Origin: a virus
Virus record (IMG/VR): IMGVR_UViG_3300035136_000041
Location: 1-63,198 of that record
Strand: one strand, 5' to 3'
Length of the DNA stretch: 63,198 nt
In this document: piece by piece, positions 1-63,198 of the stretch
Layout: every line of letters begins with the position of its first letter
How positions within the stretch are numbered: position 1 is the first letter of the stretch
Program-made: the position numbers and the translations under genes
Notes under the pieces: model-generated
What the model saw: the letters and a program-made list of their open reading frames with translations, nothing else
Told to the model about the DNA's origin: nothing
Databases searched by the model: none

Positions 1-19
1 CGGTGGTCGCCGTATCATT
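1..19. other. Residual Illumina P5 adapter
   Basis: The 19 bases CGGTGGTCGCCGTATCATT are the exact reverse complement of the start of the Illumina P5 oligonucleotide (AATGATACGGCGACCACCG...). They are absent from the matching sequence at the other end of the contig, where the phage reads into 63050-63072 instead. They are not phage DNA, and they create a false start for the first reading frame. Confidence 0.97.
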
Positions 20-145
20 ACGCCCAATGTTTAGATGGGCACACACAGAGATAGAGACAGGTCATCTTGGCCCTGGTGGGCACCAATACTGGGAGGTTTG
101 GCGTTGTCTTAAATGTGGTAAAGAACTCGATCCATACCCACGCCC
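20..145. repeat. Terminal direct repeat, left copy
   Basis: This 126-bp stretch is identical to 63073-63198. The match begins exactly where the adapter ends and runs to the last base of the window. The simplest reading is assembler overlap of a circular or circularly permuted molecule. A physical short terminal repeat is less likely because the repeat lies inside one gene that becomes continuous when the ends are joined. Confidence 0.95.
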
Positions 146-449
146 ATGGAGATGGCTGTGGGTTCGTGTGAAACGTACTGATCTGCGTAATGAAATATTC
201 GAGCCATCATGGTGGCTTGGCTCTGTAGGATCGTTGCAACACTGGTATGATGCTTCTGTGCTGTTTACGGTAATTCCGCTTAATAGAATCGTTGACGCCG
301 CTGTGCGAATCTACCACTGGCTGCGGTACTGCCATGGAGATAAGTGGTCGTCAGACCTTGCAGAGAGTTACCAACGCGGAAAGAGAGAGGGCGAAGCTAA
401 CGCAATGATTGCCGCCACTCCAAAGGTAATAAATAGAGTGGAGATCTAG
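20..449 (+). CDS. Junction-spanning small head-region protein, 3' part
   Basis: This is the 3' part of a gene whose true start is the ATG at 63050. After circularisation the product is about 150 residues, beginning MKRPRCCKRPMFRW. The apparent start inside bases 1-19 is adapter. The visible features are a CC pair near the N-terminus, a CLKCGKEL zinc-knuckle-like motif, a Trp/Arg-rich centre and a charged C-terminus. It lies between the portal-side small genes and gpF, and its stop overlaps the gpF start. I do not recognise the family; a zinc-binding accessory protein is likely. Confidence 0.75.
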
Positions 450-1162
450 TGCCACCTGAATACACATTCCCAGGCCCAGTACCTCAGGAGGCTTTGGATT
501 ATTTTGAAGCGAAGGGTCTGCAGGTCGGCTTTAATTGGTACGAAGTTTGGGCCGAGGAGCACAACTGCGCCTTTACGGCCGCCAAAATCCTTGAGCTCGA
601 CATTCTTGCGACAATGAGAGGACTTGTCGAACGTGCTATCGAGGAAGGCAAAACGTTCGAGACTTGGCGCAAAGAAGTAAAGCCGCTGTTGGACAAAAGC
701 GGATGGAGTAACTACGGAACAGCAAAGACAGAGAAGCACCGCATGCGAATCATTTACAACACCAACATGCGAACTGCGAGAGCAACTGGCCAGTGGCAAC
801 GGATCGAGAGGACGATAACGCTGCTCCCATTCCTGACGTACGAGTTGGGACCTGCTGTAAAGCATACTGATATGTGTATGTCATGGGAAGGAACAACGCT
901 GCCCGCTACGGATCCATGGTGGATCGATCACTTCCCGCCGAATCACTACGGTTGTACAGCGAATATAATACAGGAAGGACTACGCGAAGTTGAGCAGCGT
1001 GGGGGGCCGAGTGAGAGACCACCGAGTTATGACGTCGAGTGGAAATTGCCAGACGGGAGACAAGCTACAGCCCCGGTTGGTGTCCACCCCTCCTTCGTGG
1101 CGGTAGGTCACAGCAGAACAGCAGGCCTTGAGCAAGCACTGATAGCAGCGGAGTCGAGATGA
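449..1162 (+). CDS. Mu gpF-like head morphogenesis protein
   Basis: A 237-residue protein starting at a GTG that overlaps the previous stop. It belongs to the phage Mu gpF / SPP1 gp7 head morphogenesis family: an N-terminal helical part with the ALDYFEAKG and VGFNWYEVWAEEHN signatures, then the typical minor-head segment with the WEGTTLPATDPWW and HFPPNHYGCTANI motifs, where His and Cys are characteristic. In Mu it is a minor capsid protein needed for head assembly. It sits downstream of the portal and before the protease/capsid genes, as in Mu. Confidence 0.9.
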   Translation: MPPEYTFPGPVPQEALDYFEAKGLQVGFNWYEVWAEEHNCAFTAAKILELDILATMRGLVERAIEEGKTFETWRKEVKPLLDKSGWSNYGTAKTEKHRMRIIYNTNMRTARATGQWQRIERTITLLPFLTYELGPAVKHTDMCMSWEGTTLPATDPWWIDHFPPNHYGCTANIIQEGLREVEQRGGPSERPPSYDVEWKLPDGRQATAPVGVHPSFVAVGHSRTAGLEQALIAAESR

Positions 1163-1377
1163 GAGTCGTAGGCAGAATTTCGCCAGCGAAAGCCGCCCAG
1201 ATGCTCGGGGTCCACGTGAGGACAATTCGTTCGTGGTGCCAGAAAGCGATAGCTGGTGAGCCATCCCACCTGAAAGATGTCAAGCAGCACATTACCGGAT
1301 ACTATTGGGTGAGCCTCGCTGAAGTGAAACGGCTGATGAGGCATAATCCAGCCATGAAAAACTACCGGGACAAGTAG
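1159..1377 (+). CDS. Small helix-turn-helix DNA-binding protein
   Basis: A 72-residue protein whose ATG overlaps the gpF stop (ATGA). Residues 6-30 (ISPAKAAQMLGVHVRTIRSW) form a clear MerR/excisionase-like helix-turn-helix, and the C-terminal YYWVSLAEVKRLM segment fits the strand-helix end of that fold. No other domain is present. It is unusual to find a lone HTH inside the head operon. It could regulate the protease gene next to it, where an inverted repeat covers the start codon. Function unproven. Confidence 0.7.
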   Translation: MRVVGRISPAKAAQMLGVHVRTIRSWCQKAIAGEPSHLKDVKQHITGYYWVSLAEVKRLMRHNPAMKNYRDK

Positions 1378-1407
1378 GATAACCGGTACAATACAATACA
1401 TTACAAT

Positions 1408-1426
1408 ACGTCTAGCATATAGACGT
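1408..1426 (+). promoter_or_regulatory. Inverted repeat over protease start codon
   Basis: ACGTCTA at 1408-1414 and TAGACGT at 1420-1426 are perfect inverted 7-mers separated by 5 bp. The right arm overlaps the GTG start at 1425. The 47-bp gap before it is rich in ATACA repeats (1388-1409) and has no obvious Shine-Dalgarno. The site could be an operator for the HTH protein just upstream, or an mRNA hairpin that occludes initiation. Confidence 0.45.
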
Positions 1427-2843
1427 GACACTACGAGACAGGCAACTTGATCTATTTAGCGTCGACGACGACCGGCCGGCGTTTCTTGCGCTGTGTCAGA
1501 TCGAGCTGACTGCCGATGGTAAGTTGCCAGAGTGGATCCCGCTCGTTCCTGCCGGTGACGCAGACGGTCTTGTTAAGGCGCTAGACGGTAGGAAGTTCTA
1601 CAATAAGGATCCGCAGGCTGTCGTAGATGCATTCAATAAAAGCCCTCTTGATTTACCAGTCGATCTCGAACACTCAACAGAGATAAAAGCCCCAAATGGC
1701 GAGCCGGCTCCCGCGTATGTGTGGGTTGACACGATGGAAGTTCGTGGATCTGGTGAAATTTGGGGACATGTAAAAGAGTGGACCCCGAAGGGTGGCGAGC
1801 TTGTAAGGAATAAAGAATATCGCTACATTTCCCCGGCTTTTCTTTTTGAGAAGGCAACAAAGATCATCACCGATATCGTATCGGCTGCCCTTACCAACCG
1901 GCCAGCTTTGGACATGCCAGCCATTGCTCGGCAGAAAGCTCTCGCCGCACAGTGGACCACGGCATACATCAACGACTTGGCTGACTCGGCGTTTCTCCAC
2001 ATCGAGTCAGGCGGTAAGAAAGACAGCGAAGGCAAGACGGTGCCGCGGTCGTTGCGGCACTTTCCATACAAGGATGCCAGCGGGAAGATCGATCTCCCCC
2101 ATCTCCGCAATGCAATAGCTCGCATCCCACAAGCGAAAATCGAAGGACTTGATGCTGATGCCCTGCAAAAGAAGGCTCAGCGACTTTTGAAACAAGCGCA
2201 GCCCAGCAGGGCAAATGCGTCAATGGAGGCTACGATGGACCGGGAGAAGCTTATCGCAAAGCTGGGGCTCACCGCCGAAGCGACCGACGAGCAAATCATG
2301 GCAGAGCTTGACAAGCTGAAGGCTGGGCCAGAGGCCGAGTTGCAGACTGTCAAGACTGAGCTCGAGACCACGAGGGCAAAGCTCAAGAGCACGGAACAAG
2401 AGTTGGCGAATGCCCGCAGTGCGAATCCTTCTCTAGACAAGTTTGTGCCTCGCTCCGATCACGATGCGGTGGTTGCCAAGTGCAAAGCGCTCGAGAAGGA
2501 GAAGGGCGATGTTGAGAAGGCAGCCTTTCAAAAGGAAGTCGACGTTGAGATCGATGCGGCTATGAAGGCTGGTAAGGTCACTCCAGCAACGAAAGACTTT
2601 TACGTTGCGGCGTGCTCGACGAAGGAAGGGCTCGACAAGTTCAAGGAGTTTGTCAAGGCTGCTACTTCGATCGGCAATCCTTCGCGACTCGAGACCGATC
2701 CGCCTCCGGTACCTACTTCCGATGCAAGGATGAGCGCGGAAGAGGAAAAGATCGCGGCGTCGTTTGGTATGACCCGAGAGGATTATCTCAAGGGGCGAGC
2801 TTCGATGAAGCAAGAAATGACTGGCGCTGTCCAGGCTGGATAA
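1425..2843 (+). CDS. Mu gpI-like prohead protease with scaffold C-terminus
   Basis: A 472-residue protein with a GTG start. The N-terminal third matches the Mu I protease family: WIPLVPAG, LPVDLEHSTE, and EYRYISPAFLF followed by ALTNRPALDMPA. A middle SGKIDLPHLRNAIARIPQ block is often found in phage protease and scaffold proteins. From about residue 265 it is a long charged coiled coil (LQTVKTELETTRAKLKS...), as expected for the scaffold part of a protease-scaffold fusion. It processes the prohead during maturation. The start lacks a good ribosome site, and an inverted repeat overlaps it. Confidence 0.9.
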   Translation: MTLRDRQLDLFSVDDDRPAFLALCQIELTADGKLPEWIPLVPAGDADGLVKALDGRKFYNKDPQAVVDAFNKSPLDLPVDLEHSTEIKAPNGEPAPAYVWVDTMEVRGSGEIWGHVKEWTPKGGELVRNKEYRYISPAFLFEKATKIITDIVSAALTNRPALDMPAIARQKALAAQWTTAYINDLADSAFLHIESGGKKDSEGKTVPRSLRHFPYKDASGKIDLPHLRNAIARIPQAKIEGLDADALQKKAQRLLKQAQPSRANASMEATMDREKLIAKLGLTAEATDEQIMAELDKLKAGPEAELQTVKTELETTRAKLKSTEQELANARSANPSLDKFVPRSDHDAVVAKCKALEKEKGDVEKAAFQKEVDVEIDAAMKAGKVTPATKDFYVAACSTKEGLDKFKEFVKAATSIGNPSRLETDPPPVPTSDARMSAEEEKIAASFGMTREDYLKGRASMKQEMTGAVQAG

Positions 2844-2866
2844 CGACAAGAGTCGAGGAGAAGACA

Positions 2867-4381
2867 ATGGCACTTGCAGCTGACAGAAAAGGTTTTGCTT
2901 GGCGTGAACCTCTTGATTTTGAGGGGCCGATGGCGGCTAGCGCCGAATGCTTTTTGTTTGCTTTGCTAGTTCGCGATACCAGCGGCAATATTAAGCCTGC
3001 AACCGCAGCCGCCAGTTTGATTGCATGCGGATTCTGCACTGAATACGCTATCGAGTCGACTGGCGTGGCAGCCGCAAGCAACGTCAAGTACCGCATCGGC
3101 TGCGGTAAAATGAAGAACAGCTCCAGCAACCCGGCTGACAAAAGTCACGTTGGGGACACGCTGTACATCGAAGACGATGAGACCGTGACGACCGACGCGT
3201 CTGGAACCAGTGCAGCTGGTATTTGTGTCGACGTCGAGTCTGATGGTGTGTGGCTTCTCGTGCTTCCGCAAAATCTCGCCGCCACAGGGTTACTTGCCGC
3301 GAACAACTTGAGTGATGTTGGCAGCGCAACGACTGCGGCAACCAATCTCGGATTGGGCACCACGGATTCGCCTACCTTCGCCGACGTTACCACGACCGAC
3401 GATGTAGTTGTCGGCGACGACCTAACGGTCACCGGGCTCGCCACGGTTGGCGAGACGCTTGGAGTCACCGGGATTACCACCTTGGCGGGTTTGCTGAATG
3501 CTGACGGTGGGATCGCGGTCGACACCAACAAGTTTACGGTGTCGGCGGCTGGCGCCGTTGCGGTAGCTAGCACCCTCGAGGTCACTGGGGCGACAACCCT
3601 CAATGCGTTGCTCAACGCCGACGCCGGCATTGCTGTGGACACCAACAAATTCACCGTTAGTGCGGCGGGGGCTGTTGCGGTTGCGAGCACTCTGGCGGTA
3701 GCCGGGGCAGCTACTTTTAGCGGGGCTGCTGCGCTCAACGGTGGTGTGACCTGCGATACTGACAAGTTCACTATCGCCAATGGTACGGGCAACACGGTGA
3801 TCGCTGGGACGCTGGCGGTCGGGAGTACGGCAACCAAGGTATCTGGCACAGTTGGGGTGGACTTCAATGACTGCCGTGTGCACGACAATCTTGCCGCACT
3901 GCTGCCGGTGGCTGGCGCGACTGACGACCTCGGCAACGTGCCGGGAACCGTCGGCACGACTGCCCCGAGTTTGCAGACCGAGGATTTGAAAGCAGCCGGA
4001 GCAACCGACAACAAAGCCGCATTCTTCCTCAAGGTTCCGGATTGGTATCTGCCTGGCTCGACGCTGACTCTAGTCTGCAACGCAGGTATGATCACCACGG
4101 TTTCTGATACCACCGCGACGCTGGACGTTGAGTGCTGGGTGCCCGACTATGCGAACGCTGATGGCACTGTTTCGTCGGACTTGTGCCTAACCGGAGCACA
4201 GAGTATCAACAGTTTGACGTTTGCAGACAAGAGCTTTACGATCGACGACGACGTTGCCGGACACGAAATCGCTCCCGGTGACATTCTGCAGTTTAGAATT
4301 ACGACAGCCGTCAACGACGGGGCGACTGGCACGGCCGTCATTGCCGCAATCAGAAAGATTCATCTCGCTGTTTCCGCGTAG
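2867..4381 (+). CDS. Head fibre / decoration protein with repeat shaft
   Basis: A 504-residue protein. The ATG at 2867 follows GAGGAG. Residues 1-135 resemble DUF2190-type head decoration proteins (small barrel, SHVGDTLYIEDDETV). From about residue 160 to 340 there are repeated blocks of the type TNKFTVSAAGAVAVAS / TLEVTGATTLNALLNADAG, typical of beta-helical fibre shafts. The C-terminal 150 residues form a separate beta-rich knob (FFLKVPDWYLPGSTLTLVCN). Its position between protease/scaffold and major capsid suggests a capsid decoration protein that projects a trimeric fibre. The start was chosen by ribosome site; the same frame stays open further upstream, inside the protease gene. Confidence 0.75.
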   Translation: MALAADRKGFAWREPLDFEGPMAASAECFLFALLVRDTSGNIKPATAAASLIACGFCTEYAIESTGVAAASNVKYRIGCGKMKNSSSNPADKSHVGDTLYIEDDETVTTDASGTSAAGICVDVESDGVWLLVLPQNLAATGLLAANNLSDVGSATTAATNLGLGTTDSPTFADVTTTDDVVVGDDLTVTGLATVGETLGVTGITTLAGLLNADGGIAVDTNKFTVSAAGAVAVASTLEVTGATTLNALLNADAGIAVDTNKFTVSAAGAVAVASTLAVAGAATFSGAAALNGGVTCDTDKFTIANGTGNTVIAGTLAVGSTATKVSGTVGVDFNDCRVHDNLAALLPVAGATDDLGNVPGTVGTTAPSLQTEDLKAAGATDNKAAFFLKVPDWYLPGSTLTLVCNAGMITTVSDTTATLDVECWVPDYANADGTVSSDLCLTGAQSINSLTFADKSFTIDDDVAGHEIAPGDILQFRITTAVNDGATGTAVIAAIRKIHLAVSA

Positions 4382-4418
4382 AAGTTAACGGAACGGGGAA
4401 GGCAACCGGAGGAAGACA

Positions 4419-5312
4419 ATGATCATCAATTACCACACGATCACCGGGCTCACCGTTGGATTCAGAAATGAATACAACAAGGGTTTCGCTGGGGCAGTTC
4501 CACAGTGGCAGAAAGTAGCCGCTCTGATCCCTTCGATCACGGGGACGAATCAGTACCCATTTCATTCTGCTTTTCCGAAGCTCAGGGAATGGGTCGGTGA
4601 TCGGCAGGCGAAGAATCTGATCGCCTATACCTACTCGCTGCTCAATAAGCCGTTTGAAGGCACGGTGAAGGTTGACAGGCCAAGTATCATCAATGACCAG
4701 TGGGGCGTGTTCAATATGGACATGCAGATGATGGGCTACTCCGCTGGCATGCATCCTGACGAGCTTGTGTTCGGTGCGATTTCGTCCGCGGCTACTGACC
4801 TGTGCTACGATGATCAACCATTCCTCAATGCCAGCCATCCAATCGTTGTTGATGGGGTTGAGACTACAACCAGCAACTACGATTCTACCCCATCGACCAG
4901 CCTTTGGTTGATGCTCGACACCAAAAAGCCGATCAAGCCGTTCATCTACCAGAAGCGCGAGCCATACACATTTGTCATGAAGACTCAGCAGAACGACGAG
5001 AATGTGTTCTGGCGCAATGAGTACGTGTATGGCGTCAATGGGTACGGTGCGGCTGGATACGGATTCTGGCAGCTTGCATATGGCTCGCTCAACACGCTGA
5101 ACGAGACGAACGTCGACGCCTACTATCAGGCAATGATTGCCTTGAAGGATGACGAAGGTCACCCGCTTGGCGTTATGCCTGACACGATTCTTGTCGGTCC
5201 TTCAAACGCGGTTGCTGCCCGCAATCTCGTCAAGAAAGAGCGCCTGGAGAATGGTGAGAGCAATCCTCTCTACGGCGCCTACGACATCGTTCTGACTCCG
5301 TTCCTGACCTAA
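4419..5312 (+). CDS. Major capsid protein, Mu gpT-like
   Basis: A 297-residue protein with a GGAGG ribosome site. It is the Mu gpT major head subunit family: the N-terminal TGLTVGFRNEYNKGFA, the DRQAKNLIAYTYSLLNKPFEGTVKV block, the PFLNASHPIVVDG region, and near the end LGVMPDTILVGPSNAVAARNLV are the family signatures. It forms the HK97-fold capsid shell. Length matches the family. Confidence 0.93.
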   Translation: MIINYHTITGLTVGFRNEYNKGFAGAVPQWQKVAALIPSITGTNQYPFHSAFPKLREWVGDRQAKNLIAYTYSLLNKPFEGTVKVDRPSIINDQWGVFNMDMQMMGYSAGMHPDELVFGAISSAATDLCYDDQPFLNASHPIVVDGVETTTSNYDSTPSTSLWLMLDTKKPIKPFIYQKREPYTFVMKTQQNDENVFWRNEYVYGVNGYGAAGYGFWQLAYGSLNTLNETNVDAYYQAMIALKDDEGHPLGVMPDTILVGPSNAVAARNLVKKERLENGESNPLYGAYDIVLTPFLT

Positions 5313-5322
5313 GGAGCTTACC

Positions 5323-5796
5323 GTGGCTAAGAAGAAGATTGCCGAGCAGATCGATCCTGAAGACGATGAGCTCGAGGACTTGTCTGAAGACAGTGACGAT
5401 CCTGAAGACGATGAGCTCGAGGAGCTTGAGGATCTGGATGATGGGGAGCCTCGTGCGGAGTCTACTCCAATCCCGTCTGTGCCTGACAAAGCAGATTTAC
5501 TCAACGAAGGGTATTCTGAGGATGAAGCATCTGTCATCGTTAGTCACATGACTGCAATCCACGATGAGATTGTCGAGCTACGCAAGCCAAAGAATTTCGT
5601 TGTAAAGCCAGCTCTAAGGGTTTCCGCAAAGCATACAAAAGGCTTTTGGGTCTGCGGGAAGAAGCTGATGCCAGGCACGCCTTGGGAGGTTCCTATTGAT
5701 CTCCTAGACGAATCCAAGCTAGGAGAAATCAGGACGGTCGAGAAGGGCGGGCATGTCGCGGTCGAGGAGATTGAGCTGGAAGTGGAAGTCGAGTAG
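5323..5796 (+). CDS. Mu gp35-like protein with acidic N-terminus
   Basis: A 157-residue protein starting at GTG after AAGGAG. Residues 8-45 are extremely acidic, with two near-identical PEDDELE blocks. The C-terminal half (VVKPALRVSAKHTKGFWVCGKKLMPG) fits the Mu gp35 / HI1506-like N-terminal fold. It lies directly after gpT as in Mu and probably acts in head or neck assembly. The acidic block is a DNA-level repeat (GATCCTGAAGACGATGAG at 5356 and again near 5399). Confidence 0.65.
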   Translation: MAKKKIAEQIDPEDDELEDLSEDSDDPEDDELEELEDLDDGEPRAESTPIPSVPDKADLLNEGYSEDEASVIVSHMTAIHDEIVELRKPKNFVVKPALRVSAKHTKGFWVCGKKLMPGTPWEVPIDLLDESKLGEIRTVEKGGHVAVEEIELEVEVE

Positions 5797-5808
5797 TGAG
5801 GTGAGTCA

Positions 5809-6249
5809 GTGGCCTACGCAGTGCAGTCAGATCTTGAGAAGTATTTTGGGGAAGAGCAACTTCTGATTGCCGCCGACCGCGAGGGATCTGGCTCTTTGTC
5901 CGATCCTACCGTCGTTGAAGTTATCGAAGCTGGAATTACAGCCGCAGAGGAAGAGATCGACTCGTACTTAGCGGTACGTTACGATCTGCCCCTTGCTGCA
6001 ACTCCAGGAGTTCTCAAACGCGTCTGTTGCGATTTGGCCATGTATCACATGAGCACGAATCACCCGTCGATGTCTGAGGATAAGGAGACGCGTTACAACA
6101 ATGGTGTGAAATGGCTTGACAGATTGTCCAGAGGCGTGGTCTCGCTCGGCGTTGAAGAAGCCGAGGTGGTTGTTCAGGATGAGCCTGAGATTGCATCTAC
6201 TAGCGAGACTAGGATATTTTCCCGCACGAAATTGGCAGGGCTGCTATGA
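5809..6249 (+). CDS. gp36-like head completion protein (DUF1320)
   Basis: A 146-residue protein, GTG start. The MAYAVQSDLEKYFGE opening, the helical SYLAVRYDLPLAATPGVLKRVCCDLAMYHM core and ETRYNNGVKWLDRLSRG are characteristic of Mu gp36 (DUF1320), a neck or head-tail connector protein. Its ATGA overlap with gpG supports one operon. Confidence 0.85.
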   Translation: MAYAVQSDLEKYFGEEQLLIAADREGSGSLSDPTVVEVIEAGITAAEEEIDSYLAVRYDLPLAATPGVLKRVCCDLAMYHMSTNHPSMSEDKETRYNNGVKWLDRLSRGVVSLGVEEAEVVVQDEPEIASTSETRIFSRTKLAGLL

Positions 6250-6710
6250 GTGGGGTTGCTCTACAAATATCTGAAGTAAAAGGCATGGAAAGAGTACGAA
6301 GTGTGCTCAACAAAATGTCATATTTTCAGATTGTTGATCTACTGGACAACGTTGGGGCTGTAGTCGAGAATCAAGTTCGTAGAAGGATTGTCAGACAAGA
6401 GGGTCCACCTGAAGGTGGAAGATGGGAACCATACAAATGGGGTGGTAGATACATCGCATGGAAAACAAAGATAGGAAAAGGCGATGCGGGTTTTCTAAGG
6501 CTGTATGGTGATTTAGTCGATTCACTAACCCATAATGTCGGCACTGGAAAAGTCGATATTGGCAGCAATCGTGTCTATACTGCTACGATGCAACTTGGTA
6601 GTAAGGATGGAACAATACCCGCCAGACCACTTTTAGGATTGTCGGATGACAACAAGGACGAAGTGGAACGTGCTATTAACACTTGGCTGAAGGAGACAAT
6701 AGGCGTATGA
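6246..6710 (+). CDS. Virion morphogenesis protein, Mu gpG-like
   Basis: A 154-residue protein of the phage virion morphogenesis / tail completion family (Mu gpG, P2 gpS). Seen are LLDNVGAVVENQVRRRI, the W(E)PYKWGGRY segment, LYGDLVDSLTH, and the C-terminal IPARPLLGLSDDNKDEVE signature. It acts at the head-tail interface or tail terminator. Start overlaps the gp36 stop. Confidence 0.85.
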   Translation: MSGVALQISEVKGMERVRSVLNKMSYFQIVDLLDNVGAVVENQVRRRIVRQEGPPEGGRWEPYKWGGRYIAWKTKIGKGDAGFLRLYGDLVDSLTHNVGTGKVDIGSNRVYTATMQLGSKDGTIPARPLLGLSDDNKDEVERAINTWLKETIGV

Positions 6711-7681
6711 GTCTTGTCGCTCTCAGAGATGCAATCGTAGAGAATATTGGGAGCAATATCTCTACGTTTCGTGCTGTGCAGGCGCATGGCGGGCGCTTCT
6801 CTTTGGATGAAATCAAGCGTGTCTCTTTCCCGGAACCCTCATGCCTTGTGGCTGTGTTTGGTGGAAAGACGAAGAGAATAGGCGGAGTATGTGGGTTGTG
6901 TGACGCAGAAGTTGTAGCTTTCATCGTTACCAAAGGTAGCTCTATATCTGTGAGGGATAGAGCGGCTCCATCTCTCGCCGAGGCCGTTGCTCAGCTTGCG
7001 ATCGAGAATACGTGGGGCTGCGACTTTGCCAAAGCTCCAGAAGATGGAGTGATGATCAACAACCTCTATCTGCCGGATATAGATCGCCACCTAGTGTCTC
7101 TATGGTCCGTGTCATGGACGCAGCAAGTCGAGATCGGAACATTCGATCTTACCACGCTTGACGACTTCAACCGTCTGAATGTTCAGGCTGACATAGCCGA
7201 GAGAGATGGGGTCATCGAGCACGAGTTTGACATCTTTCTAAACGGGACTCTCATGAGCGCATATGGACGGGCGTATATCAGTTCGGCTTCGGCAACGTCG
7301 ATCGCGGTGGCTGACGCCTACCAGAAAGTTGCTGGCACGACTACTCTCGTGACGTCTCCTGTCAGCGTCGACGTAGATATGCCTAGCAACAACAGACTTC
7401 GGCATACTGGCTCAGCATCGAAGCCATTCATGATCGAGGCTAACATCTCTGCGGAAGTCAGCGCTGATGCGAAGGTGACATTCGCCTTTGCAAAGAATGG
7501 CACAGTCGACGAGACAGCCGAGGCGGAAGAAGAACTGACTTTAGCTGGCGGTGCTGAATCAATCTCGCTAAAGTCTACTCTTGATCTTGATGAGAATGAC
7601 TATGTCGAGCTCTGGGTGAAGGCTGATGATACTGTGAATGTCACCGTCAACAAAATGAGTCTTGTCGTTGTGGCATCGTAG
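6707..7681 (+). CDS. gp37-like tail terminator (DUF1834) with C-terminal jelly-roll
   Basis: A 324-residue protein. The ATG at 6707 overlaps the previous stop. Residues 1-180 match Mu gp37 (DUF1834): MSLVALRDAIVENIG and the SWTQQVEIGTFDL region. From about residue 185 there is an extra domain (SSASATSIAVADAYQKVAGT ... YVELWVKADDTVNVTV) with the strand pattern of TNF/C1q-like jelly-rolls found on phage virion surfaces. Mu gp37 is only about 190 residues, so this is a domain addition that may decorate the tail-head joint. Confidence 0.75.
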   Translation: MSLVALRDAIVENIGSNISTFRAVQAHGGRFSLDEIKRVSFPEPSCLVAVFGGKTKRIGGVCGLCDAEVVAFIVTKGSSISVRDRAAPSLAEAVAQLAIENTWGCDFAKAPEDGVMINNLYLPDIDRHLVSLWSVSWTQQVEIGTFDLTTLDDFNRLNVQADIAERDGVIEHEFDIFLNGTLMSAYGRAYISSASATSIAVADAYQKVAGTTTLVTSPVSVDVDMPSNNRLRHTGSASKPFMIEANISAEVSADAKVTFAFAKNGTVDETAEAEEELTLAGGAESISLKSTLDLDENDYVELWVKADDTVNVTVNKMSLVVVAS

Positions 7682-7689
7682 GAGAAAAC

Positions 7690-7944
7690 ATGGCTCGCAA
7701 ACCAATTGAGAAATTCTTCGTTGTCCCAGGACCATTCGGTCCTGTGCGGGATCCGATAACGATGAGGATGTTATCCGACAAAGGTGAGTGGAAGCCAAAG
7801 AATATGTATTGGCTGCGCAAGGTGAAAATGCGCGACGTGGTTGACAAGACTTCGGAGAAGCGCGCTCACGACAAACAGCCGAAACTAGCGTTGGAGACAG
7901 AGCAGCAAGCCGATCAGAAGCAAAAGAAAGGTGAATCCAAATGA
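7690..7944 (+). CDS. DUF2635-like small tail protein
   Basis: An 84-residue basic protein. VPGPFGPVRDPITMRMLSDKGEWKPKNMYWLRK matches DUF2635, the small protein encoded just before the Mu-type tail sheath. The C-terminus is a charged helix. Its stop overlaps the sheath start. Confidence 0.8.
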   Translation: MARKPIEKFFVVPGPFGPVRDPITMRMLSDKGEWKPKNMYWLRKVKMRDVVDKTSEKRAHDKQPKLALETEQQADQKQKKGESK

Positions 7945-9419
7945 GCATTTCATTCGATCTCATCTCGACGAACCTACGCACTCATGGGGTGTTCACTGAG
8001 TTCTCGAATGCGCGAGCTGTCTCTACCGCTCCGGACATTCCGAGTGTCGCACTGATCATCGGACAACGTTTGGCAGCTGGTACAGTCGCGGCTGAGGTTC
8101 CTATCTCAGTTCCCAGCGCCGCTAAAGGTGAGGAGTATTTCGGTCATGGGTCGATCCTCGCCCATATGATCGATTACTTCAAGGCAGCCAATCCGTATAC
8201 GGAGTTGTGGGCCGTAGCACTCGATGATGATGGCGGCGGGACTGCTGCCACTGGGACGTTTGTGTTTTCCGGCACCGCAACCGATGATGGCGTGGTCTAC
8301 ACGTACATCGGTGGGGAGCGCATCACGACTGCTGTGTCCCTCAATGACGCTGCTGCGACGGTTGGGGCGGCTGTTGTTGCCGACATCACTGCATATGTGG
8401 CCGAGCACAACCTGCCAATTTCCGCGGCCGGCACGTCGACTGTAACGATCACATGCCTCCACAAGGGCACACTTGGAAACTACATCAATCTAGCTCAGAA
8501 TCTGATCCCAGGTGAAGCGTTGCCGGCTGGTATCACTTGCGTCATCACTCAAGTCGGCAGCGTGATTACTGGAGCAACTGATCCTGACGTTGCCGACGCA
8601 ATCACGGCCATCGGTGGATCTTGGTTCCAGACGATCATATCTGCCTACGCCGATGACACCAATCATGACAAACTCGAGGCTATGGCGCTTAGTTGGTGGC
8701 ATCCATATGAGCAAAAGGACACATCGCTATTTATTGGAGCGATTGGAAACCAGGCCGCCCTCACTGCCCTGGGGAATGCGCGCAACAGCCAGTTCACCGT
8801 TCTGATGGGTGGTGGATTGAGCTCGTCTCCGCCGTGGGCTTGGGCGGCAGTGACTGGGGCTGTAGACGCGTATGAGTCTGACCCGGCTCGTCCGAGGCAG
8901 ACTTTGACGCTCACTGGATTGCGTGCTCCAGCGCAGCCTGACATCTTTACGCAGACCGAGCGGAACACTTTGCTCTACGATGGGGTCTCGACGTTTACTG
9001 TGGGTACTGACGGAACGTGCTATATCGAGCGTTTGATCACCACGTACCAGACGAACGCTCTCGGCGTGGTAGACTCGAGTTACCTCAATCAGACTACCAT
9101 GAGGACCTTGGCCGCTTTGAGATACACCTGGAACGCCTGGGTAGCCTTACGCTTCCCGCGAGCCAAGCTTGCTGATGACACAGCCAACGTGCCAACTGGA
9201 CAATCGATTGTCCAACCGAAGACGCTTGTCAGTGAGGCGTTGGCTTGGTTCCGGTGGTGCGAGACCGAAAAAGGTTGGGTTGAGAACTGGGAGCAGTTCA
9301 AGGATGACCTGCTCATCGAGAGAGACTTGACCGACAAAGACAGAGTCAACATGCGCATGTCTCCCGACCTCATGAATCAATTCCGAGTCTTGGCTGGGCA
9401 GATTCAGTATCTACTATAA
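7941..9419 (+). CDS. Contractile tail sheath protein, Mu gpL-like
   Basis: A 492-residue protein. The RTHGVFTEFSNARA start, the central ITAIGGSWFQTIISAYADDTN block and the C-terminal TTYQTNALGVVDSSYLNQTTMRTLAALRYTWNAW and FPRAKLADD motifs are diagnostic of Mu gpL tail sheath. Residues 90-175 hold a more variable outer domain. It shows the phage is a myovirus with a contractile tail. Confidence 0.94.
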   Translation: MSISFDLISTNLRTHGVFTEFSNARAVSTAPDIPSVALIIGQRLAAGTVAAEVPISVPSAAKGEEYFGHGSILAHMIDYFKAANPYTELWAVALDDDGGGTAATGTFVFSGTATDDGVVYTYIGGERITTAVSLNDAAATVGAAVVADITAYVAEHNLPISAAGTSTVTITCLHKGTLGNYINLAQNLIPGEALPAGITCVITQVGSVITGATDPDVADAITAIGGSWFQTIISAYADDTNHDKLEAMALSWWHPYEQKDTSLFIGAIGNQAALTALGNARNSQFTVLMGGGLSSSPPWAWAAVTGAVDAYESDPARPRQTLTLTGLRAPAQPDIFTQTERNTLLYDGVSTFTVGTDGTCYIERLITTYQTNALGVVDSSYLNQTTMRTLAALRYTWNAWVALRFPRAKLADDTANVPTGQSIVQPKTLVSEALAWFRWCETEKGWVENWEQFKDDLLIERDLTDKDRVNMRMSPDLMNQFRVLAGQIQYLL

Positions 9420-9431
9420 GAGGAGAACATC

Positions 9432-9776
9432 ATGGCCGTAACTGGAATCATCAAACTGTACGTCAATGGTAAGTTGCAAAACACCGTTGAAGATCCAGCC
9501 ATTACTTTGGGCGGGAAGAAGCGCGAGATTATCAAAGGACACAAAATCTACGGCCCAAAGGAATCACTAGAGCCGGGGGCGGTCAAATACAAAATCGCCC
9601 ATATGAGCGATACAGACCTCGATGAACTGAGGAATCTGACCGACGCCACGGTGAAATACGAATGCGACACAGGCCCATCGTATTTGATCACTAATGGTTG
9701 CACTACTGAGCTACTTGAGTTAAGTGGTGGCATGGTTGACGTTGAGATCCAAGGCGATCCAGCCGAGGAGGAGTAA
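9432..9776 (+). CDS. Tail tube protein, Mu gpM-like
   Basis: A 114-residue protein directly after the sheath, with a GGAG ribosome site. The GIIKLYVNGKLQ opening and VEIQGDPAEEE end, with the NGCTTELLELSGGMVDVEIQ strand pattern, match Mu gpM tail tube proteins in size and order. It forms the rigid inner tube. Confidence 0.88.
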   Translation: MAVTGIIKLYVNGKLQNTVEDPAITLGGKKREIIKGHKIYGPKESLEPGAVKYKIAHMSDTDLDELRNLTDATVKYECDTGPSYLITNGCTTELLELSGGMVDVEIQGDPAEEE

Positions 9777-9779
9777 CAC

Positions 9780-10136
9780 ATGGTAAGTGAAGCTGAACAA
9801 GCTACCGAGGAACTGCTCGAGTCTCTGAAAGAGAACGAAGCAGTAACTTTGAACGACGATGGCACTCGGACGGTCAAGCTTTCGGTACCGATCCAGATAA
9901 AGCAAGGCAAGGAGCTTGTCGATTGTGACGAGTTGACGTTCAAAGTTCCGCTTGCCAGAGACCTATTGGTTATGGATCAGGAAAAAGGTGTGATGGCGAA
10001 AAGTTTTCGGCTTGCTTGCCAATTGTGCGGCTTGAGTTATGGGAACTTCTTAAGTCTGAATGCCGAAGACTCTTTGCTGTGCGTTAGCGTCGCTCAGGTG
10101 ATGGGAAAAAAATCACGAACTGGAGGGATCTCCTAG
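9780..10136 (+). CDS. Tail assembly chaperone, short form (gp41-like)
   Basis: A 118-residue protein between tube and tape measure, the position of the G/gp41 chaperone. It is acidic at the N-terminus and has a FKVPLARDLLVMDQEKG segment typical of tail-tube-linked chaperones. Near the 3' end lies the slippery sequence G GGA AAA (10103-10109) in the correct phase for -1 frameshifting. It guides tape-measure folding and tail-length assembly. Confidence 0.85.
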   Translation: MVSEAEQATEELLESLKENEAVTLNDDGTRTVKLSVPIQIKQGKELVDCDELTFKVPLARDLLVMDQEKGVMAKSFRLACQLCGLSYGNFLSLNAEDSLLCVSVAQVMGKKSRTGGIS

Positions 10137-10258
10137 CAAACCTAGCCTACATATTCCACTTTCAGCCAAGTGAGCTATGGAGAATGACGACTGACGAGCT
10201 CCTTTTCTGGGATGATGCCGTAGGGAGAATTTCGGATAGGTTGAAGCGTGGCAAGTGA
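9780..10258 (+). CDS. Tail assembly chaperone, -1 frameshift extension (GT/gp42-like)
   Basis: A -1 shift at GGGAAAA (10103-10109) opens a frame to the TGA at 10256-10258. It adds about 49 residues (NWRDLLANLAYIFHF, then PSELWRMTTDELLFW, DRLKRGK) and gives a fusion of about 159 residues. The extension has the Trp-rich helical look of Mu-like gp42 and of lambda T. It has no ribosome site of its own and its end overlaps the tape-measure start. Inferred from sequence phase and conserved gene order. Confidence 0.85.
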
Positions 10259-12338
10259 TCTCAACATAAGTCTTGTCATCCGTGCTATCGACCGCGCTAC
10301 CGCACCGATGCGGAAGATCACCAACAACTTCGAAGCTATAATGCGGGCCCAGACCAGAGCGCAAAGACTGTTTGATCGGGCAGCAAGCATGCGACAAGCA
10401 GCGGCTGGTGTGGAGAGGTTCGCTCGTGGTGCTCGTGGTATTATTGCTGGTCCAATACAGAGCTACGAGGATTTCGGTCACACAATAGCTAGGGCTGGTG
10501 GACTTGCAAGAGTAAGTGGCGAGCATCTCAAAGTTCTGCATGACGAGGCTTTGAGGCTGGGCTCGACAGTTGGTGAATTTTCTGCTAAGCAGGCCGCCGA
10601 AGGGATGGCAGAGTTTGGTATTGCTGGGTATAACGTCGCAGAGATAATGGGTGCCCTACCAACGACGCTTGATCTATCGTCAGCCGCAGGAATAGAATTG
10701 TCAGAGACTGTTGGAGTTATGACGGGGATAATGGGCGCGTTCAATCTTGATGCTACCAGAGCAACAGATGTTGCTGACATACTTACAGCAACATTCACCG
10801 GGTCAAAGACCACTCTACAATCTCTTGGTGAAACAATATCGTATGCTGGTGCAAACTTCGCTGAGCTTGGTGTTGACATTAAGACGGCCGCCGCCATGGC
10901 TGGTTTGCTTGGCAATGCTTCAATAGAAGGGAGCAGAGCTGGTACTGCAATGAATGCGGTATTAGCCAGGCTGACAGCCCCACGCAGAATGGGGTTGAAA
11001 GTGATGGAGAGTATTGGTCTTGGAAGAAAAGACATAGAGGACTCTACTGGCAAGCTACGCGAACCAATGAGGATACTTGCGACGATAGCAGAACGTACTG
11101 AGAAAATGACTGCCGTTGAGAGAAAGGGGGCTCTTACTCGTTTGTTCGGCATGGAGGCGGGTCCAGCAGTTGCTGTTCTAATGGCAAAGAACGGCTCTGA
11201 GAAGATGCTTGAGCTTGCCGATGCGATCGAGAAATCAAGGGGGCGTACGACAGAGCTTGCAAACACAATGCGTGGTACTGGAAGGGGCGCAACGCAACAG
11301 CTCACCAGCGCAATCGACACATTCAAAATTGTTGTCGGTGAAACTACAGACAGCGTACTGAGGCCTCTTAAGCTTATGCTTGCAGACATAATTGGTAGAA
11401 TAACAGGATGGGCGAAAGAACATCCAAACCTAACTACAGCCATCATGATAACTGTTGGTGCAGTTGCAGCTTTAGCCAGCGTCGGGGCTGGTTTGATCTA
11501 TACCATGGTGGCCATGACGAGTGTCATGGCTGTCTCCCAATATGGTATAGGTGGATTCAAGACAGGACTGCAATTACTGCGTGCAGGACTTGAAGCTACA
11601 GCTTTGCGGATGGAAGCACTCACAGCACAGACGATGGTACTTGATTCAGAAGTTCTTCCGGCCCGTAGAGGCATAGTTGCACTCTCGCGAACGATAGTAA
11701 GATCTGCTGTGCCTGCAGCAATCGCATGGGCCGGAGCTCTCTGGCCAGTGCTTGTTGTGATTGCCGCAGTTGCCGCTGTAAGTGCAGCGGTATATTTCGC
11801 CGTCAAGTATTGGGATGAGTTGACAGCTATCTGGGAGAGGTTCAAAAACGCAAGTCTTGCAACAAAGATAGTAATTGTCGCACTGCTGGCGCCTTTCTTG
11901 GCGTTGGCTAGCCCTATACTAGCCATAGCGTTTTTGGCTAAGAAGGTCATCGATAACTGGCAACCGATAAAGGACTTCTTCTCCACTCTGTGGGATACTA
12001 TTACTGGAGGAATCAATAAAGCGATGGCAGCTCTAGAGAGTTTCGAGTTGCCAGCACCTCTACAAGCCATACTTGATTTCCATCTCAAGGTTGGCAGAGG
12101 AATAGAAAACATAGGTAAAGAGATTGGATTTGTTGCTGCCGGAGGAGCAGCAGGGGCAACAAATCTTAAGACTAGCGAATTCTTAGAACGTACTGAGGGA
12201 ACATCGAGTCTGAACAGTAATGTCAATCTCAAGATCGAGTTTGATGATCGTGGCAGACCATTCGTCCGTGGAGCCGAGGCAGATCGCGGTGTTGATCTTG
12301 AAGCAGTCTATAACGGATATGCTCTTGGTGGTGCGTGA
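10248..12338 (+). CDS. Tail tape measure protein
   Basis: A 696-residue protein starting at GTG 10248 and overlapping the frameshift product. It has the TP901-type tape-measure core (GEFSAKQAAEGMAEF, SIEGSRAGTAMNAVLARL, ALTRLFGMEAGPAV), then hydrophobic segments at about 400-430 and 490-520 and another near 545-575, and ends in a disordered tail. It sets tail length and is ejected into the host envelope. Codons are more A/T-rich than in the sheath gene. Confidence 0.92.
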   Translation: MASDLNISLVIRAIDRATAPMRKITNNFEAIMRAQTRAQRLFDRAASMRQAAAGVERFARGARGIIAGPIQSYEDFGHTIARAGGLARVSGEHLKVLHDEALRLGSTVGEFSAKQAAEGMAEFGIAGYNVAEIMGALPTTLDLSSAAGIELSETVGVMTGIMGAFNLDATRATDVADILTATFTGSKTTLQSLGETISYAGANFAELGVDIKTAAAMAGLLGNASIEGSRAGTAMNAVLARLTAPRRMGLKVMESIGLGRKDIEDSTGKLREPMRILATIAERTEKMTAVERKGALTRLFGMEAGPAVAVLMAKNGSEKMLELADAIEKSRGRTTELANTMRGTGRGATQQLTSAIDTFKIVVGETTDSVLRPLKLMLADIIGRITGWAKEHPNLTTAIMITVGAVAALASVGAGLIYTMVAMTSVMAVSQYGIGGFKTGLQLLRAGLEATALRMEALTAQTMVLDSEVLPARRGIVALSRTIVRSAVPAAIAWAGALWPVLVVIAAVAAVSAAVYFAVKYWDELTAIWERFKNASLATKIVIVALLAPFLALASPILAIAFLAKKVIDNWQPIKDFFSTLWDTITGGINKAMAALESFELPAPLQAILDFHLKVGRGIENIGKEIGFVAAGGAAGATNLKTSEFLERTEGTSSLNSNVNLKIEFDDRGRPFVRGAEADRGVDLEAVYNGYALGGA

Positions 12339-13651
12339 TGGGCTGGCGAGAACGATTACAGCTTGATGGATCTGCCTCATTCCGTGGGGTAGAATTCGAG
12401 GTATCGTCGTCTGTTGGTGAATTCGGTAGGCGAACTATAATCCATAGATATCCTGGGAGGGACGACGTAGGCGCAGAAGATCTTGGTCGTCAGCCTCGCA
12501 CATTTCCTCTCGAAGCATTTGTGCTCGGCGATGACTATATGACCAAGCGCGACGAGCTCCGTGAGGCTTTCGAGACTAAGGGGCCAGGAGATCTTGTCCA
12601 TCCGTATTGGGGTAAGATTAGAGTTGTCGTAGATGGTAAAGTCAGGATAAGCGAGACGCCACGCGATGGTGGCATGGCCCGCTTGTCAATGACGATGGTG
12701 CAGATTAGTGACACGCTCTCGCCGACAGTTGAGCCAGATACACAGGCTGCGGTCGAAGAAGCATGTGATGAATTGAACACAGCTCTGGCTGAAGAATTTG
12801 ATGACAACTTTTCTGTGATAGGGTACGTGGCTGACGTGTTGACTGCCGCAGTAAATCTTGTGAATGCTGTAGCGTCTGACATCAATAGCGTCAAAGGTTA
12901 CGTCAATTCTGCCATGGCTATCGCCGACTCAATCGGGGCCGCGATAGATTCCGTTACGGATGCGATATCTGATTTGATTTTACTGCCTGGACAGTTGGCA
13001 TCTGAGTTGAAGGATGTCTTCAACGGCATCATGGATTCGATTGCGTCGATAGGTGACGCATGGAACAGCTACTTTGGAGATGATGAGACTCCTGGAACAG
13101 TTGCTGGTACACCGTCTACTTCAGCAATATCAGGTACCGTAGCAAGTGGCGATGCTAGAGTAGACTTGGCCATGAGGACATTCAGGGATCTGTCGGCGTT
13201 CGGTGATGACCTCGACGATGTGCCCACGACAACTACGCAGAGAGAACAAGAGTCAAACAACCAGACTGCATTTGTCCAATTCATCAAAGCTACGGCCACC
13301 GTGGAGGCATGCCGAGCAATTGCAGCCATGCCATTCACATCAGCTAGCAAAGCGGATGAGGTTAGAGACGAGCTGTGTGATGCCTTGGATGTCCTCGCTG
13401 ACTCATCGACTGACCTGACCTATGGGCTATTGGTAGATTTACGTGCGGCACTTGCTTTCCATCTGTCTCAGATTACGGCAGACCTACCAAGCGTGGTCGA
13501 GTATACTCCGGCCACCACGCTACCAGCGTTGGTGATCGCTCAATATCTCTATGGGGACGCAACTCGAGAGCAAGAGATTATAGATCGCAACAACGTACGC
13601 AATCCTTGTCGTGTGCCTGGCGGTGAAGTCTTGGAGGTCTTAAGCGAATGA
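12338..13651 (+). CDS. gp43-like baseplate protein (DNA circularisation N-terminal domain)
   Basis: A 437-residue protein; ATG 12338 overlaps the tape-measure TGA, with an alternative GTG three bases earlier. Residues 1-95 are the DNA circularisation protein N-terminal domain (FRGVEFEVSSSVGEFGRRTIIHRYPGRD, then LVHPYWGKIRV). The rest is long alpha-helical. Mu gp43 is a tail/baseplate hub component; the family name is historical. Confidence 0.86.
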   Translation: MGWRERLQLDGSASFRGVEFEVSSSVGEFGRRTIIHRYPGRDDVGAEDLGRQPRTFPLEAFVLGDDYMTKRDELREAFETKGPGDLVHPYWGKIRVVVDGKVRISETPRDGGMARLSMTMVQISDTLSPTVEPDTQAAVEEACDELNTALAEEFDDNFSVIGYVADVLTAAVNLVNAVASDINSVKGYVNSAMAIADSIGAAIDSVTDAISDLILLPGQLASELKDVFNGIMDSIASIGDAWNSYFGDDETPGTVAGTPSTSAISGTVASGDARVDLAMRTFRDLSAFGDDLDDVPTTTTQREQESNNQTAFVQFIKATATVEACRAIAAMPFTSASKADEVRDELCDALDVLADSSTDLTYGLLVDLRAALAFHLSQITADLPSVVEYTPATTLPALVIAQYLYGDATREQEIIDRNNVRNPCRVPGGEVLEVLSE

Positions 13652-14694
13652 GTGAAGGACTCCAATTGCACGTCAATGGCTGGAGGTATGGCGGTTGGCA
13701 GACTCAGCGCATCACTCGCTCGATTGAGCAGTTAGCTCACAGTTTCTCCGTGACGTTCACAGATCGCTGGGGGTCCAAAGAGGATATACCAATAGAAGCT
13801 GGTGACTCTGTATCGATATCTTATGATGATGAATGGATTACAGATGGTTGGGTAGATGAAGACACATCAGACTATAGTTACGATGAGTATACGTTGTCAT
13901 TTACTGGCCGTTCTCGCACATGTGACTTAGTCGACTGTGCCGCGATTCATCGTGGCGGGCAATGGAAGGGGCAGGGGTTGTTGAAAATAGCCAAGGACTT
14001 GTGCAACCCATTTGGCATAGAAGTCACAACGAATGTCGATCTTGGCAAGGTATTCACCCCAAAGTTTACGTTGAATGATGGTGAGTCAGTATTTCAGGCC
14101 ATCTCTAGAGCAGCAACGATGCGCGGTGTGCTCCCATTAACCAAAGCAGATGGTAATCTAATATTTGATCGTGTAGGTAGAGCAAAAGTAGCGACTAAGC
14201 TTGAATTCGGAAAGAATATTCTTCGTGGTAAATGTCGACATGATTGGCGAGAGAGATTCTCTAACTATATAGTTAAGGCGCAAACGCAAGGTACCGATAC
14301 AACATTCGGTACGTCTGCTACACAATTAAAAAGAACTGCATCTGATGAAGGATGCACAAGATACCGCCCAACTATAATACAAGCTGATAACGAGGATAGC
14401 GGATCTGAGTTACAGAAAAGGGCATATTGGGAAAGAAATGTACGGATAGGCAGAGCGAAATGGCTGACATATACCGTGCAGGGTTGGACCCACCGCGATG
14501 GGTTATGGGAGCCAAATACGTTGGTATGGGTGACTGACAAAATCGAGCGAATCGACTGTGAACTGCTTATTGTTGAAGCAACCATGACTAAAACTGAGGA
14601 TGAAGGATCTTTGACTACACTGTCTCTTACATTACCAAAAGCTTTCGATGTTCAGCCAGTACCTCCACAAGAGGAAGTTAGAGGTAGATGGTAA
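13648..14694 (+). CDS. Baseplate hub protein, Mu gp44-like
   Basis: A 348-residue protein with an ATGA overlap. It belongs to the Mu gpP/gp44 (T4 gp27-like) baseplate hub family: GWRYGGWQTQRITRSIEQLAHSF, ISYDDEWITDGWVDEDTSDYS, the RTCDLVDCAAIH strand, and YTVQGWTHRDGLWEPNTLVWV. It forms the ring that carries the spike. Confidence 0.9.
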   Translation: MSEGLQLHVNGWRYGGWQTQRITRSIEQLAHSFSVTFTDRWGSKEDIPIEAGDSVSISYDDEWITDGWVDEDTSDYSYDEYTLSFTGRSRTCDLVDCAAIHRGGQWKGQGLLKIAKDLCNPFGIEVTTNVDLGKVFTPKFTLNDGESVFQAISRAATMRGVLPLTKADGNLIFDRVGRAKVATKLEFGKNILRGKCRHDWRERFSNYIVKAQTQGTDTTFGTSATQLKRTASDEGCTRYRPTIIQADNEDSGSELQKRAYWERNVRIGRAKWLTYTVQGWTHRDGLWEPNTLVWVTDKIERIDCELLIVEATMTKTEDEGSLTTLSLTLPKAFDVQPVPPQEEVRGRW

Positions 14695-15254
14695 TGCCAA
14701 GCTTAGCCGACACGTTAGCGAGAAGAGTTGTAGCTCCTGTGATTCGGCAGGTTAGGCTGCTCATCTCTCGTGGCGTGGTCGAGCTCGTGAACGACAGCTT
14801 GAAATGCCAGGGCCTACAGGTATCGTTGCTGGCCGATGAGTTGCGCGACAATGTCGAGCGTTTCGAAGACTATGGCATGACGTCACATCCTTTCATCGGG
14901 GCAGAGGTCCTATATCTATCGGTTGGTGGAAACCGGTCGCTTGGCGTGGCAGTACGCGTGCTAGACAGAAGATACCGACCGAAGAGCATGGGCGAGGGTG
15001 ATGTCTGCCTATTCACAGATAAGGGTGAACGAGTCTACATCGAGTCTTCTAGCGACATCGTGAACCTCGGAGCGAAGAGCGCTTCTGATTTTGTTGCCAA
15101 AGCCTCTATTGTCGACAGCCGTTTGGACGCGTTGGAGAGTTTTGCCGCGAGCCATACTCATGGTGGAGTAACTGCAGGTGCAGCATTTACCGCTACAGCT
15201 GTTGGGGCACCATCAGGATCAAGTACCGCCGCGTCGAAGGTTAAGGCAACCTGA
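14694..15254 (+). CDS. Baseplate spike, Mu gp45-like
   Basis: About 186 residues. ATG 14694 overlaps the gp44 stop (TAATG), with an in-frame ATG six bases earlier. RRVVAPVIRQVRLLISRGVVELV, the OB-fold centre and the EDYGMTSHP segment match Mu gp45. Near the C-terminus ASHTHGG carries the HxH motif that binds iron at the needle tip in Mu gp45 and P2 gpV. It pierces the outer membrane on tail contraction. Confidence 0.9.
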   Translation: MPSLADTLARRVVAPVIRQVRLLISRGVVELVNDSLKCQGLQVSLLADELRDNVERFEDYGMTSHPFIGAEVLYLSVGGNRSLGVAVRVLDRRYRPKSMGEGDVCLFTDKGERVYIESSSDIVNLGAKSASDFVAKASIVDSRLDALESFAASHTHGGVTAGAAFTATAVGAPSGSSTAASKVKAT

Positions 15255-15703
15255 TGCTCCAGATGATTTGGGATAACTACGGTCAGACCGTAGATCTACA
15301 GCGGGATGGCAATTTCGTTTCGAACGAGCTGCTCTATACAGCGGTCATGATTTCCTTGTTCAGCCGACGCCGAGCGAATGACGATGATGTACTTCCAACA
15401 CAGAGTCCCAACCGTGGCGGGTGGTGGGCCGATGCCTATGCTGAGGTAGATGGAGACAAGATAGGCTCCAGGTTGTGGTTACTTAACAGGTCGACGCTCA
15501 ATCAAAGCACGCTGAATCTTGCTAGAGAATATGCACTCGAGGCTTTACAATGGATGGTGGATGATGGTATAGCATCATCTGTGGATGTATCTGCGTCCAT
15601 GCTTGGACAGGAGATCCTTGTGTTGACTGTCAATATAACTAGGCCTACCAAGCCAGCCACCAAATGGTCGGGTATTTGGGAAGCCCACATGGAGCAGCTC
15701 TGA
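15254..15703 (+). CDS. Baseplate wedge protein, Mu gp46-like
   Basis: A 149-residue protein. SLFSRRRANDDDVLPTQSPNRGGWWAD and the helical ALEALQWMVDDGIASSVDV block match the Mu gp46 / T4 gp25-like wedge family. Translationally coupled to gp45 and gp47 by overlapping starts. Confidence 0.88.
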   Translation: MLQMIWDNYGQTVDLQRDGNFVSNELLYTAVMISLFSRRRANDDDVLPTQSPNRGGWWADAYAEVDGDKIGSRLWLLNRSTLNQSTLNLAREYALEALQWMVDDGIASSVDVSASMLGQEILVLTVNITRPTKPATKWSGIWEAHMEQL

Positions 15704-16758
15704 TGCCAGTTACGCGGCCGACATTACCAACTCTGCTGGCGCGAGCTCGTAGCGATATCCAGACGCGACTTGATGGTGCTGTGGCCTCGCTGAGACGCAC
15801 GTTTGAATCTGTGATCTGCAAAGTAGTCCAGGGCGCAGCTCACGAGCTGTATGGGCATCAAGTGTGGATATCAAGGCAGATGATTCCCGATACTGCCGAA
15901 GCAGAGCTGATGTCGCGATGGGCATCCATCTTCAACATCTATCGATCATCTGCTACAAAAGCAAGTGGCACCGTGGACATTACTGGATCGAATGGTAGCA
16001 CATGTCCAGATGCCACAGAATGGCAGACAAATGATGGCACTATTTACATCCAGGACGGAGATGCAACGATTGCCGGTGGAGGGGCGACCATCACGGTCGA
16101 GGCTGAAGTAGCCGGTGCTGATGGCAATCAGGATGTAGGAGCAACGTTATCTCTCGTATCACCTGTTGCCGGCATTGACTCAGATGGCACCGTCAGCGGT
16201 AGTGGATTGACTGGCGGAATCGATGAAGAGTCTGATGCCTCCCTGTTAGCCCAGCTGCTCAGTAGATTGCGCAACCCTCCGAGTGGGGGTGGCCCTGGAG
16301 ACTACGAGAATTGGGCTCTCGAGGTGGCCGGTGTAACGAGGGCCTGGCAAATCCCCAACGGTGATGGCCTCGGCACGGTCGTCCTATACTTTGTCATGGA
16401 TGACAAGGTTGGTACCATCATCCCGGATGCTGGCGAGGTCAGTAACGTCCAGGATTACCTTGATAGCGTCGCCCCAGTGACCGCCGATGTGCATGTTTAC
16501 GCTCCAAGTGCAGTAGCTGTTGATTTCACGATATCGGTAACTCCGGACACACCTGCAATTCGTGCAGCTATTGAAGCAGAGCTTGAAGACTATATCACAA
16601 CTAATGCTACGGCAGATGGAACAGCAATATTCTATCTATCACAGCTGAACGAAAGAATCTCCTTGGCTACTGGTGAAATCGATCATACCATGACTGTTCC
16701 GGCTGTGGCTCCAACATTTGCTGTCGGCGAGATTGCGATTATGGGTACAGTGACTTGA
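15703..16758 (+). CDS. Baseplate J-like protein, Mu gp47-like
   Basis: A 351-residue protein beginning MPVTRPTLPTLLARARSD at the ATG overlapping the gp46 stop. It has the baseplate J pattern: GAAHELYGHQVWISRQMIPDTAE, the repeated beta domain with GSTCPDATEWQT, and LLARLRNPPSGG-type LLSRLRNPPSGGGPGDYENWAL. It is the major wedge protein that links baseplate to fibres. Confidence 0.92.
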   Translation: MPVTRPTLPTLLARARSDIQTRLDGAVASLRRTFESVICKVVQGAAHELYGHQVWISRQMIPDTAEAELMSRWASIFNIYRSSATKASGTVDITGSNGSTCPDATEWQTNDGTIYIQDGDATIAGGGATITVEAEVAGADGNQDVGATLSLVSPVAGIDSDGTVSGSGLTGGIDEESDASLLAQLLSRLRNPPSGGGPGDYENWALEVAGVTRAWQIPNGDGLGTVVLYFVMDDKVGTIIPDAGEVSNVQDYLDSVAPVTADVHVYAPSAVAVDFTISVTPDTPAIRAAIEAELEDYITTNATADGTAIFYLSQLNERISLATGEIDHTMTVPAVAPTFAVGEIAIMGTVT

Positions 16759-16765
16759 GGCTAAC

Positions 16766-17173
16766 ATGAGTGGACTGACAGACCTCGCTGAGCAAGCCGC
16801 CCTTGGAGTATTACTGCCAAACGGCATCGATGTGTGGATTGGCTTCTTCACAGAGCTGCCACCAACCAACGACGGTACTGGTGGCACCGAAGCTAGTGGG
16901 TCAGGATATGCCAGGAAAGAACACCAAGCATGGATCAACACAGCGTTTGGAGATATTACATACCGTGTCAACAATGGGGCGATCGAATTCGACGCGCTAA
17001 CAGCCGATCTTGAAGATATCGTTGGGTGGGGTATTTGGGACGCATTGGTAGCTGGCACATTGATTGCGTTCGGCCCAATCCTCGACGTAGCTGGGAATGA
17101 GATTACCAAAACATTCACGAACGGTAATCAACCTAGGTTTATTGATCAGGAATTGAAGATCGGGTTGGGCTGA
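16766..17173 (+). CDS. Small virion-associated beta protein between gp47 and gp48
   Basis: A 135-residue protein. The GYARKEHQAWI, GAIEFDALTADLEDIVGWGIWDA and PRFIDQELKIGLG motifs belong to a widespread phage family of short beta-rich tail-fibre-associated proteins. Mu has no gene at this position. It could be an adaptor between wedge and fibre. Family recognised by pattern; function inferred. Confidence 0.65.
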   Translation: MSGLTDLAEQAALGVLLPNGIDVWIGFFTELPPTNDGTGGTEASGSGYARKEHQAWINTAFGDITYRVNNGAIEFDALTADLEDIVGWGIWDALVAGTLIAFGPILDVAGNEITKTFTNGNQPRFIDQELKIGLG

Positions 17174-17174
17174 A

Positions 17175-18647
17175 ATGTTTGAAGATGTTTACGCAGACGT
17201 CTCCTCGACCATCTACGTGGCTGGCTACTACGATTCTGTCAACGACGTATACGCTCGTGTACTTCAACAGCTACTTCCTGATGGAATAATCTGGAAGTGG
17301 GCAGACGAGAGCGATGCATATAGCCTACTCAGAGCCATAGGCTACAGCTTTTGTCGCGTGGCAGAACGAGCTCAAGATCTGCTGAAAGAATTTCATCCAG
17401 ATACTATGTTAGAGATGCTCGAGGATTGGGAACGTGTCTTCGGCCTGCCTGGGGACAATCCAACTCCACCAACCACACTTGCTGCAAGGCGAGGAGCTGT
17501 ACACGCTAAGCTGCTTGGATATGGTGACCCAACAGTTTCATTCTTCGAAGCGATAGCCGCATCTCAAGGTTACACAGATGCGTATGTGAATAGGCATTTT
17601 CTGTCATCGTTTGTCCCTGGCTATGTTGCTGGAGATCCAGTTTCCTCGAAGTGGCAATATGTCTGGGAGATGGTAACCCCTAGGGGCGACGATGACACAT
17701 TGCTGCAATGGAGCTTAGGGAATGTTGCCAGAGCTCACGGTGTGATGCTGATGTTCTGGCTACTTAATCCAGAATTGCAGTCATTCGATACTCCTGGGAG
17801 CAGCGCATTTAATGCTGTAAAATACAATGGAAGTGATTTGTGGGTTGCAGTCGGAGAAGACGGTTCAATTCAGACATCTTCAGACGGTGAAACATGGGTA
17901 AAAAGGACTGCGGCCGGTGGTTATACTGGAGAATTTCATGATGTTGCATACAACGGCTCTGATCTATGGTGTATCGTAGGGGAGAATGGTGAAATACAAA
18001 CTTCTCCCGATGGGATAACCTGGACTCACAGAACAGCAGCAGCAGGAACTCCTCTGTTTAGAGCAGTTGAGCATGATCAATCTGGCTTATGGTGCGCCGT
18101 CGGCGACTCAAATATGGCGCAGACATCACCTGATGGAATTACTTGGACTGTTCACTGGCCTGTAGCCGCAGGCACACCTATACATTGGCAAGGGGTGGCG
18201 TATGGTCTTAGTGGTTGGATCATATGTGGATACTATGGAGCATCTCCTTATGATGGGAGGATACAAACTTCACCTGATGGAGTCACATGGACTGTCAGGA
18301 CTCCAGTCGGTACACCGGATCGTTTCTACGACATAAGCTTTGATGGGAGTGGCCAGTTCCTTATCGTTGGTGAGAACGGCCAGTTGCAAACGTCGGCAAA
18401 CGGAGTCGACTGGCGTAGACGAGAAGCACCCAGTGGCTCTACGATAGACCTCCTCGATGTTGTCTACGCTGGAAATAGGTGGATCGTGATTGGCGACAGT
18501 GGTGAGTTGATCGAGTCATGGTACGGTGAGGACTGGAAACGTCAAGTGTTGACAAAGACAGACGTGTATGGCATAGGCTACGGCGACGGAGTCTGTTGTC
18601 TTGTAGGTGGAACGGCAGGTGACCAAGTTTACACGGCGGAGACGTAA
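17175..18647 (+). CDS. gp48-like (DUF2313) wedge protein fused to beta-propeller
   Basis: A 490-residue protein. Residues 1-205 match Mu gp48 / DUF2313 (YARVLQQLLPDGIIWKW, RAQDLLKEFHPDTMLEMLEDWERVFGL). Residues 215-490 are a beta-propeller built from repeats such as GSDLWVAVGEDGSIQTSSDGETWVKR, with a SPDGITW Asp-box-like core in each blade. Mu gp48 lacks this. The fusion fixes a propeller directly to the baseplate, suggesting a receptor-binding role. Confidence 0.85.
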   Translation: MFEDVYADVSSTIYVAGYYDSVNDVYARVLQQLLPDGIIWKWADESDAYSLLRAIGYSFCRVAERAQDLLKEFHPDTMLEMLEDWERVFGLPGDNPTPPTTLAARRGAVHAKLLGYGDPTVSFFEAIAASQGYTDAYVNRHFLSSFVPGYVAGDPVSSKWQYVWEMVTPRGDDDTLLQWSLGNVARAHGVMLMFWLLNPELQSFDTPGSSAFNAVKYNGSDLWVAVGEDGSIQTSSDGETWVKRTAAGGYTGEFHDVAYNGSDLWCIVGENGEIQTSPDGITWTHRTAAAGTPLFRAVEHDQSGLWCAVGDSNMAQTSPDGITWTVHWPVAAGTPIHWQGVAYGLSGWIICGYYGASPYDGRIQTSPDGVTWTVRTPVGTPDRFYDISFDGSGQFLIVGENGQLQTSANGVDWRRREAPSGSTIDLLDVVYAGNRWIVIGDSGELIESWYGEDWKRQVLTKTDVYGIGYGDGVCCLVGGTAGDQVYTAET

Positions 18648-18649
18648 TC

Positions 18650-19846
18650 ATGCACAGAGTGGATTCTAGTACACGCGCAGTAGATCTGTTTGGCCCAGGA
18701 GAGGATGGCTTCACGGAGGGCAATCCCGGAGTAACTCCTGCGACTGAGACCACCGACGACTGGTTTAATGGGGTTCAGGAGGAGATATGCAACGTCATAG
18801 AGGATTCAAATATCGCCTTAGTGAAGGGCACACGCAATCAGTTATCACGCTCTATTAGAGGAGCATTTGCCACGCTGATTCTGAACAATCAAGCCGATCA
18901 AGCCAACCCAAAAAGCTTTCGGCTTGAGGGAATAACGTGGAGTAGCAGCCTTGGTTTGTTCGTCGCTGTTGGCTCTGCGGACGGAGTTGATGCATATATC
19001 GTTACGTCACCAGACGGCACCACCTGGACAGAGCGAGCGAATCCGAAGAATTTCAAGTTGTATGATGTCGTATGGTCGTCAGATCTGGCACTATTCATAG
19101 CTGTCGGAAATTCCGACGGTGGAGATGCATATATCGTTACGTCACCAGACGGCACCACCTGGACAGAGCGAGCGAATCCGAAAAGTGTTTCACTATTCGG
19201 AGTCACGTGGTGTAGCGATCTGACTTTAGCCGTAGCCGCAGGTTCGGTTGATGGTGCGGATTCATACCTAATCACATCCCCTGATGGAATTAACTGGACA
19301 GAGCGAGTCAATCCTAAAAACGTCAGCTTATATGACGTCGTATGGTCATCTGATTTAACTCTCTTCTGCGCTGTTGGGGCTGCAGATGGGGCTGATGCCT
19401 ACGTAGTCACGTCACCTGACGGTGTCACGTGGACTGAGCGCACCAACCCAAAGAATTTCGAGCTACATGGTGTTGAATGGAGCGATGAGCTTAGTTTGTT
19501 CGTTGCGGTTGGGGAGGGTGATGGAACCGACAGTTACATTGTGACCTCGCCTGACGGGACCACTTGGACTGAGAGATCCAATCCGAAGAATTTCGATCTC
19601 AAGGATGTGATCTGGAACCCAGATCTTGATGTGCTCTTTGCGGTTGGTTTTAACGACGGTAGCGATGCGTATTGTCTCATGTCGCTGGATGCCATTACAT
19701 GGTCTGAAGTCGCTATGGCAGACGACGAGGATTTATATGCTGCGACCTGGAGCCCTGATTTAGGGGTGTTCGTTGCTGTTGGCGAGCTGGATGGGGCGGA
19801 TGCGCATATAACAAAGAGCCTTAACCTACCATTCTTTGGGAGTTGA
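18650..19846 (+). CDS. Beta-propeller tail fibre
   Basis: A 398-residue protein with a short N-terminal attachment region (residues 1-80, TPATETTDDWFNGVQEEI, common in phage fibre N-termini), then seven blades of about 45 residues of the form NPKNFxLxDVxWSxDLxLFxAVGxxDGxDAYIVTSPDGTTWTE. A 59-bp stretch is perfectly duplicated (18989-19047 and 19124-19182), pointing to recent blade duplication or gene conversion. Likely receptor-binding fibre. Confidence 0.85.
   Translation: MHRVDSSTRAVDLFGPGEDGFTEGNPGVTPATETTDDWFNGVQEEICNVIEDSNIALVKGTRNQLSRSIRGAFATLILNNQADQANPKSFRLEGITWSSSLGLFVAVGSADGVDAYIVTSPDGTTWTERANPKNFKLYDVVWSSDLALFIAVGNSDGGDAYIVTSPDGTTWTERANPKSVSLFGVTWCSDLTLAVAAGSVDGADSYLITSPDGINWTERVNPKNVSLYDVVWSSDLTLFCAVGAADGADAYVVTSPDGVTWTERTNPKNFELHGVEWSDELSLFVAVGEGDGTDSYIVTSPDGTTWTERSNPKNFDLKDVIWNPDLDVLFAVGFNDGSDAYCLMSLDAITWSEVAMADDEDLYAATWSPDLGVFVAVGELDGADAHITKSLNLPFFGS
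18989..19182 (+). repeat. Perfect 59-bp repeats in propeller blades
   Basis: 18989-19047 and 19124-19182 are identical over 59 bp at a 135-bp (45-codon) period, whereas other blades have drifted. The repeat codes for the SPDGTTWTE strand-turn. Confidence 0.85.
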
Positions 19847-19848
19847 GT

Positions 19849-20310
19849 ATGAAGTATCTAGTTGTAGCAATCATGATTGTGTATCCGTTGGCTACTTTGG
19901 CCGCAAACGTCCCCCTATCAGCCACTGATACTGGCATCTCAGCCGAGAATCTTTCAGACACACCGATGACAGATCCGATCCACATGGAAGGATCCGGCAA
20001 GCAAAGCAATCAGCTTTCGATCACGTGGGCGGTAACGCCAGGTTCGTCAACGCGAATTCAAGTCACATGCTGGACATCAAATCTGAAGACTAGCGGGTAT
20101 GGACAACGTGGATTCTGCGATAACGCCTCGCCATCCAACTGCCATCCTGACGTGCGCGAATTTACACTATCTGAGTATACTACCGTGTCTGGAAAGAAAT
20201 GGATCAAGACAGAGTGGGAGATCACGGAGGAGTGGGCGAAGTGCTCTGCTGACGATCCTGATGATGGCACTGGCACTGTCACTGCTACAGGGACGAGGAG
20301 TGAGCGATGA
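19849..20310 (+). CDS. Secreted small protein with signal peptide
   Basis: A 153-residue protein. The ATG at 19849 gives a classic Sec signal peptide (MKYLVVAIMIVYPLATLA, then AN). The mature part has several Cys residues (VTCWTS, GFCDN, SNCHP, KCSADD) and a beta-rich composition, as expected for an exported disulphide-bonded protein. It lies between fibre genes. Possibly a host-envelope or exclusion protein; function unknown. Confidence 0.75.
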   Translation: MKYLVVAIMIVYPLATLAANVPLSATDTGISAENLSDTPMTDPIHMEGSGKQSNQLSITWAVTPGSSTRIQVTCWTSNLKTSGYGQRGFCDNASPSNCHPDVREFTLSEYTTVSGKKWIKTEWEITEEWAKCSADDPDDGTGTVTATGTRSER

Positions 20311-21701
20311 GTAATAGGCAATTTATTTGCTATCTGCTTGTGATGGGGTGCATATTCCTCTTATGCTCAACAGCCTCAAGGGCCACCAGCGACCGCTCTC
20401 GAGGCGGTGGAGGAGGTGTACTAGCAGATGGGACTTGCCTCACCGATCTGGATCTTGACACGCATAAGCTCTACGGGGATTACTCGGCCGACTCAAACAC
20501 ATACATCTATCGCAGTGGTGCTGATGAGTGGACCATGGTGGCTGGTGGAGTTGATGCGGCTATCTGTGACGCCTCCTATTGCACGTTTGCTAGTGGGCCT
20601 ATGATAGGCGCATCGATTCCATTTGCAGATGCCGCAGGGACGTTGACCTTACAAAACGTCGACGCGCTGGACGGGACTACCTTAGCCACCATCGTAGCAG
20701 CCATCAGCAGCAACGGATCCGAGTACGACGATGATGTCTCAGTGTGCTGGGGCGACGATGATGACTTCTGCATCGAGCACGATACGGACGGCACTCCTGA
20801 TAGACTGCGTCTCACCCAGGCAGACTGCGATGGATCGCCATGCGCTCCGTTGGAGTTTTACAAGGAGGGGGGGACCAATGTAGTAGCCATACGAGCATCA
20901 TCGGTAACGAACCCGGACGCTAAGATGACATTTGGACCGCCTGGAGCGTCGAGCTATGGCTTGGGGGCTAATGATTCGCATTTTACGGGGAAGGTGGAGA
21001 TTACTGGTAATTTTTACGCAGGCAACGCGTCATATGTCGGCAATGTATGGCTTTCGGGCGGGGAAATATTCGGAGCAACAAATTTTGGTGTTATAAAACC
21101 GAACTTATATACACAGACTATTAATACCCTCGCTTTATTGACCGGATCTGACTCGAACTATATTTTCATCGGGTCCTATGATGACAGTGGGACTAACTTT
21201 GGTATAACAAAACCGAATGACAACGCAGTCATAATACAAAGTATCGACGAGACGGATGTAACAAAACACTCTGTATTATTTTGGAACCGCCTCGCCTTAG
21301 GGGGCGATGGTGGAGGTCTCGGTTGTATCAATCAGACCTTCGCCTACGACGACTTCGTGGACGGTGGAGGCGTAGTTGGAACGCTCGTGCTCGACGAAGG
21401 TATCCCGAACGGCGCGGTTGTGCAACGCGCGATCCTGCATACCCTTGTTCCAGGATTTACTGGCGGTGCGAATTCGACGGCGACTGTGCAGATAGGTGAT
21501 GGTACCGATCCAGATCGGTACAATACTGGCACACCAGACATCTACACGACCAACGCAAGTGGCGTCGATTTGGGTGTTCCGTCCGGTACAGCCTGGCACG
21601 ACGATGCAAAGAACGTAACAGTCACCGCCACGGTCGACAATGATTGGAGTACGATTTCAGCCGGGGAGGCAACGGTGGTTGTCTGTTACTGGGCACCATA
21701 A
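20307..21701 (+). CDS. Fibre-like protein with Sec signal peptide
   Basis: A 464-residue protein. Residues 1-27 form a signal peptide (hydrophobic core CYLLVMGCIFLLC, then STASRA). The mature part looks like a phage fibre: TLTLQNVDALDGTT, EFYKEGGTNVVAIRASS, HFTGKVEITGNFYAG, and a C-terminal beta domain with VVGTLVLDEGIPNGAVV. A signal peptide on a fibre-like protein is very unusual. It may be exported to the periplasm or host surface. Confidence 0.75.
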   Translation: MSNRQFICYLLVMGCIFLLCSTASRATSDRSRGGGGGVLADGTCLTDLDLDTHKLYGDYSADSNTYIYRSGADEWTMVAGGVDAAICDASYCTFASGPMIGASIPFADAAGTLTLQNVDALDGTTLATIVAAISSNGSEYDDDVSVCWGDDDDFCIEHDTDGTPDRLRLTQADCDGSPCAPLEFYKEGGTNVVAIRASSVTNPDAKMTFGPPGASSYGLGANDSHFTGKVEITGNFYAGNASYVGNVWLSGGEIFGATNFGVIKPNLYTQTINTLALLTGSDSNYIFIGSYDDSGTNFGITKPNDNAVIIQSIDETDVTKHSVLFWNRLALGGDGGGLGCINQTFAYDDFVDGGGVVGTLVLDEGIPNGAVVQRAILHTLVPGFTGGANSTATVQIGDGTDPDRYNTGTPDIYTTNASGVDLGVPSGTAWHDDAKNVTVTATVDNDWSTISAGEATVVVCYWAP

Positions 21702-21714
21702 AGGAGGGATTACC

Positions 21715-22059
21715 ATGTTGAGGTTTATCTGTGGTTGTATCGTAGGCATTGTTCTTGGTACGTGCGTTTACGCATTAGCCGTGAGCACATCAAAGGGCTA
21801 CACAGTATTCAAAAGCGTGCCAATAACTAATCCTGTCGCCGTCGACATATTCGCCAGAGGCGTTACGGCTGCGTGTAGCGACATAGACACTGAGGCTGAA
21901 GCAACGCCAGGAACATGCGCAGCGCACATGGCTACTCCGACAGCGGGATCGTGTATCAGCATATGCGCGGTCGATACCGATGGAGATGGGGTGTCAGATG
22001 TGGCTCATGCGACAGCAACGTTTATGATGCCAGGCGATTTCGAGGTGAGCTCGCCTTAG
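21715..22059 (+). CDS. Small exported Cys-rich protein
   Basis: A 114-residue protein beginning at ATG 21715 after AAGGAGGG. MLRFICGCIVGIVLGTCVYALA is a signal or anchor segment, followed by a VDTDGDGVSDVA calcium-loop-like motif. Four Cys pairs suggest disulphides outside the cytoplasm. Third consecutive exported product in this cluster. Confidence 0.7.
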   Translation: MLRFICGCIVGIVLGTCVYALAVSTSKGYTVFKSVPITNPVAVDIFARGVTAACSDIDTEAEATPGTCAAHMATPTAGSCISICAVDTDGDGVSDVAHATATFMMPGDFEVSSP

Positions 22060-22072
22060 AGTAGGACTGGTC

Positions 22073-22360
22073 ATGGCAACACAACGTAGGGGACTGAAAT
22101 GGTGGGGGGCTGTTATTGGGATCGTAGTTGGTCTGCTCACCATTGCCGTGCTCAGCTTGACGTTGTGTAGCCAGATGAATCTTGCTTCGCCGGTCAGCGC
22201 CGCAACGAAGGATGAGCTAGCCGAAGTCAAAACGAGGGTTGATGCGACAGACGATCGCATCGATGCGCTGGAGAAAACACTCGCGGAAATGGATGGCAAA
22301 CTTGATACGGTCATCCGCTTGCTGCGCGATAAACGGGTTGACGAACGTCACAGAAGGTGA
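22073..22360 (+). CDS. Membrane-anchored coiled-coil protein
   Basis: A 95-residue protein with one transmembrane helix (residues 9-30, WWGAVIGIVVGLLTIAVLSL) followed by a coiled coil (DELAEVKTRVDATDDRIDALEKTLAEMDG). It precedes the amidase and could be an accessory lysis or spanin-like protein. Confidence 0.7.
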   Translation: MATQRRGLKWWGAVIGIVVGLLTIAVLSLTLCSQMNLASPVSAATKDELAEVKTRVDATDDRIDALEKTLAEMDGKLDTVIRLLRDKRVDERHRR

Positions 22361-22372
22361 GATAACTGCGGC

Positions 22373-22975
22373 ATGAGACTTCTGCACGATCCAGGGCACG
22401 GCGGGCATAACCGAGGACTTCAATACGCCGGGTTCGTTGAGCGTAGGTGGGTAGTAGACTTCAGTCACTTCCTGATGGATAGGCTATCGGCCTTGTGTAA
22501 ATACCAGTGCATGGCTAGAACATCTGACGATTACATTCGCTACACCGTCAGGGCTCGTCGAGCTGCCGAGTGGAAAGCAGACCTGGCATTCTTGCATCAT
22601 GTCAATGGGTTGTTCTACAAGGAAGATCATCACAGAGCTGGGCAGGGCAATCCACACGGGAGCGGAACGATTTGCTTTGTCGCACCCGAAGATGAACTCT
22701 CCCACCGCGTAGCTGAGGCTTTGATTAAAGGCTTGCCGAAAGAGCTGTGGAGAAAGAAAGACTACCTGATTACGGCCAATCCAGATGATTGGACCGAGAA
22801 CGCCTACGGGCACCTCCATCATTACACTAATAAAGGAATCCCCACAATCCTGATCGAGTGGGGGTTTGCTACTAATGATGCAGATCGTAGAGCGTTGCAG
22901 AACGACAAGGTTCGTGATGGCATGGCCAAGGCTGCTGCCGAGGCCGTTCTAAAATTCAGGGAGTTAAGAGGGTGA
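22373..22975 (+). CDS. N-acetylmuramoyl-L-alanine amidase (endolysin)
   Basis: A 200-residue protein of the Amidase_3 family. The MRLLHDPGHGG opening carries the first zinc-binding His, followed by FVERRWVVDF with the Glu ligand, LAFLHHVNG with the third ligand region, and IPTILIEWGFATN with the catalytic Glu. No signal peptide, so release depends on the adjacent holin. It cleaves the amide bond between muramic acid and the peptide. Confidence 0.9.
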   Translation: MRLLHDPGHGGHNRGLQYAGFVERRWVVDFSHFLMDRLSALCKYQCMARTSDDYIRYTVRARRAAEWKADLAFLHHVNGLFYKEDHHRAGQGNPHGSGTICFVAPEDELSHRVAEALIKGLPKELWRKKDYLITANPDDWTENAYGHLHHYTNKGIPTILIEWGFATNDADRRALQNDKVRDGMAKAAAEAVLKFRELRG

Positions 22976-22976
22976 C

Positions 22977-23231
22977 ATGAAGGATTCGATCAAATCCGTG
23001 GCTTGGAAGTACGTAGGGGCAATGTTCCTCGAGCAGAAAGATGGGGGTATGGCTGTCAGTCTTGGCCGCGTACTCTTGTTGTCTGTGGTTGGTGTTGCTA
23101 TGTGGAAATGGGGGCATGATGCCAATCCACCGGATACGATGATGAAGGTCTTGTACACGCTCTTTGGGTACGTATTCGGGACGAAGGTGGTGACTGCTGT
23201 GCAAGACATTGTTGGTAAGGCCAAACAATGA
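22977..23231 (+). CDS. Holin-like membrane protein
   Basis: An 84-residue protein with one or two hydrophobic segments (LGRVLLLSVVGVAMWKW and VLYTLFGYVFGTKVVTAV) directly after the amidase. The short KDSIKSVAWKY amphipathic start and size fit small phage holins. Confidence 0.7.
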   Translation: MKDSIKSVAWKYVGAMFLEQKDGGMAVSLGRVLLLSVVGVAMWKWGHDANPPDTMMKVLYTLFGYVFGTKVVTAVQDIVGKAKQ

Positions 23232-23533
23232 AGCAGCTCAAGGCAATCATCTTGACTGCACTGGTCGGAGTTGTGTCTGGCGCACTATTCGTCTGGCAGA
23301 TTCTCAGAAGCAAGATGACGACTAGGTCGGAAGTCAAGCGGATGGAAAAAGAGGCCAAACGAACCGACGAGAAAGCTAAGCGTCGAATCAGAGAGTCAGA
23401 AGCCAGAGCTAGCGCTGACACTCTAAGAGACAGGATAAAGGCCGAGGAGAAACGCAATGCTACCGACACTAGTCTTTCTGCTGTCCACGATCGCCTCGAC
23501 AGAGAATCTCGAATTCGTCGATCCAATCGCTGA
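23228..23533 (+). CDS. Rz-like inner-membrane spanin
   Basis: A 101-residue protein with an N-terminal transmembrane anchor (AIILTALVGVVSGALFVWQI) and a long highly charged coiled coil (RMEKEAKRTDEKAKRRIRESEARA). This is the i-spanin layout. The next gene starts inside its 3' end, like Rz/Rz1. Confidence 0.7.
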   Translation: MKQLKAIILTALVGVVSGALFVWQILRSKMTTRSEVKRMEKEAKRTDEKAKRRIRESEARASADTLRDRIKAEEKRNATDTSLSAVHDRLDRESRIRRSNR

Positions 23534-23957
23534 GGAGGATGTTTGGACAGCACCAGCTTTGCCGGAGTGGCCTGCCGATCTCCCCCCAAAGCTGGAAGTA
23601 CCGAAAGAAGCCGAATGCTTTCTCAAGGGCGACGTATGGTCCATGGATGAATGGGTCCTCGGAGAGGGGCTGTACATTCCCAAGCCAAGAGGCGACGCTG
23701 AGGGTGCACTCCTCAGTGCTTGTCTCGATATGCCCGAGCTCGTGCAAATGCAGCTCGATCGCATTCGCAGGGAAGTCTTGTCAGATTTTGTCTCAGAGGA
23801 GGTTGACCGTCATGTCTCCCGGGCCCAGGCCGACATGATGCAGGAGCAGGAATCGGGCGGATTCCTATCAGGGCTCGCTTTGACTGTGGTGATCGTAGCC
23901 ACCGCATTGGGATTTGCAGCTGGGACCCTGCTCGGCGGATACGTCATCGCTCATTGA
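23457..23957 (+). CDS. Secreted/anchored protein overlapping Rz-like gene
   Basis: A 166-residue protein that starts within the Rz-like gene in another frame. It has an N-terminal hydrophobic signal (MLPTLVFLLSTIAS), a proline/acidic middle and a C-terminal transmembrane helix (LALTVVIVATALGFAAGTLLGG). There is no lipobox Cys, so it is not a typical Rz1 lipoprotein. It may be a membrane-tethered lysis accessory. Its end overlaps the convergent gene by 7 bp. Confidence 0.65.
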   Translation: MLPTLVFLLSTIASTENLEFVDPIAEEDVWTAPALPEWPADLPPKLEVPKEAECFLKGDVWSMDEWVLGEGLYIPKPRGDAEGALLSACLDMPELVQMQLDRIRREVLSDFVSEEVDRHVSRAQADMMQEQESGGFLSGLALTVVIVATALGFAAGTLLGGYVIAH

Positions 23958-25153
23958 ATAGCACATCTGGTCAAAACAGTCTGGGCAATTCCCTTGTACT
24001 CGTTGTGCTTCTTGACCGTAGCTTTGACTTTGTAGGTCTGACCAATCTCGAGATCTGGATCATTTGAGGAGAACCAAGTCGCCTGATTACCTTCGCCCTC
24101 GATGAATCGATAGACACTAACCGTGCCATAGTCTCCTTCAATAACGCGGCAACCTACAACAGTCAGCTCGAAAACTTCACGCTTCTTGACGACGCCAAAA
24201 TGGTTACTAGCGGCTTGGGCACGCCGTCTCTCGACCTCGCGTTCGATGTGGCGGCGATACGATACCAAGATCGAGCAAGTGATTCCGAGCAGCTTGACGG
24301 GCACTGAAGTCATACTCGCCACGGTCCGCACGTTGTAGAGATAGTCGCTGTCGGTCCCTTCACCGGCTGTGGCAGCCCACTGCCAGGCTTGCTCGGCCTC
24401 GGTGCGATCTTTGTCCTCGACCCGACGACGCAGCCAATCCGCGCAATCCTCGCCGTCCCTTGTCTTTCCGATCGCGAAGTAATCGCGTTGGACCTCGTCG
24501 GCGGTCGCTTCGCAAGGCATATCACTATCACGTGCTGCGGTGCGACTCAGCCAACCGTGCTCGCGGATGGCAACGATGGTGCGGCTCAGTACGTCGATTG
24601 GGTCGAGCCTGACCGCTTCACGCGAGCCATGAAAGCCTTCCTCTTCTTCGAGCAGGCCGGCCACGTCGATCATGTATTGGCACTCAGCAGCGGCCCTGCG
24701 GGGATCATGACCGCCCAAGAAGTCGGCTAGACAGTTGCGCCCGACTACTTGCCACTTGCTATTAGTGTCATGCAACGCAAATGTGTCGGTTCGCTGGCGG
24801 TGTGTGCGGCAGTGATCGCAGCGGCCTGGCTCGACATCGCGGAGCTCAACCGGTACCGTTTCTCCGGGCACGTTGGCAATGATCACCATGCCGTCCACAT
24901 GCATCAGCTTGGCAGCCAACGTCCACCCATCGACGCGCGGGGGTTCGCCGAGGACTTCGACGTCGCGCTTGCGCAGGATAACGTCTTTCCCATCGAAGCG
25001 CGTTTTGACGTCGTACGGTTCCCCGATGTGCAGCTCGATCGGTTGACAGCCTAGCTTGACGGCTCGTCGATTGATCTTGTCGACCTTGTGCTGGAGTTCG
25101 GGGATCCGATAGTCAAGCACTTGATACGTCTTTGTTTGATTTGTCTGTGTCAT
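23951..25153 (-). CDS. Zinc-motif plus OB-like protein, unknown function
   Basis: A 400-residue protein; the ATG at 25153 follows GGAG and sits about 24 nt after the predicted transcription start. Residues 105-140 contain CDHCRTHRQRTDTF and the VVGRNCLADFLGGHD motif, a treble-clef-like zinc site. The last 90 residues (FELTVVGCRVIEGDYGTVSVYRF ... IGQTYKVKATVKKHNEYKG) look like an OB-fold single-strand-binding domain. This architecture occurs in phages and plasmids without known function. It is the last gene of the leftward block and has its own promoter. Confidence 0.75.
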   Translation of the reverse strand: MTQTNQTKTYQVLDYRIPELQHKVDKINRRAVKLGCQPIELHIGEPYDVKTRFDGKDVILRKRDVEVLGEPPRVDGWTLAAKLMHVDGMVIIANVPGETVPVELRDVEPGRCDHCRTHRQRTDTFALHDTNSKWQVVGRNCLADFLGGHDPRRAAAECQYMIDVAGLLEEEEGFHGSREAVRLDPIDVLSRTIVAIREHGWLSRTAARDSDMPCEATADEVQRDYFAIGKTRDGEDCADWLRRRVEDKDRTEAEQAWQWAATAGEGTDSDYLYNVRTVASMTSVPVKLLGITCSILVSYRRHIEREVERRRAQAASNHFGVVKKREVFELTVVGCRVIEGDYGTVSVYRFIEGEGNQATWFSSNDPDLEIGQTYKVKATVKKHNEYKGIAQTVLTRCAIQ

Positions 25154-25183
25154 CGTTTCTCCTGTATGCCTTGTCATACATAC

Positions 25184-25238
25184 AGTCTAGACGATCGAGC
25201 ACAGTGTGTCAAATAAATCTACAGGGAGATGTCGATTT
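25184..25238 (-). promoter_or_regulatory. Sigma-70-type promoter with upstream AAATC/GATTT box
   Basis: On the minus strand TTGACA (25212-25207) and TAGACT (25189-25184) are 17 bp apart. GTCTAGAC overlaps the -10. Two bases upstream of the -35 is an inverted AAATC-N14-GATTT box (25215-25238). The same promoter core occurs at 47112 and 40520, and the box at 27419 and 47085. It drives the 400-residue gene ending at 23951. Confidence 0.85.
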
Positions 25239-25260
25239 TGTACAGTGTGTGGGTACACAC

Positions 25261-25449
25261 CTACATATCGTTATCGGTGGGATTCTGCTTGTCCAAGTAG
25301 ACGCACTTCTCCTCCGCCACCCAAGGACAATACCCCAGGAAGGCGCGCATCCTCTGAGCAATACCGATACCTGCCATCAGCCCGACTACGAATGCGGCCG
25401 AGTACGAGAACCAAATCCAGATCCAAACTGAGAGTTCCTCACCCGTCAT
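25261..25449 (-). CDS. Small membrane protein
   Basis: A 62-residue protein, ATG 25449. One transmembrane helix (SVWIWIWFSYSAAFVVGLMAGIG), then a basic segment and a Cys-containing tail (FLGYCPWVAEEKCVYL). Unknown function; start overlaps the next upstream gene's stop region. Confidence 0.6.
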   Translation of the reverse strand: MTGEELSVWIWIWFSYSAAFVVGLMAGIGIAQRMRAFLGYCPWVAEEKCVYLDKQNPTDNDM

Positions 25450-25895
25450 AGCCGGCCGGCCCTTTCTTCCTTGTGGATCTCGATGGCGCGTTCTCGAGTG
25501 ACTGGCTTTTCGGCCACACACCGATCCCGGGCTCGCTTCCATCGATCGTACTCATCCGCAGTGACGGAGATGAGATTCAGCTTTCCGAAATGCAGTGACC
25601 CACAATCACTGCCATCACGATCGTCTGCCAAATCCCAGAGCATTGACACGAAAAACTCGTCGTCAAAATCTGCTACGACTACGAGGTCGACGTCGCTGTC
25701 TGGCTTGGGGGTGCCATACACACGGCTACCGGTGACGAATGGTAGTCGTTTTGTTTCCTCGAGCTTCTTCTCGAGCTCCGCGATCCGTCGCCGAGCTCTT
25801 GCGATAGGTGTGTCAGGCTCACAGCCAGGACAACTTTTGTCTCGGCACGTGACGAGATGAGTCGAAAATGTGGCCCGTTTTACGAATGCTGACAT
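25446..25895 (-). CDS. MNT-type nucleotidyltransferase
   Basis: A 149-residue protein. FVTGSRVYGTPKPDSDVDLVVVAD is the GS...DxD signature of minimal nucleotidyltransferases, preceded by a coiled coil (RRRIAELEKKLEET) and a CRDKSCPGC zinc-like motif. No HEPN partner gene is next to it, so it does not look like a complete MNT/HEPN toxin-antitoxin pair. Substrate unknown. Confidence 0.75.
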   Translation of the reverse strand: MSAFVKRATFSTHLVTCRDKSCPGCEPDTPIARARRRIAELEKKLEETKRLPFVTGSRVYGTPKPDSDVDLVVVADFDDEFFVSMLWDLADDRDGSDCGSLHFGKLNLISVTADEYDRWKRARDRCVAEKPVTRERAIEIHKEERAGRL

Positions 25896-25900
25896 ACCAA

Positions 25901-26026
25901 TCACCCCGAGCACATCGCCATCGCCACCATGAGCGCGATGATCCCGACCGCAAATAGAAATCCGAAAAGCATCGGCTCAGTGACCTCGTCACGGATGAAA
26001 TATTGGATCCTGCTTTTGAGTTTCAT
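25901..26026 (-). CDS. Small 41-residue membrane protein
   Basis: ATG 26026 follows GGGAGAAAG. The product starts MKLKSRIQYFIRDE and has one transmembrane helix (LFGFLFAVGIIALMVAMAM). Its start overlaps the upstream zinc-ribbon gene's end (ATGA-type). Unknown role. Confidence 0.6.
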   Translation of the reverse strand: MKLKSRIQYFIRDEVTEPMLFGFLFAVGIIALMVAMAMCSG

Positions 26027-26313
26027 CGTCTTTCTCCCGCTTTTTTGAATCGTTCCTCAAGTCGCGCCATCCTCTGGCGGACCTCGTCCATCTCTCGCTG
26101 TAGAGGTGCGAGGCTATTGATTTTTTGCTCGGCGGTACCGAGACGGTGATTGATTTGCCCAAGAACCGCATCGATCGCGTCAATCCTCTCTGTGATATCG
26201 GTCGTCCCGCGCGACGGTGCACGCATGTGATTCCCGCAGCCCCGACATACATACAACCCTTTGCTGAGGATCATGTCGTTGCCACACTTGAGGCATGAGA
26301 TAATGCGGCTCAT
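26023..26313 (-). CDS. Zinc-ribbon plus coiled-coil protein
   Basis: A 96-residue protein. Residues 7-26 are a zinc ribbon (CLKCGND ... CRGCG), followed by a coiled coil (LGQINHRLGTAEQK, REMDEVRQRMARLEE). Possible nucleic-acid-binding accessory; not assigned to a family. Confidence 0.65.
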   Translation of the reverse strand: MSRIISCLKCGNDMILSKGLYVCRGCGNHMRAPSRGTTDITERIDAIDAVLGQINHRLGTAEQKINSLAPLQREMDEVRQRMARLEERFKKAGERR

Positions 26314-26314
26314 C

Positions 26315-26488
26315 TTACTGCTCGACTTTCACACCGCCCAGCCCTTGAGCGATGTTGTTGGCCGCCGCATGGGCGAGCTTGGCAAGTAGAGCGCGGTCAC
26401 AATTGAGGTAAGCTGACACATGTCGATTGATGCCTTCCTCGATCTGACGCGCCAAGTCATTTTTCGAGATTGTCAGTTGCTCGTCCAT
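26315..26488 (-). CDS. Small helical protein, unknown
   Basis: A 57-residue product starting MDEQLTISKNDLARQ, mostly alpha-helical and ending GGVKVEQ. It packs tightly with the zinc-ribbon gene. Not recognised. Confidence 0.5.
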   Translation of the reverse strand: MDEQLTISKNDLARQIEEGINRHVSAYLNCDRALLAKLAHAAANNIAQGLGGVKVEQ

Positions 26489-26521
26489 CTCATCTACTCC
26501 ACTGGGGGTGATTCGTCCGTG

Positions 26522-26911
26522 CTACTCGTCGTCGCAATCGCGATCTGGCCCGACATCCGACTCACCTCGTACCCATGCGGCGCAAGCAGCCTCCGCATCC
26601 TCCGTCGTCGCGTAAACCCACCTTTCATAGGACTCGTCGTGCCAGGCCCACCACCGCGCTTTCAAATCCTGCACCTCTATCCGTGCGTTGGCGACGGCCT
26701 GCGCGCAGAGTTCGCGCGCCCTCACATCGGCGTCTATGTGCTCGGGCACGATGCCTAGGGTCTCGAGCTCGGCGCGGTGCTCGCCAACCTCGGCCATGTC
26801 GGTCAGGCCGCTGGCGAGGGCGACGTCGCACAGCGCTACTTGCAGGGTGTCGCCTGCCTGGGCCGCCTCGTTGCGCAGGGTCTCAATCTGATAATCGGTA
26901 ACTTCTCTCAT
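26522..26911 (-). CDS. Unknown 129-residue protein
   Basis: Acidic, Ala-rich helical protein beginning MREVTDYQIETLRNEA, with a WWAWHDESYERWVYATTEDAEAACAAW segment. The ATG is preceded by AAGGAGACG. Part of the leftward block of small accessory genes. Not recognised. Confidence 0.65.
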   Translation of the reverse strand: MREVTDYQIETLRNEAAQAGDTLQVALCDVALASGLTDMAEVGEHRAELETLGIVPEHIDADVRARELCAQAVANARIEVQDLKARWWAWHDESYERWVYATTEDAEAACAAWVRGESDVGPDRDCDDE

Positions 26912-26930
26912 CGTCGTCTCCTTTTACACG

Positions 26931-27380
26931 TTAGAATTTGGATCTGCGATTACCCTCGGTCGCCGAGGCGGGGTCCGCCGGGCTACCGTACACGTCGTAG
27001 GACCGACTGTAGTCGCCTAGGTCCTCGAGATCGAGCACATCCAAAGGGTTGCGGTCAGCACCTACTTGCTCGCGGTCAGTGCGGAGGTCACGCCGCAGGC
27101 GGGCGTCGTCCAGTTTGGCTTGCTGCTCGGACGACAGCTCGATTTTGGCGGACTCGCCGCGTACGAGGCGACCGCCCTTGATCACCCAACATCCACCGTC
27201 GGAGTCGGTGATCTCGAGCTCGTAGCCCCGCAGCCTCTTGGCTACACCGGCCGCCTGTTGTTTGGTGAGGCCGGTCTTAGCGGCCGGGAGCTTGGTGCCA
27301 GCCACGTCGCCGGAGGTGCCGCTGCGCAGTGCTGTAGGGGTGATTGTCCAGGTGAGCTGCTTTTTGTTTTGTGTCGTCAT
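26931..27380 (-). CDS. Unknown 149-residue protein, likely leaderless mRNA
   Basis: Begins MTTQNKKQLTWTITPTALR. It has a plausible small beta domain (YELEITDSDGGCWVIKGGRLV) and a charged C-terminus. The ATG lies 7 nt after the -10 of a promoter and there is no good Shine-Dalgarno, so transcription likely starts at the A of the AUG. Not recognised as a family. Confidence 0.65.
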   Translation of the reverse strand: MTTQNKKQLTWTITPTALRSGTSGDVAGTKLPAAKTGLTKQQAAGVAKRLRGYELEITDSDGGCWVIKGGRLVRGESAKIELSSEQQAKLDDARLRRDLRTDREQVGADRNPLDVLDLEDLGDYSRSYDVYGSPADPASATEGNRRSKF

Positions 27381-27386
27381 GATCCT

Positions 27387-27442
27387 AGTATCGTCGATTC
27401 GGGCTCGTTGTGCAATAAAAATCTACAGGTGGATGTCGATTT
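27387..27442 (-). promoter_or_regulatory. Promoter with AAATC/GATTT box
   Basis: On the minus strand TTGCAC (27415-27410), 17-bp spacer, GATACT (27392-27387), with the AAATC-N14-GATTT box at 27419-27442 just upstream. The spacer in the box (GACATCCACCTGTA) is nearly the same as at 25220-25233. The predicted +1 coincides with the ATG at 27380. Confidence 0.7.
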
Positions 27443-27455
27443 TGTACGGTGTGTA

Positions 27456-27794
27456 CTACTTTGTCCTACACGCTACTGAATCTCCATCCACAGCCCGGCC
27501 CGCGAGCAAATCTCCCTGAGAGCTGGGCACCCTAGGCCCGGCCTTGACTGGCACTGACAGCCCCTCTGATGGCGCGCCGTCCACCTCTCTCTTAGCTGAC
27601 GTAGAGCCATCTCCCCACGCGCTTCGATAATCTCTTGGTCGATATCGCATATCGACGACGACGAGCACCGATCCACCGAGTATATCGAGCACTGGTTTGA
27701 CTGCTGTAGCTGCATCGATCAGCACCTCCTGCCTGACGATTGTCTCATATCCACTTGGCCACCTCACTTTGATCGCATAGGCATTTGATCCCAT
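27456..27794 (-). CDS. Unknown 112-residue protein
   Basis: Starts MGSNAYAIKVRWPSGYETIV, with a beta-alpha N-terminal half and a low-complexity Ser/Gly/Pro-rich tail. It overlaps the upstream Gp37/68 gene by about 31 bp. Not recognised. Confidence 0.55.
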   Translation of the reverse strand: MGSNAYAIKVRWPSGYETIVRQEVLIDAATAVKPVLDILGGSVLVVVDMRYRPRDYRSAWGDGSTSAKREVDGAPSEGLSVPVKAGPRVPSSQGDLLAGRAVDGDSVACRTK

Positions 27795-28648
27795 ACTCTT
27801 CCCAGGACTTTCGGCATCTTGACAACCTGTCCGCCTTCGTGTGCTTGTTTCACAAATACAGGTATGTCGCTATCGACACATTGCCTAACAATGCCCGCAA
27901 TCCATTGATTGTCGCACTCGCGACGTCGAGGTCCTGACTCGGACCCTATGATTAGCCAATCAGCTTCGGAGTGACAATTCTCATTCATGGTGCCGCTGTA
28001 GACACGTCTGAGATCTATCGGCCCCAAAAGCGGCTCGAGCGAGAGGAAACGTAGGACGGCTGGAGTCCTGCGTAGATCTGGCCACAAACGTTCGAGGTCT
28101 GATTGTGTTGATGCTGACACTCCGAGCAAGACATTAGGTAAAGGCCACTGTAAGCATCCCCATTGTTTTGCAATCAAACGACCTGCTTCTTCGACAGAAT
28201 CAATAGCATAACTAGCAACTACCTTTGCTGTCCTACTATCACCCAATCTGAAATAGTTAGAATATTCAGGTGCTGGCAAACATTCTGATGTTTGTTGAAA
28301 CCATCGCCTCATTCTGTCTGGTCGTTTTGTGAGAACCAAATATGTATGGTTTGGAGTGGCTGCCATCACTCCAAAGATTGCCGCAATGTCTTCACTGCTA
28401 ACCTCTTTATGAAACAGATCCCCCATTGAACAGACGAATATCCCCTTACGCGGATTTCTCCATCGCAGTGGTTGGGTGAATCTATCACGATGCAACGTCA
28501 CCTTGAATGGATCGTCTGCCGGATATCCACATCTACCACGCAGACGTTTTGCCATTCGCTCGGCGTAGCAATTTTTGCAGCCGGTAGCTATTTTGGTGCA
28601 TCCTGTTACAGGATTCCAGACCTCATCAGTCCATTCGATCTTAGTCAT
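27764..28648 (-). CDS. Phage Gp37/Gp68 family protein (DUF5131)
   Basis: A 294-residue protein. MTKIEWTDEVWNPVTGCTKIATGCKNCYAERMAKRL is the diagnostic Cys-rich start of the Gp37/Gp68 family, with GIFVCSMGDLFHKEV and LVLTKRPDRMRRW following. The three N-terminal Cys suggest an Fe-S or zinc site, and the family is distantly compared with radical-SAM/SPL-like proteins. Activity unproven. ATG 28648 overlaps the upstream ATPase stop. Confidence 0.85.
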   Translation of the reverse strand: MTKIEWTDEVWNPVTGCTKIATGCKNCYAERMAKRLRGRCGYPADDPFKVTLHRDRFTQPLRWRNPRKGIFVCSMGDLFHKEVSSEDIAAIFGVMAATPNHTYLVLTKRPDRMRRWFQQTSECLPAPEYSNYFRLGDSRTAKVVASYAIDSVEEAGRLIAKQWGCLQWPLPNVLLGVSASTQSDLERLWPDLRRTPAVLRFLSLEPLLGPIDLRRVYSGTMNENCHSEADWLIIGSESGPRRRECDNQWIAGIVRQCVDSDIPVFVKQAHEGGQVVKMPKVLGRVWDQMPMRSK

Positions 28649-29879
28649 CGACGATCTCCCCATCGCAAATCACGATCGAGCACCCAGCCCCATCGTCACT
28701 CACCCTCTCAAGCCAGATTTGAGCGTCGTGCTCCTCAGCCATCTGGGCCATGATCTTGAGACCCTCTTCATCAAGACGTGACCCATCACGTATACGTAGC
28801 ACGTTGAGCTTGGGGTTCATCGCCAATCCAATAGCCGTTGACACGCGCAATCGTTGACCATGGCTAGCTTGCTCGAACGGCACCTCATCGAAAGTCACCC
28901 CATCATCTGTAGCCGCGAGACCTTTGATTGGGTACTTGGCGTTTGCTGTTGCGTCGGCCTTCACCTCGTCGATCTGATGAATATAATTCGTCAGTCGATC
29001 CGATTCAGCCATCTGCTCTTTAAGCTCTGTCTCGAGACGGCGCCGTTCCTTCATGGATCGCACTGCGGCGTTTGTCTGCTCGGCGGTGGCAATCTTCTCG
29101 CGGATTTCGTCGAGGTCTTCATCGACAAGCGTCTTCACTTCGCCGGCTAGACGTTTGCCTTCGTCGGACGTGACCTTGAATTCTTCGCGAAGCTTAGCCA
29201 GCTTCTCCTCTGTCCGCTTGATTTCCTCGAGGAGACTTTTCGCGGTAGACCGCAACCCGTCGAGCATTTGCCGTTGCTCAGCGTTCGCCGCATTCACTTC
29301 CCTGCGGCGATCAATCTCCTTGGTGAGCTCGGCGACCGAGACTTCTTCATCCGGCACCTTGGCTCTTGGTGGCAGCTTCGAGATCGCCCCTTGTAGACGT
29401 TTGATCTCGCGCCCCACCTCGGTACGTTTATCGTATGCTTCCTTACGCTTCTCGTTCTCAGCGGTAAAGTCGAGCCCGACGAGCTTACGCAGAGTCTCAG
29501 CTTGCTTCTTCGGAGGCATGCGTTCGAACTCGAGGGGATCGAAGCTGATCGGTGAAGTGATCTCATCGAACAATTGTTGCGGTGATGTGATCCGCGAGCC
29601 ATCCTTCGCATCGACTTTGAGGTATTCACCTTTCTCTGTGATCGTCAGCCTCGCGACGAACTCATCTGTCTCCATAACGATATTGGATTTGTCGTCACCA
29701 TGACGGATTGGGTCGCGTGGTATGCGTTTCTTGCCGCCGAGAATAGCATCGATCGCAGATAGGACGCTTGTCTTCCCACTTCCATTGACCCCGCCAATGA
29801 CGACCAGAGATCCATCTGGTTCGATCTCGGCGGTCTTGATCTTCATGAATGACTTGATATCGAGTCTTGTAATTTTCAT
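28641..29879 (-). CDS. SbcC/Rad50-like ATPase
   Basis: A 412-residue protein; ATG 29879 overlaps the RecT stop (ATGA). Walker A is GGVNGSGKTS at about residue 31. A central coiled coil (residues 140-260, with LEEIKRTEEKLAKLREEF) is followed by an ABC-type signature region (ASHGQRLRVSTAIGLA) and a Walker-B-like LNVLRIRDGS with downstream WLERVSDDGAG. This small SMC-like ATPase accompanies RecT and a nuclease in many phages and likely works in recombination-linked DNA end processing. Confidence 0.85.
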   Translation of the reverse strand: MKITRLDIKSFMKIKTAEIEPDGSLVVIGGVNGSGKTSVLSAIDAILGGKKRIPRDPIRHGDDKSNIVMETDEFVARLTITEKGEYLKVDAKDGSRITSPQQLFDEITSPISFDPLEFERMPPKKQAETLRKLVGLDFTAENEKRKEAYDKRTEVGREIKRLQGAISKLPPRAKVPDEEVSVAELTKEIDRRREVNAANAEQRQMLDGLRSTAKSLLEEIKRTEEKLAKLREEFKVTSDEGKRLAGEVKTLVDEDLDEIREKIATAEQTNAAVRSMKERRRLETELKEQMAESDRLTNYIHQIDEVKADATANAKYPIKGLAATDDGVTFDEVPFEQASHGQRLRVSTAIGLAMNPKLNVLRIRDGSRLDEEGLKIMAQMAEEHDAQIWLERVSDDGAGCSIVICDGEIVDD

Positions 29880-30712
29880 CACCAATTAACCTCGTCTTCA
29901 TCAGTCGGCGTGGGCGGCTCGTCATCAGCGGGCTTTGACGGCTCTGTCTTCGGTGGTGGTCCCTTCGCTTTCTTGCCTACCTTCTGAACACCTTCTTTTG
30001 GTTCCGTCGTTGGTAAATCCAATTGTGCATCTTCGGTTTTATCAATGGGAGCCTCGGTGCTTTTGTCGCGCACGACCTTATGCAGCCCCTCGCGCAACTC
30101 GTCACCCCCCCCGTCCCAATGCGGAGTCACATTGACGATGTCACGTTCCTCTTCAACAACGCGCATACCGCGCAGTTTATCGGGAAAAGCATCGCGTAAT
30201 GCAAAAGCCCTAGCGCGCATCTGGAGCATACGCCATGGGTAATTGTTCCAAGTATTCTTTCCCCAAAGTCCAGCCGTTTTTGCATCATCTATTGTGAATG
30301 AACGTGTAACTGGCACCTTGCCACGACGCTTGGCTGTACAAGTAGCCTTGCCAGTCTTCTTGATCTCCTCGAAGTCATCCTCAATAATGTCTTCGCATTC
30401 CGGATCCGATTTGATGAGTGCCAACATCGCGTCACCCCACAGTGAGGGCCGCCCATTGATTACCGCGATGTTTTGGATCGCAGCCATCGGCGTAAGCCCC
30501 ACCTCAGCGCCCATTTGCATAGCCACGAGGATTGCACCTGGGTTGCCGACATAGTCTTTAGGGACCATTCCGCTATGGGCGATGATCTTGGCACACTCGA
30601 TAGCCTCTTGGAGATTACCCGGCCTCATCATACCAAATGAGTCCAGACCGACAGGCATCGCTTCACGTTTTTGCAGTGCCTTCTCTTCTTGTTTGGTTGG
30701 TTTGTCTGACAT
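29879..30712 (-). CDS. RecT-family single-strand annealing protein
   Basis: A 277-residue protein. ECAKIIAHSGMVPKDYVGNPGAILVAMQMGAEVGLTPMAAIQNIAVINGRPSLWGDAM is the RecT/Redbeta-type core. AGLWGKNTWNNYPWRMLQMRARAFALRDAFPD is also characteristic. The last 50 residues are Pro/Lys-rich and disordered. It anneals complementary strands, with the nuclease encoded next to it. Confidence 0.92.
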   Translation of the reverse strand: MSDKPTKQEEKALQKREAMPVGLDSFGMMRPGNLQEAIECAKIIAHSGMVPKDYVGNPGAILVAMQMGAEVGLTPMAAIQNIAVINGRPSLWGDAMLALIKSDPECEDIIEDDFEEIKKTGKATCTAKRRGKVPVTRSFTIDDAKTAGLWGKNTWNNYPWRMLQMRARAFALRDAFPDKLRGMRVVEEERDIVNVTPHWDGGGDELREGLHKVVRDKSTEAPIDKTEDAQLDLPTTEPKEGVQKVGKKAKGPPPKTEPSKPADDEPPTPTDEDEVNW

Positions 30713-30721
30713 GTGTGTCTC

Positions 30722-31801
30722 CTATGATTTGCTGACCTTGATTCGTGGCTTGGTGACCTTCTCCACGGCTCCGACTTCGCAAAGCCGCTCCAGTGTTTCC
30801 CTCATGTAAGCCGCCGCTTTGCCTTTGGGAGCTCTTCCTTTCAGGACTTCCTGCAACCCTGATTTAGTAATCTTGAGAGCGATATTAACCTCATCCTTGG
30901 TGAGTTTCAACTCTTCTCTGAGGATGCGCATGGCTTTTGACGGCCTGATATAGTCTTGTTCCTGTTGGTCGATCGTAATCTCTCTACCGTCTGAGGTCAC
31001 AACCGGCCCGCTGGCGATCATGGATTTGAGGACCTTATCATAATGCCGCAATGCTCTTCCTATAACACGCGAACGATCGTATAGGTCAGCAATGACTGTT
31101 GGTGTGATTGACGACTCATCATCGATTGCCTCCAAAGCCGTGATACCTGAGCGAGTCCACTCGTCCTTGGCTCGACAATTCATCTGTCTGGGACAGTACC
31201 GGCAGGCATCATAGCTCGGACCATACCGATTGGGGTCGGCCACTTGAGCGAGTAATTCATCGCGTAGCCTGTCGAGGTCTTCGTCGCGGAACTTGTGAAT
31301 GCGAACCTCGCCTATTCGTACCCAGACTTCGGCCCCTAGGATGTAACCACGATCTGGCATACCATGCATATCGCGTAGCAAATAGGCATAGCTGCGAATC
31401 TGATTTGGATGCTCTGATGGACTCCAACCGAACTTCCAGTCGAGCACCGCATGTCCTGCTACACTGACAAGATCTGATGTTCCTCGTAGAGTGACTTCGT
31501 CAGATAAATCAGCAGCCATATGGCATTCGCACTCAGCTTTTGGATACCACTTTGAAAGCCATTCCCAAGCCTCTTTAGCGCGCCTAGCCATACCGACAAG
31601 CACGTCTGGATCAACACCGTAGATGTCAGCCGCTTGGTCTATGGTGGCCCCAAATCCGGTTATTAACCGAGGCATGCACGCATGGCCAGCAGTGCCCTCG
31701 ATTGCTTCTGGATCGTTTGGCGAATACGGCGCGTCTGTTGGGATGAGACTTCCAGCACAGTGAAGTGCACGATCTGTCGAGCTGGATCTGACCGTTGTCA
31801 T
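30722..31801 (-). CDS. DUF2800 Cas4/RecB-like nuclease
   Basis: A 359-residue protein. It has the DUF2800 pattern: SSTDRALHCAGSLIPT start, EGTAGHACMPRL, LRGTSDLVSVAGHAVLDWKFGW (PD-(D/E)XK catalytic core D...DWK), then the CRYCPRQMNCRAKDEW Cys cluster for an Fe-S site. It probably resects DNA ends to load RecT. It overlaps the Tnp20-like gene by 4 bp. Confidence 0.88.
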   Translation of the reverse strand: MTTVRSSSTDRALHCAGSLIPTDAPYSPNDPEAIEGTAGHACMPRLITGFGATIDQAADIYGVDPDVLVGMARRAKEAWEWLSKWYPKAECECHMAADLSDEVTLRGTSDLVSVAGHAVLDWKFGWSPSEHPNQIRSYAYLLRDMHGMPDRGYILGAEVWVRIGEVRIHKFRDEDLDRLRDELLAQVADPNRYGPSYDACRYCPRQMNCRAKDEWTRSGITALEAIDDESSITPTVIADLYDRSRVIGRALRHYDKVLKSMIASGPVVTSDGREITIDQQEQDYIRPSKAMRILREELKLTKDEVNIALKITKSGLQEVLKGRAPKGKAAAYMRETLERLCEVGAVEKVTKPRIKVSKS

Positions 31802-32817
31802 GACGCGTCACCTTTCTTGCTCAGCGCTCTCCACGCTTTCCAAAGCCTACGGATCGCTTCCTTTTCCATACGTCGCTTTGCTCTGTTATGTGCATGTGCC
31901 TTCGTCATCTTTTCATTTCTCTCAAGCTCGTAAGCTTTCCGCGCATCATATATACGTCGGAATTCACCAGCATCTTCGCCCTTCCCCTGACCCTTTATCA
32001 GGCAATCACCAAGCGTCCACACAGCCGACCTCCTGGTTGGAGAGTACCCCATTTCAATCGCCAGCTCTTTATCCAATGTTTTGCACTGCCGCTTCCCCTT
32101 AATGACTGCCAATCCGAGTCGCTTCCAGACTTTAGCAGGATTCGCATACAGAGACAAGTCTCCTGTCTCACCAATGATGCATGCCAAATTTGTGTGCCCG
32201 AACCCTTTCACGGTGTCGACCCACGAGCAGACGGGGAGCTTGGCGGCAAGTTTTGTCATGTCGGCACGCAATCGTTTCTCGGAGCGGTTGATTGTATCGC
32301 GAGCTTGGAACATTGGCTTGCACCAGAGATAGGCCTTGGCAGCAACGGCGTGATGGTTAACACTGTTCTCATGGCCGCCAAGGCCTTCCTGGTTGGCGGC
32401 AACCGCGGAATGGTTAACATTGAGCTCCTGGCCGCCAGGATCCTTATGGATCGCACAGAGCTCTCTATACAGATCGTCTGCGCGTTTCAATCCGGCTTTG
32501 TCATTCTTGCCTTTGACATCGACAAATCGCCGACAAACGGCTTTGACGCGATTGGTAAGTGCGACCTGTATTCTTACGAGATCATTGCGTTGAGCCTTTA
32601 GCTCGCGCAACGTTTCACAGATAGATCCGAGCCCGTCGGCAACTACGGAATGGGCAACACTGCTCGTATGACCAACGGGCTCGGAAAGGTTTTCTGGTTG
32701 AGACATGGCTCGGCTGGTTTGCACTTCCTCAACGGTCTCGCCAGAATCTAGATTGTTTTGAGCAGACATGCTCTGCATGGTGTTCACCGTGTGCTTGGTC
32801 TTACTCAAAGCTTTCAT
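31798..32817 (-). CDS. IS110-family Tnp20-domain protein without DEDD domain
   Basis: A 339-residue protein starting at ATG 32817 after AGGAGAAAA. Residues 60-125 are a coiled coil. From about residue 165 it resembles the transposase_20 (Tnp20) half of IS110-family recombinases: CSWVDTVKGFGHTNLACIIGETGDL (helix-hairpin-helix), then KVWKRLGLAVIKG, and the C-terminal HAHNRAKRRMEKEAIRRLW helix. The N-terminal DEDD RuvC-like domain is missing, and the usual GLxP..SG catalytic-Ser region is altered (LAVIKGKRQC). Five RNA hairpins of the array at 32332-33135 lie inside its coding sequence. Likely a nucleic-acid-binding protein acting on that array; activity unknown. Confidence 0.7.
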   Translation of the reverse strand: MKALSKTKHTVNTMQSMSAQNNLDSGETVEEVQTSRAMSQPENLSEPVGHTSSVAHSVVADGLGSICETLRELKAQRNDLVRIQVALTNRVKAVCRRFVDVKGKNDKAGLKRADDLYRELCAIHKDPGGQELNVNHSAVAANQEGLGGHENSVNHHAVAAKAYLWCKPMFQARDTINRSEKRLRADMTKLAAKLPVCSWVDTVKGFGHTNLACIIGETGDLSLYANPAKVWKRLGLAVIKGKRQCKTLDKELAIEMGYSPTRRSAVWTLGDCLIKGQGKGEDAGEFRRIYDARKAYELERNEKMTKAHAHNRAKRRMEKEAIRRLWKAWRALSKKGDAS

Positions 32818-33135
32818 CTTTTTCTCCTAGGCTGAGGTTCTAGTGAGACATCATTGACATGGGTAACATTGATCTATAGGTCTCACCAGAAGCCCATTCA
32901 TCATACCACGAAGTTTTGGTGATTGCAATCTCCTAATGGGCATCACGTCAAGTTTGGCAATCACCAATTCATCAACCACCTGGTTCAACAACAGAACATC
33001 GGCGGGCATCACGACTGTGTTGGTCGTCGAGCCAGGCGGCAATCCTTCCTTGGTTTACACTGCCTTACTGACCGCCTAGCTCGACTGACTAATGCACCGC
33101 TACTGTGGGTTACATTCCCCGAGTGGCATTAGTCA
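32332..33135 (-). ncRNA. Array of ten RNA hairpins with 30-nt loops
   Basis: Ten stem-loops read on the minus strand, each with a 30-nt apical loop. Loop positions: H1 33125-33096, H2 33070-33041, H3 33022-32993, H4 32956-32927, H5 32879-32850, H6 32797-32768, H7 32734-32705, H8 32670-32641, H9 32430-32401, H10 32373-32344. Stems are 7-14 bp with unrelated sequences, for example H8 CCGAGCCCGTTGGT with GCCGACGGGCTCGG, and H2 TCGAGCTAGGCGGT with GCCGCCTGGCTCGA. Loop positions 11-21 fit RTGWWRMCCAT, with TG and CC invariant in all ten. Most loops start with CA. Nearly all imperfect pairs are G-U on the minus strand and would be A-C on the plus strand. H1-H5 precede the Tnp20-like gene; H6-H10 are inside it. 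Confidence 0.85.
32900..32928 (-). promoter_or_regulatory. Promoter for Tnp20-like gene inside the hairpin array
   Basis: On the minus strand TTGCAA (32928-32923), 17-bp spacer, TATGAT (32905-32900). The predicted start at about 32893 lies next to the first base of hairpin H5 (32891), so H5 would be the 5' end of the mRNA. The -35 overlaps the 3' arm of H4. Confidence 0.65.
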
Positions 33136-33632
33136 CATCTTGCCTCTTTCTTAAGGCGTTTTAAATCACCCTCCGTGAATACTGCACCAACTACTTTATT
33201 GTCCGGCATCTTATCTGCAATCAACGTGAGCCACTTCGCTCGTCGTCTTTTGCTGTCTGCAATACGGTTGTATAATGCAGCCGTAGCTACAACGTCACCC
33301 TTCATTGCGTGACCTAGTGGCAATCCATCGAGCAATCGAAAACCCATCAGCGAGTCAGCGGCGAATCGAAGTCGCGCCCCACATTGATCTTGTGCAGGTT
33401 CCGATTGGCGAACAGGTTTAGATGATTTCCCAGTTGGGGGGGTGGCAAAGTTCTCGATAGCCAGCTGGCATGCCTGCCTAAGGAACGGCTCGGTCAACAT
33501 CCGCCAGAGCAATTTGTCTTTGCGAGCTTCACTCTCGAGCCGATCAACGGCGTCTTGTTTAGTCTTGGTCCTCTTGATCGCAGTCGATATGTAACGCCGC
33601 AGATAGACTTCGTTCGCATCGTCTGTCGCCAT
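33129..33632 (-). CDS. Unknown 167-residue protein
   Basis: ATG 33632 follows AGGAGCG. The product is basic and helical: YLRRYISTAIKRTKTKQDAVDRLE, LWRMLTEPFLRQACQLAIENF, then GDVVATAALYNRIADSKRRRAKWL. First gene of the leftward block, so expressed early from the divergent promoter region. Its stop codon lies in the stem of hairpin H1. Not recognised. Confidence 0.7.
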   Translation of the reverse strand: MATDDANEVYLRRYISTAIKRTKTKQDAVDRLESEARKDKLLWRMLTEPFLRQACQLAIENFATPPTGKSSKPVRQSEPAQDQCGARLRFAADSLMGFRLLDGLPLGHAMKGDVVATAALYNRIADSKRRRAKWLTLIADKMPDNKVVGAVFTEGDLKRLKKEARCD

Positions 33633-33953
33633 GATCGCTCCTGAGCTGTAAAACTGCATGACTGGTGATCGCCGCTAGTAGCACCCAAGATCACCAGTCA
33701 GGCAGACCTACTGCCATTGGAATACGATGTACACTACAACTCCATTTTGGCTCCTCTCGTCTTTTTAAGTTTGTTTCATGCACTGTGACCTACCGCTCGC
33801 GAGATGTCAAGCACAAAATCTCTGTGTGAGGATTTCGTCTCGTAACATTTATATAGACGCTCACACTAGGCCGATCTACGCTCGCATCTTTTTTTTCAGG
33901 ACGCTTGACAAGCAGATTCGCATGTGTCTAAATATCGTCGACAGGAGGATGTT
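33633..33953. promoter_or_regulatory. Divergent early promoter region
   Basis: A 320-bp gap between divergent genes. On the plus strand TTGACA (33905-33910) with a 16-bp spacer and TCTAAA (33927-33932) drives the HTH gene. On the minus strand TTGACA (33810-33805) with a weak -10 (CACAGT) could drive the leftward block, and a shorter AAATC-N10-GATTT box (33816-33835) lies just upstream of it. A run of eight T at 33890-33897 precedes the plus promoter. Confidence 0.6.
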
Positions 33954-34178
33954 ATGAGTCTCGAAGATATGGGCGAGACAGTTAGGGTTGTCCGAATTAT
34001 GAAGGACATCTCAATCAGGGAAATAGCTCGCCGAGCAGAAACAAATCCCAACACAATCCTTAATCTCGAGAGCACCGGAGCAGTGACACTCAAGACGCTG
34101 CTCAAGGTGGCGAAGGCTCTGAAAATTAAGGCAAGCGACCTCACTCGCATCGCGGAGAAAAATCATGGAAAAGCGTAA
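33954..34178 (+). CDS. XRE-type HTH regulator
   Basis: A 74-residue protein; ATG 33954 follows AGGAGG. SIREIARRAETNPNTILNLESTG is a clear lambda-repressor-like HTH, and TLKTLLKVAKALKIKASDL is the usual fourth helix. Being single-domain and first in the rightward block, it resembles Cro-type regulators and may bind the divergent promoter region. Overlaps the ParB-like start. Confidence 0.85.
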   Translation: MSLEDMGETVRVVRIMKDISIREIARRAETNPNTILNLESTGAVTLKTLLKVAKALKIKASDLTRIAEKNHGKA

Positions 34179-35145
34179 GACGGCAATTGTCAACCCGAAG
34201 GATCTTATTCCTCCAAAGGGGCATGTGCTCAATGCTGATGTTGTAGATTCGATTGCCGAGTCGATCAGCAAGGTTGGACTTCTACAACCGATTGCCATAG
34301 TTGGACGTCACATCAAGTATGGTGTCCATCGTTGGGCTGCGGTGATGAAGCTCGGATACGAGGAGATAGAAGTGATTCGGGACAGAAAAGTTGAGACTGA
34401 CGACGAGCACGATGCGCAAGTTATCGTCGAGAATCTCTGTCGGCATCACTACAAGGGTCAAAAACTGGATGACATGCGCAAGCGGCTCGTAGATCTCTGG
34501 GAGCCTCAAATCGCCCAGGAGATGAAGATTTCGCAAAAAGACACAAATATTGCCAAACCACAAGATGATACCGGTGATGGGCAAAAACGATCGCCAGGGA
34601 GAAAAAAGACAGCCCGCGGCAAAGCCATCAAACAAGTAGCAAAACAAACTGGCACCACCGAGGGTGCCGTCAAAGAATCAGTGAGACGGGCAAAGGCCGC
34701 CGAAGCCGGCGTCACCCCCAAGCAGCCAGACGATCCACCACCGTTAGATGAGCCGGAGGTCACCGTCGACGACTACGGCACCGAGATCCCCGAGGGCGAG
34801 GTCGGCAGGTGGAACGAAGCTCGACAGCTGCTCGACGAGCTCGACAGCATCATGCGTGGAGTACAAATCAAGCTCGGCGAACTCGTCAAGATCAAGGGGA
34901 TGCCCTACTCGGTGGTGAGCGATCTCGACAAGCGTGCACAGCAATTCGCTGAGCTCGCTCAGAAGTACCATCCGGTGGCTCTATGCCTCGAGTGCAGCGG
35001 TACGGGCAAGAACCCAAACAACACCAACGGGTGCACTCATTGTGTGGGAGTCGGCTTCATCGCTGAGGTTAACTACAAAGCTCAGACGAAGCCAGCCACC
35101 GTCGAGGAGGAACCAACCTTCACCGAAGACGACCTGGACTGGTAG
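34165..35145 (+). CDS. ParB-like protein with C-terminal zinc knuckle
   Basis: A 326-residue protein. Residues 1-85 are a ParB/Srx-type N-terminal domain (VNPKDLIPPKGHV, SISKVGLLQPIAIVG, YGVHRWAAVMKLGYEEIEV). KAIKQVAKQTGTTEGAVKESVRRAKA is an HTH. A C-terminal CLECSGTGKNPNNTNGCTHC is a DnaJ-like zinc motif. No ParA gene is present, so a transcription or replication role is as likely as partition. Confidence 0.85.
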   Translation: MEKRKTAIVNPKDLIPPKGHVLNADVVDSIAESISKVGLLQPIAIVGRHIKYGVHRWAAVMKLGYEEIEVIRDRKVETDDEHDAQVIVENLCRHHYKGQKLDDMRKRLVDLWEPQIAQEMKISQKDTNIAKPQDDTGDGQKRSPGRKKTARGKAIKQVAKQTGTTEGAVKESVRRAKAAEAGVTPKQPDDPPPLDEPEVTVDDYGTEIPEGEVGRWNEARQLLDELDSIMRGVQIKLGELVKIKGMPYSVVSDLDKRAQQFAELAQKYHPVALCLECSGTGKNPNNTNGCTHCVGVGFIAEVNYKAQTKPATVEEEPTFTEDDLDW

Positions 35146-35147
35146 CT

Positions 35148-36860
35148 ATGTCCTCGCAAGCCGATCTATTCAATATAGCTGCTAGTGAGCCAGAGCAGCT
35201 ACCTGAGCCTGAGGTTTTTCAGCCAGCTCAGCAACTACGCGACTACCAAATCGAGGCGGTCGAAGCTGTCGAGAGAGAGCTGCAAGAGAATCGGGGGACG
35301 CTTGTCCTCTGCGCCACCGGATTAGGCAAGACGAGCTGTGCGGCAGAACTCATCCGCCGATCGAAAGGGCGTTGCCTATTTGTTGCCCACCGTGATGAGC
35401 TCATTCAGCAGGCTGCTACTCGTATCGAGCAATTTACCGGCGAGTGGCCGGATATCGAACAGGCGCAGGCGAAGGCTGATGCTCGTGGCGGCAAGCATGT
35501 TGTCGCATCTGTCCAGACTCTGAGCCGGAAGAAACGACTTGAGCGGTGGGATCCGAGCGAGTTCGGGCTGATAATCGTCGATGAATGTCACCACGCCACA
35601 GCGAAAACCTATCGGCGCATCATCGATTACTTCGATGGGAAGGTGGTCGGCCTTACTGCTACCGGAGATCGAGCCGATAGAGTGTCTCTCGGTCAAGTGA
35701 TGGACTCGGTCGCGTATCGATACGAGATCAACGATGCGATTCGAGACGGGTGGCTGTGCGAAATCGTGATGAAGACGATCCGTGTTGGGTCCCTCGATTT
35801 CTCGAAGCTCCATACGGTAGCTGGCGATTTCAATCAAGGGGAGCTTGAGCAGCTCATGCAGCTCGAGCAAAATCTGCATGCGGTGGCCAAGCCCACCGTC
35901 GAGTGTTCTGGTGATCGCAAGACTGTTGTTTTTACGACTTCAGTGGCTCATGCGGAGCGGCTGGCTGAAATTATCGATAGGTATGCTGGCGATGGCTCCG
36001 CGAAAGTAATCCATGGTAGCACCCCAAAAGAACTTCGGAGATCAATCCTACGAGAATTCGATAGGGGCGATTTCCAATACCTGACTAATGTCGGCGTGCT
36101 TCTCGAGGGTTGGGATTCACCAGGCGTGTCATGTGTCAGCATGGCTCGCCCAACAAAGAGTCGAGCCCTGTTCGCTCAGGCTATAGGACGTGGGACTAGA
36201 GGCGGAACTCTCTGCCCTGTCGAAGGTAAAGACGATGGATTACTCGTCCTAGACTTCGTCGGCAACTCCGGCAAACACGAGCTCGTCTGCACAGCCGACA
36301 TCCTCGGCGGCAACGTCTCCCCCGAAGAGCTCGAGATAGCCAAGAAACTGATCGAGAAGTCCGACAAACCGAAGTCAATCGACGAGGCTGTCGAAGAAGC
36401 CAAGGCTAAGATTGCACACGACTTGAGCGAAGCCGCAAAGCGCCGGCGCTCCAATATCGTCGGGGAAGTCGAATACGACGTCAAGGACTTCAATCCATTC
36501 ACCATGTTCAGGGTCAGGCGCGACTACCTCACCGAGAGACACGGCATAGCGCCGGCTACTGAAAAGCAGATGCAAGCAATCACCAAGTGGATGGGAAAGC
36601 ACGGCAAGCACGCCCCAGCGAATCTCTCGAAGAGCGAAGCCTCAAAGCTACTCGCCGAGTTCGCTAGCCGTAGAGAGAAAGGCCTAGCCACCTACGGCCA
36701 AGTGAAATTCCTCGCGACGAAGAAGCTCGATGCGCGTGGTTGGAGCTTCCATCAGGCCAGCCAATTGATCACGTGGATTTCTTCACATGGATGGATTAAT
36801 CCTCCGCCGAGCGTGGTAGCATCAATCACCAGGGGGCGAGAGCCAGGAGAAGACGGATGA
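35148..36860 (+). CDS. SF2 DEAD/DEAH-type helicase
   Basis: A 570-residue protein. Walker A CATGLGKTSCAAEL, motif II DECHH, motif III GLTATGDR, motif V-like FQYLTNVGVLLEGWDSPG and motif VI QAIGRGTRGG are all present. A C-terminal 150-residue extension has no clear enzyme motif (KQMQAITKWMGKHGKH). It resembles phage replication or recombination helicases of the UvsW/ResIII type. Confidence 0.92.
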   Translation: MSSQADLFNIAASEPEQLPEPEVFQPAQQLRDYQIEAVEAVERELQENRGTLVLCATGLGKTSCAAELIRRSKGRCLFVAHRDELIQQAATRIEQFTGEWPDIEQAQAKADARGGKHVVASVQTLSRKKRLERWDPSEFGLIIVDECHHATAKTYRRIIDYFDGKVVGLTATGDRADRVSLGQVMDSVAYRYEINDAIRDGWLCEIVMKTIRVGSLDFSKLHTVAGDFNQGELEQLMQLEQNLHAVAKPTVECSGDRKTVVFTTSVAHAERLAEIIDRYAGDGSAKVIHGSTPKELRRSILREFDRGDFQYLTNVGVLLEGWDSPGVSCVSMARPTKSRALFAQAIGRGTRGGTLCPVEGKDDGLLVLDFVGNSGKHELVCTADILGGNVSPEELEIAKKLIEKSDKPKSIDEAVEEAKAKIAHDLSEAAKRRRSNIVGEVEYDVKDFNPFTMFRVRRDYLTERHGIAPATEKQMQAITKWMGKHGKHAPANLSKSEASKLLAEFASRREKGLATYGQVKFLATKKLDARGWSFHQASQLITWISSHGWINPPPSVVASITRGREPGEDG

Positions 36861-37024
36861 AGCACAAACGCTGTTGTATCTGCGGATTGTTTCTCCCACC
36901 ACAAGCTCTCGTGAAAGTAGAGAACGTCAAAAACGCTCCGCATTATCTGCATGGAGAATATGTCTGTCGCAGCGAAAGGAAATGCGACGAGCGGCGAGAA
37001 AAGGATCAGAGGGAAGAATCATGA
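36857..37024 (+). CDS. Small zinc-finger protein
   Basis: A 55-residue product starting MKHKRCCICGLFLPP, with CCIC and YVCRSERKCDERR forming a probable zinc site. ATG overlaps the helicase stop (ATGA) and its own stop overlaps the next ATG. Confidence 0.65.
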   Translation: MKHKRCCICGLFLPPQALVKVENVKNAPHYLHGEYVCRSERKCDERREKDQREES

Positions 37025-37278
37025 CGAAGTACAAAGCCGTCCGACAATTGACTCCAGCCGACAAAGTAGTTGTGCATCTGGTCTACAGGATCTCAACGGA
37101 TGCCGATGTGAGGTGGGCGATCGGATACGGAACAGAAGCTTTCCGTTTACTCTGTGTCGCCTATGCTGATTTGGTTGGGATGGATGCTCAGCTCGTCGAG
37201 AGCGATCTGAAACGCATGCAGGCAGATGGGCTATCGGCTGTGGAGAAACTGGAAAGGGTGAAACAATGTCTGCGATAA
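37021..37278 (+). CDS. Unknown 85-residue helical protein
   Basis: Starts MTKYKAVRQLTPADKVVVHLVYR, alpha-helical, ends AVEKLERVKQCLR. Translationally coupled to both neighbours by overlaps. Not recognised. Confidence 0.65.
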   Translation: MTKYKAVRQLTPADKVVVHLVYRISTDADVRWAIGYGTEAFRLLCVAYADLVGMDAQLVESDLKRMQADGLSAVEKLERVKQCLR

Positions 37279-37472
37279 ACTGTCGTGGCTGTGTGCACTA
37301 CAAGCTTAGCGGATCGCAATGGCCATGCTCCGAGTGTACCAGACTAGAGAATGGCAGGATCGACCACTATGTGTTGCCAGGCGAGAAGCAAAAGCCGCAA
37401 TACAGAACGTACAACGCCAAACTACGACTCGTCAACAAAGATGGTCACTACGAGACTGAGGAGGTGAAGTGA
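37266..37472 (+). CDS. Small Cys-rich protein
   Basis: A 68-residue protein; INCRGCVHYKLSGSQWPCSECTR is a four-Cys zinc knuckle (CxxC...CxxC). Similar Cys patterns recur in the small genes at 44035, 44667, 45881, 51548 and 51784. Confidence 0.65.
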   Translation: MSAINCRGCVHYKLSGSQWPCSECTRLENGRIDHYVLPGEKQKPQYRTYNAKLRLVNKDGHYETEEVK

Positions 37473-37684
37473 TGTACAAGCTATGCGATGGTGACTTTAT
37501 TGAAACAACATTCGGAGATCTACCAATCGGAGCAAAGTTCCTCGGTATTGCTTCGCATGATCTTTACACAAAGCTCACCAATAGTGAGGCAAGAATCGAT
37601 GAAGGTGTTGGCCTAGGACGAATAGTCCCGCGCTTTCCAAACAACAGAGTACTCGTCAAAGTTGTGTACGAGGAAGATGAGTGA
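37472..37684 (+). CDS. Unknown 70-residue protein
   Basis: ATG 37472 overlaps the previous TGA. DFIETTFGDLPIGAKFLGIAS resembles a small beta-barrel fold common in phage accessory proteins (FxDLPxGAxF motif). Function unknown. Confidence 0.6.
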   Translation: MYKLCDGDFIETTFGDLPIGAKFLGIASHDLYTKLTNSEARIDEGVGLGRIVPRFPNNRVLVKVVYEEDE

Positions 37685-37749
37685 TGTCCTACTGCGAGAA
37701 GGCAAAGAAAAAGCTTGACTCAACTGCTCCGCGGTAGTACAACACCCTC

Positions 37750-37821
37750 GCGAGCCCGAAAGTTATCGCCGCTCCCAGTGCTCGCACCCGGGCTCGCAAC
37801 CTCGCGACGCTGGGAGTCGGC
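37750..37821 (+). ncRNA. H-type pseudoknot leader of ParB/MT-A70 gene
   Basis: Stem 1 pairs GCGAGCCCG (37750-37758) with CGGGCTCGC (37789-37797). Stem 2 pairs GCCGCTCCCAG (37768-37778), which lies in the loop of stem 1, with CTGGGAGTCGGC (37810-37821), leaving one bulged base. The knot ends 17 nt before the ATG at 37839. It is a candidate riboswitch-like or autoregulatory element for the methyltransferase gene. Confidence 0.7.
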
Positions 37822-37838
37822 GCCCTCTGAGGTAGATC

Positions 37839-39032
37839 ATGGCCCTGAAGTTCCATTCCGCAGCCGATCTTTTCCCGTTGATGAGCGACGCCGATATCGA
37901 CAAGCTTGCCGAGGACATTCGAGAGCATGGACTCGTCGAGCCAATCGTCGTGCACAGAGACGATGGCTCGATCCTCGATGGGCGGAATCGCTATCTGGCC
38001 TGCAAGAAAGCGAAGGTGAAGCCAGATACTGAGCAATGGGATGGCCCCGCCGGCTCAGAAGTCACCTACGTTATCTCTCGCAATCTCCACCGACGCCACC
38101 TCAACGAGAGCCAGCGAGCCATGATCGCAGCCCGAGTCAAGTCGATGTTTGAGGCGGAGGCAAAGAAGCGGCAACTAGCCACACTGAAGCGGGGAAAAGA
38201 AGCACCAGCCCCCGTTAAGGAAAATTTACCTGAACGGGACAAGGGTCAGTCTCGAGATCACGCCGGCGAGATGTTCAAGGTCTCTGGGCGCTCGGTCGAC
38301 CACGCCGCAAAAATTCTTAAGAACGCGAGCCCGGAGCTCGTGCAGGCTGTAGACGATGGGACAGCTACGCTCGCTCAAGCCACCAAGCTCATGGGACAGG
38401 ATCACGACACCCAACGCAAGGTCATCTCACGAGCACGGGAGACCGGCAAGACTGCAACGGAAGCATACAGGGTCGTCAAGGCTGAGCACATTGCAAAGGC
38501 AGAGATGACAAAGCCAAGTGGCAAATACCGAGTCATCCTTGCTGACCCACCATGGTCCTACGGCAACAGCATGCCGCCCGGTACCACAGAGCCTCGCGAT
38601 CATTATCCGACGATGAGCCTTGAGGATATTTGCGCATTGCCAGTCAAAGACATGGCTCAAGACGATGCGGTGCTTTTTCTTTGGGTGACCTCCCCCCTTG
38701 TCCCGGAATCCATGCAAGTGATTGAGGCGTGGGGGTTCAAGTACAAAGCAAGCTTCGTTTGGGATAAAGTCAAGCACAACATGGGGCATTACAACTCAGT
38801 CCGCCACGAATTCTTGTGGATCTGCGTCAGAGGAAGCTGCCAACCAGACGTGCGAAAGCTATTTGATTCGGTGGTCGTCGAGGAGCGCACCGAGCATAGC
38901 AAAAAGCCAGAGCAATTCTACGAGATCATCGACACGCTCTATCCACAAGGCAAGCGCATAGAGCTCTTCGCTCGCGCAGCGCGAAAGGGTTGGCAACGGT
39001 GGGGATTTGAAGCGGGAGAATCAGATGCGTGA
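37839..39032 (+). CDS. ParB-domain / MT-A70 adenine methyltransferase fusion
   Basis: A 397-residue protein. Residues 1-100 are ParB/Srx-like (LMSDADIDKLAEDIREHGLVEPIVVHRDDGSILDGRNRYLACK). The middle has an HTH. From about 225 it is an MT-A70 N6-adenine methyltransferase: VILADPPWSYG (DPPW catalytic motif), LFLWVTSPLVPESMQVIEAWGFKYKASFVWDK, RHEFLWICVRG, KPEQFYEIIDTLYP. It probably methylates phage DNA with specificity from the ParB part. Preceded by a pseudoknot leader. Confidence 0.9.
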   Translation: MALKFHSAADLFPLMSDADIDKLAEDIREHGLVEPIVVHRDDGSILDGRNRYLACKKAKVKPDTEQWDGPAGSEVTYVISRNLHRRHLNESQRAMIAARVKSMFEAEAKKRQLATLKRGKEAPAPVKENLPERDKGQSRDHAGEMFKVSGRSVDHAAKILKNASPELVQAVDDGTATLAQATKLMGQDHDTQRKVISRARETGKTATEAYRVVKAEHIAKAEMTKPSGKYRVILADPPWSYGNSMPPGTTEPRDHYPTMSLEDICALPVKDMAQDDAVLFLWVTSPLVPESMQVIEAWGFKYKASFVWDKVKHNMGHYNSVRHEFLWICVRGSCQPDVRKLFDSVVVEERTEHSKKPEQFYEIIDTLYPQGKRIELFARAARKGWQRWGFEAGESDA

Positions 39033-39489
39033 GCCGAGTTATCCCGACGCCAGGCCGAATACATTCAGGGACGGGATTGAATTCCAAGATTTTGTTTGCG
39101 TCCAACTGGCTCGGTATGGGATCATCCTTCAAAATCTAGCATCGAAGAAATACCAGTACGACATAGGAGAAAATCTCCAAGGCTTCGAGATCAAGCTCGA
39201 TGCTCGTCATATGGAGACTGGAAGATTGAGCATCGAAATCGCGGAGAAGACAAGAGCAGCAAATCCAACCTGGGTACCAAGTGGCATATATCGTGAGGAC
39301 AATAGCTGGCTTTACATCCAAGGTAATTACCAGAGGATCTACGTCTTCGACAAAGGGGTGCTCAAGCGTTATCACCGACAGAAACGTCCAAATGAATACG
39401 AACACCCAAGAGATCACCCGACGGTCCGGAAGTTTTATCTGCCGCACAAGACGGCGGAAGCAGCAGCCGCAAAAGTAATCTGCTTGTAA
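39025..39489 (+). CDS. PD-(D/E)XK-like nuclease
   Basis: A 154-residue protein. FRDGIEFQDFVCVQLARYG resembles restriction-nuclease N-terminal helices, and QYDIGENLQGFEIKLDARH shows a D...ExK core. Overlaps the methyltransferase gene by 8 bp. It could pair with the upstream MT-A70 enzyme as a restriction-modification-like unit or serve DNA processing. Assignment is by motif only. Confidence 0.6.
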   Translation: MREPSYPDARPNTFRDGIEFQDFVCVQLARYGIILQNLASKKYQYDIGENLQGFEIKLDARHMETGRLSIEIAEKTRAANPTWVPSGIYREDNSWLYIQGNYQRIYVFDKGVLKRYHRQKRPNEYEHPRDHPTVRKFYLPHKTAEAAAAKVICL

Positions 39490-40523
39490 TGCCCGACTCA
39501 ATCGTCATCCTACGCTGTAGTAAGAAGCACAAAGCCACCAAAATCCATACGTTGAATGGTACAGACTGGGAAACCGAATCTTACAACGCTGGAAAATGGT
39601 TCGAGCCATACGTCAGATCGGTAGAGGACATCCTGCAACTCGGCCGCCTGATTCATCGTGCCAGCCTCGATGATCGTGCCCTGATTGTCCGTGCTGGACT
39701 CAAAACCACCCCAGAGAAGGGACAGCTTATTCGCAGGCAGTACTTGCCAGATGATTCGGCTCTTATCGACGTCGATAGACAGTGGCTCGCCATCGATTTG
39801 GACAGCGCCCCAGCCCCAAAATGGCTTGACCATCACGACCCCAAGAATCTCAACGATGTGGTCAGATGGTCCGTGCTTCAATATCTCCCACCCATCTTTT
39901 TCGGAGTAGCATGCTATTACCGCTGGTCTGCCTCGGCCGGGGTTAAGCCATGGGACGAATTGAGACTGCAATTGTGGTATTGGTGCGATCGCAAAGTCTC
40001 CAATGCTTCCCTCAAGAATTGGCTGCGTGATACCCCCTACATCGACGTGAGCCTTTTCTGTGCAGCTCAGATTCACTTCATTGCTCGTCCTGTCTTCATC
40101 AACGCCCCCGACCCCATGGGTGATCATCGCGACGGCATGCTACACGGACCACCACATGTCGTTCTACCAAACTGCGTAGTCGATCTCAAGACTTACCAAC
40201 GCCGTATCCAAGAGCGAGCAGCCAAGCCAAAACCGGCAGTCAAGGGTGATCACCACACCGCCTTCGTTCGCGGCTGCGTCCGCAGAGCTATTCAAAATAT
40301 CCGCGATGCCACCGAGGGCAATCGGCACCGAACCATATTTGCTGCGGCCGCATGGCTCGGCAAGCTCGTGGGCGGCGGCTTACTAGACGAGACAACGGCC
40401 GTCGTCGAGCTCGAGCGCGAAATGAAAGCCAAGCTCCCAGCCAAGCGGCACAAGATTGAACTCCGCGCCATCCACGACGGGATCGAGCGAGGAAAAAAGA
40501 CTCCCTTTGATTTTTCTGCTTGA
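39489..40523 (+). CDS. Primase-like (AEP-type) replication protein
   Basis: A 344-residue protein. WLAIDLDSAP supplies the DxD metal motif of archaeo-eukaryotic-type primases, followed by FGVACYYRWSASAGVKP (the SASxG-type motif) and HFIARPVFINAPDPM. The C-terminal 110 residues are a helical domain (FVRGCVRRAIQNIRDATEGNRHRTIFAAAAWLG) like PriCT accessory domains. It likely makes replication primers. Start overlaps the previous stop (TAATG). Confidence 0.78.
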   Translation: MPDSIVILRCSKKHKATKIHTLNGTDWETESYNAGKWFEPYVRSVEDILQLGRLIHRASLDDRALIVRAGLKTTPEKGQLIRRQYLPDDSALIDVDRQWLAIDLDSAPAPKWLDHHDPKNLNDVVRWSVLQYLPPIFFGVACYYRWSASAGVKPWDELRLQLWYWCDRKVSNASLKNWLRDTPYIDVSLFCAAQIHFIARPVFINAPDPMGDHRDGMLHGPPHVVLPNCVVDLKTYQRRIQERAAKPKPAVKGDHHTAFVRGCVRRAIQNIRDATEGNRHRTIFAAAAWLGKLVGGGLLDETTAVVELEREMKAKLPAKRHKIELRAIHDGIERGKKTPFDFSA

Positions 40524-40548
40524 CACCTACCTAACTACGCTGTAGACT
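40520..40548 (+). promoter_or_regulatory. Sigma-70-type promoter
   Basis: TTGACA (40520-40525), 17-bp spacer, TAGACT (40543-40548), the same core as at 25212 (minus) and 47112. It overlaps the primase stop and opens the replication-protein/origin segment. Confidence 0.85.
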
Positions 40549-40583
40549 GCCAGCGTGAGTATCAGGAAAGCAAACATAGTTCT

Positions 40584-40634
40584 GTAGCCCGGGCCGGGTA
40601 CCTCTCCTGGTGCTCACAACCCGGCCTGGGTTGC
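40584..40634 (+). ncRNA. 16-bp leader hairpin
   Basis: GTAGCCCGGGCCGGGT (40584-40599) pairs with ACCCGGCCTGGGTTGC (40619-40634) over 16 bp with three G-U wobbles and a 19-nt loop. The wobbles favour the plus-strand transcript. It lies between the promoter and the GTG at 40653. Confidence 0.7.
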
Positions 40635-40652
40635 AGATTTTTGGAGGCCGAA

Positions 40653-40865
40653 GTGGCTGAGTTCAAATTCGAACCGATCAATTTCACAGGGTTGACTATA
40701 CAAAGTAGCGACGGTTATGTGGTGCTCTCACAAGAGGATCCAAGCAACGGACGGCTCAATATCATCGATTTCCCGATGCGTCTTGCCTATCAAGTCGGAT
40801 TGGCAATATCAGAATGCGGCGAGGAAGCAAACCGTGAGGAAGAGAAAGGAGATCGAAATGGCTGA
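40653..40865 (+). CDS. Small protein, MAEFK family copy 1
   Basis: A 70-residue protein starting at GTG 40653 after TGGAGG. MAEFKFEPINFTGLTIQSSDGYVVLSQED; small beta domain with an acidic helical tail. The MAEFK opening is shared with the next gene, suggesting a duplicated pair. Function unknown. Confidence 0.6.
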   Translation: MAEFKFEPINFTGLTIQSSDGYVVLSQEDPSNGRLNIIDFPMRLAYQVGLAISECGEEANREEEKGDRNG

Positions 40866-41043
40866 GTTCAAGCAGTATCACATCCAGGTGTACAGGAACG
40901 CAGATAACGAGATAACGATCAGACAAGACCTCTACGGTGGAAACATGGTGATAATGTTGACGCCAGATCAAGCAGATGCCGTCTGTGATGCGATTGAGGC
41001 TGTTAGTAAAAGAATCACGTCAGACATGGAAAACGACGAGTGA
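40858..41043 (+). CDS. Small protein, MAEFK family copy 2
   Basis: A 61-residue protein, MAEFKQYHIQVYRNADNEITIRQDLYG then a helix (PDQADAVCDAIEAVSKRI). Starts inside the end of the first copy. Likely a small DNA-metabolism accessory; not recognised. Confidence 0.6.
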   Translation: MAEFKQYHIQVYRNADNEITIRQDLYGGNMVIMLTPDQADAVCDAIEAVSKRITSDMENDE

Positions 41044-41047
41044 ATAA

Positions 41048-41455
41048 ATGGCGGCCGCTGTAACAGTCGTCGGATTTGCCTTCTCCGATCTCAGATTCGA
41101 TACACTCGCCAAACTCCTTGGGCTCGCAGACGCCGACCACGCCAGAGGCAAAATGCTGCGGCTGTGGCAGTTCTGTACTGAAAAGCAAAGCCATTCGCTA
41201 TCCGAGGTAGAGATCAGCGTGGTGCTCGGCGATCAGGGGGTAGCCGCATTACTCGAATCTGGGCTCGGCGAGAAAGACGACGAAGGCAACATCAGAATCA
41301 AAGGCACTGGAGCACGAATCGACTGGTACAGCAGAGAGGGGCAATCAAGGGGTGGGAAGAATCGGATGAAGAATGCGAAACGCGACAAAGGTGGAAGATT
41401 ACTTCCGAACAATGCAACGTGCAATGATAGGGGTGATGATGACATTCCATTCTGA
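41048..41455 (+). CDS. Replication initiator/organiser-like protein
   Basis: A 135-residue protein with the phage replisome-organiser N-terminal look: FAFSDLRFDTLAKLLGLADADHARGKMLRLWQFC followed by a winged-helix-type segment. GQSRGGKNRMKNAKRDKGG is a basic linker. It stops just before a repeat-rich region, the usual place of an O-type origin. The short length suggests that the C-terminal helicase-loading part is missing or separate. Confidence 0.65.
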   Translation: MAAAVTVVGFAFSDLRFDTLAKLLGLADADHARGKMLRLWQFCTEKQSHSLSEVEISVVLGDQGVAALLESGLGEKDDEGNIRIKGTGARIDWYSREGQSRGGKNRMKNAKRDKGGRLLPNNATCNDRGDDDIPF

Positions 41456-41479
41456 AATCTCCAGCAAATCGCCGATTCT

Positions 41480-41760
41480 ACCCAGCACAGCCAGCTTAAT
41501 CCAGCTCCAGTCCAGCTACCGTCCAGGTATACATGGTGCAGCTGGACCAGCTGAACACCAGCTCAATCCAGCTAAACTATCAACTATATACTTTCGGATT
41601 CAATCCCTAGGTATAGGCATAGACTAGGTGATAGGTATAGCAATGACGGGCGTCATAGGTACCACTAGACTAGTCTATTAGTAATACCCTGCCCAGCCTA
41701 GGTAGGGGGTAGACAATGGGTTAGGTATAGTTTAGGGTAGGGGATAGATAGGCGTAGGTA
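41480..41760. repeat. Iteron-rich candidate replication origin
   Basis: CCAGCT occurs six times in 41491-41575 with 10-25-bp spacing, plus a CAGCTGG inverted copy, followed by an A/T-rich stretch (41576-41600) and then five or more TAGGTATAG-like repeats (41608-41760). Two iteron families flanking an A/T-rich patch immediately after a replication protein gene is a typical origin layout. Confidence 0.65.
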
Positions 41761-41793
41761 ATGGTAGACATGGCGTTGGGTGAGGAGAAGACA

Positions 41794-41952
41794 ATGGGAA
41801 GGCAACAGCTACACTATGAGAACCTAGCGGGCATGCTTATTCGTAAGGAAGGCAAGCTAAGCTGGTGGTGTACCGTATGCCATAGAAAGGGCGAAAGCCA
41901 CATCGTGTTGAAGAAGTGCCCCATTTGCAAAGGGAAAGGAAGGACAAGGTGA
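41794..41952 (+). CDS. Small zinc-knuckle protein
   Basis: A 52-residue product from ATG 41794 (after GAGGAGA), MGRQQLHYENLAGML with WWCTVCHRKGESHIVLKKCPICKG, a CxxC...CxxC zinc ribbon. Next gene overlaps its stop. Confidence 0.6.
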   Translation: MGRQQLHYENLAGMLIRKEGKLSWWCTVCHRKGESHIVLKKCPICKGKGRTR

Positions 41953-42233
41953 AGACACACGACGAACAGAGACTCGACAGAAGCGTCAAATTTCACATGG
42001 ATGAAATAGAACAAGCGATTAAGGCTGAAAAGGGCAAGAATACGGTATATTATATTGTTTACGGTGGATTAGAGGTGAATCATCTCACAGAGACATTTCG
42101 ACTTCTCAAAGATGAGCTTGAAGCACGAGGTTACAAAGCCAACTGGAAATATGACAACACAGGATATGGAGATGGTACTGGCATGGGTGGAACATTTTGC
42201 ATGTCAATACTAACGAAAGGAAACCGAAAATGA
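41949..42233 (+). CDS. Unknown 94-residue protein
   Basis: GTG 41949 overlaps the previous TGA. Acidic helical start (EQRLDRSVKFHMDEIEQAIKAEKGKN) then a beta-alpha-beta core (TVYYIVYGGLEVNH, TFRLLKDELEARGYK). Not recognised. Confidence 0.6.
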   Translation: MKTHDEQRLDRSVKFHMDEIEQAIKAEKGKNTVYYIVYGGLEVNHLTETFRLLKDELEARGYKANWKYDNTGYGDGTGMGGTFCMSILTKGNRK

Positions 42234-42570
42234 AAGCAGTCTACATCGCAGGCCCATTCAGAGCACCGACCCGTGGGAAGTCGAGACCAATATCCGCACC
42301 GCGGAGACGAACGGTTTGTACGTGGCCAAGCTCGGAGCGATTCCACGAATCCCTCACACCATGTATCGATTCTTCGACGGCTCGCTGCCGGACGAGTTCT
42401 GGTTGGAGGCGGCCATGAGTCTGTTGCGGACGTGCGACGCGATCCTCATGCTGCCTGGCTGGCGACGCTCGAGAGGATCGGCGGCAGAGCTGGCTGTGGC
42501 TGAGAAGCTGGGCATGGTGGTTTTGTACAGCCTGACTGAGCTCGGGGACTGGCTTGAAGCGAATCGCTGA
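42230..42570 (+). pseudogene. DUF4406 nucleoside-deoxyribosyltransferase-like, frameshifted
   Basis: The ATG at 42230 gives MKAVYIAGPFRA, the DUF4406 start. The frame is then lost near 42266, and the expected continuation DPWEVETNIRTAE, LGAIPRIPHTMYRFFDG, and SAAELAVAEKLGMVV lies one base out of phase to 42570. A single missing base near CCGACCCG would restore about 113 residues. It is either a sequencing error or a real disruption; the family acts on nucleosides or sugar-nucleotide-like ligands. Confidence 0.75.
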
Positions 42571-42599
42571 GCGTGGTAGAGTCGAGTGAGGAGGAAGAC

Positions 42600-42998
42600 A
42601 TGCTGACAGATCTGAGGAGATTCTCGAAGAAGTACCGAGTCAAGAGAGGCGAAGAATGGGATGACTGCGACGAAGAGGATCGAGCTTGGCTGAGCATCAT
42701 CCCAAGCAAAAGTTATCCTGGTGGCCATATGTACACGATCAGTGAGACGCGACTTGGATACATGAGCCCGCCAAACAAGCTTCGTAATGGGTTGAAGAGA
42801 AATCTCCTCGCCATCGATGGTGTCGAGATCGCTCAGGAGGGCGACTGCGAGTTCGCGGTGTCTTTCCCGGTCGAGCTGCTTGACACTGTGGCGAGAGTAG
42901 TGAAGGCGATTCGAAGAAAGAAGATGAACTTCTCGGATGAGGAATTACGGATTCGAGCGGAGAGGATGAGAGAGCTGCATGCTCTAGGGAAGCTCTGA
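42600..42998 (+). CDS. Unknown 132-residue protein
   Basis: ATG 42600 follows GAGGAGG. Basic and acidic helices around a small beta region (RAWLSIIPSKSYPGGHMYTI, DCEFAVSFPVELLDTVARVVKAIRRKK). Not recognised. Confidence 0.6.
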   Translation: MLTDLRRFSKKYRVKRGEEWDDCDEEDRAWLSIIPSKSYPGGHMYTISETRLGYMSPPNKLRNGLKRNLLAIDGVEIAQEGDCEFAVSFPVELLDTVARVVKAIRRKKMNFSDEELRIRAERMRELHALGKL

Positions 42999-43120
42999 AA
43001 TCCTTATCTACAGACAATATGGCGACTCTAGAATGCTCTTATCACAGACAACAGGGCAAAGATGTCCTAGGAGTCGTCCAGAGCCCAAAGACATCTCAGA
43101 CCAGTAGGAAGAACCAACCC

Positions 43121-44023
43121 ATGGGAGTAAGCATCCTCAACGCCGATTGCCGCGAGGCCCTCACCCAGCTCGCTGACGAATCGGTACACTGCGTGGTCAC
43201 GAGTCCGCCTTATTGGCAACTCCGAGACTATGACCATCCAGATCAGCTTGGCCTCGAGGCCTCGCCGACAAAGTACGTCGAGGCCCTCGTTGCGGCATTC
43301 AGGGAAGTCCGACGCGTGCTGCGACGCGACGGCACCCTGTGGCTGAATCTTGGCGATACGTACATCGGTGGCCGCAGCGGCCGCATGGGATCGACCGCGA
43401 TCACGTCCGGACGCAACCACCTTGCGGCCCAAGCTGCATGGAAAGCATCTGGGGGCCGAACTCATCGGCGGTGTCCTGGGTTCAAACCAAAAGACCTCGT
43501 GGGCATTCCGTGGCGTGTTGCGCTTGCGTTGCAGACCGATGGGTGGTGGCTGCGCTCAGACATCGTGTGGCACAAGCCCTGCCCTATGCCGGAGCCGGTA
43601 CGCGATCGGCCGACGCGAGCTCATGAGTATCTTTTCCTGTTCGCCAGGTCGGAGCGGTATTACTACCGCGCCGAGGCAATAGCAGAACCCATCGCCGAGC
43701 AACAACCTTGTGTCGATGATGGCGGGCAACCAGTCCGCACACGCAACCGACGCGACGTGTGGACGATCGCCCAAGAGCCATTTGTCAAGAGCCACTTCTC
43801 GACGTTTCCCACTAAGCTCGTTGAGCCGTGCATCCTGGCTGGTTGTCCACTGGGCGGAGTTGTCCTCGACCCCTTCGCTGGTGCCGGCACCACAGGGCTC
43901 GTAGCTGACCGGCTCGGCCGCGACGCGATCCTGATCGAGCTCAATTCGGACTACTGCGAGATGGCTGCTTCGCGAATAAAGATGGACGCGCCTCTAACAG
44001 CTATGGTATCATTGACAAAGTAA
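43121..44023 (+). CDS. N4/N6-type DNA methyltransferase
   Basis: A 300-residue protein; start chosen at ATG 43121 (MGVSILNADC). VTSPPYW is the catalytic SPPY motif and DPFAGAGTTGLVADRLGRDAILIELN is the AdoMet-binding FxGxG motif, giving the beta-type order used by N4-cytosine and some N6-adenine enzymes. RTRNRRDVWTIAQEPFVKSHFSTFP supports DNA methylase of the site-specific class. No cognate nuclease adjacent, so likely an orphan protective methylase. Confidence 0.9.
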   Translation: MGVSILNADCREALTQLADESVHCVVTSPPYWQLRDYDHPDQLGLEASPTKYVEALVAAFREVRRVLRRDGTLWLNLGDTYIGGRSGRMGSTAITSGRNHLAAQAAWKASGGRTHRRCPGFKPKDLVGIPWRVALALQTDGWWLRSDIVWHKPCPMPEPVRDRPTRAHEYLFLFARSERYYYRAEAIAEPIAEQQPCVDDGGQPVRTRNRRDVWTIAQEPFVKSHFSTFPTKLVEPCILAGCPLGGVVLDPFAGAGTTGLVADRLGRDAILIELNSDYCEMAASRIKMDAPLTAMVSLTK

Positions 44024-44034
44024 AGGACCAGACC

Positions 44035-44214
44035 ATGCTACCCAAACGACAACTCGACCTCGGGGAGCGGTGCTGTATGACCTGCCGCTTCGAGCCTCTC
44101 GACTTGGAAAAGGACTACCCGTGCTGCGAGTGCTACGAGCTGAGCGGGTGGGAACCGAAGGAGGGCAGCCCAAACGAAGAACCACAGGAGGACTCGCAAT
44201 GCCATCAAAACTAA
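44035..44214 (+). CDS. Small Cys-rich protein
   Basis: A 59-residue product starting MLPKRQLDLGERCC, with CCMTCRFEP and YPCCECYELSGWEPKE, a four- to six-Cys cluster like those at 44667 and 45881. Overlaps the next gene's start. Confidence 0.6.
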   Translation: MLPKRQLDLGERCCMTCRFEPLDLEKDYPCCECYELSGWEPKEGSPNEEPQEDSQCHQN

Positions 44215-44417
44215 CTCACCTCTCCATAGCCGGAGATGCCGCCTATCGAGATGGCTACACCCATGGCTCTAGAGGACTGCCTATCGGCGGGCTGTCTAGT
44301 CCCCATGGATTACGCGAGGCCTACATGCATGGTTACGAGGCCGGCCGAAAGCTATTCGAGGCTAGGAGACAAGAATCCCAAAGTCTCTGGGAATTGAGAC
44401 AGATGAAAGGAGCCTGA
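44199..44417 (+). CDS. Unknown 72-residue protein
   Basis: ATG 44199 follows AGGAGG. MPSKLTHLSIAGDAAYRDGYTHG, with AYMHGYEAGRKLFEA. Gly/Tyr/Arg-rich helical repeats. Not recognised. Confidence 0.6.
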   Translation: MPSKLTHLSIAGDAAYRDGYTHGSRGLPIGGLSSPHGLREAYMHGYEAGRKLFEARRQESQSLWELRQMKGA

Positions 44418-44419
44418 CC

Positions 44420-44674
44420 ATGGCTAAACACACACCGGGGGAGTGGGAGTACGTACGTGGAGCTAAGCTAGGATACATCGTTGCGAATAGCAAGCTGGTA
44501 GCCGATGTCAGTGGTCCTGATCGGATTACCCAACTCGCCAACGGCCGTTTGATCGCCGCAGCTCCGAGGATGCTCGAGCTGTTGCAGGACCTCATGGTAA
44601 CATGGGACGAAGATAGATTGGACGAGCTCAGATTGAGAACCAGAGCGTTGTTGAAGGAGGTGAAAGGTGAGTAG
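44420..44674 (+). CDS. Unknown 84-residue protein
   Basis: MAKHTPGEWEYVRGAKLGYIVANSKLVADV followed by LIAAAPRMLELLQDLM; this is the common phage 'HTPGPWxxxxx...LIAAAPELLxAL' family of small proteins of unknown function. Confidence 0.75.
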   Translation: MAKHTPGEWEYVRGAKLGYIVANSKLVADVSGPDRITQLANGRLIAAAPRMLELLQDLMVTWDEDRLDELRLRTRALLKEVKGE

Positions 44675-44960
44675 ACGAAGCTGCGATACGTGTCTATTCG
44701 AGAAGCTCTCAGTGGATCAGGATCCATGCTGCGATTGTGCAATTGGTGGCGAGGACAATTGGCAGCCAAAGCCAATTGTATACAAGGGAGACGTATCGCT
44801 CAGCCTAGAGAAGATATTGAAGCTACTACGAAGAATTGCTGCGGCCAAGTCGGCGGGCGAGCGCGATACTATCTGTGCTGATATCGATGACCTGTTGGAG
44901 GAGGTGGAAGATGACAGACATCGAACTCGAACAATTCATTCGAGAAATAGTCAACGATGA
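44667..44960 (+). CDS. Cys-rich 97-residue protein
   Basis: GTG 44667 overlaps the previous gene. SCDTCLFEKLSVDQDPCCDCAIGGEDNWQPK is a CxxC...CCxC cluster, then a helix (LSLEKILKLLRRIAAAKSAGE). Probably zinc-binding. Confidence 0.6.
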   Translation: MSRRSCDTCLFEKLSVDQDPCCDCAIGGEDNWQPKPIVYKGDVSLSLEKILKLLRRIAAAKSAGERDTICADIDDLLEEVEDDRHRTRTIHSRNSQR

Positions 44961-45123
44961 ATTGCATGGTGATCGAAAACCTGGCAAGCTTGCTGTGTGG
45001 GGCGCACAGTCGAAGAAAAGGATTGGCGAGCTCGTGGGAGATGCGTTGATGCACACGAAAGTTGTAGTGATTGATGGGCGGGGGATAACAACCATCTCAG
45101 GACATAAACCGCTTTGGAAATGA
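44911..45123 (+). CDS. Unknown 70-residue protein
   Basis: ATG 44911 after GGAGGTGG, overlapping the previous gene by 50 bp. MTDIELEQFIREIVNDELHGDRK then SKKRIGELVGDALMHTKVVVIDG. Helical plus beta; not recognised. Confidence 0.6.
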   Translation: MTDIELEQFIREIVNDELHGDRKPGKLAVWGAQSKKRIGELVGDALMHTKVVVIDGRGITTISGHKPLWK

Positions 45124-45134
45124 GGAGGTGGAAG

Positions 45135-45884
45135 GTGGCTGAGCGACTGCGCACCCACTACCTCGACTACTTCATCAAGCTCAAATGCGCCCCCGATCTC
45201 CTAGCTGCAAAGCTGTTCCCCAACGTCAAGGAGATTTCGGAGACGCTAACAGCGTACACGGCTGTGCGGCGAGTCGTCGGGACTCAAAGGCTCGGAGATA
45301 AGTCAATTACCCTCATCGACGTCGGTAGTGGCGTGAATCCGAGGACTGCGGCATTCTTCGCTTGCATGACTGCGTGGCAGACGATTGCGATAGATCCGAA
45401 TCTCAGGCAATCTGGTCCTCACAGGATTCGTCGCGTCGAGCAGATGAAGAAGCGAATCGAGGACGTGACGATTGAGACTTCAGGCTTAGCTGTGATAGTA
45501 GCCGTACATGCTCACGTTGATCTTGGAAAGACGTTGATGGCGGTTGAATCGCATGGTATGATCGTAGTTGCCATGCCGTGTTGTGTGCCGCTGACTTTGC
45601 CGATAGAGCCGGCGTATGATTACGAGGATCAAGCGTGTCTGTCGAAGAAGCGGCGAGTTCTGATTTGGGATTTGAGGGAAAGCAATGAATCTGAAAAACC
45701 GGAAGAAGGCGACGGACCGGACCTCGAGACTCTTGGAGACAACTCTCACGCAAGCCATCGAGAGACTGAAAGGCGAGATGCCCATCTCTGTGCACTGGGT
45801 GCAGGTACATGCTGCGCCGTACCAGCGGAGCGCAGAACTCAGATTCAATGGGGTGGTAACGCTATCGGTGGAGGTGGAGGATGA
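45135..45884 (+). CDS. Rossmann-type methyltransferase-like protein
   Basis: A 249-residue protein from GTG 45135 after GAGGAGG. TLIDVGSGVNPRTAAFFACMTAWQTIAIDPNL has the AdoMet motif I and acidic loop of class I methyltransferases. VVAMPCCVPLTLPIEPAYDYED may be the motif IV region. The last 65 codons overlap the next gene out of frame and look non-conserved, so the true end may be earlier or a frameshift is present. Confidence 0.6.
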   Translation: MAERLRTHYLDYFIKLKCAPDLLAAKLFPNVKEISETLTAYTAVRRVVGTQRLGDKSITLIDVGSGVNPRTAAFFACMTAWQTIAIDPNLRQSGPHRIRRVEQMKKRIEDVTIETSGLAVIVAVHAHVDLGKTLMAVESHGMIVVAMPCCVPLTLPIEPAYDYEDQACLSKKRRVLIWDLRESNESEKPEEGDGPDLETLGDNSHASHRETERRDAHLCALGAGTCCAVPAERRTQIQWGGNAIGGGGG

Positions 45885-45888
45885 CTGA
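45685..45888 (+). CDS. Unknown 67-residue protein
   Basis: MNLKNRKKATDRTSRLLETTLTQAIERL, then a beta pair (SVHWVQVHAAPYQRSAELRFNGVVTLSVEVE). Overlaps the methyltransferase-like gene heavily and ends at the next start. Codon pattern supports it over the other frame in this stretch. Confidence 0.55.
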   Translation: MNLKNRKKATDRTSRLLETTLTQAIERLKGEMPISVHWVQVHAAPYQRSAELRFNGVVTLSVEVEDD

Positions 45889-46060
45889 GAAGAAATGCTC
45901 AACATGCAAGCACGTGGACAACAGTTATCCGTTGCAACTCTGCCGAGCACCTGGGGGTGGGCCTCCTAAATGCAGAAATTACAGTCTATGGGAACCGCAA
46001 CCTAATGAGCCCGATGATCCCGACGATGAGGTGTGGTACGATTCGATGGTGAAGAAATGA
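45881..46060 (+). CDS. Small Cys-rich protein
   Basis: A 59-residue product from ATG 45881, MTEKKCSTCKHVDNSYPLQLCRAPGG with a second Cys in PPKCRNYSLWEP. CxxC...C...C layout recurs in this region. Overlaps both neighbours. Confidence 0.6.
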   Translation: MTEKKCSTCKHVDNSYPLQLCRAPGGGPPKCRNYSLWEPQPNEPDDPDDEVWYDSMVKK

Positions 46061-46446
46061 GTATTTTCGTCCGGCGAGGAGCTCGGAAGTCGTGGAGGAG
46101 GAAGAAGGGGAGTATCGGTGCTCCTGCCGGAAAAGTGCGCCAGCTCAAAGACATGTCGGAGGATGAGATCAAGGCTATCGAGTCGAAGTATGGCTGCAAA
46201 GTCAGCACACCTGGGGTTCGAGTGAAATGCAAGAGCTGCTCGGCGCCCATCGTTTGGACACGCACTGAGAGCGGCAAGAGGTTGCCGTGTGACGTGGAGC
46301 CGACCGACGACGGGCTGTTCTACCTCTTCCGCCGAGACGACCGCATTGAGGCTATCTACGTCAACAGTTCCCACCCATCAGCTGTACGAGCTAGAGCTCG
46401 AGGACAGAAGCGATACCGCTCGCATTACATAACATGCGTTGGTTGA
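46057..46446 (+). CDS. Zinc-ribbon protein
   Basis: A 129-residue protein; ATG 46057 overlaps the previous TGA. Basic N-terminus, then VRVKCKSCSAPIVWTRTESGKRLPCDVEP, a common phage zinc ribbon (CKSC...C), and FYLFRRDDRIEAIYVNSSH. Last gene before the 700-bp gap. Confidence 0.7.
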   Translation: MSIFVRRGARKSWRRKKGSIGAPAGKVRQLKDMSEDEIKAIESKYGCKVSTPGVRVKCKSCSAPIVWTRTESGKRLPCDVEPTDDGLFYLFRRDDRIEAIYVNSSHPSAVRARARGQKRYRSHYITCVG

Positions 46447-46494
46447 TCGAACAAACAATGCAAAAAAGCATCAATGATTACAGCCAACTCCAGT

Positions 46495-46512
46495 TGTTAG
46501 ACGCGTCTAACA
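46495..46512. promoter_or_regulatory. 18-bp palindromic operator, copy 1
   Basis: Perfect dyad TGTTAGACGCGTCTAACA in an A/T-rich setting 49 bp after the last gene. Confidence 0.7.
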
Positions 46513-46900
46513 GAAATCCTATAAATCTGATATAAAAACCCAAAAATGGCCTCAAATATATCGAAATAATATCTTCAATATACTATCAACACTTGTAACT
46601 CACCGTAACTACTACCAGAAAAAAAGTTCTTGACTTCCTGTTTTCGGGTGTGGCACATATGATCTCCCTCCTAGTCAGGGGAGCCTCATCCGAAAGCCTA
46701 GTCACTCTGACGACAACTGCTTGATTTGAGGCTGTGAGTTGTCTTTGCCTCGTCTGTCGTTGCTTCGCCGCCTAAACCACTCATTGCCATCGACGGTGCC
46801 TTTCGTCTTATGAGCTGCTTCGGAGGTCAGCTCATGACTTAAGGCTAGGGGGGTTTTGGTGAGGGGTGTATCTCGAGCCAGCTGTCAGACTGACCTAACT

Positions 46901-46920
46901 CTGTTAGACGTGTCTAACAG
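46901..46920. promoter_or_regulatory. Palindromic operator, copy 2
   Basis: CTGTTAGACGTGTCTAACAG, the same dyad as copy 1 with a central GT in place of GC, 407 bp downstream of copy 1. Confidence 0.7.
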
Positions 46921-47084
46921 CATCACACCTATACCTACATTGCCTATTGTCCGAGATTGGATCTTTGGTAAAATCTCCATCTCCTGGGCGATCCTTGTAT
47001 TTCGGCACCTTTGGAGTCTTTTTGCGAAATCTGCATCTCCTGGGCGATTTGAGGCAACACCCACCTCCACCCACACCTGGAACA

Positions 47085-47140
47085 AAATCGTCCCGAGCCA
47101 TGTAGATTTATTTGACACAACCTGCGTAGTAGTCTAGACT
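47085..47140 (+). promoter_or_regulatory. Promoter with AAATC/GATTT box, leaderless
   Basis: AAATC (47085-47089), 15 bp, GATTT (47105-47109), then TTGACA (47112-47117), 17-bp spacer, TAGACT (47135-47140). GTCTAGAC overlaps the -10. The shared block TGTAGATTTATTTGACACA is identical to the minus-strand promoter at 25223-25205. The ATG at 47147 falls at the predicted +1. Confidence 0.85.
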
Positions 47141-47146
47141 CTAAAT

Positions 47147-47338
47147 ATGAGGACGACACAAGAGATGCAAGGCGGATTCTGGGACATGGGCGACGATTGG
47201 GCCGACGCGATCGCCGAGTCGGACGCCAACCCCTACCGCGGCTGTGACGCAGCATTTGCGGGCGACGATGCCCGGACGCAGTCAGACGACAGCTACGACG
47301 AGCTCGTAGCCCACACACTCTCGACGATCAGAGAGTAA
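47147..47338 (+). CDS. Small acidic protein, probably leaderless
   Basis: A 63-residue protein, MRTTQEMQGGFWDMGDDWADA, acidic and Asp-rich. There is no Shine-Dalgarno because its ATG coincides with the predicted transcription start of a strong promoter. A DNA-mimic or inhibitor role is possible from composition only. Confidence 0.65.
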   Translation: MRTTQEMQGGFWDMGDDWADAIAESDANPYRGCDAAFAGDDARTQSDDSYDELVAHTLSTIRE

Positions 47339-47348
47339 GGAGACGACG

Positions 47349-47771
47349 ATGAGAGACAATTTAGTAGTAGTCGAGACGATCCCCGAGTACCTACGTGCCA
47401 GCCACGCGGCCGCGGGCAACAGCGGTGTATGGCCCGGCAATGGGGCCCAGCGCATCGTGATGGACCGTGGCGATGCTGAGGAGCTCGTCGAGCACGATTC
47501 CCAGTGGTCGGAGATACTCGAGGGCGAGGATCCCGCGGACTACGGCGACGACGAGCGATGCTTTCGCCCCACCCACACAATCGTCCTCGAGAGCCAAGAC
47601 GGCTACCGCGAGGAGATCCCCGTGAGGCTCGTCGACGGGGCAGCGTACACCCGTGAGGAATGGGATGCTGAAGTCCCAGCCGACTGGACTTACGACGAGG
47701 AGCGCGGATGGCTGTTCTTGGGTGAGCCGTGCCCGACTGTATTTAGCAACGTGCAGGTGATCGAGCAATAG
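47349..47771 (+). CDS. Acidic 140-residue protein
   Basis: ATG 47349 after AAGGAGACG. Very acidic: MDRGDAEELVEHDSQWSE, EGEDPADYGDDERCF, with RPTHTIVLESQDGYREEIPV beta strands. Ends VIEQ within a 65-bp repeat. Possibly an early host-takeover protein; unknown. Confidence 0.65.
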   Translation: MRDNLVVVETIPEYLRASHAAAGNSGVWPGNGAQRIVMDRGDAEELVEHDSQWSEILEGEDPADYGDDERCFRPTHTIVLESQDGYREEIPVRLVDGAAYTREEWDAEVPADWTYDEERGWLFLGEPCPTVFSNVQVIEQ

Positions 47772-47827
47772 CCCGTCTGCCACGCCCTCCCGCCGCCGGG
47801 GGCCGGAGGGTATGGCAGCGCTATCGC
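47763..47827 (+). repeat. 65-bp hairpin repeat, copy 1
   Basis: Identical to 48061-48125. It begins with the last two codons and stop of the upstream gene (GAG CAA TAG) and contains a hairpin (TGCCACGCCCTCC with GGAGGGTATGGCA; one mismatch, one G-U). It precedes the next gene's ribosome site. Confidence 0.9.
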
Positions 47828-47844
47828 TAACACAGGAGATTGAG

Positions 47845-48069
47845 ATGCCACAAACAAGCTACCATTTAGGCAACGGGCCAGCTCGCCCATTAGCGTATCT
47901 GATGAGACGTGCAGCACGGGATTGCCGCGCCGAGGATTTAGATTCGCTTTGGGCTTGGGCCACGGATCCTGCCCGAAAAAGCGGCGACCGGTGGGTTTCG
48001 CCGCTCTGCTATAGATGCGGGACAGCTGCGGGGCGGCCGCGTCTGGTGGTCACGGTAGCCGAGCAATAG
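47845..48069 (+). CDS. Unknown 74-residue protein
   Basis: ATG 47845 after CAGGAGATT. MPQTSYHLGNGPARPLAYLMRRAARDCRAEDLDSLWAWATDPA, with SPLCYRCGTAAG. Ends VAEQ in the second 65-bp repeat. Unknown. Confidence 0.6.
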   Translation: MPQTSYHLGNGPARPLAYLMRRAARDCRAEDLDSLWAWATDPARKSGDRWVSPLCYRCGTAAGRPRLVVTVAEQ

Positions 48070-48125
48070 CCCGTCTGCCACGCCCTCCCGCCGCCGGGGG
48101 CCGGAGGGTATGGCAGCGCTATCGC
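48061..48125 (+). repeat. 65-bp hairpin repeat, copy 2
   Basis: Perfect copy of 47763-47827, again starting at a gene's final GAG CAA TAG and leading into the ribosome site of the following gene. Confidence 0.9.
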
Positions 48126-48136
48126 AGGAGATGACT

Positions 48137-48298
48137 ATGACAGCGACAATCGAGGTCTGGTGCCTGGGCACAATCCACACACCAGCTACGCTGCACCATC
48201 TTGGCCGCGACTGGGTGGTGCACAAGGCACGTCACGTCTATTCGGAGACTGCCGGGCGCGTGGTCTCGCAGCTGACGATTGCGCCGGCTAAGAGCTGA
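48137..48298 (+). CDS. Unknown 53-residue protein
   Basis: ATG 48137 (after AGGAG) gives MTATIEVWCLGTIHTPATLHHLGRDWVVHKARHVY. Beta-rich small protein; preceded by the 65-bp hairpin repeat. Confidence 0.6.
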   Translation: MTATIEVWCLGTIHTPATLHHLGRDWVVHKARHVYSETAGRVVSQLTIAPAKS

Positions 48299-48311
48299 GC
48301 CCACCACGGAG

Positions 48312-48557
48312 ATGATGATGTTCTACGAAATGAACGGAAAGACGTATCACCACAAGCATCTGTGCGTAGCATGCGGGTGTCGAATGGGGATCCACAAAGC
48401 TGGCACCGATGCCAATGGCCCAGAGGGTAGGTGTCCAGAGACCACGTCATTCGGATACGCGGCACCACTCAGAGATCTGGATGATCTCGACGCCGCCAAC
48501 AGAGAGTATGCGCGATATTGGGGAGCGAGCAAAACAATCTTCACACCGAAAATTTGA
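48312..48557 (+). CDS. Unknown 81-residue protein with CxxC
   Basis: Starts MMMFYEMNGKTYHHKHLCVACGCRMG; HLCVACGC is a metal-binding-like motif, followed by an acidic helix (LRDLDDLDAANREYARYWG). Several ATGs are possible. Confidence 0.6.
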   Translation: MMMFYEMNGKTYHHKHLCVACGCRMGIHKAGTDANGPEGRCPETTSFGYAAPLRDLDDLDAANREYARYWGASKTIFTPKI

Positions 48558-48558
48558 C

Positions 48559-48586
48559 TTGCACTCACCGAGTGGTGAGGTAAACT
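48559..48586 (+). promoter_or_regulatory. Promoter with internal dyad operator
   Basis: TTGCAC (48559-48564), 16-bp spacer, TAAACT (48581-48586). CTCACC-GAGT-GGTGAG (48564-48579) is a perfect dyad lying between -35 and -10, a typical repressor position. An alternative -35 (TTGACT) is at 48554. Confidence 0.65.
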
Positions 48587-48615
48587 GAAGAGACAAACAG
48601 ACAGGAGATGAAACG

Positions 48616-48804
48616 ATGAAGAACGTGAATCAACCCAAGGACACCAAGTCGGTCGGCAACGTCGAGGCAATCAGGTGCTACTTCGGTCCCGATCGCCCGG
48701 TCACGGCAAACGAGCTCAAGGATCTCTCGAGCCAGGAGCGTCACGAGCTCGCCCGTCTTGCCTGCGAGGACATGGGTTGGACGCACTGCCCGCCGGTGGT
48801 GTGA
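48616..48804 (+). CDS. Unknown 62-residue protein
   Basis: ATG 48616 after AGGAGATG. MKNVNQPKDTKSVGNVEAIRCYFG then AKDLSSQERHELARLACED-like helix (ELKDLSSQERHELARLACED). First product of the promoter at 48559. Confidence 0.6.
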   Translation: MKNVNQPKDTKSVGNVEAIRCYFGPDRPVTANELKDLSSQERHELARLACEDMGWTHCPPVV

Positions 48805-48902
48805 GCCAAAGGATTGATCAAGAGTTGGGGAATGCCGCTCAGCGTATTAGACGGCTCTAGGCATGACGGCGGGGAGAGACCCGCATCCCAAGGGAGATCG
48901 AA
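48805..48902 (+). ncRNA. Structured leader before small gene
   Basis: A 98-nt gap with ATGCC (48833-48837) and GGCAT (48861-48865) closing a loop that contains GCTC and GAC/GGC paired segments. It resembles in position the hairpin leaders at 47763 and 48061, but the fold is weaker. Confidence 0.35.
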
Positions 48903-49055
48903 ATGAAGTTGACTCGCAAGCACATCAAGCACAAAACCTGGGGGCTGTTTGACAAGGATGGCCGCCGCTTTGTTATTGGCTCTGCAATCATTCGCGAGCA
49001 TCCTCTCCACGGCACGATCCACCTCGGGGAGCCGCGCTTCTACGACGGGAAATAG
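48903..49055 (+). CDS. Unknown 50-residue protein
   Basis: MKLTRKHIKHKTWGLFDKDG then FVIGSAIIREHPLHGTIHLGEPRFYDGK. ATG follows GGGAGATCG. Small beta-rich basic protein; unknown. Confidence 0.6.
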   Translation: MKLTRKHIKHKTWGLFDKDGRRFVIGSAIIREHPLHGTIHLGEPRFYDGK

Positions 49056-49121
49056 TTTGCTTCAACTCCGCGCTTGCGGGCACGGGGTTGACTCGATACT
49101 ATCGACTGGAAGGAGACCCAC

Positions 49122-49304
49122 ATGAATGACGCGGTGAAGCGCCAATTGAGGCTGATGTTTCGTAGGCTGCGACAGTCCTCGGATTTACACCGACAAGATA
49201 CATTCAGAGGATACATTTGGGCTTTGAGTGACACTGATACCATCTCTATGAAGACAAGAGAAAGATTAATGAAGGCAATGGTTACCTGTTGCATGAGAGT
49301 GTGA
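49122..49304 (+). CDS. Unknown 60-residue basic protein
   Basis: ATG 49122 after AAGGAGACC. MNDAVKRQLRLMFRRLRQSSDLHRQD, ends MVTCCMRV. Helical, very basic. Unknown. Confidence 0.55.
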   Translation: MNDAVKRQLRLMFRRLRQSSDLHRQDTFRGYIWALSDTDTISMKTRERLMKAMVTCCMRV

Positions 49305-49335
49305 AGTGGTAAGCCCGGCTACTCGGAGCTGATAG

Positions 49336-49518
49336 ATGATGGACGCCTGTGACCACTACAGACTAATAACGGAGCCCCTGCCTCAGATGTTTTCCATTTA
49401 CATAGGTGGCCCGTTCCTGTACTGGCCAAGATTTTCGAGGTCGATCTACGGCCTCTCCAAGAACAACCCTAGCTGGCCAAGTCGGCGGCGCAAGCTGCCG
49501 AGGAGAATCGGACGATGA
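49336..49518 (+). CDS. Possible 60-residue protein
   Basis: MMDACDHYRLITEPLPQMFSIYIGGPF, ends in a basic PSRRRKLPRRIGR. It overlaps the next gene's start by 4 bp, which supports it, but there is no strong ribosome site. Low confidence. Confidence 0.35.
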   Translation: MMDACDHYRLITEPLPQMFSIYIGGPFLYWPRFSRSIYGLSKNNPSWPSRRRKLPRRIGR

Positions 49519-49658
49519 TTAGACTCAAGTTTCTGCATATACCCTTTGCATCGACGATATACATCGAGTATATGCCAGGTGGTGACCACCGCAAATATCG
49601 AGACTTTTTCCTGTTTGGCGTGAGGATAGCGCGCTGGGGAATAAACTTTTCAGGATAA
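49515..49658 (+). CDS. Unknown 47-residue protein
   Basis: ATG 49515 after AGGAG. MIRLKFLHIPFASTIYIEYMPGGDHRKYRDFFLFG; two beta strands and a basic loop. Packs between its neighbours with a 2-bp gap. Confidence 0.5.
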   Translation: MIRLKFLHIPFASTIYIEYMPGGDHRKYRDFFLFGVRIARWGINFSG

Positions 49659-49660
49659 TA

Positions 49661-50005
49661 ATGAGAATGGACCTCACAAGCGACGATTTAGATCTCGCAG
49701 CCCGCCGTCTATGCCGACAACACCTGCTCGGCAATCACGGAGAGCTCCACAAGCATCGGCACGTATTCGTCAAGGGGTATTCGATTGCTGGGCGGCGTGG
49801 GCAGATCGAACCGCTGTCGATGAAGGCCTGGCACGACGCACTTGCACGAGAGATGATCCGTCGTGGTTACCGGCACAACAGTCCATACGAATTACCACCA
49901 CTTGACTACTTGCCTTACGAGGATTTGCATGGTAGGGTCGATCGGGTGGCTGCTCTGAGGTATCTCAAGGGTAGGTGTTCTAGATGCCGCAGTGGAGGAT
50001 TGTGA
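49661..50005 (+). CDS. T4 endonuclease V-like pyrimidine-dimer glycosylase
   Basis: A 114-residue protein. LTSDDLDLAARRLCRQHLLGNHGELHKHRHVFVKG and PLSMKAWHDALAREMIRRGYRHNSPYELP match the helix pattern of T4 DenV (QHL..E.REL near the N-terminus; an RxxxLxxEMxxRG helix later), with a CSRCRSG tail. T4 DenV uses its N-terminal amine; here MRMDL leaves that residue uncertain. Likely UV repair. Confidence 0.55.
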   Translation: MRMDLTSDDLDLAARRLCRQHLLGNHGELHKHRHVFVKGYSIAGRRGQIEPLSMKAWHDALAREMIRRGYRHNSPYELPPLDYLPYEDLHGRVDRVAALRYLKGRCSRCRSGGL

Positions 50006-50223
50006 TGCGATTAAAGAGTTCGGTAGATTTAGAGCGTCTTTTGAATCGATTAGGGACCCCGACCGTTGTGATACGTTCGATGAACTTTCCCGAGGCTGCC
50101 AAGTTTACCGCAACTCAATGTTGGCTTAGACGATCCCCAGAAGACGAAGATACGGCTGAGCTCAGACGTCAGCTTCTGTTTTTGCATGAGCATGGGTCGT
50201 TTGATTATAGATCTGATCTGTGA
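50005..50223 (+). CDS. Unknown 72-residue protein
   Basis: ATG 50005 overlaps the previous TGA and follows GGAGG. MRLKSSVDLERLLNRLGTPTVVIRS, ends LRRQLLFLHEHGSFDYRSDL. Unknown. Confidence 0.55.
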   Translation: MRLKSSVDLERLLNRLGTPTVVIRSMNFPEAAKFTATQCWLRRSPEDEDTAELRRQLLFLHEHGSFDYRSDL

Positions 50224-50269
50224 TAGGTTGAGAGAACCGAACGAAAGAGAACAACGGTGAGGTGGAACG

Positions 50270-50491
50270 ATGACTAAGTTGTTTGTAATTATATTTTGGG
50301 TCATTGGTGCGATCGGCTTTGGTGCTTGTTTAAAAATCATTCTCATGGACAGCGAGCTACAGCAATGTCAAGCTCGACATCAGAAAGTCTGTCCTCCTTT
50401 GACAGGGTGTGAAATCGAAAAAAGCGCACCTGGAGTGTTCACTATACGTACGATCCCCTGCCAGCAAGTCTGCGCGGAGTATGGAGATTGA
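50270..50491 (+). CDS. Membrane protein with Cys-rich exterior
   Basis: A 73-residue protein, transmembrane helix at 4-26 (LFVIIFWVIGAIGFGACLKII), then QCQARHQKVCPPLTGCEIE and PCQQVCAEYGD, so a disulphide-rich outer domain. Possible exclusion protein. Confidence 0.6.
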   Translation: MTKLFVIIFWVIGAIGFGACLKIILMDSELQQCQARHQKVCPPLTGCEIEKSAPGVFTIRTIPCQQVCAEYGD

Positions 50492-50492
50492 A

Positions 50493-50582
50493 ATGAGCAA
50501 GACGGATCGAAAAGAGTTCATTGCTGAGGCCATGATTGCGTGGGTGGGTGGATATGTGGCGTGCCCAGACAAGTCTACTTGA
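50493..50582 (+). CDS. Short ORF, possibly frameshifted longer gene
   Basis: MSKTDRKEFIAEAMIAWVGGYVACPDKS then stop. A +1 shift near 50578 would continue LIFQRSHGGMVDRLLATAVTRELAEKCRERLKR to 50679, giving a 62-residue protein that runs into the next start. Either a short peptide or a gene broken by one base. Confidence 0.4.
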   Translation: MSKTDRKEFIAEAMIAWVGGYVACPDKST

Positions 50583-50676
50583 TTTTTCAGCGTAGTCATG
50601 GTGGAATGGTGGACAGGTTGCTTGCTACGGCGGTCACTCGAGAGCTCGCCGAGAAGTGCCGGGAAAGGCTGAAGCG

Positions 50677-50877
50677 ATGAAGAAGCGCATACAAAGGAAG
50701 ATAGCGTTGTCGATGATTGTTGGTCTGCTCGAGATGTATCGAGACCGTGAACAAGAATGGCTTAGAGAACTAGCTCTTGGTGTTTGTAAGGAAGCTGGCT
50801 CGACAAACGACTCCGACGTGAATCTTGTCATGAAGACGTTCGATGAATTCATCGAAGAGCTGAAGGTGAAGAGATGA
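50677..50877 (+). CDS. Unknown 66-residue helical protein
   Basis: MKKRIQRKIALSMIVGLLEMYRDREQEWLRELALGV. All-helical; ATG at the end of the preceding frame. Overlaps the next gene by 4 bp. Confidence 0.55.
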   Translation: MKKRIQRKIALSMIVGLLEMYRDREQEWLRELALGVCKEAGSTNDSDVNLVMKTFDEFIEELKVKR

Positions 50878-51071
50878 AGAAGCGAGGGCCGAAACGCAAG
50901 GTGAGACACGCGAGGCGTTTGCTGTGTCATAATAGATGGGACTTGATTCTCGAGTGCGGGCATGCAGTTGAACGGCCGGTGAAGAGCAGGTTATCCTGGG
51001 GCCACAGTCACGACGGGTCTATCGAAGACTCTGCTCCCGGTTGGGTCTACTGCGAAAGGTGCGCGGAGTGA
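50874..51071 (+). CDS. Small zinc-knuckle basic protein
   Basis: A 65-residue protein, MKKRGPKRKVRHARRLLCHNRWDLILECGHAVERP with CERCAE at the end; a Cys/His zinc site is likely. Confidence 0.55.
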   Translation: MKKRGPKRKVRHARRLLCHNRWDLILECGHAVERPVKSRLSWGHSHDGSIEDSAPGWVYCERCAE

Positions 51072-51292
51072 GCAAGCAATCTCAACAGAAGCTTATCGAC
51101 GAATGGAACGCTAAATATCCGGTGGGGACTGAGGTGGAGTATTGGAATTTTCCACCGGATGAAAAATCGAATGCAAGACGTTCAAGGACGAGATCCGAAG
51201 CTAAGATGCTTGGTGGGCATACTGCAGTTATATGGCTGGAGGGCGTGCCAGGGTGTTGGTGTCTGACTCACGTCTGCCCACTCTGCCCTTGA
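51068..51292 (+). CDS. Unknown 74-residue protein
   Basis: GTG 51068 overlaps the previous TGA. QQKLIDEWNAKYPVGTEVEYWNFPPDEKSNARRSRTRSEAKMLGGHTAVIWLEGVPGCW is a recurring small phage family; Cys-rich end (CPLCP). Confidence 0.6.
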   Translation: MSKQSQQKLIDEWNAKYPVGTEVEYWNFPPDEKSNARRSRTRSEAKMLGGHTAVIWLEGVPGCWCLTHVCPLCP

Positions 51293-51324
51293 CACCAATC
51301 TCCTTTCCTGGTAGTGGAGAAACT

Positions 51325-51561
51325 ATGTCAAACATTATAGCTGTAGTGCCAGAGTATCATTCTGCCCCTGGTCGGTGGAATTACACGATCATGATCATTC
51401 GTTACGAGAATGGAGAACTCAAAAGAGAGTATCTGCAACCAGAAGAGATGGGACGTGATGTGAGGGCTCTGTTCAAAATCTGCGCGACGGCGCATGATGA
51501 GCTCAAGAAGGCTGTGATTCATCATCTGGCGTTGAAGGAGGAAGAGGATGAAGCTGACTGA
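51325..51561 (+). CDS. Unknown 78-residue protein
   Basis: MSNIIAVVPEYHSAPGRWNYTIMIIRYE then EEMGRDVRALFKICATAHDEL; beta-beta-alpha. ATG follows GTGGAG. Unknown. Confidence 0.55.
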   Translation: MSNIIAVVPEYHSAPGRWNYTIMIIRYENGELKREYLQPEEMGRDVRALFKICATAHDELKKAVIHHLALKEEEDEAD

Positions 51562-51784
51562 AGAAATCAAGAAGGCGATTGCTGAGGAAGTTGCCACATG
51601 TGCTGTTCTCGAGCCTGGCCCATTATGCAAACTTCATAGTAACGTCTCATGTGATGAATGCCCATATACGACGATGCTTGGTGCCTCATGCGGGTATTTT
51701 TGGACTGAAATTCCAAACGATGATGGCTACAAGCTCCTCGTCGCGTATCTGCTTGCCGACGTATGCGGAGTGGAGGTGAAGTGA
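51548..51784 (+). CDS. Cys-rich protein, paralogue 1
   Basis: A 78-residue protein, MKLTEEIKKAIAEEVATCAV, with CKLHSNVSCDECPYTTMLGASCGYFW (six Cys) and a helix. Shares its layout with the next gene; both end with an LxAxxxxxVxGVEV-type helix. Confidence 0.6.
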   Translation: MKLTEEIKKAIAEEVATCAVLEPGPLCKLHSNVSCDECPYTTMLGASCGYFWTEIPNDDGYKLLVAYLLADVCGVEVK

Positions 51785-52062
51785 TGGAACGAAGGCTCTC
51801 TCTTGAAGAAGCCGTTATCAGAACCGTCAAACGCCATAGTGATTTTGTTGATGGAGTTACTCCTGAGTTTTTTGGTTGTCAACTATGCGATTATGCCGAG
51901 CCGGATTGTCGCAGATGTCCTTGTGTTCAGGTATTCGGCGCTCACTGTAACGGAATAAATCTACCTTCGCACCCTCTAGACGAACACTATCCCCGCACTC
52001 ACGAGGAGAAACTTCTCGCTGCTTGCATGATTGCAGCTGTGCTCGGGATTGAGGTGGAGTGA
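51784..52062 (+). CDS. Cys-rich protein, paralogue 2
   Basis: A 92-residue protein, MERRLSLEEAVIRTVKRHSDF with CQLCDYAEPDCRRCPCVQVFGAHC. Similar Cys pattern and C-terminal helix (LLAACMIAAVLGIEVE) to the previous gene, suggesting tandem duplication. Likely zinc- or metal-binding. Confidence 0.6.
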   Translation: MERRLSLEEAVIRTVKRHSDFVDGVTPEFFGCQLCDYAEPDCRRCPCVQVFGAHCNGINLPSHPLDEHYPRTHEEKLLAACMIAAVLGIEVE

Positions 52063-52646
52063 TGACTCAACAACTTACTATGTTCGAAGACGTTCTGCTT
52101 TGGTCCAAAGCGGTTGGGCAATACATTCAACAGAATGCAGGGCTGTCTATGTGCGGAAAAGAGTTCAAAGCTCAAGGGCTTTCTATGACTCTTGTTGCTG
52201 AGGAATTCGATGAGCTGAAGATAGCATTCCTGACTGGCGACGTGAAAGAGATAGCTGATGCTCTCGCCGATCTCGTCTGGGTGTGCCTCCGTATGGCGCA
52301 AGCTTTTGGTATTGACTTCGATGCTGCTTGGTGCGAGGTATCCCGGACGAATTGGGAGAAGGTTGGTGGGCCTAGACGAGAGGACGGAAAACTGCTAAAG
52401 CCGCCCGGGTGGAAGCCGCCGGATATGACGAAGGCATTGAGTGCTGACTTGTATGAGCGGATTGCCCAGCTTCTCACGATAGTACCACCACCTGAGAAAA
52501 AGAAATGCCCCAAATGTTGTGGCGAGGGTTGGGTATGGGGGAGAGATCTAGACACCGATCGCAAGGATATGATCCTTGACGATATGATGTACCCATGCGA
52601 CAATCCTGGGTGCGTGGATGGTTTTGTTGAAGAGGAGGAGACATGA
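52059..52646 (+). CDS. MazG-like pyrophosphohydrolase with zinc tail
   Basis: A 195-residue protein. VAEEFDELKIAFLTGDVKEIADALADLVWVCLRMAQAFGIDFDAAWCEVSRTNWEKVGG is a MazG/PRA-PH core with EExxEL and DxxxD motifs, and KLLKPPGWKPPDM follows as in phage members. The C-terminal CPKCCGEGWVWG ... CDNPGCVDGF is a DnaJ-type zinc finger. It probably hydrolyses nucleotide triphosphates or alarmone-related nucleotides. Confidence 0.82.
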   Translation: MMTQQLTMFEDVLLWSKAVGQYIQQNAGLSMCGKEFKAQGLSMTLVAEEFDELKIAFLTGDVKEIADALADLVWVCLRMAQAFGIDFDAAWCEVSRTNWEKVGGPRREDGKLLKPPGWKPPDMTKALSADLYERIAQLLTIVPPPEKKKCPKCCGEGWVWGRDLDTDRKDMILDDMMYPCDNPGCVDGFVEEEET

Positions 52647-53086
52647 AAGACACGATGGAATTACCAGTCAAATTGACCAAGGGCGAGAAACTCCGATGCG
52701 GAGAATTAGCAGCCAGTCTGGCTCACCAAGCTCACGTGCTTGAGGAACAGCGCAAGTTACAGAACGCCGAGCTGAAATCTCAAATCGATGCGTTGAACGA
52801 TCAGATTGGCGAGCTCTTCGATCAATTGCGTACCGGCGAGCAAGTCCGCGAGGTCGAGGTCGAGAGGGAGAAGGACTACGAGCACGGAGTGGAGCGAATC
52901 ACGAGGCTCGATATTGACGAGGTGATCAGCGAGCGGACTCTGGGGCCGGAGGAGATGCAGCAAGACTTGCCCGGTACCAACTATGATGGGCCGCCGGAGG
53001 GCGCCTCCGAGGAGGAAAAGCTTGTGTATTTGAAGGGGCGAGTTCGGAGGAAGCAGAAAGAGTTGCGAGGTGAGAGCAAACAATGA
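52643..53086 (+). CDS. Coiled-coil protein
   Basis: A 147-residue protein, LAHQAHVLEEQRKLQNAELKSQIDALNDQIGELFDQLRTGEQV; long coiled coil followed by EVEREKDYEHGVERITRLDIDEVISERTL, and another helix. Unknown partner; coupled to the MazG-like gene. Confidence 0.6.
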   Translation: MKDTMELPVKLTKGEKLRCGELAASLAHQAHVLEEQRKLQNAELKSQIDALNDQIGELFDQLRTGEQVREVEVEREKDYEHGVERITRLDIDEVISERTLGPEEMQQDLPGTNYDGPPEGASEEEKLVYLKGRVRRKQKELRGESKQ

Positions 53087-53979
53087 GAGCTGACTGGAAA
53101 GCGATTAGGACGGTATATTATTGGGGTGGATTAAAGAATGCCAGAATTTGGTCTGAAACACCACTTCTCGATACATTAGATTTCTCTAAGACAATTTCTT
53201 TATACCCACGCAATGTCCCATGTATGGGTTTGTCACATTTGCCGAATTTACCGATGTGTCCAGTCATTATAAGAATTAACCGTGGGTATAATCTATATCA
53301 TCGTATGGATCCGGTTATTGGTTTTCCGGTAAAGAAAGCAGAAGATGATTCGAATCTATCAATTTATTCTACCGCTGCCAGGATCAGTCGGAACGCAGAA
53401 TCGGATTCAATATGGAATATTGAAATTGTTTACGAATTGGATGATGTTGCACTACAGATTGCCGATAGAAAGCAATTTATCTATATGAGAATAATATATG
53501 ATTTTTGTGAGAACAAAATTGACATCTTTAATTGGCGTGGTAAAATTGTCAATATAGACAATCGCAGCGATGAGTTCGAGAGGCGCCATGTTTATGATGT
53601 TATCAAGATTATTAATGCTATCGATCACTCTTCTAAGCACGTTGTTGAGGTCATGCAGCTCGCTGCTGACGGCAAACCTATGCGAGCAAGACATACCACT
53701 AAACCTTGGACTCGTGAAGATCCCCGTAATGTGATTTTGATAGATCCATCCGAGGCGAAGAAGTACGGCCATCGAATCGACCGCTGCGGGACGCATGCCA
53801 GCCCAATCCCTCACACACGTCGAGGTCACTACGCAACACTTCGGGCTGATCGTTTCGGAGTAAATAAAGGCAAGAGGATATGGAGAAAACCAGCTTGGGT
53901 TGGCGATACAGAGTGGATTTTTGAAGGAAGACAGTATAAAGTTATCTCTCCCGAAGCGATGCGCGGAGGTGCAATGTAA
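53083..53979 (+). CDS. Unknown 298-residue protein with conserved C-terminal box
   Basis: N-terminal alpha/beta region (RTVYYWGGLKNARIWSETP), then a C-terminal HASPIPHTRRGHYATLRADRFGVNKGKRIWRKPAWVGDTEW box of a type common in phage proteins of unknown role. A/T-rich codons in 53240-53560 contrast with its neighbours, suggesting transfer. Confidence 0.65.
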   Translation: MRADWKAIRTVYYWGGLKNARIWSETPLLDTLDFSKTISLYPRNVPCMGLSHLPNLPMCPVIIRINRGYNLYHRMDPVIGFPVKKAEDDSNLSIYSTAARISRNAESDSIWNIEIVYELDDVALQIADRKQFIYMRIIYDFCENKIDIFNWRGKIVNIDNRSDEFERRHVYDVIKIINAIDHSSKHVVEVMQLAADGKPMRARHTTKPWTREDPRNVILIDPSEAKKYGHRIDRCGTHASPIPHTRRGHYATLRADRFGVNKGKRIWRKPAWVGDTEWIFEGRQYKVISPEAMRGGAM

Positions 53980-54395
53980 TGCATGGTGGGGCTTGGCGGG
54001 GCGATGCTGGGCAAGGCGAAGTAAAGCAAGGCGAAGTAAAGCAAGGCAAGGTTAATCAGATGAATGTTTGCATAGTTTGTACGGAATTCAATCGTGGGAA
54101 TTCGACCAAGTTCGCTGCGATCGATCTTGCTAGTCGAGATATCGCCAGCTACGTGTCGAACAACTACGCTCACATCGATCGGTGTGAGGCAGTCTACGTC
54201 TATAATGCGGATGGAAGAATCAATTTCGACGTGGCGGCTTGTATTGGGTACGCTATCGCCAAAAAGAAGGTGATCTTCTCGTTCTTACCGATTGGGCTCT
54301 CTGCCATCGAGGTTCCGGTGTGCGATCCGGACGAGCTGACTAATCAGGTGATTCTGGACGAGTTTGTGAAGAACAGGATCGGGGATGAATCATGA
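53979..54395 (+). CDS. Unknown nucleoside-sensing-like protein
   Basis: Either 138 residues from ATG 53979 (TAATG overlap, GGAGG upstream) or 111 from ATG 54060. The first 27 codons cover a G-rich tandem repeat (GEVKQGEVKQG), so the later start may be the conserved one. The core VCIVCTEFNRGNSTKFAAIDLASRDIASYV with a long NADGRINFDVAACIGYAIAKKKVIFSFLP recalls DUF4406-like Rossmann proteins. Function unknown. Confidence 0.6.
   Translation: MHGGAWRGDAGQGEVKQGEVKQGKVNQMNVCIVCTEFNRGNSTKFAAIDLASRDIASYVSNNYAHIDRCEAVYVYNADGRINFDVAACIGYAIAKKKVIFSFLPIGLSAIEVPVCDPDELTNQVILDEFVKNRIGDES
54011..54051 (+). repeat. G-rich tandem repeat and duplicated leader
   Basis: CAAGGCGAAGTAAAG occurs twice in tandem (54012-54041), followed by GGCAAGGCAAGGTTAAT just before the ATG at 54060. 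The same GGCAAGGCAAGGTTAAT block precedes the RuvC-like start at 55320. Confidence 0.6.
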
Positions 54396-54401
54396 GATTA
54401 T

Positions 54402-54458
54402 CGCCAGCCCCGGGCTATAGCAGCGCGCACTGCTGTAGTTTGGACCCCGGGGCTGGCG
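54402..54458 (+). ncRNA. Two-tier intergenic hairpin
   Basis: Outer stem CGCCAGCCCCGGG (54402-54414) with CCCGGGGCTGGCG (54446-54458), inner stem CTATAGCAG (54415-54423) with CTGCTGTAG (54430-54438), 6-nt loop, 7-nt bulge. No U-run follows, so it is unlikely to be a simple terminator; it sits 16 nt before the ATG at 54475. Confidence 0.75.
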
Positions 54459-54474
54459 GTATGTGGAGATCGAT

Positions 54475-55032
54475 ATGAGTGAAGCTCTGGAACTTGTCTT
54501 CAAAGGCTCGGATAAAGTCGTAGCCTATGCATGCTCACGATGTGGGCGAATGTCGAGCTTGAGGGACTTGGCTGAGATGTGCTGCGAGCCAGACATATGC
54601 GAGTGCGGCCGAACATGTAGGAAGCCATGGACGGCATGCGATTCGTGTCGAGAGGAGAAGAGGCAGGAGAAGGAACGCAAGAAGTTTGAAGCAGCGGAGA
54701 AGATTCCGTGGGAGCGATACGACGGGCCAGTTTACTTCGACGACGAGTATTATTCGGATGTCGAGGAGATGGCCGATTGTCTTGCATGTGCAGGTATTGA
54801 GTTGCCTGAGTATGTCTGGGCTTGCACGAAGTTTAATTTGACTCTCAATGCTGTAGATATCATCTACAATGAACTCGAGGCGCAAGAGTTCCACGAGGGC
54901 GCCTTTGATCAAGTTGTCGCTATCGAGGAACTCCAAGAATCCATTGATGAGTGGTTGAGGAAGCAGGATCTAGAATCGTGGTTTGTATCTGATACAAAGG
55001 CTATTTTGTTGGAGGGGTTTCAAGATGAGTAA
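54475..55032 (+). CDS. Zinc-cluster protein
   Basis: A 185-residue protein, ATG 54475. Three CxxC pairs (ACSRCGR, EMCCEPDICEC, TACDSC) then a charged helix and an alpha/beta C-terminus (EELQESIDEWLRKQ). Multi-zinc protein of unknown role. Confidence 0.65.
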   Translation: MSEALELVFKGSDKVVAYACSRCGRMSSLRDLAEMCCEPDICECGRTCRKPWTACDSCREEKRQEKERKKFEAAEKIPWERYDGPVYFDDEYYSDVEEMADCLACAGIELPEYVWACTKFNLTLNAVDIIYNELEAQEFHEGAFDQVVAIEELQESIDEWLRKQDLESWFVSDTKAILLEGFQDE

Positions 55033-55237
55033 GTGGTTGCTTCGTTGGTGGCTTTTAGTGTTGGTGTGGTGGTGGATGCTCGGCGCTGTACTACTGTACG
55101 CTACGCTTGCCGATGGGCAGGTGGCCTCCTATATCAATCGGTGGATGATCTACAACGATTGGCTGCATTTCGGTGCGGTGTTTCTTCTCCCTCCAGTAGT
55201 TGTGTGTTTGCTATGGAGAGTATCGGAATGGCTGTAG
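55025..55237 (+). CDS. Trp-rich membrane protein
   Basis: A 70-residue protein with two hydrophobic helices (WLLRWWLLVLVWWWMLGAVLLY; LHFGAVFLLPPVVVCLLW). Starts inside the previous gene. Possible holin-like or exclusion protein. Confidence 0.6.
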   Translation: MSKWLLRWWLLVLVWWWMLGAVLLYATLADGQVASYINRWMIYNDWLHFGAVFLLPPVVVCLLWRVSEWL

Positions 55238-55319
55238 TTTGGCACTGCGGGGCGCCGCATGGCGCTGCGTAGCATGGTGGGGTGAGGCGGGGCGAGCCCA
55301 GGCAAGGCAAGGTTAATAG

Positions 55320-55802
55320 ATGATTTTTATTGGGATTGATTGTGGGCTAAAAGGAGCCGTATCTGTAGTCTGTAATGAAAAACAGCGTGTCTACGATATG
55401 CCTGTGGTGTCAAAGCTCCGCTGCAGGAAGGGCAAGAAGGTGAAGGTGAGTCAAGTTGATGAAATAGGTTTGTCTCAACTCATGGAGTCATTACCGAGTG
55501 TGTGTCGACTCACCATCGAAGACGTCCATGCAATGCCACATCAAGGAGTGACATCATCATTCAACTTCGGCCGTTCGTTTGGCGTTGTGCTCGGGGTAGT
55601 TTCTGCTCTCGGTTTTGCGTACAATCTAGTTTCTCCACAGAAATGGAAGCGTGAGTTTGGCTTGATTGGCGCAGACAAGGATGCCTCAACTTGGCTAGCG
55701 AAGAAATTGTTTCCTGGAGCCGCAGAGTTCATGACAAAGAAATCTCATCACGGCAGAGCCGAAGCATTGCTGTTGGCTGAATATGGGAGGAGGATGCTGT
55801 AG
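55320..55802 (+). CDS. RuvC-like Holliday-junction resolvase
   Basis: A 160-residue protein. IGIDCGLKGAVSVV carries the first catalytic Asp, LTIEDVHAMPHQGVTSSFNFGRSFG the Glu and the phage-RuvC loop, and KKSHHGRAEALLLAEYG the last acidic residue. It resolves branched DNA before packaging. Confidence 0.9.
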   Translation: MIFIGIDCGLKGAVSVVCNEKQRVYDMPVVSKLRCRKGKKVKVSQVDEIGLSQLMESLPSVCRLTIEDVHAMPHQGVTSSFNFGRSFGVVLGVVSALGFAYNLVSPQKWKREFGLIGADKDASTWLAKKLFPGAAEFMTKKSHHGRAEALLLAEYGRRML

Positions 55803-56044
55803 TGACTCCGGAAGAATTCGTCAGAGGTAGAGATTGGATACACGATCGTGAGAGAGCAGTAGCCAGACGTGGCGAATTGCTTACCTTGATTCGAGATCAA
55901 CTCAGAGTTGCGTTCGCAGGTGTCCCCCCGCCGTGCGCCGGCTGCGGTGCCGTGAGGAGGTGGGAACAGCTCTACCGTTGTTGGCATTGCGGCTTGTGGT
56001 TGTGCAGTCGTTGCTCGAAGAAGCATTTTGGAGCTAGACCATGA
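55802..56044 (+). CDS. Zinc-ribbon protein
   Basis: An 80-residue protein, GTG 55802 overlapping the resolvase stop. PPPCAGCGAVRRWEQLYRCWHCGLWLCSRC carries CxxC and CxxC...CxxC, a C4-type double zinc ribbon. Unknown role near the sigma-factor gene. Confidence 0.65.
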   Translation: MTPEEFVRGRDWIHDRERAVARRGELLTLIRDQLRVAFAGVPPPCAGCGAVRRWEQLYRCWHCGLWLCSRCSKKHFGARP

Positions 56045-56220
56045 CTAAGTCTAGAGCCTATCGCGAGTTCAAGCAACGCTACCATTTACCCCTTTACAGC
56101 CACATCGAACGTATGGTACTGTGGCACGGATTTGTGAGTGAGCTGTGCAACGCGAGACGGATTACTGCCGAGACGATGACTAGGTGGCTAGGAGGGCAAG
56201 ATGGCTATCATCCCAGCTAA
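56041..56220 (+). CDS. Unknown 59-residue protein
   Basis: ATG 56041 (ATGA overlap). MTKSRAYREFKQRYHLPLYSHIERMVL, with TAETMTRWLGGQDGYHPS. Small helical, possible HTH. Overlaps the next start. Confidence 0.5.
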   Translation: MTKSRAYREFKQRYHLPLYSHIERMVLWHGFVSELCNARRITAETMTRWLGGQDGYHPS

Positions 56221-56635
56221 ATCGATCAAGCTTATAGTGAATGGTGTTGAAATCACAAAAGAATATATCGATAGTCTCCGCATTGGATTTAAACCGGAGA
56301 TTGTGGATGCTTTTACAAAACCCATCCAAGGAGAGAAGTGCACTTCACTATCAGAATGGACTACAAGACATGAGGTCGAGAGATTCACAGAGTATGCTTA
56401 TTGGAAAAATCTGATAGAGGAAGATGGGGCATCACTCATAGTCGAAGTAAGGAATAATGATTGTATAGCCGCAGAGCGCATTCTGCATCAGCGAGTTGCT
56501 CGAAATCATAAATGGCCTTTCTGCCCAGTTCATCAGAGGAATGTCGATCTTGTTTTCTCTCACTTGGATGGCCGTGATGATGTGTTGATCCATATAGCCT
56601 ATTGGCTATGTAAGAAATGTGCTGAGGAAAAGTGA
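56201..56635 (+). CDS. Unknown 144-residue protein with Cys pair
   Basis: MAIIPAKSIKLIVNGVEITKEYIDSL, then DAFTKPIQGEKCTSLSEWTTRHEVERF and a Cys pair near the C-terminus (AYWLCKKCAEEK). Directly upstream of the sigma factor, stop overlapping its GTG. Unknown. Confidence 0.6.
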   Translation: MAIIPAKSIKLIVNGVEITKEYIDSLRIGFKPEIVDAFTKPIQGEKCTSLSEWTTRHEVERFTEYAYWKNLIEEDGASLIVEVRNNDCIAAERILHQRVARNHKWPFCPVHQRNVDLVFSHLDGRDDVLIHIAYWLCKKCAEEK

Positions 56636-57366
56636 AACCTCCATCAGAAAAACCACTCAGCCGCGAGGTTGAGATCGAACTGGCGAGGAAGTACAAAGAG
56701 TCGGGAGACATGCTCGCCGCCCACCGATTGATCTTGTCAAACACGGGTATGGTACGACAAATAGCCCATCAGTTCAGGCGGTATAAAGTACCTTTCGATG
56801 ATCTCGTTCAAGAAGGGTTCAGGGGTGTAATGCATGGCCTAAAGAAGTTCGATCCTAACAGAGGATACAGATTGGCCACTTATGCCGCATGGTGGGTCAG
56901 GGCATACATTATCAGGCACGTCATGGACAATTGGTCTATGGTCAAGTATGGGACTGTGCAGAGCGAGAGAGAAGCCTTTTTCAAATATCAACGCGGCGAT
57001 CTCCCATCAGATGAAGCTGAAGTAAGATTGGCCATGGGGGATTTTTATTTGGATGCTACTTTGTCTGAGTCGTCGTCGATGACCCATCTCGATATGATGA
57101 AATGTAATTCTCCAGATACGGATGAGTACGCCGCCCTCAGCGAGAAACAAATCATGGTGCAATCGGTGATCGCCGACATGGCGAGCTCAATGAGTGTGCA
57201 TGAGCGCATGTTGATCAAGTACAGGCTATTGACTCACAACCCGTGGACATTCGAGAAGTTAGCGAAGGAGTTGTCAATCTCTCGTCAACGTATACAACAG
57301 AAAGAGGCGCGGTTGAGACGCAAGCTGAGGGACCGCTTCGTAGCGGAGGGTCTCTCAATGTCCTAG
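56632..57366 (+). CDS. Phage-encoded sigma-70-family factor (RpoH-like)
   Basis: A 244-residue protein from GTG 56632. Region 2 is clear: LILSNTGMVRQIAHQFRRYKVPFDDLVQEGFRGVMHGLKKFDP, then GYRLATYAAWWVRAYIIRHVMDNWSMV (regions 2.3-2.4). Region 4 is TFEKLAKELSISRQRIQQKEARLRRKL. It lacks region 1.1 and resembles heat-shock-type (RpoH) sigma factors. It lies right before the terminase, so it likely directs the late transcript. Confidence 0.9.
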   Translation: MKPPSEKPLSREVEIELARKYKESGDMLAAHRLILSNTGMVRQIAHQFRRYKVPFDDLVQEGFRGVMHGLKKFDPNRGYRLATYAAWWVRAYIIRHVMDNWSMVKYGTVQSEREAFFKYQRGDLPSDEAEVRLAMGDFYLDATLSESSSMTHLDMMKCNSPDTDEYAALSEKQIMVQSVIADMASSMSVHERMLIKYRLLTHNPWTFEKLAKELSISRQRIQQKEARLRRKLRDRFVAEGLSMS

Positions 57367-57385
57367 AATAAGGGTGAGGTGTGTC

Positions 57386-57943
57386 ATGGCTAAAGAGAGG
57401 GACAGATCTAGGCTGAAGTTGCGGCAAGAGAAATTCTGTGAGGAGATCGTAAAGGGGAAGAGTGGCAAGGATGCCGCCCTTGCAGCCGGCTATTCGCCTG
57501 GGAACGCCGATAAGTATGCATCGTCCCTTCTGATCAATCCGGCGGTCGCCGACAGAATCCGCGACATGAAAGCATGCTCGGCCGCAATCGCTGAGATAGA
57601 GGGCTCTGACGTTGTGCGGGAATGGGCGCGTCTCGGGCTTTCCAACATACTAGATGTTGCCGAAGTCGTCGATGGAGAGCTTGTCGTCAAACCATCCAGC
57701 GAATGGCCAGAGAGTGCTGCTAGGGCAGTCATGGAAGTATCTGAGTTTCAGGGGAAAGTGAAGGTCAAGATGCATCCGAAACAATCCGCTCTGGATTCGA
57801 TTGGCAGATATCTCGGCCTGCTAGTCGACCGTCGCAAGCACGAGCATGTTGGCCCTGGTGGAGGACCTATCGAAACGAAGGGCGGACTATCTGACGAAGC
57901 CATCAGCGAAATCAGGAAGAAGATTTTGGGGTTGCCAGAATGA
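57386..57943 (+). CDS. Terminase small subunit
   Basis: A 185-residue protein from ATG 57386. RQEKFCEEIVKGKSGKDAALAAGYSPGNADKYASSLLINPAVADRI is the terminase small-subunit HTH region, followed by a helical oligomerisation region. It recognises phage DNA for packaging. Confidence 0.9.
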   Translation: MAKERDRSRLKLRQEKFCEEIVKGKSGKDAALAAGYSPGNADKYASSLLINPAVADRIRDMKACSAAIAEIEGSDVVREWARLGLSNILDVAEVVDGELVVKPSSEWPESAARAVMEVSEFQGKVKVKMHPKQSALDSIGRYLGLLVDRRKHEHVGPGGGPIETKGGLSDEAISEIRKKILGLPE

Positions 57944-59463
57944 TGAACGACGTCCCGTCAATACTTCTCGACTACCAAATCCGCTGGATGATGGACAAGT
58001 CGCAAATACGTCTATGGGAGAAGTCTCGTCGTATCGGTGCGTCGTGGGTCTGTGCGGCCGAGGCTGTCATCGAGGCTGCCAAAGCGCAAGGAGGATATGA
58101 TACGACGTATACAAGTTATAATAAAGAGAACACCAGAGAGTTCATTGACGATTGTGCTTCATGGGTAAATGTCATTCGTGGAGCCGCGGCAGAAATGGAA
58201 GAACACCGTGAGCTTGACCAAAAGACTGGTGAGGAGATTCTCACATACATGATCAGGTTTCCGTCCGGTAATAAGATACTGACAGTTAGTTCTAAGCCAG
58301 ACAACTTACGAAACCGCAAAGGAAGAATTATTATAGACGAGGCTGCTTTTGGACCGGATCTTTTCATGGCGATCAAGGCAGGTCTGGGGATAAAGATGTG
58401 GGGGGGCCGCATGGATATACTTTCGACTCATAACGGTGTTGACTCCCCTTTTAATAAATATATCCAGAATATAAAAGAAGGACGTGCCCGAGGCAGTATA
58501 TACCGCACGACGATAGACGACGCGATCGCTGACGGATTATATAAGAGAATTTGTCTTGTGCGCGGAATAAAGTGGGATCCAGATGAGGAACAAGCATGGT
58601 TAGATGACTTAATCATGTCATGGGGTGAGTTCGCCGACGAAGAACTGCGTTGTATACCACGTCGTTCAGGAGGAACATATCTGTCGCGGATGATCATCGA
58701 GGATTGTATGATCAATGTTCCGGTACTACGCTTCGATGCTCCAGATGGATTTGCTGGCCGTACTGATGAGCAGCGGCAAAAGTACATGACCGACTGGCTC
58801 AAGCGCTTCGTTGCGCCTGTGCTCGCCAGACTACCCAAGAATCTCGAGCACTGTTTTGGGGAGGACTTTGGCCGCACGGCAGACATCACAGCCATAGTGC
58901 CATGCACGGTGACGCAAGATCTCAAGCGCCGAGTGCCTTTCATTCTCGAGTTGAGAAACACCCCATTTCGCGAGCAAGAACTTGCCTTATTTTTTGTTGT
59001 GGACAGACTGCCAAGATTCAGCTATGGTGCGCTCGACGCTGTCGGTAATGGGCAGTACCTGGCGGAGAGAGCCTGGCAGCGATACGGCGGGAGTATGATC
59101 GAACAAGTGCACATCACGAGTCAGTGGTATGCAGAGAATCTCCCCCCACTGAAAGCCGCATTCGAGGATGATCAGATCGAAGTGCCACGTGATGCCGACG
59201 TACTCAATGATCTCCTGAGCTTTCGTGTAATCCAAGGCATTCCGAAACTGCCCGACATACGCAAACCATCTGTAGCCGCTGGGGTCAGATCTCGCGCTCC
59301 GACAAGACACGGGGACGCAGCGATTGGGATTACGCTGGCGCACTATTCTACCAGGCAACCAAAGGCGGCTTGTGAAGGCTACAATACGGCTGAGTCTCGA
59401 ACCCCATCACCAACAGCTAAAGGATGGGGCGGATTCAGATCCTCCAAGGGAGGGATTTTGTGA
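57940..59463 (+). CDS. Terminase large subunit, Mu gp28-like
   Basis: A 507-residue protein. LWEKSRRIGASWVCA is the Walker-A-like region, RIIIDEAAFGPD the Walker B, and LSTHNGVDSPFNKY the coupling motif. The nuclease half carries FGEDFGRTADITA and a downstream DAVGNGQYLAERA. Matches the Mu gp28 type of packaging ATPase/nuclease. Confidence 0.93.
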   Translation: MMNDVPSILLDYQIRWMMDKSQIRLWEKSRRIGASWVCAAEAVIEAAKAQGGYDTTYTSYNKENTREFIDDCASWVNVIRGAAAEMEEHRELDQKTGEEILTYMIRFPSGNKILTVSSKPDNLRNRKGRIIIDEAAFGPDLFMAIKAGLGIKMWGGRMDILSTHNGVDSPFNKYIQNIKEGRARGSIYRTTIDDAIADGLYKRICLVRGIKWDPDEEQAWLDDLIMSWGEFADEELRCIPRRSGGTYLSRMIIEDCMINVPVLRFDAPDGFAGRTDEQRQKYMTDWLKRFVAPVLARLPKNLEHCFGEDFGRTADITAIVPCTVTQDLKRRVPFILELRNTPFREQELALFFVVDRLPRFSYGALDAVGNGQYLAERAWQRYGGSMIEQVHITSQWYAENLPPLKAAFEDDQIEVPRDADVLNDLLSFRVIQGIPKLPDIRKPSVAAGVRSRAPTRHGDAAIGITLAHYSTRQPKAACEGYNTAESRTPSPTAKGWGGFRSSKGGIL

Positions 59464-59636
59464 TGGATGTATGGATAATCGAAATCAATGATACTGGGAA
59501 ATGGCGACCACTTGGGAGTTGTTTGTATCTTACTTTTGAAGAAGCAGAAAATGAAAAATTGAGCCTATATAGAATCTCGGCACAATGGAGTTCCGAGAAA
59601 CACAACATGAGAGTCAGAGCGTATCGGAGGGTATGA
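59463..59636 (+). CDS. Unknown 57-residue protein
   Basis: MDVWIIEINDTGKWRPLGSCLYLTFEEAENEKLSL; small beta-alpha, overlapping the terminase stop. Unknown. Confidence 0.55.
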   Translation: MDVWIIEINDTGKWRPLGSCLYLTFEEAENEKLSLYRISAQWSSEKHNMRVRAYRRV

Positions 59637-59639
59637 GTC

Positions 59640-59867
59640 ATGCTCTACAATTTTATAGATGATAATGATGATATTATGTTGATGACCTGCGGATTGTGTG
59701 GGTGTTTATTTAGTCGTGGTTATGGCAATCCATGTCACAATTATGATGCTCACAAAGGTGAATCTGCCATATTCTGTCCGGCATGCGCTGGAAATACTGA
59801 GTATGGATGGCGTTGTAATCCATGTTACCAACATCTTAGGAACGCCTTCTCCGGTAGAATGGAGTAA
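59640..59867 (+). CDS. Cys-rich 75-residue protein
   Basis: MLYNFIDDNDDIMLMTCGLCGCLFSRGYGNPC, then IFCPACAGNTEYGWRCNPC; about nine Cys, a likely zinc or metal cluster. Sits between terminase and portal. Confidence 0.6.
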   Translation: MLYNFIDDNDDIMLMTCGLCGCLFSRGYGNPCHNYDAHKGESAIFCPACAGNTEYGWRCNPCYQHLRNAFSGRME

Positions 59868-59870
59868 GCC

Positions 59871-61538
59871 ATGCTCTACGATCATCGAGGACGACCGGTA
59901 AAAATCTCCCAGCTTACCAAGGAGGTTGCAGAGCCTAGCATAGCTGGCGTGAGAACTGTATGGCATGACTCCGTTGCCAATGATCTAACTCCGACTACGC
60001 TTGGTGCAATTCTACTGAAGGTAGATCAAGGAGATATCATTGAGTATCTGACTCTCGCCGAGGAGATGGAAGAGCGAGACATGCACTACTCGTCCGTCCT
60101 CAGTACGAGAAAGCTTGCTGTGACCGGGTTGGACGTCATGGTGGAGGCTGTCTCCGATGACCCGAAGGACGAAGAAATTGCCGATGCTGTTCGTGGGATT
60201 ATTGAGACAGACGCATTTGATTCTATGCTACCAGCTGCGATGGACGCTATAGGGAAGAGTTTTTCCGTTATAGAAGTCATGTGGGATAGATCTGGAAATC
60301 AGTGGACCCCATACAAATACAAATGGCGCGACCCGAGATTCTTTCAGTTCGATTTGACCACCAAAGACGAGCTGCGCATGAGGGACGATGAAGATTTAGT
60401 CAATGGGGTGGAGCTGGCCCCATGGCAATTCATCGTCCACAGGCCACAGATAAAGATGGGTGTGACGATCAGATGCGGAATAGCCAGAATGGTATGTGTT
60501 GGATACATGCTCAAGGGTTACACCCTGAAGGATTGGTGGGCCTTCATGGAAGTGTTTGGTATGCCGTGGCGAGTTGGTAAATACCCACCGAAAGCTACTA
60601 AAGAACAGAAAGACGCGCTCTTAGCTGCTGTCAGACAGATGGGTGCGGATGCTGCCTGTACGATACCAGAAGATATGATGATCGATATCATCGAATCATC
60701 TAAGACGTCGGGAGGCGATAAGTTATTTTCAGGCTCAGCTGACTGGATCGATAAGCAGATTTCCAAGGCTGTACTCGGCCAGACTGCGTCGACTGAGGGA
60801 ACTCCTGGTAGGCTAGGCAATGAGGAGTTACAGGGCGAAGTACGCGATGATATCAAGACTTCCGATGCCAAGCAATTATCAGCGACAATCAGACGAGACC
60901 TGATAAAGCCATTTGTGGATCTGAACTTTGGGCCGCAGGAGAAATATCCAAAATTCCGTTTAGTGATCGAGGAAAAGAAAGACCTCAAGCTATTAGCTGA
61001 AGCGATCACCCCATTTATCGACCGCGGTCTTCGGGTCCAATCGAGTCTCATTTTGGATGAGTTCGGGTATCCAGAGGCAGAGGATGGCGCAGAGGTTCTC
61101 CAATCGATAAAGGCTGGTGGGCAGCCAGCAGTCAATCAACCAGAGCCTGACGAAGACATGGAAGAGCCCGCATTGCAACGCGAGCAGAAAGCTGCCTTGG
61201 TAGAGATTTGCAGACGCATCAAGAGAGGCGAGCAGATCTCGAGCGAGGAGCGTCAGCTGTTTGTGGCCAGCATGGCTCTTGCGGCTGCCAATCCTGGTTC
61301 TGACTACGACGAGATTGACCGTCTAGTCACAAAAGAGCTCGACGACTGGAGGCAGGTGATGGACCCCGTGCTTCAGCCGATAATCGATCATGCTGAAGCT
61401 TCAAATAGCTATGAGTTGTTTCTTGAAGGCCTCGAGGATGCGCTGGCGAATATCGATACAGCAAAGTTTCAAGAGAGACTGGCTACGATGACCTTGATAG
61501 CCAGAGGCAGAGGGGATGCGACGGATGACGTGCAATAG
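59871..61538 (+). CDS. Portal protein, Mu gp29-like (DUF935)
   Basis: A 555-residue protein. LAEEMEERDMHYSSVLSTRKLAVTGLDVMVE and APWQFIVHRPQIKMGVTIRCGIARMV are DUF935 portal signatures, with FMEVFGMPWRVGKYPPKATKEQKDALLAAVRQMG and QISKAVLGQTASTEG. It forms the dodecameric packaging ring. Confidence 0.93.
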   Translation: MLYDHRGRPVKISQLTKEVAEPSIAGVRTVWHDSVANDLTPTTLGAILLKVDQGDIIEYLTLAEEMEERDMHYSSVLSTRKLAVTGLDVMVEAVSDDPKDEEIADAVRGIIETDAFDSMLPAAMDAIGKSFSVIEVMWDRSGNQWTPYKYKWRDPRFFQFDLTTKDELRMRDDEDLVNGVELAPWQFIVHRPQIKMGVTIRCGIARMVCVGYMLKGYTLKDWWAFMEVFGMPWRVGKYPPKATKEQKDALLAAVRQMGADAACTIPEDMMIDIIESSKTSGGDKLFSGSADWIDKQISKAVLGQTASTEGTPGRLGNEELQGEVRDDIKTSDAKQLSATIRRDLIKPFVDLNFGPQEKYPKFRLVIEEKKDLKLLAEAITPFIDRGLRVQSSLILDEFGYPEAEDGAEVLQSIKAGGQPAVNQPEPDEDMEEPALQREQKAALVEICRRIKRGEQISSEERQLFVASMALAAANPGSDYDEIDRLVTKELDDWRQVMDPVLQPIIDHAEASNSYELFLEGLEDALANIDTAKFQERLATMTLIARGRGDATDDVQ

Positions 61539-61677
61539 CATTGCTTGGCTGCCGATCTCCAGGCCGGATACCTGCCGCATGCGCATAACGGGTGACCGTG
61601 CGTGGCAGCCGCTCCACTATGTGGAGTTTTCATGCGTGTGCCGGTGCGGCGGCCCGGCCAACAATGGTGTAATGTGA
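61525..61677 (+). CDS. Small Cys-containing protein
   Basis: A 50-residue product, MTCNSIAWLPISRPDTCRMRITGD, ending FSCVCRCGGPANNGVM. It starts within the portal's last codons. The Cys pattern (C..C, CVCRC) suggests metal binding. Moderate support only. Confidence 0.4.
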   Translation: MTCNSIAWLPISRPDTCRMRITGDRAWQPLHYVEFSCVCRCGGPANNGVM

Positions 61678-61883
61678 TTGCCCCAGTCCGCATCGATAAG
61701 CTTGACAAACGCCGCAGAATGTGGTGGGTATATGGCAAGTGTGACGTATGCGGAAGTCGGATCGAACAGATCGTGCTCACATTTCCTCATGAGATTCGCG
61801 AGGAAGCTCAGTGCCCAAACAAAGCGTGCGGTAAGAAGTACGCCATAGAGGAAAGAAATGAAAAAGAAAAAGACCAGTCGTAA
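61674..61883 (+). CDS. Zinc-finger protein
   Basis: A 69-residue product from GTG 61674 (overlap), VIAPVRIDKLDKRRRMWWVYGKCDVCGSRIEQIVLTF with CPNKACGKKYAIE, a four-Cys zinc finger. Overlaps the next start. Confidence 0.6.
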   Translation: MIAPVRIDKLDKRRRMWWVYGKCDVCGSRIEQIVLTFPHEIREEAQCPNKACGKKYAIEERNEKEKDQS

Positions 61884-62346
61884 GGATTTGCTCGAAATGA
61901 TCGCTGACCTGAATAGCAAATTCTCTACTGCTGTGAAGAGGGTCAGAGAGCTCGAGTCAGCCATGGACTCTGGGCAATTGGTCGGTAGACCAGAAGGGAT
62001 CATTTTGCTAGCAGCGAAAGTCGCGCATGAAGTGAACCGAGCCTATTGCGAATCCATGGGAGACGACAGCCATGTGCCGTGGGCCGAAGCGCCGGATGAT
62101 CATAAAGGTATCGTTATAAAAGCTGTGCAAGATATCGCATCTAATCCGTCTATTTCAGTTGCTGAATCGCACGCTTTGTGGTGCAGACACAGAAAACAAG
62201 ATGGGTGGGTGTATGGGAACGAATATGATTTTGCGAAGAGAATAGATCCGTGTATTGTGCCATATAATGATCTTCCAGAAGAACGCCGCACAGTTGACGC
62301 CTTGTTCGGTGCGGCCGTCAGGGTTGTGTTGGGAGTGCAGCGATGA
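61858..62346 (+). CDS. Unknown 162-residue protein
   Basis: MKKKKTSRKDLLEMIADLNSKFSTAVKRVRELE; coiled-coil start, then EGIILLAAKVAHEVNRAYCESMGDDSHVPW and a CRHRKQDGWVYG region like the RyR-domain motif (EVNRAYCxxxGD...PW, often annotated RyR). Possibly a RyR-type protein, which in phages has unknown or signalling-linked function. Confidence 0.7.
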   Translation: MKKKKTSRKDLLEMIADLNSKFSTAVKRVRELESAMDSGQLVGRPEGIILLAAKVAHEVNRAYCESMGDDSHVPWAEAPDDHKGIVIKAVQDIASNPSISVAESHALWCRHRKQDGWVYGNEYDFAKRIDPCIVPYNDLPEERRTVDALFGAAVRVVLGVQR

Positions 62347-62546
62347 CTGAGTCACAGAAACGTCGAGATGCTTTTGCACAAGCAGCTCTAAAAGGCCTAT
62401 GCGCCACTCCACTGTTCGAGCGGGTTATCTCAACCTCAACCGGCGCAAGTGAGGTAGCTATGGCAGCAATGGTGGTAGCTGATGCAACGATAGCTATGCT
62501 TGACAAAGTCTCGCCGCCAAAAAGGGTAAGGGAGGCTGCCAAATGA
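62343..62546 (+). CDS. Unknown 67-residue protein
   Basis: MTESQKRRDAFAQAALKGLCATPLFERVISTSTGASEVAMAA; helical. Overlaps both neighbours. Similar small proteins occur beside RyR-like genes in phages. Confidence 0.55.
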   Translation: MTESQKRRDAFAQAALKGLCATPLFERVISTSTGASEVAMAAMVVADATIAMLDKVSPPKRVREAAK

Positions 62547-62842
62547 GCCTCTACGTCATAGACAACGGTGCCAACTACTCGGATCACGCAATCTACTTTG
62601 TGGAGACTGACAAGCCACTTTCTGAGGTGCAGAAGTGGTGTGAGATTGCAAGCACTGGCGATTATGAGAAATTCACCGTCTGTGGGCATGGAAAGGAAAT
62701 AGAATGGTTAAACAATGTGATTTGGAGGAGGATGTCGCTCGAGCAGTTCATCGAGGACAATGTTTCCATGGATATACCAAGGGCCTTGAAGTTGAGCGAC
62801 AAGGTATGTTGTGGGAGGTTCAAGAATGATCAAAGTACCTAA
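62543..62842 (+). CDS. Unknown 99-residue protein
   Basis: MSLYVIDNGANYSDHAIYFVETDKPLSEVQKWCEIASTG; alpha/beta, acidic. Not recognised. Confidence 0.55.
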   Translation: MSLYVIDNGANYSDHAIYFVETDKPLSEVQKWCEIASTGDYEKFTVCGHGKEIEWLNNVIWRRMSLEQFIEDNVSMDIPRALKLSDKVCCGRFKNDQST

Positions 62843-63053
62843 AATCAAGAAAGGCCCGATGGGTTACGCGATGGACTACCGTGCAGCCATGGGTAGACTT
62901 GTTGAAGTGTCGCAACAGTGGTGTGCTGCGTTTGATGCTGGGGATAACGGTACTTTAGTCGAACTATATGATATGTTCGATGAGATTACCAATGAGCTTG
63001 GCGAAGCAGCAAATGCACTTGCAAAATCGATTGGCACTGGTGACGACTCATGA
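62826..63053 (+). CDS. Unknown 75-residue helical protein
   Basis: ATG 62826 (GGGAGG upstream), MIKVPKIKKGPMGYAMDYRAAM, then a long helix (VELYDMFDEITNELGEAANALAKS). TGA overlaps the ATG at 63050. Confidence 0.55.
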   Translation: MIKVPKIKKGPMGYAMDYRAAMGRLVEVSQQWCAAFDAGDNGTLVELYDMFDEITNELGEAANALAKSIGTGDDS

Positions 63054-63198
63054 AAAGACCACGATGTTGCAAACGCCCAATGTTTAGATGGGCACACACA
63101 GAGATAGAGACAGGTCATCTTGGCCCTGGTGGGCACCAATACTGGGAGGTTTGGCGTTGTCTTAAATGTGGTAAAGAACTCGATCCATACCCACGCCC
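63050..63198 (+). CDS. Junction-spanning small protein, 5' part
   Basis: The true start (ATG 63050, MKRPRCCKRPMFRW) of the gene completed at 20-449 when the contig is closed. ATGA overlap with the previous gene supports the start. Confidence 0.85.
   Translation, partial: MKRPRCCKRPMFRWAHTEIETGHLGPGGHQYWEVWRCLKCGKELDPYPR
63073..63198. repeat. Terminal direct repeat, right copy
   Basis: Second copy of the 126-bp overlap at 20-145. Joining the two copies closes the genome at about 63,053 bp and restores a 150-residue gene spanning the junction (63050 through the join to 449). Confidence 0.95.

What the first reader, a model, noticed from the sequence alone, without database searches (positions are those of the whole stretch)
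32332..33135. Ten-hairpin RNA array with exact 30-nt loops beside an IS110-type Tnp20 protein
Seen directly: ten inverted repeats on the minus strand, each enclosing exactly 30 nt. Stems of 7-14 bp have unrelated sequences yet pair well (for example H4 TTGGTGATTGC/GCAATCACCAA, H2 14 bp, H8 14 bp). Loops share a core (RTGWWRMCCAT; TG and CC invariant in ten of ten) at positions 11-21, flanked by variable 10-nt and 9-nt segments. Almost all imperfect pairs in H2, H3, H5, H8 and H10 are G-U on the minus strand and would be A-C on the plus strand, so the folded molecule is the minus-strand RNA. Known: IS110 recombinases use an adjacent noncoding RNA whose hairpin loops carry guide segments around a recombination core. 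Inference: this may be a multi-hairpin guide or ligand RNA for the neighbouring Tnp20-domain protein, with the variable flanks as possible guides. I know of no described family with this layout.
Basis: partly seen in the sequence, partly recalled or inferred. Interest (0 to 1): 0.96.

Follow-up and report, generated by a model that had tools for sequence, protein, structure and literature searches.

The report
Guide-RNA array nested inside phage gene
A phage carries ten small hairpin RNAs that look like paired nine-letter guides for a DNA-binding protein of the recently described TIGR-Tas kind, and, unusually, half of them are written in frame inside the gene for that very protein.

Summary
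In detail: ten minus-strand hairpins (33135..32331) with exactly 30-nt loops. The regularity has a known cause. Every unit reads stem-CCA-N9-UG-N4-CCA-N9-UG-stem, the box C/spacer/box D grammar of TIGR-Tas stem-loop arrays (Faure et al. 2025, PMC12045711), and the neighbour is a nuclease-less Tas protein (TasA), not an IS110 transposase. So the guide-RNA reading is right in kind, but the layout was already described.

Beyond the published main text I find four things. (1) Guide units lie in frame inside tas: H6-H10 here, and in 49 of 77 relatives, up to ten units in one ORF. In-ORF units never use one of the three reading phases (83/0/58, against 46/54/48 outside), contain no in-frame stop, and sit in disordered tails or the coiled-coil tip. 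(2) Between relatives, stems and boxes persist while the 9-nt spacers are replaced in place, sometimes one spacer of a pair. (3) A new small gene precedes tas in 59 of 77 loci, often overlapping its start, and in 390 Rhizobiaceae genomes occurs only with tas. (4) Box D is UG or CG by clade.

No target was established. Best reading: RNA-guided DNA binding against rival mobile elements, with tas mRNA doubling as guide precursor.

The parts
33086..33135 (-). Unit H1: stem TGACTAATGC/GCATTAGTCA; guide A CTCGGGGAA, B CAGTAGCGG
33026..33085 (-). Unit H2: 15-bp stem; guide A GTAAGGCAG, B AGGAAGGAT
32977..33038 (-). Unit H3: imperfect stem whose 5' arm overlaps H2's 3' arm; guide A ACACAGTCG, B CCGATGTTC; loop box C is CCG
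32916..32967 (-). Unit H4: perfect 11-bp stem; guide A AACTTGACG, B TTAGGAGAT
32838..32891 (-). Unit H5: 12-bp stem; guide A ATAGATCAA, B TGTCAATGA; last unit upstream of tas
32764..32801 (-). Unit H6 (weak, 4-bp stem), inside tas ORF; guide A AGCACACGG, B TGCAGAGCA; orthologous to L001 6014-6051
32700..32739 (-). Unit H7 (weak, 5-bp stem), inside tas ORF; guide A TTGAGGAAG, B GCCGAGCCA
32626..32685 (-). Unit H8: 15-bp stem inside tas ORF (N-terminal tail); guide A TACGAGCAG, B TTCCGTAGT; same stem, other spacers in L001
32394..32437 (-). Unit H9: inside tas ORF, in the loop between two coiled-coil helices; guide A GGAGCTCAA, B TTCCGCGGT
32331..32386 (-). Unit H10: 13-bp stem inside tas ORF, coiled-coil tip; guide A TGAGAACAG, B TCACGCCGT
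31798..32817 (-). tas gene (TasA, 339 aa, Nop/Tnp20 RNA-binding domain, no nuclease domain); SD AGGAG upstream of ATG; residues 1-60 and about 126-154 predicted disordered, encoded by H6-H8 and H9-H10
33129..33659 (-). Conserved partner gene (176 aa, all-helical, no known family) directly upstream of tas

Best explanation
[quoted passage not shown] A minus-strand transcript holds ten units; each hairpin presents two 9-nt spacers, each bounded by box C (CCA) and box D (UG). By homology to TasR/TasH, a Tas dimer binds both box C/D pairs of one unit, and the spacers pair with opposite strands of an 18-bp DNA site (5'-A-(0-2 nt)-rc(B)-3'). With no nuclease domain, TasA should bind, bend or block that DNA rather than cut it, probably in rival mobile elements. 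Specific to this lineage: five of the ten units lie in frame inside tas, so the same mRNA serves as message and guide precursor. I infer that hairpin excision consumes tas mRNA and gives negative feedback. Shown here: architecture, homology, strand, covariation, in-frame nesting with phase constraint, spacer hypervariability, partner linkage. Inferred: transcription, processing, DNA binding, biological target, feedback.
For: Unit grammar matches TIGR stem-loop arrays exactly, including 9-nt spacers and UG/CCA boxes. TasR/TasH homology by profile, structure and NCBIfam. 366 sense against 3 antisense units in 93 related loci; motif-only selection gives stems in 266 sense and 0 antisense cases. 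Covariation. Spacers near maximal entropy; identity between relatives is 34-38% in spacers, 78% in stems, 89% in boxes. A Microcystis phage relative carries a classical dual-repeat TIGR array beside its tas. In-ORF units: 49 of 77 loci, phase 83/0/58 inside against 46/54/48 outside (2x3 p = 6e-15), stops 0 in frame against 56 and 103 in the other frames. 85 of 88 mapped in-ORF units lie in tails or coiled-coil tip. Partner stop overlaps tas start in 27 loci, 22 of them with in-ORF units.
Against: No RNA or binding data. No target found in this phage, L001's phage, or 60 Rhizobiaceae repressor regions above shuffled controls; five window guides give 0-1 exact hits each in IMG/VR with no clustering. 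H6 and H7 have weak stems. P0001 scores 89 bits against the 100-bit cut-off of the NCBIfam TIGR endonuclease model. Unit phases come from related loci, so the chi-square p is optimistic. The feedback step has no direct evidence.
Confidence: 0.87

Rival explanations
1. IS110-type bridge RNA for a transposase remnant: the hairpins are donor/target loops of a recombinase.
For: Weak Transposase_20 match; IS621 is a structural relative, Z 13; NCBIfam IS110 E 8e-9.
Against: No N-terminal DEDD/RuvC domain: the first 60 residues are disordered. TasR/TasH are closer in sequence and fold. There are ten one-loop units with 9+9 spacers rather than one RNA with two internal loops.
Confidence: 0.04
2. The hairpins are DNA-level sites or regulatory RNA (terminators, attenuators, operator repeats) unrelated to guides.
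For: Some hairpins lie upstream of the tas start; a separate conserved hairpin lies before the partner gene.
Against: 30-nt loops do not fit terminators; G-U pairs favour RNA; spacers hypervary while boxes and stems stay; box grammar matches TIGR.
Confidence: 0.04
3. The in-ORF units are not translated: the real tas start lies downstream and the open frame is chance.
For: Tails are low in complexity and poorly conserved; start codons were chosen by a Shine-Dalgarno heuristic.
Against: H9/H10 lie between confidently predicted coiled-coil helices; no stop in 2,534 in-frame unit codons; phase 1 never used; partner stop overlaps the upstream start in 27 loci; GenBank annotates the long ORF in phage RHph_X2_25.
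Confidence: 0.05
4. TasA regulates the phage's own genes rather than competitors.
For: The locus sits beside regulators and early genes.
Against: No self-match at 0-1 mismatch for any window or L001 guide in its own or the sister genome; rapid spacer turnover fits changing foreign targets.
Confidence: 0.15

Closest known systems
TIGR-TasA stem-loop arrays (Faure et al. 2025, PMC12045711; Peromyscus leucopus gut contig)
   Same: Nuclease-less Nop-domain protein; variable palindromic stems; two short spacers between box C and box D per hairpin; many units beside tas
   Different: Here units also lie in frame inside tas; constant 4-nt linker (7-8 nt in some relatives); conserved partner gene; box D CG in one clade. 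None of these is mentioned in the paper's main text; its supplement could not be read.
TIGR-TasR/TasH dual-repeat arrays
   Same: 9-nt spacers, UG/CCA boxes, homologous Nop domain
   Different: No RuvC/HNH domain; stems instead of edge repeats
IS110/IS621 bridge RNA systems
   Same: Related RNA-binding fold; split guides
   Different: No DEDD domain, no transposon ends seen, array instead of one bridge RNA
TnpB omegaRNA (PMC10278001)
   Same: Guide RNA processed from the effector's own mRNA
   Different: One guide per gene there; here several in-frame guide units within the ORF
Box C/D snoRNP
   Same: Nop fold, C/D-bounded guide pairs
   Different: No RUGAUGA box C in the units; L7Ae and fibrillarin were not sought

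Membership tests
TIGR-Tas (TasA, stem-loop array type) | Nop-domain protein related to TasR/TasH | tested here: met
   E 6.5e-24 to TasR; Z 16 (89); NCBIfam TIGR_Tas E 4e-25 (133)
[quoted passage not shown]
   9+9 nt, box C CC(A) and box D UG in all ten units; the third box C base varies in a few
TIGR-Tas (TasA, stem-loop array type) | Variable but palindromic sequence in place of edge repeats | tested here: met
TIGR-Tas (TasA, stem-loop array type) | Array transcribed and processed into Tas-bound units | not testable with these tools
   needs RNA-seq after pull-down
TIGR-Tas (TasA, stem-loop array type) | Tandem-spacer targeting of DNA | not testable with these tools
   needs binding assay; in silico target search found nothing above chance
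TIGR-Tas RNA-guided endonuclease (TasR/TasH; NCBIfam NF052498) | RuvC or HNH nuclease domain; score of at least 100 bits | tested here: not met
   89 bits; no nuclease domain in Pfam or model
IS110 transposase | N-terminal DEDD/RuvC-like catalytic domain | tested here: not met
   absent; IS110 equivalog 35 bits against cut-off 140 (133)
Box C/D snoRNP | RUGAUGA/CUGA boxes forming a K-turn | tested here: not met
   boxes are CCA/UG; no Rfam match

The most novel reading that the evidence does not exclude
In this clade the guide array is overprinted on the coding sequence of the protein that uses it: up to ten hairpin guides are read in frame as disordered tails or a coiled-coil tip loop. One mRNA is then either translated or cut into guides, which sets guide:protein stoichiometry and feedback. 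Spacers are exchanged in place, one at a time, within fixed stems, and a dedicated partner protein takes part in guide maturation or spacer exchange.
Probability: 0.35. Interest if true: 0.88.

Novelty: new variant of a known kind. Interest (0 to 1): 0.76.

Why it matters
How TIGR arrays gain and change spacers, what they target, and how tigRNAs mature are open questions in the 2025 description. This set of about 80 phage loci gives handles on them: orthologous units whose stems persist while single 9-nt spacers are swapped, a previously unnoticed partner gene that always travels with tas, and guides nested in the effector ORF, which makes message and guide precursor the same RNA and is testable with one stem-breaking synonymous mutant.

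Tried and rejected
Targets: 305 guides against all loci in hand; 328 guides (74 of them Rhizobiales) against 60 twenty-kb Rhizobiaceae repressor regions; 340 guides against L001's phage, parts of two others and host flanks; both geometries: no excess over shuffled partners. One guide shared by Brucella and Ochrobactrum prophages has one exact match in 390 genomes, in an S24 phage repressor. About 0.17 matches are expected by chance and no further repressor hit followed, so it is kept only as a lead. IMG/VR exact scans of five window guides gave 0-1 hits each in unrelated genes. Partner protein: no Pfam, PHROG, PADLOC or NCBIfam family and no convincing fold. Spacer re-use between arrays: none beyond one true ortholog pair and one likely chance match. 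A first pair count on a gapped alignment was mis-registered and was redone on A8. Box D specificity residues: D[IV]G against DL[SNAT] near residue 221 tracks CG/UG, including two separate switches (L083, L086), but L069 is an exception; a lead only. No other gene of the window is regularly found near tas in the relatives.

Full report
Observation. On the minus strand at 33135..32331 I find all ten hairpins, each with a 30-nt loop. Besides TG and CC the invariant bases are the first C of the loop, the last T and the first G of the 3' arm. Written out, every unit is stem-C-C(A)-N9-UG-N4-CC(A)-N9-UG-stem, so 30 nt = 2+9+2+4+3+9+1. Pairing is better on the minus strand because of G-U pairs. H6 and H7 are weak, and H2 and H3 share an arm. 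A covariance model finds units only at this locus in the window and in the sister phage L001, and stems covary (37 double-sided changes against 11.6 in shuffles).

Identity. Faure et al. 2025 (PMC12045711) describe TIGR-Tas: box C 'CCA' and box D 'UG' bounding 9-nt spacers, with two Tas clades carrying stem-loop arrays whose stems are variable palindromes. The adjacent 339-aa protein is a Tas protein: its profile matches TasR 9mty at 6.5e-24 and TasH at 3e-6; its AlphaFold model (pLDDT 81) aligns to TasH and TasR at Z 16, to IS621 at 13 and to Nop5 at 8; NCBIfam TIGR_Tas_endo gives 4e-25, below its 100-bit cut-off. It has no nuclease domain, hence TasA type. A relative in Microcystis phage Mvi-JY20 has a classical dual-repeat array directly after tas.

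Relatives. Scans gave L001 (76% identity), Rhizobiales phages and prophages, and 80 IMG/VR loci. With fixed 9-nt spacers and a linker of 4 (sometimes 7 or 8), 366 units are sense and 3 antisense in 93 loci. Choosing by loop motif alone, stems of score 7 or more occur 266 times sense and 0 times antisense. Box D is UG in one large group and CG in another, with three changes on the tree. The two box D copies of a unit agree in 207 of the 257 units where each is UG or CG.

Guides inside the gene. H6-H10 lie in the tas ORF. The start codon has a Shine-Dalgarno sequence. H9 and H10 encode the loop between two confidently predicted coiled-coil helices, where the other Tas proteins first aligned with it have a short turn. 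In-ORF units are seen in 49 of 77 non-redundant relatives, up to ten units in one ORF. In-ORF linker-4 units use phases 83/0/58; units outside use 46/54/48 (2x3 p = 6e-15, not corrected for relatedness). Unit codons hold 0 stops in frame and 56 and 103 in the other frames. Of 88 mapped in-ORF units, 85 fall in the N-terminal tail, coiled-coil tip or C-terminal tail, which hold 27% of residues. In 27 loci the partner gene's stop overlaps the tas start by 4-17 nt, which supports a start upstream of the units; 22 of these have in-ORF units. The main text of the 2025 paper does not mention this; its supplement was not available. TnpB, which processes its own mRNA into omegaRNA (PMC10278001), is the nearest precedent I know.

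Spacer turnover. Across 52 pairs of related loci, aligned identity is 34% (A) and 38% (B) in spacers, 78% in stems, 89% in boxes, 70% in tas coding sequence. L006 and L007 (96% identical Tas) share the stem GCAGATGGGY/GCCCATCTGC with different spacers. L053 and L059 share a unit in which only spacer A differs. Spacers are thus replaced in place, at least once singly, rather than only by adding whole units. The mechanism is unknown.

Partner. A 160-200-aa, all-helical protein of no known family precedes tas in 59 of 77 loci. Among 390 Rhizobiaceae genomes it occurs only in genomes that have tas, one copy per tas.

Function. By homology each unit should guide a Tas dimer to 5'-A-(0-2)-rc(B)-3' on double-stranded DNA. 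I derived this order from the 3' overhangs in the paper. I found no target above chance. The one exact match in Rhizobiaceae lies in a phage S24 repressor gene, consistent with competition between prophages but within chance. The feedback idea rests on nesting plus the published need of Tas for tigRNA maturation; it is inference.

Noticed in passing
window 33129-33659 (-) and 59 of 77 related loci: A conserved, family-less helical protein gene directly upstream of tas, often overlapping its start, found only together with tas in 390 Rhizobiaceae genomes.
   Followed up: partly
L107 1501-1520 (G149:C3:117051-117070): Exact match (2-nt gap) of a guide shared by Brucella and Ochrobactrum prophages, inside an S24/LexA-type phage repressor gene just before the VQGDSM motif; chance expectation about 0.17.
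   Followed up: partly
L004 about 5535-5860 (Microcystis phage Mvi-JY20): Unannotated dual-repeat TIGR array (ATGCGAGCC / ACGAAACCC, 9-nt spacers) after a tas gene.
   Followed up: no
Tas residues about 221-222 (window numbering): DL[SNAT] in UG-box loci and D[IV]G in CG-box loci, tracking two phylogenetically separate switches (L083, L086); L069 is an exception.
   Followed up: partly
window about 33664-33708 (-): A further hairpin (CTGACTGGTGATC..GATCACCAGTCA) before the partner gene, kept in L001 with compensatory changes (GTGGTC/GACCAC); no C/D boxes, so perhaps a leader element.
   Followed up: no
window 33026-33038 (-): H2's 3' arm and H3's 5' arm overlap, so the two hairpins compete.
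   Followed up: no
window 29879-31801 (-): Downstream of tas: a PD-(D/E)XK nuclease gene overlapping the tas stop, then a weakly Bet-like recombination gene, suggesting an early recombination operon.
   Followed up: partly
window 34165-35145 (+) and 37839-39032 (+): Two ParB-like genes, one fused to an MT-A70 methyltransferase; divergent from tas, so not the TasParB operon of the paper.
   Followed up: no
L013 3286, L014 about 4600, L026: Single UG/UG units within otherwise CG/CG arrays: both box D copies of a unit switch together.
   Followed up: partly

Follow-up and report, generated by a model that had tools for sequence, protein, structure and literature searches.

Known leaders and how E1 compares with them

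Short pseudoknots near the ribosome-binding site are characteristic of the SAM-II, SAH and preQ1 riboswitches. In ColIb-P9 repZ, a loop pairs with upstream sequence near the ribosome site, and this system requires an upstream reading frame and an antisense RNA. A paired 5′ terminus resists 5′-end-dependent decay (RppH/RNase E or RNase J), as established for 5′-terminal stem-loops such as that of ompA. Among phages, T4 carries a pseudoknot 67 nt 5′ of the gene 32 start codon, and the sequence that comes next, across the ribosome site, is rich in A+U; a 2010 review considered this pseudoknot perhaps the sole viral one that autoregulates translation (PMC3014915). The putL element of HK022, of ~70 nt, is located just downstream of PL (PMC9378689).

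In this study, we analyzed a viral DNA stretch of 63,198 nt (hereafter the window) and characterized E1, a leader element at 37750-37822 (+) consisting of a 73-nt H-type pseudoknot 5′ of a gene for a ParB/MT-A70 methyltransferase. Like the gene 32 leaders of T4, T2 and RB69, E1 is an H-type pseudoknot in the predicted mRNA leader of a phage gene for a nucleic-acid-binding protein; unlike that of T4, it is separated from the start codon by a 16-nt gap that is not A+U-rich, and its stems are longer and GC-rich. E1 resembles putL in being a folded RNA of ~70 nt from a phage promoter (predicted for E1), whereas put consists of two separate stem-loops and E1 of strong interlocked stems, the sequences having been compared via Rfam only. 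With SAM-II, SAH and preQ1, E1 shares a short pseudoknot near the ribosome site, but it has neither a conserved core nor an Rfam match. The loop-to-upstream pairing of ColIb-P9 repZ is also found in E1, whereas neither an upstream reading frame for such control nor an antisense RNA was seen at this site. E1 matched none of the HDV-like ribozymes, SAM, SAH, preQ1 or other Rfam families. New here are a predicted promoter in register with E1, the leaders E2 and E3, and a group of kissing-loop leaders in A/T-rich phages.

Structure and position of E1

E1 lies in the interval between a 70-aa gene, which ends at 37684, and the ATG of the methyltransferase gene at 37839, and is built from two interlocked inverted repeats. 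The features of the locus are as follows.

37715-37720 (-35) and 37738-37743 (-10), + strand: sigma70-like promoter TTGACT-N17-TACAAC, 9/12 consensus matches, predicted +1 at 37750
37750-37758, + strand: 5′ arm of stem S1, GCGAGCCCG, its first base being the predicted +1
37767-37778, + strand: 5′ arm of stem S2, CGCCGCTCCCAG (RNA CGCCGCUCCCAG)
37789-37797, + strand: 3′ arm of S1, CGGGCTCGC (RNA CGGGCUCGC), within the apical loop of the S2 hairpin
37810-37822, + strand: 3′ arm of S2, CTGGGAG(T)CGGCG (RNA CUGGGAG(U)CGGCG), with bulged U37817
37829-37832, + strand: Shine-Dalgarno sequence GAGG, read from the sequence, 6 nt past the pseudoknot
37839-39032, + strand: ParB-N/MT-A70 methyltransferase gene, 397 aa, ADPPW motif intact

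S1 comprises 9 bp with zero mismatches, and S2 comprises 12 bp interrupted by the single bulged U37817. Another 2 bp (U37779-G37809 and G37780-C37808) and then 4 bp (37782-37785/37804-37807) can lengthen S2, so that the 3′ arm of S1 falls inside an 18-nt apical loop (37786-37803) and the topology becomes that of a hairpin whose loop is paired back to the 5′ end. The loop lengths of 8, 8-10 and 10-12 nt allow both stems to exist simultaneously. The last paired base lies 16 nt from the ATG, and the spacer 37823-37838 (CCCTCTGAGGTAGATC) is neither A+U-rich nor does it contain a U run. A preliminary description of this DNA had recognized the two interlocked stems ending shortly before the start codon, the 9 bp of S1 and the single bulge of S2; its figures of 11 bp for S2 and 17 nt for the distance are corrected here to 12 bp and 16 nt.

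The downstream gene product has Pfam matches to MT-A70 (1.4e-25) and ParB_N (2.2e-4) and a match to phrog_21315 (1.5e-72); the A235-DPPW motif is invariant in the alignment of homologues. Type III antitoxin RNAs consist of tandem pseudoknot units 5′ of a toxin gene; no such tandem unit was found at the E1 site, and the downstream gene is a methyltransferase.

Comparison of E1 with chance expectation

We scanned the window for pseudoknots, permitting one-base bulges, requiring compact loops and scoring by stacking energy. E1 was the top compact pseudoknot on the + strand, scoring -51.1 kcal/mol compared with -38.6 for the runner-up. Shuffling the 117-nt leader 3,000 times never matched its score, and shuffling the whole window matched it in one of 60 trials. 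When S2 was held fixed, S1 was reached in 3 of 2,000 shuffles of the upstream sequence and in 17 of 2,000 shuffles of the loop. These results confirm that the H-type pseudoknot, first noted in the preliminary description, is real in the sequence and well above chance.

One could suppose that the interlocked inverted repeats act as an operator at the DNA level, or that they are fortuitous: the gap is GC-rich (68% compared with 52% overall) and carries repeated CTCGC/CCTCGCGA words as potential binding sites. The reverse strand at E1 also gives a similar pseudoknot score, as is necessarily expected. However, the leader shuffles preserve the local composition and fail to reproduce E1, and the promoter stands in register with the structure, making this explanation improbable. 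As a candidate operator word, CCTCGCGA was set aside, since it is not enriched in the window.

Taken by itself, the nested fold at E1 did not stand out when 151 nt were folded (z = -1.05) and was of moderate strength for 100 nt (z = -2.64). A crude energy for the knot, computed from stacking sums and ViennaRNA folds without a proper pseudoknot model, was approximately -67.5 before penalty (-31.3 for the open-loop hairpin, -22.5 for S1 stacking and -13.7 for the downstream part). The best nested fold of 37750-37900 reached -51.3, and by these estimates the knot would be favored unless the pseudoknot penalty exceeds ~16 kcal/mol.

The preliminary description had also proposed a ligand-sensing RNA, for example one that responds to AdoMet, AdoHcy or nucleotides. 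The downstream enzyme is AdoMet-dependent, and the SAM-II and SAH riboswitches employ pseudoknots. However, the suggested comparison with SAM/SAH riboswitch models yielded no match of E1 in Rfam, homologous leaders contain no conserved core, and modeled exposure of the Shine-Dalgarno sequence is unaffected by the knot. The same layout also precedes an unrelated 70-aa gene and, in other phages, DUF6291 genes, as described below. Ligand sensing thus finds no support and is the least probable of the roles considered. In the model, the central GG of the Shine-Dalgarno sequence is mostly paired locally, knot or no knot. A switch in which the knot frees the Shine-Dalgarno sequence from a nested fold (CCUCG..GAG with CUCUGAGG) was rejected as unsupported, since the modeled exposure of GG 37831-37832 was ~0.02-0.13 with or without the knot.

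A predicted promoter in register with the structure

Promoters throughout this study are consensus matches. For the promoter upstream of E1, position +7 falls on the first base of S1 (37750), and the leader transcript is thus predicted from sequence to begin on the first paired base of E1. An equally good promoter site at this offset occurs at 0.11% of window positions (p = 0.0011, for E1 alone).

Sites resembling TTGACA-N17-TAGACT, which is probably the early promoter type of this phage, were also observed at window positions 47147 (+) and 25177 (-) and at position 16998 (+) of the contig of L082, a relative (IMGVR 3300037124_000033) with an 81% identical helicase. The leaders at these three sites are short and unstructured, so that not every promoter requires such a fold.

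Sister element E2 and hairpin element E3

Two further elements in the window occupy comparable positions.

40520-40548, + strand: E2 promoter TTGACA-N17-TAGACT, 10/12, predicted +1 at 40555
40555-40637, + strand: E2 interlocked stems, A 40555-40567/40605-40617 (13 bp) and B 40581-40599/40619-40637 (19 bp)
54399-54461, + strand: E3 nested hairpin of 16 bp plus an inner 9 bp, starting from the predicted +1 and ending 13 nt before ATG 54475

E2 ends 15 nt before the GTG (40653) of a 70-aa gene, and UUUUU follows it in the window. The loop between A′ and B′ is 1 nt; full co-pairing of A and B is therefore unlikely, and the stems of E2 may alternate. E3 (fold z = -5.74) fills the gap before ATG 54475, and its promoter in the window scores 7.5 after the spacer penalty.

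E2 is conserved in L082 at 10100-10187 (leader region 10065-10203), where all 9 and 19 bp are paired; in each of stems A and B, two base pairs have changed on both sides. Its promoter there, TTGACA-N17-TAGAAT, matches at 11/12 with the same offset, its +7 position (10100) being the first base of the stem. The L082 contig retains E3 as well (L127, contig 23046-23110); a paired change is seen there, and position +7 of its promoter TTGACA-N17-AATCAT is 23046, where the structure begins. The +7 position thus coincides with the first base of the structure in E1, in E2, and in the E2 and E3 of L082. Homologues of the E2 gene other than that of L082 were not found. In L082, two similar hairpin-plus-terminator units (GGGUCGGG..CCUGGCCC plus U8) were also observed in tandem at 9650-9815.

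E1, E2 and E3 are unlike in fold and sequence, and no convincing common sequence was detected among them; what they have in common is placement, from the predicted first nucleotide to a point no more than ~16 nt before the start codon. A possible sequence kinship between E1 and E2 (13/2,000 in shuffles) was rejected, being out of structural register. Since E3 is a plain hairpin in the same position, what unites the three is structure at the 5′ end. This common placement points to a job that needs a sealed 5′ end and a separated ribosome site.

The same arrangement also bears on put-like antitermination, in which the nascent 5′ structure would bind RNA polymerase and cause readthrough of downstream terminators, as with HK022 putL. 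The length of E1 (73 nt) and its position from +1 to +73 fit putL, and E2 and E3 lie at other phage promoters. However, put consists of two side-by-side stem-loops with conserved bases rather than an interlocked pair, and the three elements do not share a convincing sequence, so that we regard this role as doubtful.

Search for relatives of E1

The 19-base core of E1 had no exact match in IMG/VR, a blastn search of phage and plasmid sequences with the leader returned chance-level matches only, and the leader DNA had no match in the six nearest contigs. Rfam gave no covariance-model match at gathering level across the whole window, and at E 10 over 37650-37950 only an irrelevant miRNA family on the opposite strand. 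A check for syntenic conservation in L082 failed because other genes occupy that place: L082 does not have the methyltransferase module and carries different genes between the helicase operon and a primase-like gene. At 7200-8480, in place of the MT-A70 module, it contains a zinc-finger-like ORF and a 177-aa ORF that contains an NPPG motif and matches no Pfam family.

Upstream of the homologous genes in L116, L124, L123, L119 and L117 (43-56% identity over the length), no comparable pseudoknot was found; in the close homologues L116, L124 and L123, the leader position is coding sequence or has no such fold. A sequence kinship between E1 and the L014 leader was rejected (397/2,000 in shuffles). 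A 96-nt hairpin-rich element was observed at L014:2573-2682 and L018:1375-1470 (98% identical), with MT-A70 downstream in one and a different gene in the other.

Leaders of homologous genes in other phages

To extend the comparison, 125 non-redundant leaders of ParB/MT-A70 homologues were each evaluated against their own shuffles; gene calls and start codons in the surveyed loci were mechanical. Interlocked stems at p <= 0.005 were present in 20 leaders, E1 included, where fewer than one was expected. Most of the 20 belong to a coherent kissing-loop type in A/T-rich phages, with the layout of a TAnnTTTG promoter, a small P1 hairpin (its loop termed A), a linker, a terminator-like hairpin with an apical loop A′ complementary to A, a U-tract and the ATG. 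Kissing-loop leaders were located as follows.

Before ParB/MT-A70 genes: L052:2847-2967, L027:1340-1461, L063:1402-1523, L219:1188-1307, L158:570-690
Before ParB/MT-A70 genes, further loci: L272, L244, L268, L235, L239
Long-P1 variant: L140 up to 499, L264, L245, L143 up to 227, L145 up to 1061, L151
Long-P1 variant, continued: L285, L282, L286, L288 up to 1218, L165 up to 730

The long-P1 variant (UCCUUUGG-type) kisses the terminator loop over 7 nt and in most cases has an extra hairpin; the first seven of its loci listed (L140 to L285) represent a second kissing type with a longer P1 and that hairpin.

The 8-nt kissing segments vary among phages yet stay complementary, with 14 distinct pairs. 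In these segments, 100% of cells were paired compared with 66% in shuffles and 43 cells were changed on both sides, a covariation that is inflated because members were partly chosen for complementarity. MAFFT gave no structural alignment of the family, so the kissing segments alone were counted. At p <= 0.01, the kissing descriptor matched 25 of 139 methyltransferase leaders and 40 of 1,320 other leaders (Fisher 1e-10, ignoring phage relatedness), giving far less on other genes and on shuffles; a looser descriptor was dropped as too permissive. None of the kissing-type leaders scanned had an Rfam match at gathering level.

These leaders are not exclusive to the methyltransferase, as they precede DUF6291 genes in L155 and L240. 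Leaders before DUF6291(-like) genes were observed in L155 (up to 3704) and L240 (up to 3191) and, by sequence likeness, in L195 (up to 2292), L254 (up to 3174), L058 (up to 4680) and L066 (up to 4456). L155 has two leaders, one for the methyltransferase and one for DUF6291, with unlike kissing sequences. Other interlocked stems observed were those of L122:2764-2850 (12 + 21 bp), directly 5′ of AGGAG and a small gene upstream of MT-A70, with the highest score observed (-70.1), and those of L067:2519-2628 (11 + 21 bp), before GGAGGAG and an MT-A70 start.

The kissing-loop family and E1 are alike in having a promoter, a loop-to-upstream pairing and then the start codon of a ParB/MT-A70 gene. The family differs from E1 in sequence, in its P1 hairpin, in mostly ending on a U-tract and in a kiss of 6-8 bp compared with the 9-bp stem of E1. 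Under the kissing descriptor, E1 has no P1 stem of at least 4 bp and is not among the matches. As E1 shows neither the family sequence nor the P1 hairpin and U-tract, it was not filed in this family.

The terminator-like hairpins with U-tracts in L052, L027, L219, L140 and others, together with the UUUUU after E2 in the window, would suit an attenuator, in which folding of the leader chooses between termination and readthrough. However, a U-tract directly 3′ of S2 is absent from E1, where the terminator scan lists no intrinsic terminator, and none follows E2 in L082; for E1, attenuation is accordingly quite unlikely.

The occurrence of kissing-loop leaders before ParB/MT-A70 and DUF6291 genes in unrelated phages makes a regulatory leader role plausible. 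The most interesting rival is autoregulation by the methyltransferase, in which excess ParB/MT-A70 protein would bind the knot in its own leader and block translation, like T4 gp32. E1 adjoins the ribosome-binding site, its product is a nucleic-acid enzyme, gene 32 provides a precedent, and in other phages this gene family has covarying leaders with pseudoknots or kissing loops, at the frequencies given above. However, the same layout is found at the unrelated 70-aa gene behind E2 and at DUF6291 genes of other phages, the closest homologues of the enzyme do not have such a leader, and ParB/MT-A70 fusions are not known to bind RNA. On balance we consider autoregulation unlikely, though less so than a DNA-level operator or antitermination.

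Proposed role of E1

The proposal that E1 is a structured mRNA leader of the methyltransferase gene gained support from the promoter in register, the covarying sister element E2 and the pseudoknotted or kissing leaders of homologues. Our preferred reading, to which we assign a probability of roughly 0.42, is that E1 is a 5′-terminal pseudoknotted leader that protects or otherwise controls its own transcript, most likely as a 5′-end cap. A dedicated phage promoter just 5′ of the ParB/MT-A70 gene would produce an mRNA with E1 as the 5′-terminal part of its leader. The 5′ arm of S1 would come first in the RNA, making the initial nucleotide base-paired, and the S2 hairpin would come next, its apical loop pairing back to the 5′ end; the resulting compact knot would close 6 nt before the Shine-Dalgarno sequence. 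Acting in cis, E1 may thereby hinder pyrophosphate removal and attack by 5′-end-dependent nucleases, and its fold may hold upstream sequence off the start site, making methyltransferase output higher and steadier. The two stems, their excess over shuffles and their placement before the start codon, which recurs at E2 and E3, are observed in the sequence, and promoter use, formation of the knot in vivo and protection from decay are each inferred here.

Protection of the 5′ end is the simplest job that fits a sealed 5′ end. E1 lies far beyond its shuffles, the crude energies favor the knot, the promoter register recurs at E1, at E2 and at the E2 and E3 of L082, the stems of E2 covary between two phages, and E3 is co-positioned. 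On the other hand, the E1 promoter matches at just 9/12 and that of E3 in the window is modest after the spacer penalty, several other promoter-like sites have short unstructured leaders, the searched collections hold no homologue of E1, and close homologues of the gene do not have such a fold. A plain hairpin would also suffice as a cap, leaving the knot unexplained.

Implications

E1 and its conserved sister element together provide a small, cloneable system for knotted 5′ ends, whether these serve as cap, translation gate or site of product binding. The kissing-loop leaders constitute a covarying RNA family without an Rfam entry that precedes early phage genes, including ParB/MT-A70. A broader but tentative idea, which we hold improbable to about the same degree as autoregulation of E1 itself, is that ParB/MT-A70 phage genes are recurrently controlled by promoter-proximal knotted leaders of several origins, the E1-type pseudoknot here and the covarying kissing-loop leaders elsewhere, the fold being read by the enzyme or by a shared factor. 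If true, the recurrent knotted leaders of ParB/MT-A70 genes would place a second class of autoregulatory viral pseudoknots alongside that of T4 gene 32.

Follow-up and report, generated by a model that had tools for sequence, protein, structure and literature searches.

The sigma factor gene and its neighbourhood

The stretch of viral DNA analysed here, which we call the window, comprises the 63198 bases of an IMG/VR record, in which positions 63073-63198 repeat positions 20-145 exactly (126 nt), and the molecule is therefore circular or permuted. On its plus strand, at positions 56632-57366, lies an open reading frame of 244 amino acids that starts with GTG and has no internal stops, the opposite strand of the same interval having many. 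The encoded protein matches the Pfam models Sigma70_r2 (PF04542; 2.7e-17, 62.7 bits, cut-off 24) at 56728-56934 (+), the region of core binding and -10 reading, and Sigma70_r4 (PF04545; 1.9e-6, 27.8 bits, cut-off 24.1) at 57199-57330 (+, residues 190-233), the region of -35 reading. Both scores exceed the gathering cut-offs, and the matches are therefore far beyond chance and place the protein in the sigma-70 family; a sigma factor gene with regions 2 and 4 at this place, as an earlier note on this DNA had claimed, is thus confirmed by the reading frame and the Pfam models. The top Foldseek match of the structural model, a poor one (pLDDT 61), was E. coli sigma-32 (8hkc_E, 1.6e-8). Comparison with the sigma gene of a related phage (G001, see below) over 242 codons (66% amino acid identity) gave a dN of 0.22 and a dS too large to estimate, and the protein has therefore been kept by selection.

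The start of the sigma gene overlaps the preceding reading frame by 4 nt, and only 19 nt separate its end from the ATG of the gene for the small terminase subunit, terS (57386-57943, +; PF03592, 1.6e-20; 69% identity to the terS of the relative), which could instead begin at a GTG further upstream (57374). The gene for the large terminase subunit, terL (57940-59463, +; phrog_2), overlaps the end of terS and is followed by that for a Mu-type portal protein (59871-61538, +; PF06074, 3.3e-98), so that the sigma gene does lie directly before the packaging genes, as had been noted, and judging by gene content would stand at the head of the late region. From 57386 the late block runs to the end of the record and, across the circle junction, from position 1 to about 20300, taking in on the plus strand a Mu F-like minor head protein (449-1162; phrog_220), the head maturation protease (1425-2843; phrog_328), the major head protein (4419-5312; phrog_371) and the sheath of a contractile tail (7941-9419; phrog_165). 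In the tail region, proteins encoded at 17868-19587 carry repeated SPDGxTW units, in part with a period of 135 nt.

Upstream of the sigma gene, also on the plus strand, are a RuvC-like Holliday junction resolvase (55320-55802; phrog_1770; 66% identity in G001), a cysteine-rich protein of 80 amino acids (55802-56044; 89% identity in G001) and a 144-aa reading frame (56201-56635) that is absent at the same place in G001. The cysteine-rich protein had no match among phages; it is more conserved than the sigma factor (89%, compared with about 65%) and may be a partner of the latter.

Descent from RpoH and loss of part of region 3

Examination of the protein with NCBIfam models identified sigma-32 as the best match (TIGR02392, 2.2e-44, 152.1 bits). 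This score is well under the equivalog cut-off of that model (323.1 bits), so that the protein does not qualify as an RpoH ortholog; the sigma factor of the relative scored 164.6 bits and Salmonella RpoH 430. Sigma-32 was also the top model for each half of the protein scored separately (120.9 and 44.0 bits), so that descent from RpoH holds for its full length and it is no chimera, and the label "RpoH-like" previously given to it was apt for the whole protein and for each half. In a tree of 14 sigma factors, a small set with some long branches, the proteins from the window and from G001 fell within the RpoH clade with 97/97 support, and tree and profile together make them members of the RpoH lineage, broadly understood. 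Among the cellular proteins seen, those nearest to the phage protein were RpoH proteins from alphaproteobacterial plasmids (Azospirillum, Sphingobium and Phenylobacterium), with identities of 33-36%.

The phage protein thus resembles RpoH of the alphaproteobacterial type in the best models of both halves and in its clade, and differs from it in its score below the equivalog cut-off, in the absence of part of region 3, in a changed region 4.2 and in being carried by a phage. The N-terminal half stops at position 127 of TIGR02392 and the C-terminal half begins at position 158, with seven residues between them; residues 121-127, encoded at 56992-57012 (+), hence replace model positions 128-157, and the alignments agree that RpoH region 3 has been shortened here by about 23 positions. 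The full region 3 of an RpoH ortholog, as modelled by TIGR02392, is therefore not present, and the claim that the sigma factor is complete holds for region 2, region 4 and, in all probability, the 3.2 linker, but not for region 3. A sigma factor encoded on an Acidiphilium plasmid (NZ_CP041717.1, 7938-8807) likewise lacks much of region 3; its gene adjoins genes of nucleotide metabolism and recombination.

Alignment with sigma-70 showed that DLVQEG in region 2.2, which we take to be the core-binding stretch, and WW in region 2.4, whose role we likewise assume, are kept in the phage protein, the conservation of the core-binding residues being a matter of alignment only. Sigma-70 Q437 and T440 correspond to A and I in the phage protein, while the region 4.2 residues E585 and R588, presumably two of those with which sigma-70 reads TTGACA, are replaced by Q and Q in the window and by Q and H in G001; the Azospirillum plasmid RpoH has Q at the place of E585 as well, so this substitution is not unique to the phage. 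Because of A and I, and Q and Q, at residues with which sigma-70 contacts its promoters, we infer that the promoters of the phage sigma factor differ from those of sigma-70.

A conserved chassis and an exchanged virion module

Relatives of the phage were sought in viral contigs with the sigma factor, three other proteins of the conserved part of the genome and TerS. Scans with the sigma factor yielded no relatives beyond two IMG/VR records (L002 and L003) whose sigma factor is about 66% identical, and scans with the other proteins led to these two again and, for TerS, to one further, weak match (L011). L003 lies within G001 (55195 bases), and L002 seems to come from the phage that L003 represents, so that the comparison stands on a single independent relative. 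In the phage collection as a whole, 157 of 50,697 records matched the sigma protein, all of them at less than 60% identity and some being bacterial contigs. A scan of genome contigs gave a single weak match, from Evansella (25% identity, query residues 10-103 only), which is no true relative, and six faecal records that carry no annotation were left out of the comparison.

In blastp searches the genes shared with G001 were those of lysis, the minus-strand early genes, the plus-strand early genes, sigma and terS, most of them with identities of 50-89%, whereas from terL to about 20300 no match at 1e-5 was found except for one small reading frame (59640-59867). That reading frame matches a gene of the early block of G001 (62%), a sign of gene movement. 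The order resolvase, cysteine-rich protein, small reading frame, sigma and terS is common to both phages, apart from the additional 144-aa frame before sigma in the window and some 950 additional bases between sigma and terS in G001. Since G001 shares the lysis, early, sigma and terS genes and has a different virion module, the comparison indicates that sigma and terS belong to a constant chassis and that the virion module, of which terL is the first gene, is the exchanged part. The two virion modules are not entirely unrelated, because both portals match phrog_113 at the profile level. The earlier suggestion that the virion module had become coupled to a different regulatory switch is hence better reversed, different virion modules having been joined to a conserved side that carries sigma and terS.

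With its Mu-type head, portal and tail sheath genes the window resembles Mu-like phages, and the earlier note had set the sigma factor against the C-type activator of that group. Mor/C activators turn on middle and late genes in Mu-like phages, the same job that we suppose for the phage sigma factor. Their family (PF08765) was found in two of two control Mu-like phages and in neither the window nor G001, which bears out the contrast as far as the activator is concerned. The transposase MuA (PF02914, PF09299) was likewise present in both controls and in neither of the two phages, and an integrase (PF00589), found in 14 of 14 control genomes, was missing from both. Because MuA, Mor/C and integrase are absent, the phage is best described from its gene content as a hybrid that has Mu-type virion genes and is otherwise no transposable Mu-like phage, and the comparison itself fails on this point. 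Fusobacterium phage phiRTG5 has both a Mu-type transposase and an annotated sigma factor, and transposable phages with sigma factors therefore exist as well.

Promoters of the early and late blocks

Intergenic gaps were taken from a simple gene caller, with hand correction for some genes. De novo analysis of the early gaps of both phages (60 gaps) gave the motif TTGAC-18-TAGACT with a score of 62.3, compared with 38.7-51.2 in six shuffles; because this motif is of the sigma-70 type, the early genes look host-read. The early blocks also hold an element of about 45-56 nt that occurs three times in the window and as often in G001. The window copies (ACAAAATCGACATC..CCTGTAGATTT) lie at 25195-25250, 27399-27454 and 47073-47119, just upstream of sigma-70-like promoters, and two of them are followed, by eye, by TTGACA-17-TAGACT and TTGCAC-17-GATACT; the element is probably an operator or an activator site. 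Other features of this part of the genome include palindromes of the type TTAGACGCGTCTAA at 46493-46514 and 46855-46919, conserved in G001 and possibly operators; identical 66-nt hairpin repeats at 47762-47827 and 48060-48125 (RNA z -3.3 for the first copy), similar hairpins being found in three G001 gaps, in two cases on the opposite strand; and a very stable two-part hairpin at 54380-54462 (-46.7 kcal/mol, z -5.3, no T run), with a conserved counterpart before the same gene of G001.

The late gaps gave no convincing sign of the distinct late-promoter consensus proposed in the earlier note. De novo two-box motifs scored 19.8 in the window (13.4-21.7 in shuffles) and 13.4 in G001 (12.7-20.3), and gapped pairs of 5-mers gave two triples, against none to four in eight shuffles. 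Both phages together yielded a two-box motif that exceeded all six shuffles (32.6 against 20.0-30.1), which we rejected because its second box is mostly ATG context and partly the start codon. RpoH promoters have the form CTTGAA/CCCCAT, and alphaproteobacterial forms were scanned along with it: such sites were not enriched in the late blocks (6 against 13.6 +- 4.7 in the window, 4 against 11.7 +- 4.4 in G001), and none lay within late gaps. Two loose matches to RpoH-type promoters occur in the early gaps of the window. None of the known late consensus sequences of phages was convincingly enriched; the late block of the window has one match resembling an SPO1 middle promoter on each strand, where 0.2 is expected. 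One place that may hold a late promoter is the AT-rich gap at 1378-1424 (+) before the protease and head genes, which has TACAAT-like hexamers and no TTGACA.

A fixed scan for sigma-70-like sites (at least 10/12) counted 1 in the late block of the window against 2.4 +- 1.5 expected, and 5 in that of G001 against 1.9 +- 1.4; a separate scan of the interval 54000-63198 of the window found 4, fewer than the 10.3 expected. With a sigma-70 pattern chosen post hoc, after these sites had been spotted by eye, all three sites of the late block of G001 fell into gaps, at 26404 before terS, 28227 after terL and 31238 before the protease and head genes, and none of 500 shuffles reached three; with the same post hoc pattern the late gaps of the window (636 nt) had no such site. 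A tRNA-like stretch noticed by eye near 28250 of G001 was not called by ARAGORN. The three sites count against a late block read purely by the phage sigma factor in G001, and together with the fruitless motif searches and the lack of enrichment of RpoH-type sites they leave the proposed late consensus without a counterpart in our results. The late block of the window may differ from that of G001 in this respect, or transcripts begun upstream may run on into it, since sigma overlaps the previous reading frame by 4 nt, terS follows 19 nt on and terL overlaps terS.

Role of the phage sigma factor

On balance we favour the view that this is a functional sigma factor of the phage, descended from RpoH of a bacterium and shortened in region 3. 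Such a protein probably reprogrammes the RNA polymerase of the host in late infection, in the manner of other phage sigma factors, and its position between the early block and terS, together with the absence of Mor/C from both genomes, makes a late switch plausible. The sequence of events would begin with the capture of a bacterial RpoH by the phage and the loss of part of its region 3; in infection, host sigma-70 would read the early promoters, and the phage sigma factor would then bind the host core polymerase and direct it to late promoters. Core binding, timing of expression and use of late promoters are here what we infer from sequence. Speaking for a late sigma factor are the late gaps of the window, which have no sigma-70-like site, and its late block as a whole, which is not enriched in them; speaking against it are the three late-gap sites of G001 and the lack of a convincing late motif of any kind.

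The same sites in G001 lend themselves to an explanation in which late genes are transcribed by host sigma-70 with read-through or another activator, the phage sigma factor having a minor or modulating part, for instance by competing for core. The tight plus-strand chain of genes that in the window leads from the early genes through terL fits this explanation, and transcription from upstream may simply continue across the 19-nt gap into terS and terL. We nevertheless consider it unlikely, as the late gaps of the window lack such sites and selection has kept the sigma gene. A somewhat smaller chance attaches to the sigma factor serving middle promoters, such as those that carry TTGACA-17-TAGACT next to the repeated early element, with late genes being read through or left to host sigma-70. 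The element is conserved, with its three copies per phage, and the late genes of G001 have sigma-70-like sites, but the promoters beside the element look like ordinary sigma-70 promoters, and the Q and Q of region 4.2 (Q and H in G001) stand at two residues that we assume to read TTGACA. Least probable of all is that the sigma factor is an auxiliary gene captured from a host RpoH and acts chiefly on host genes, such as a regulon of the heat-shock kind that includes chaperones for virion assembly, for although its descent from RpoH and the failure to find a phage promoter for it agree with this, a protein with part of region 3 lost and region 4.2 changed is unlikely to read host RpoH promoters unchanged, and it occupies the same place before terS in both phages.

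Returning to a late sigma factor, we advance as a less likely possibility a more specific model, in which an RpoH captured from an alphaproteobacterium-like host, reduced in region 3, became an all-purpose switch for late genes where an unchanging early and lysis chassis meets the virion module, so that whole virion modules could be exchanged behind it. If this were true, Mu-type contractile or other virion modules would still be expressed late, since neither the switch nor terS would leave the chassis. Should the sigma factor drive the late genes, the two phages would offer a simple test of how late control is kept despite replacement of the whole virion module, and of which promoter a sigma-32 reduced in region 3 can read.

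Comparison with known late regulators

The phage sigma factor is most likely a late sigma factor acting like gp47 of Salmonella phage 7-11. In the available text on that phage, gp47, like gp36 of phiEco32, sends the host core enzyme to late promoters, which have a bipartite consensus of their own, early promoters being left to host sigma-70, and a search for intergenic motifs found nothing until transcription starts had been mapped (PMC8948821). The two proteins differ in that gp47 has 185 amino acids and is annotated as ECF sigma-like, whereas the protein of the window is RpoH-derived; they show no significant sequence match, and the annotation of the 32 kb around gp47 includes no terminase. 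Closer in descent is the RpoH-like sigma factor of Salicola phage SCTP-2, likewise a phage-borne RpoH homologue, which differs in having a full region 3, in grouping with gammaproteobacterial RpoH and in belonging to a phage of 440 kb without an annotated terminase in the 6.7 kb around it, so that the two apparently represent separate captures of RpoH. In place within the genome, the sigma gene resembles the Ltr regulators of staphylococcal phages, to go by the available part of the report on them (PMC13123087). By description, late regulators of the Ltr/RinA type are small and basic and act at a host promoter of the sigma-A type, whereas the protein of the window is itself a sigma factor and possesses both region 2 and region 4. 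In our limited search of open papers we found none on an RpoH-derived late sigma factor beside a terminase. Sigma factors of T4 (gp55) and SPO1 (gp28 and gp34) are named as essential in the accessible text of PMC9429907. Late sigma factors of phages are thus already known, and what the present case adds to them is an origin from RpoH, the loss of part of region 3 and a position at the joint where the virion modules of the two phages have been exchanged.
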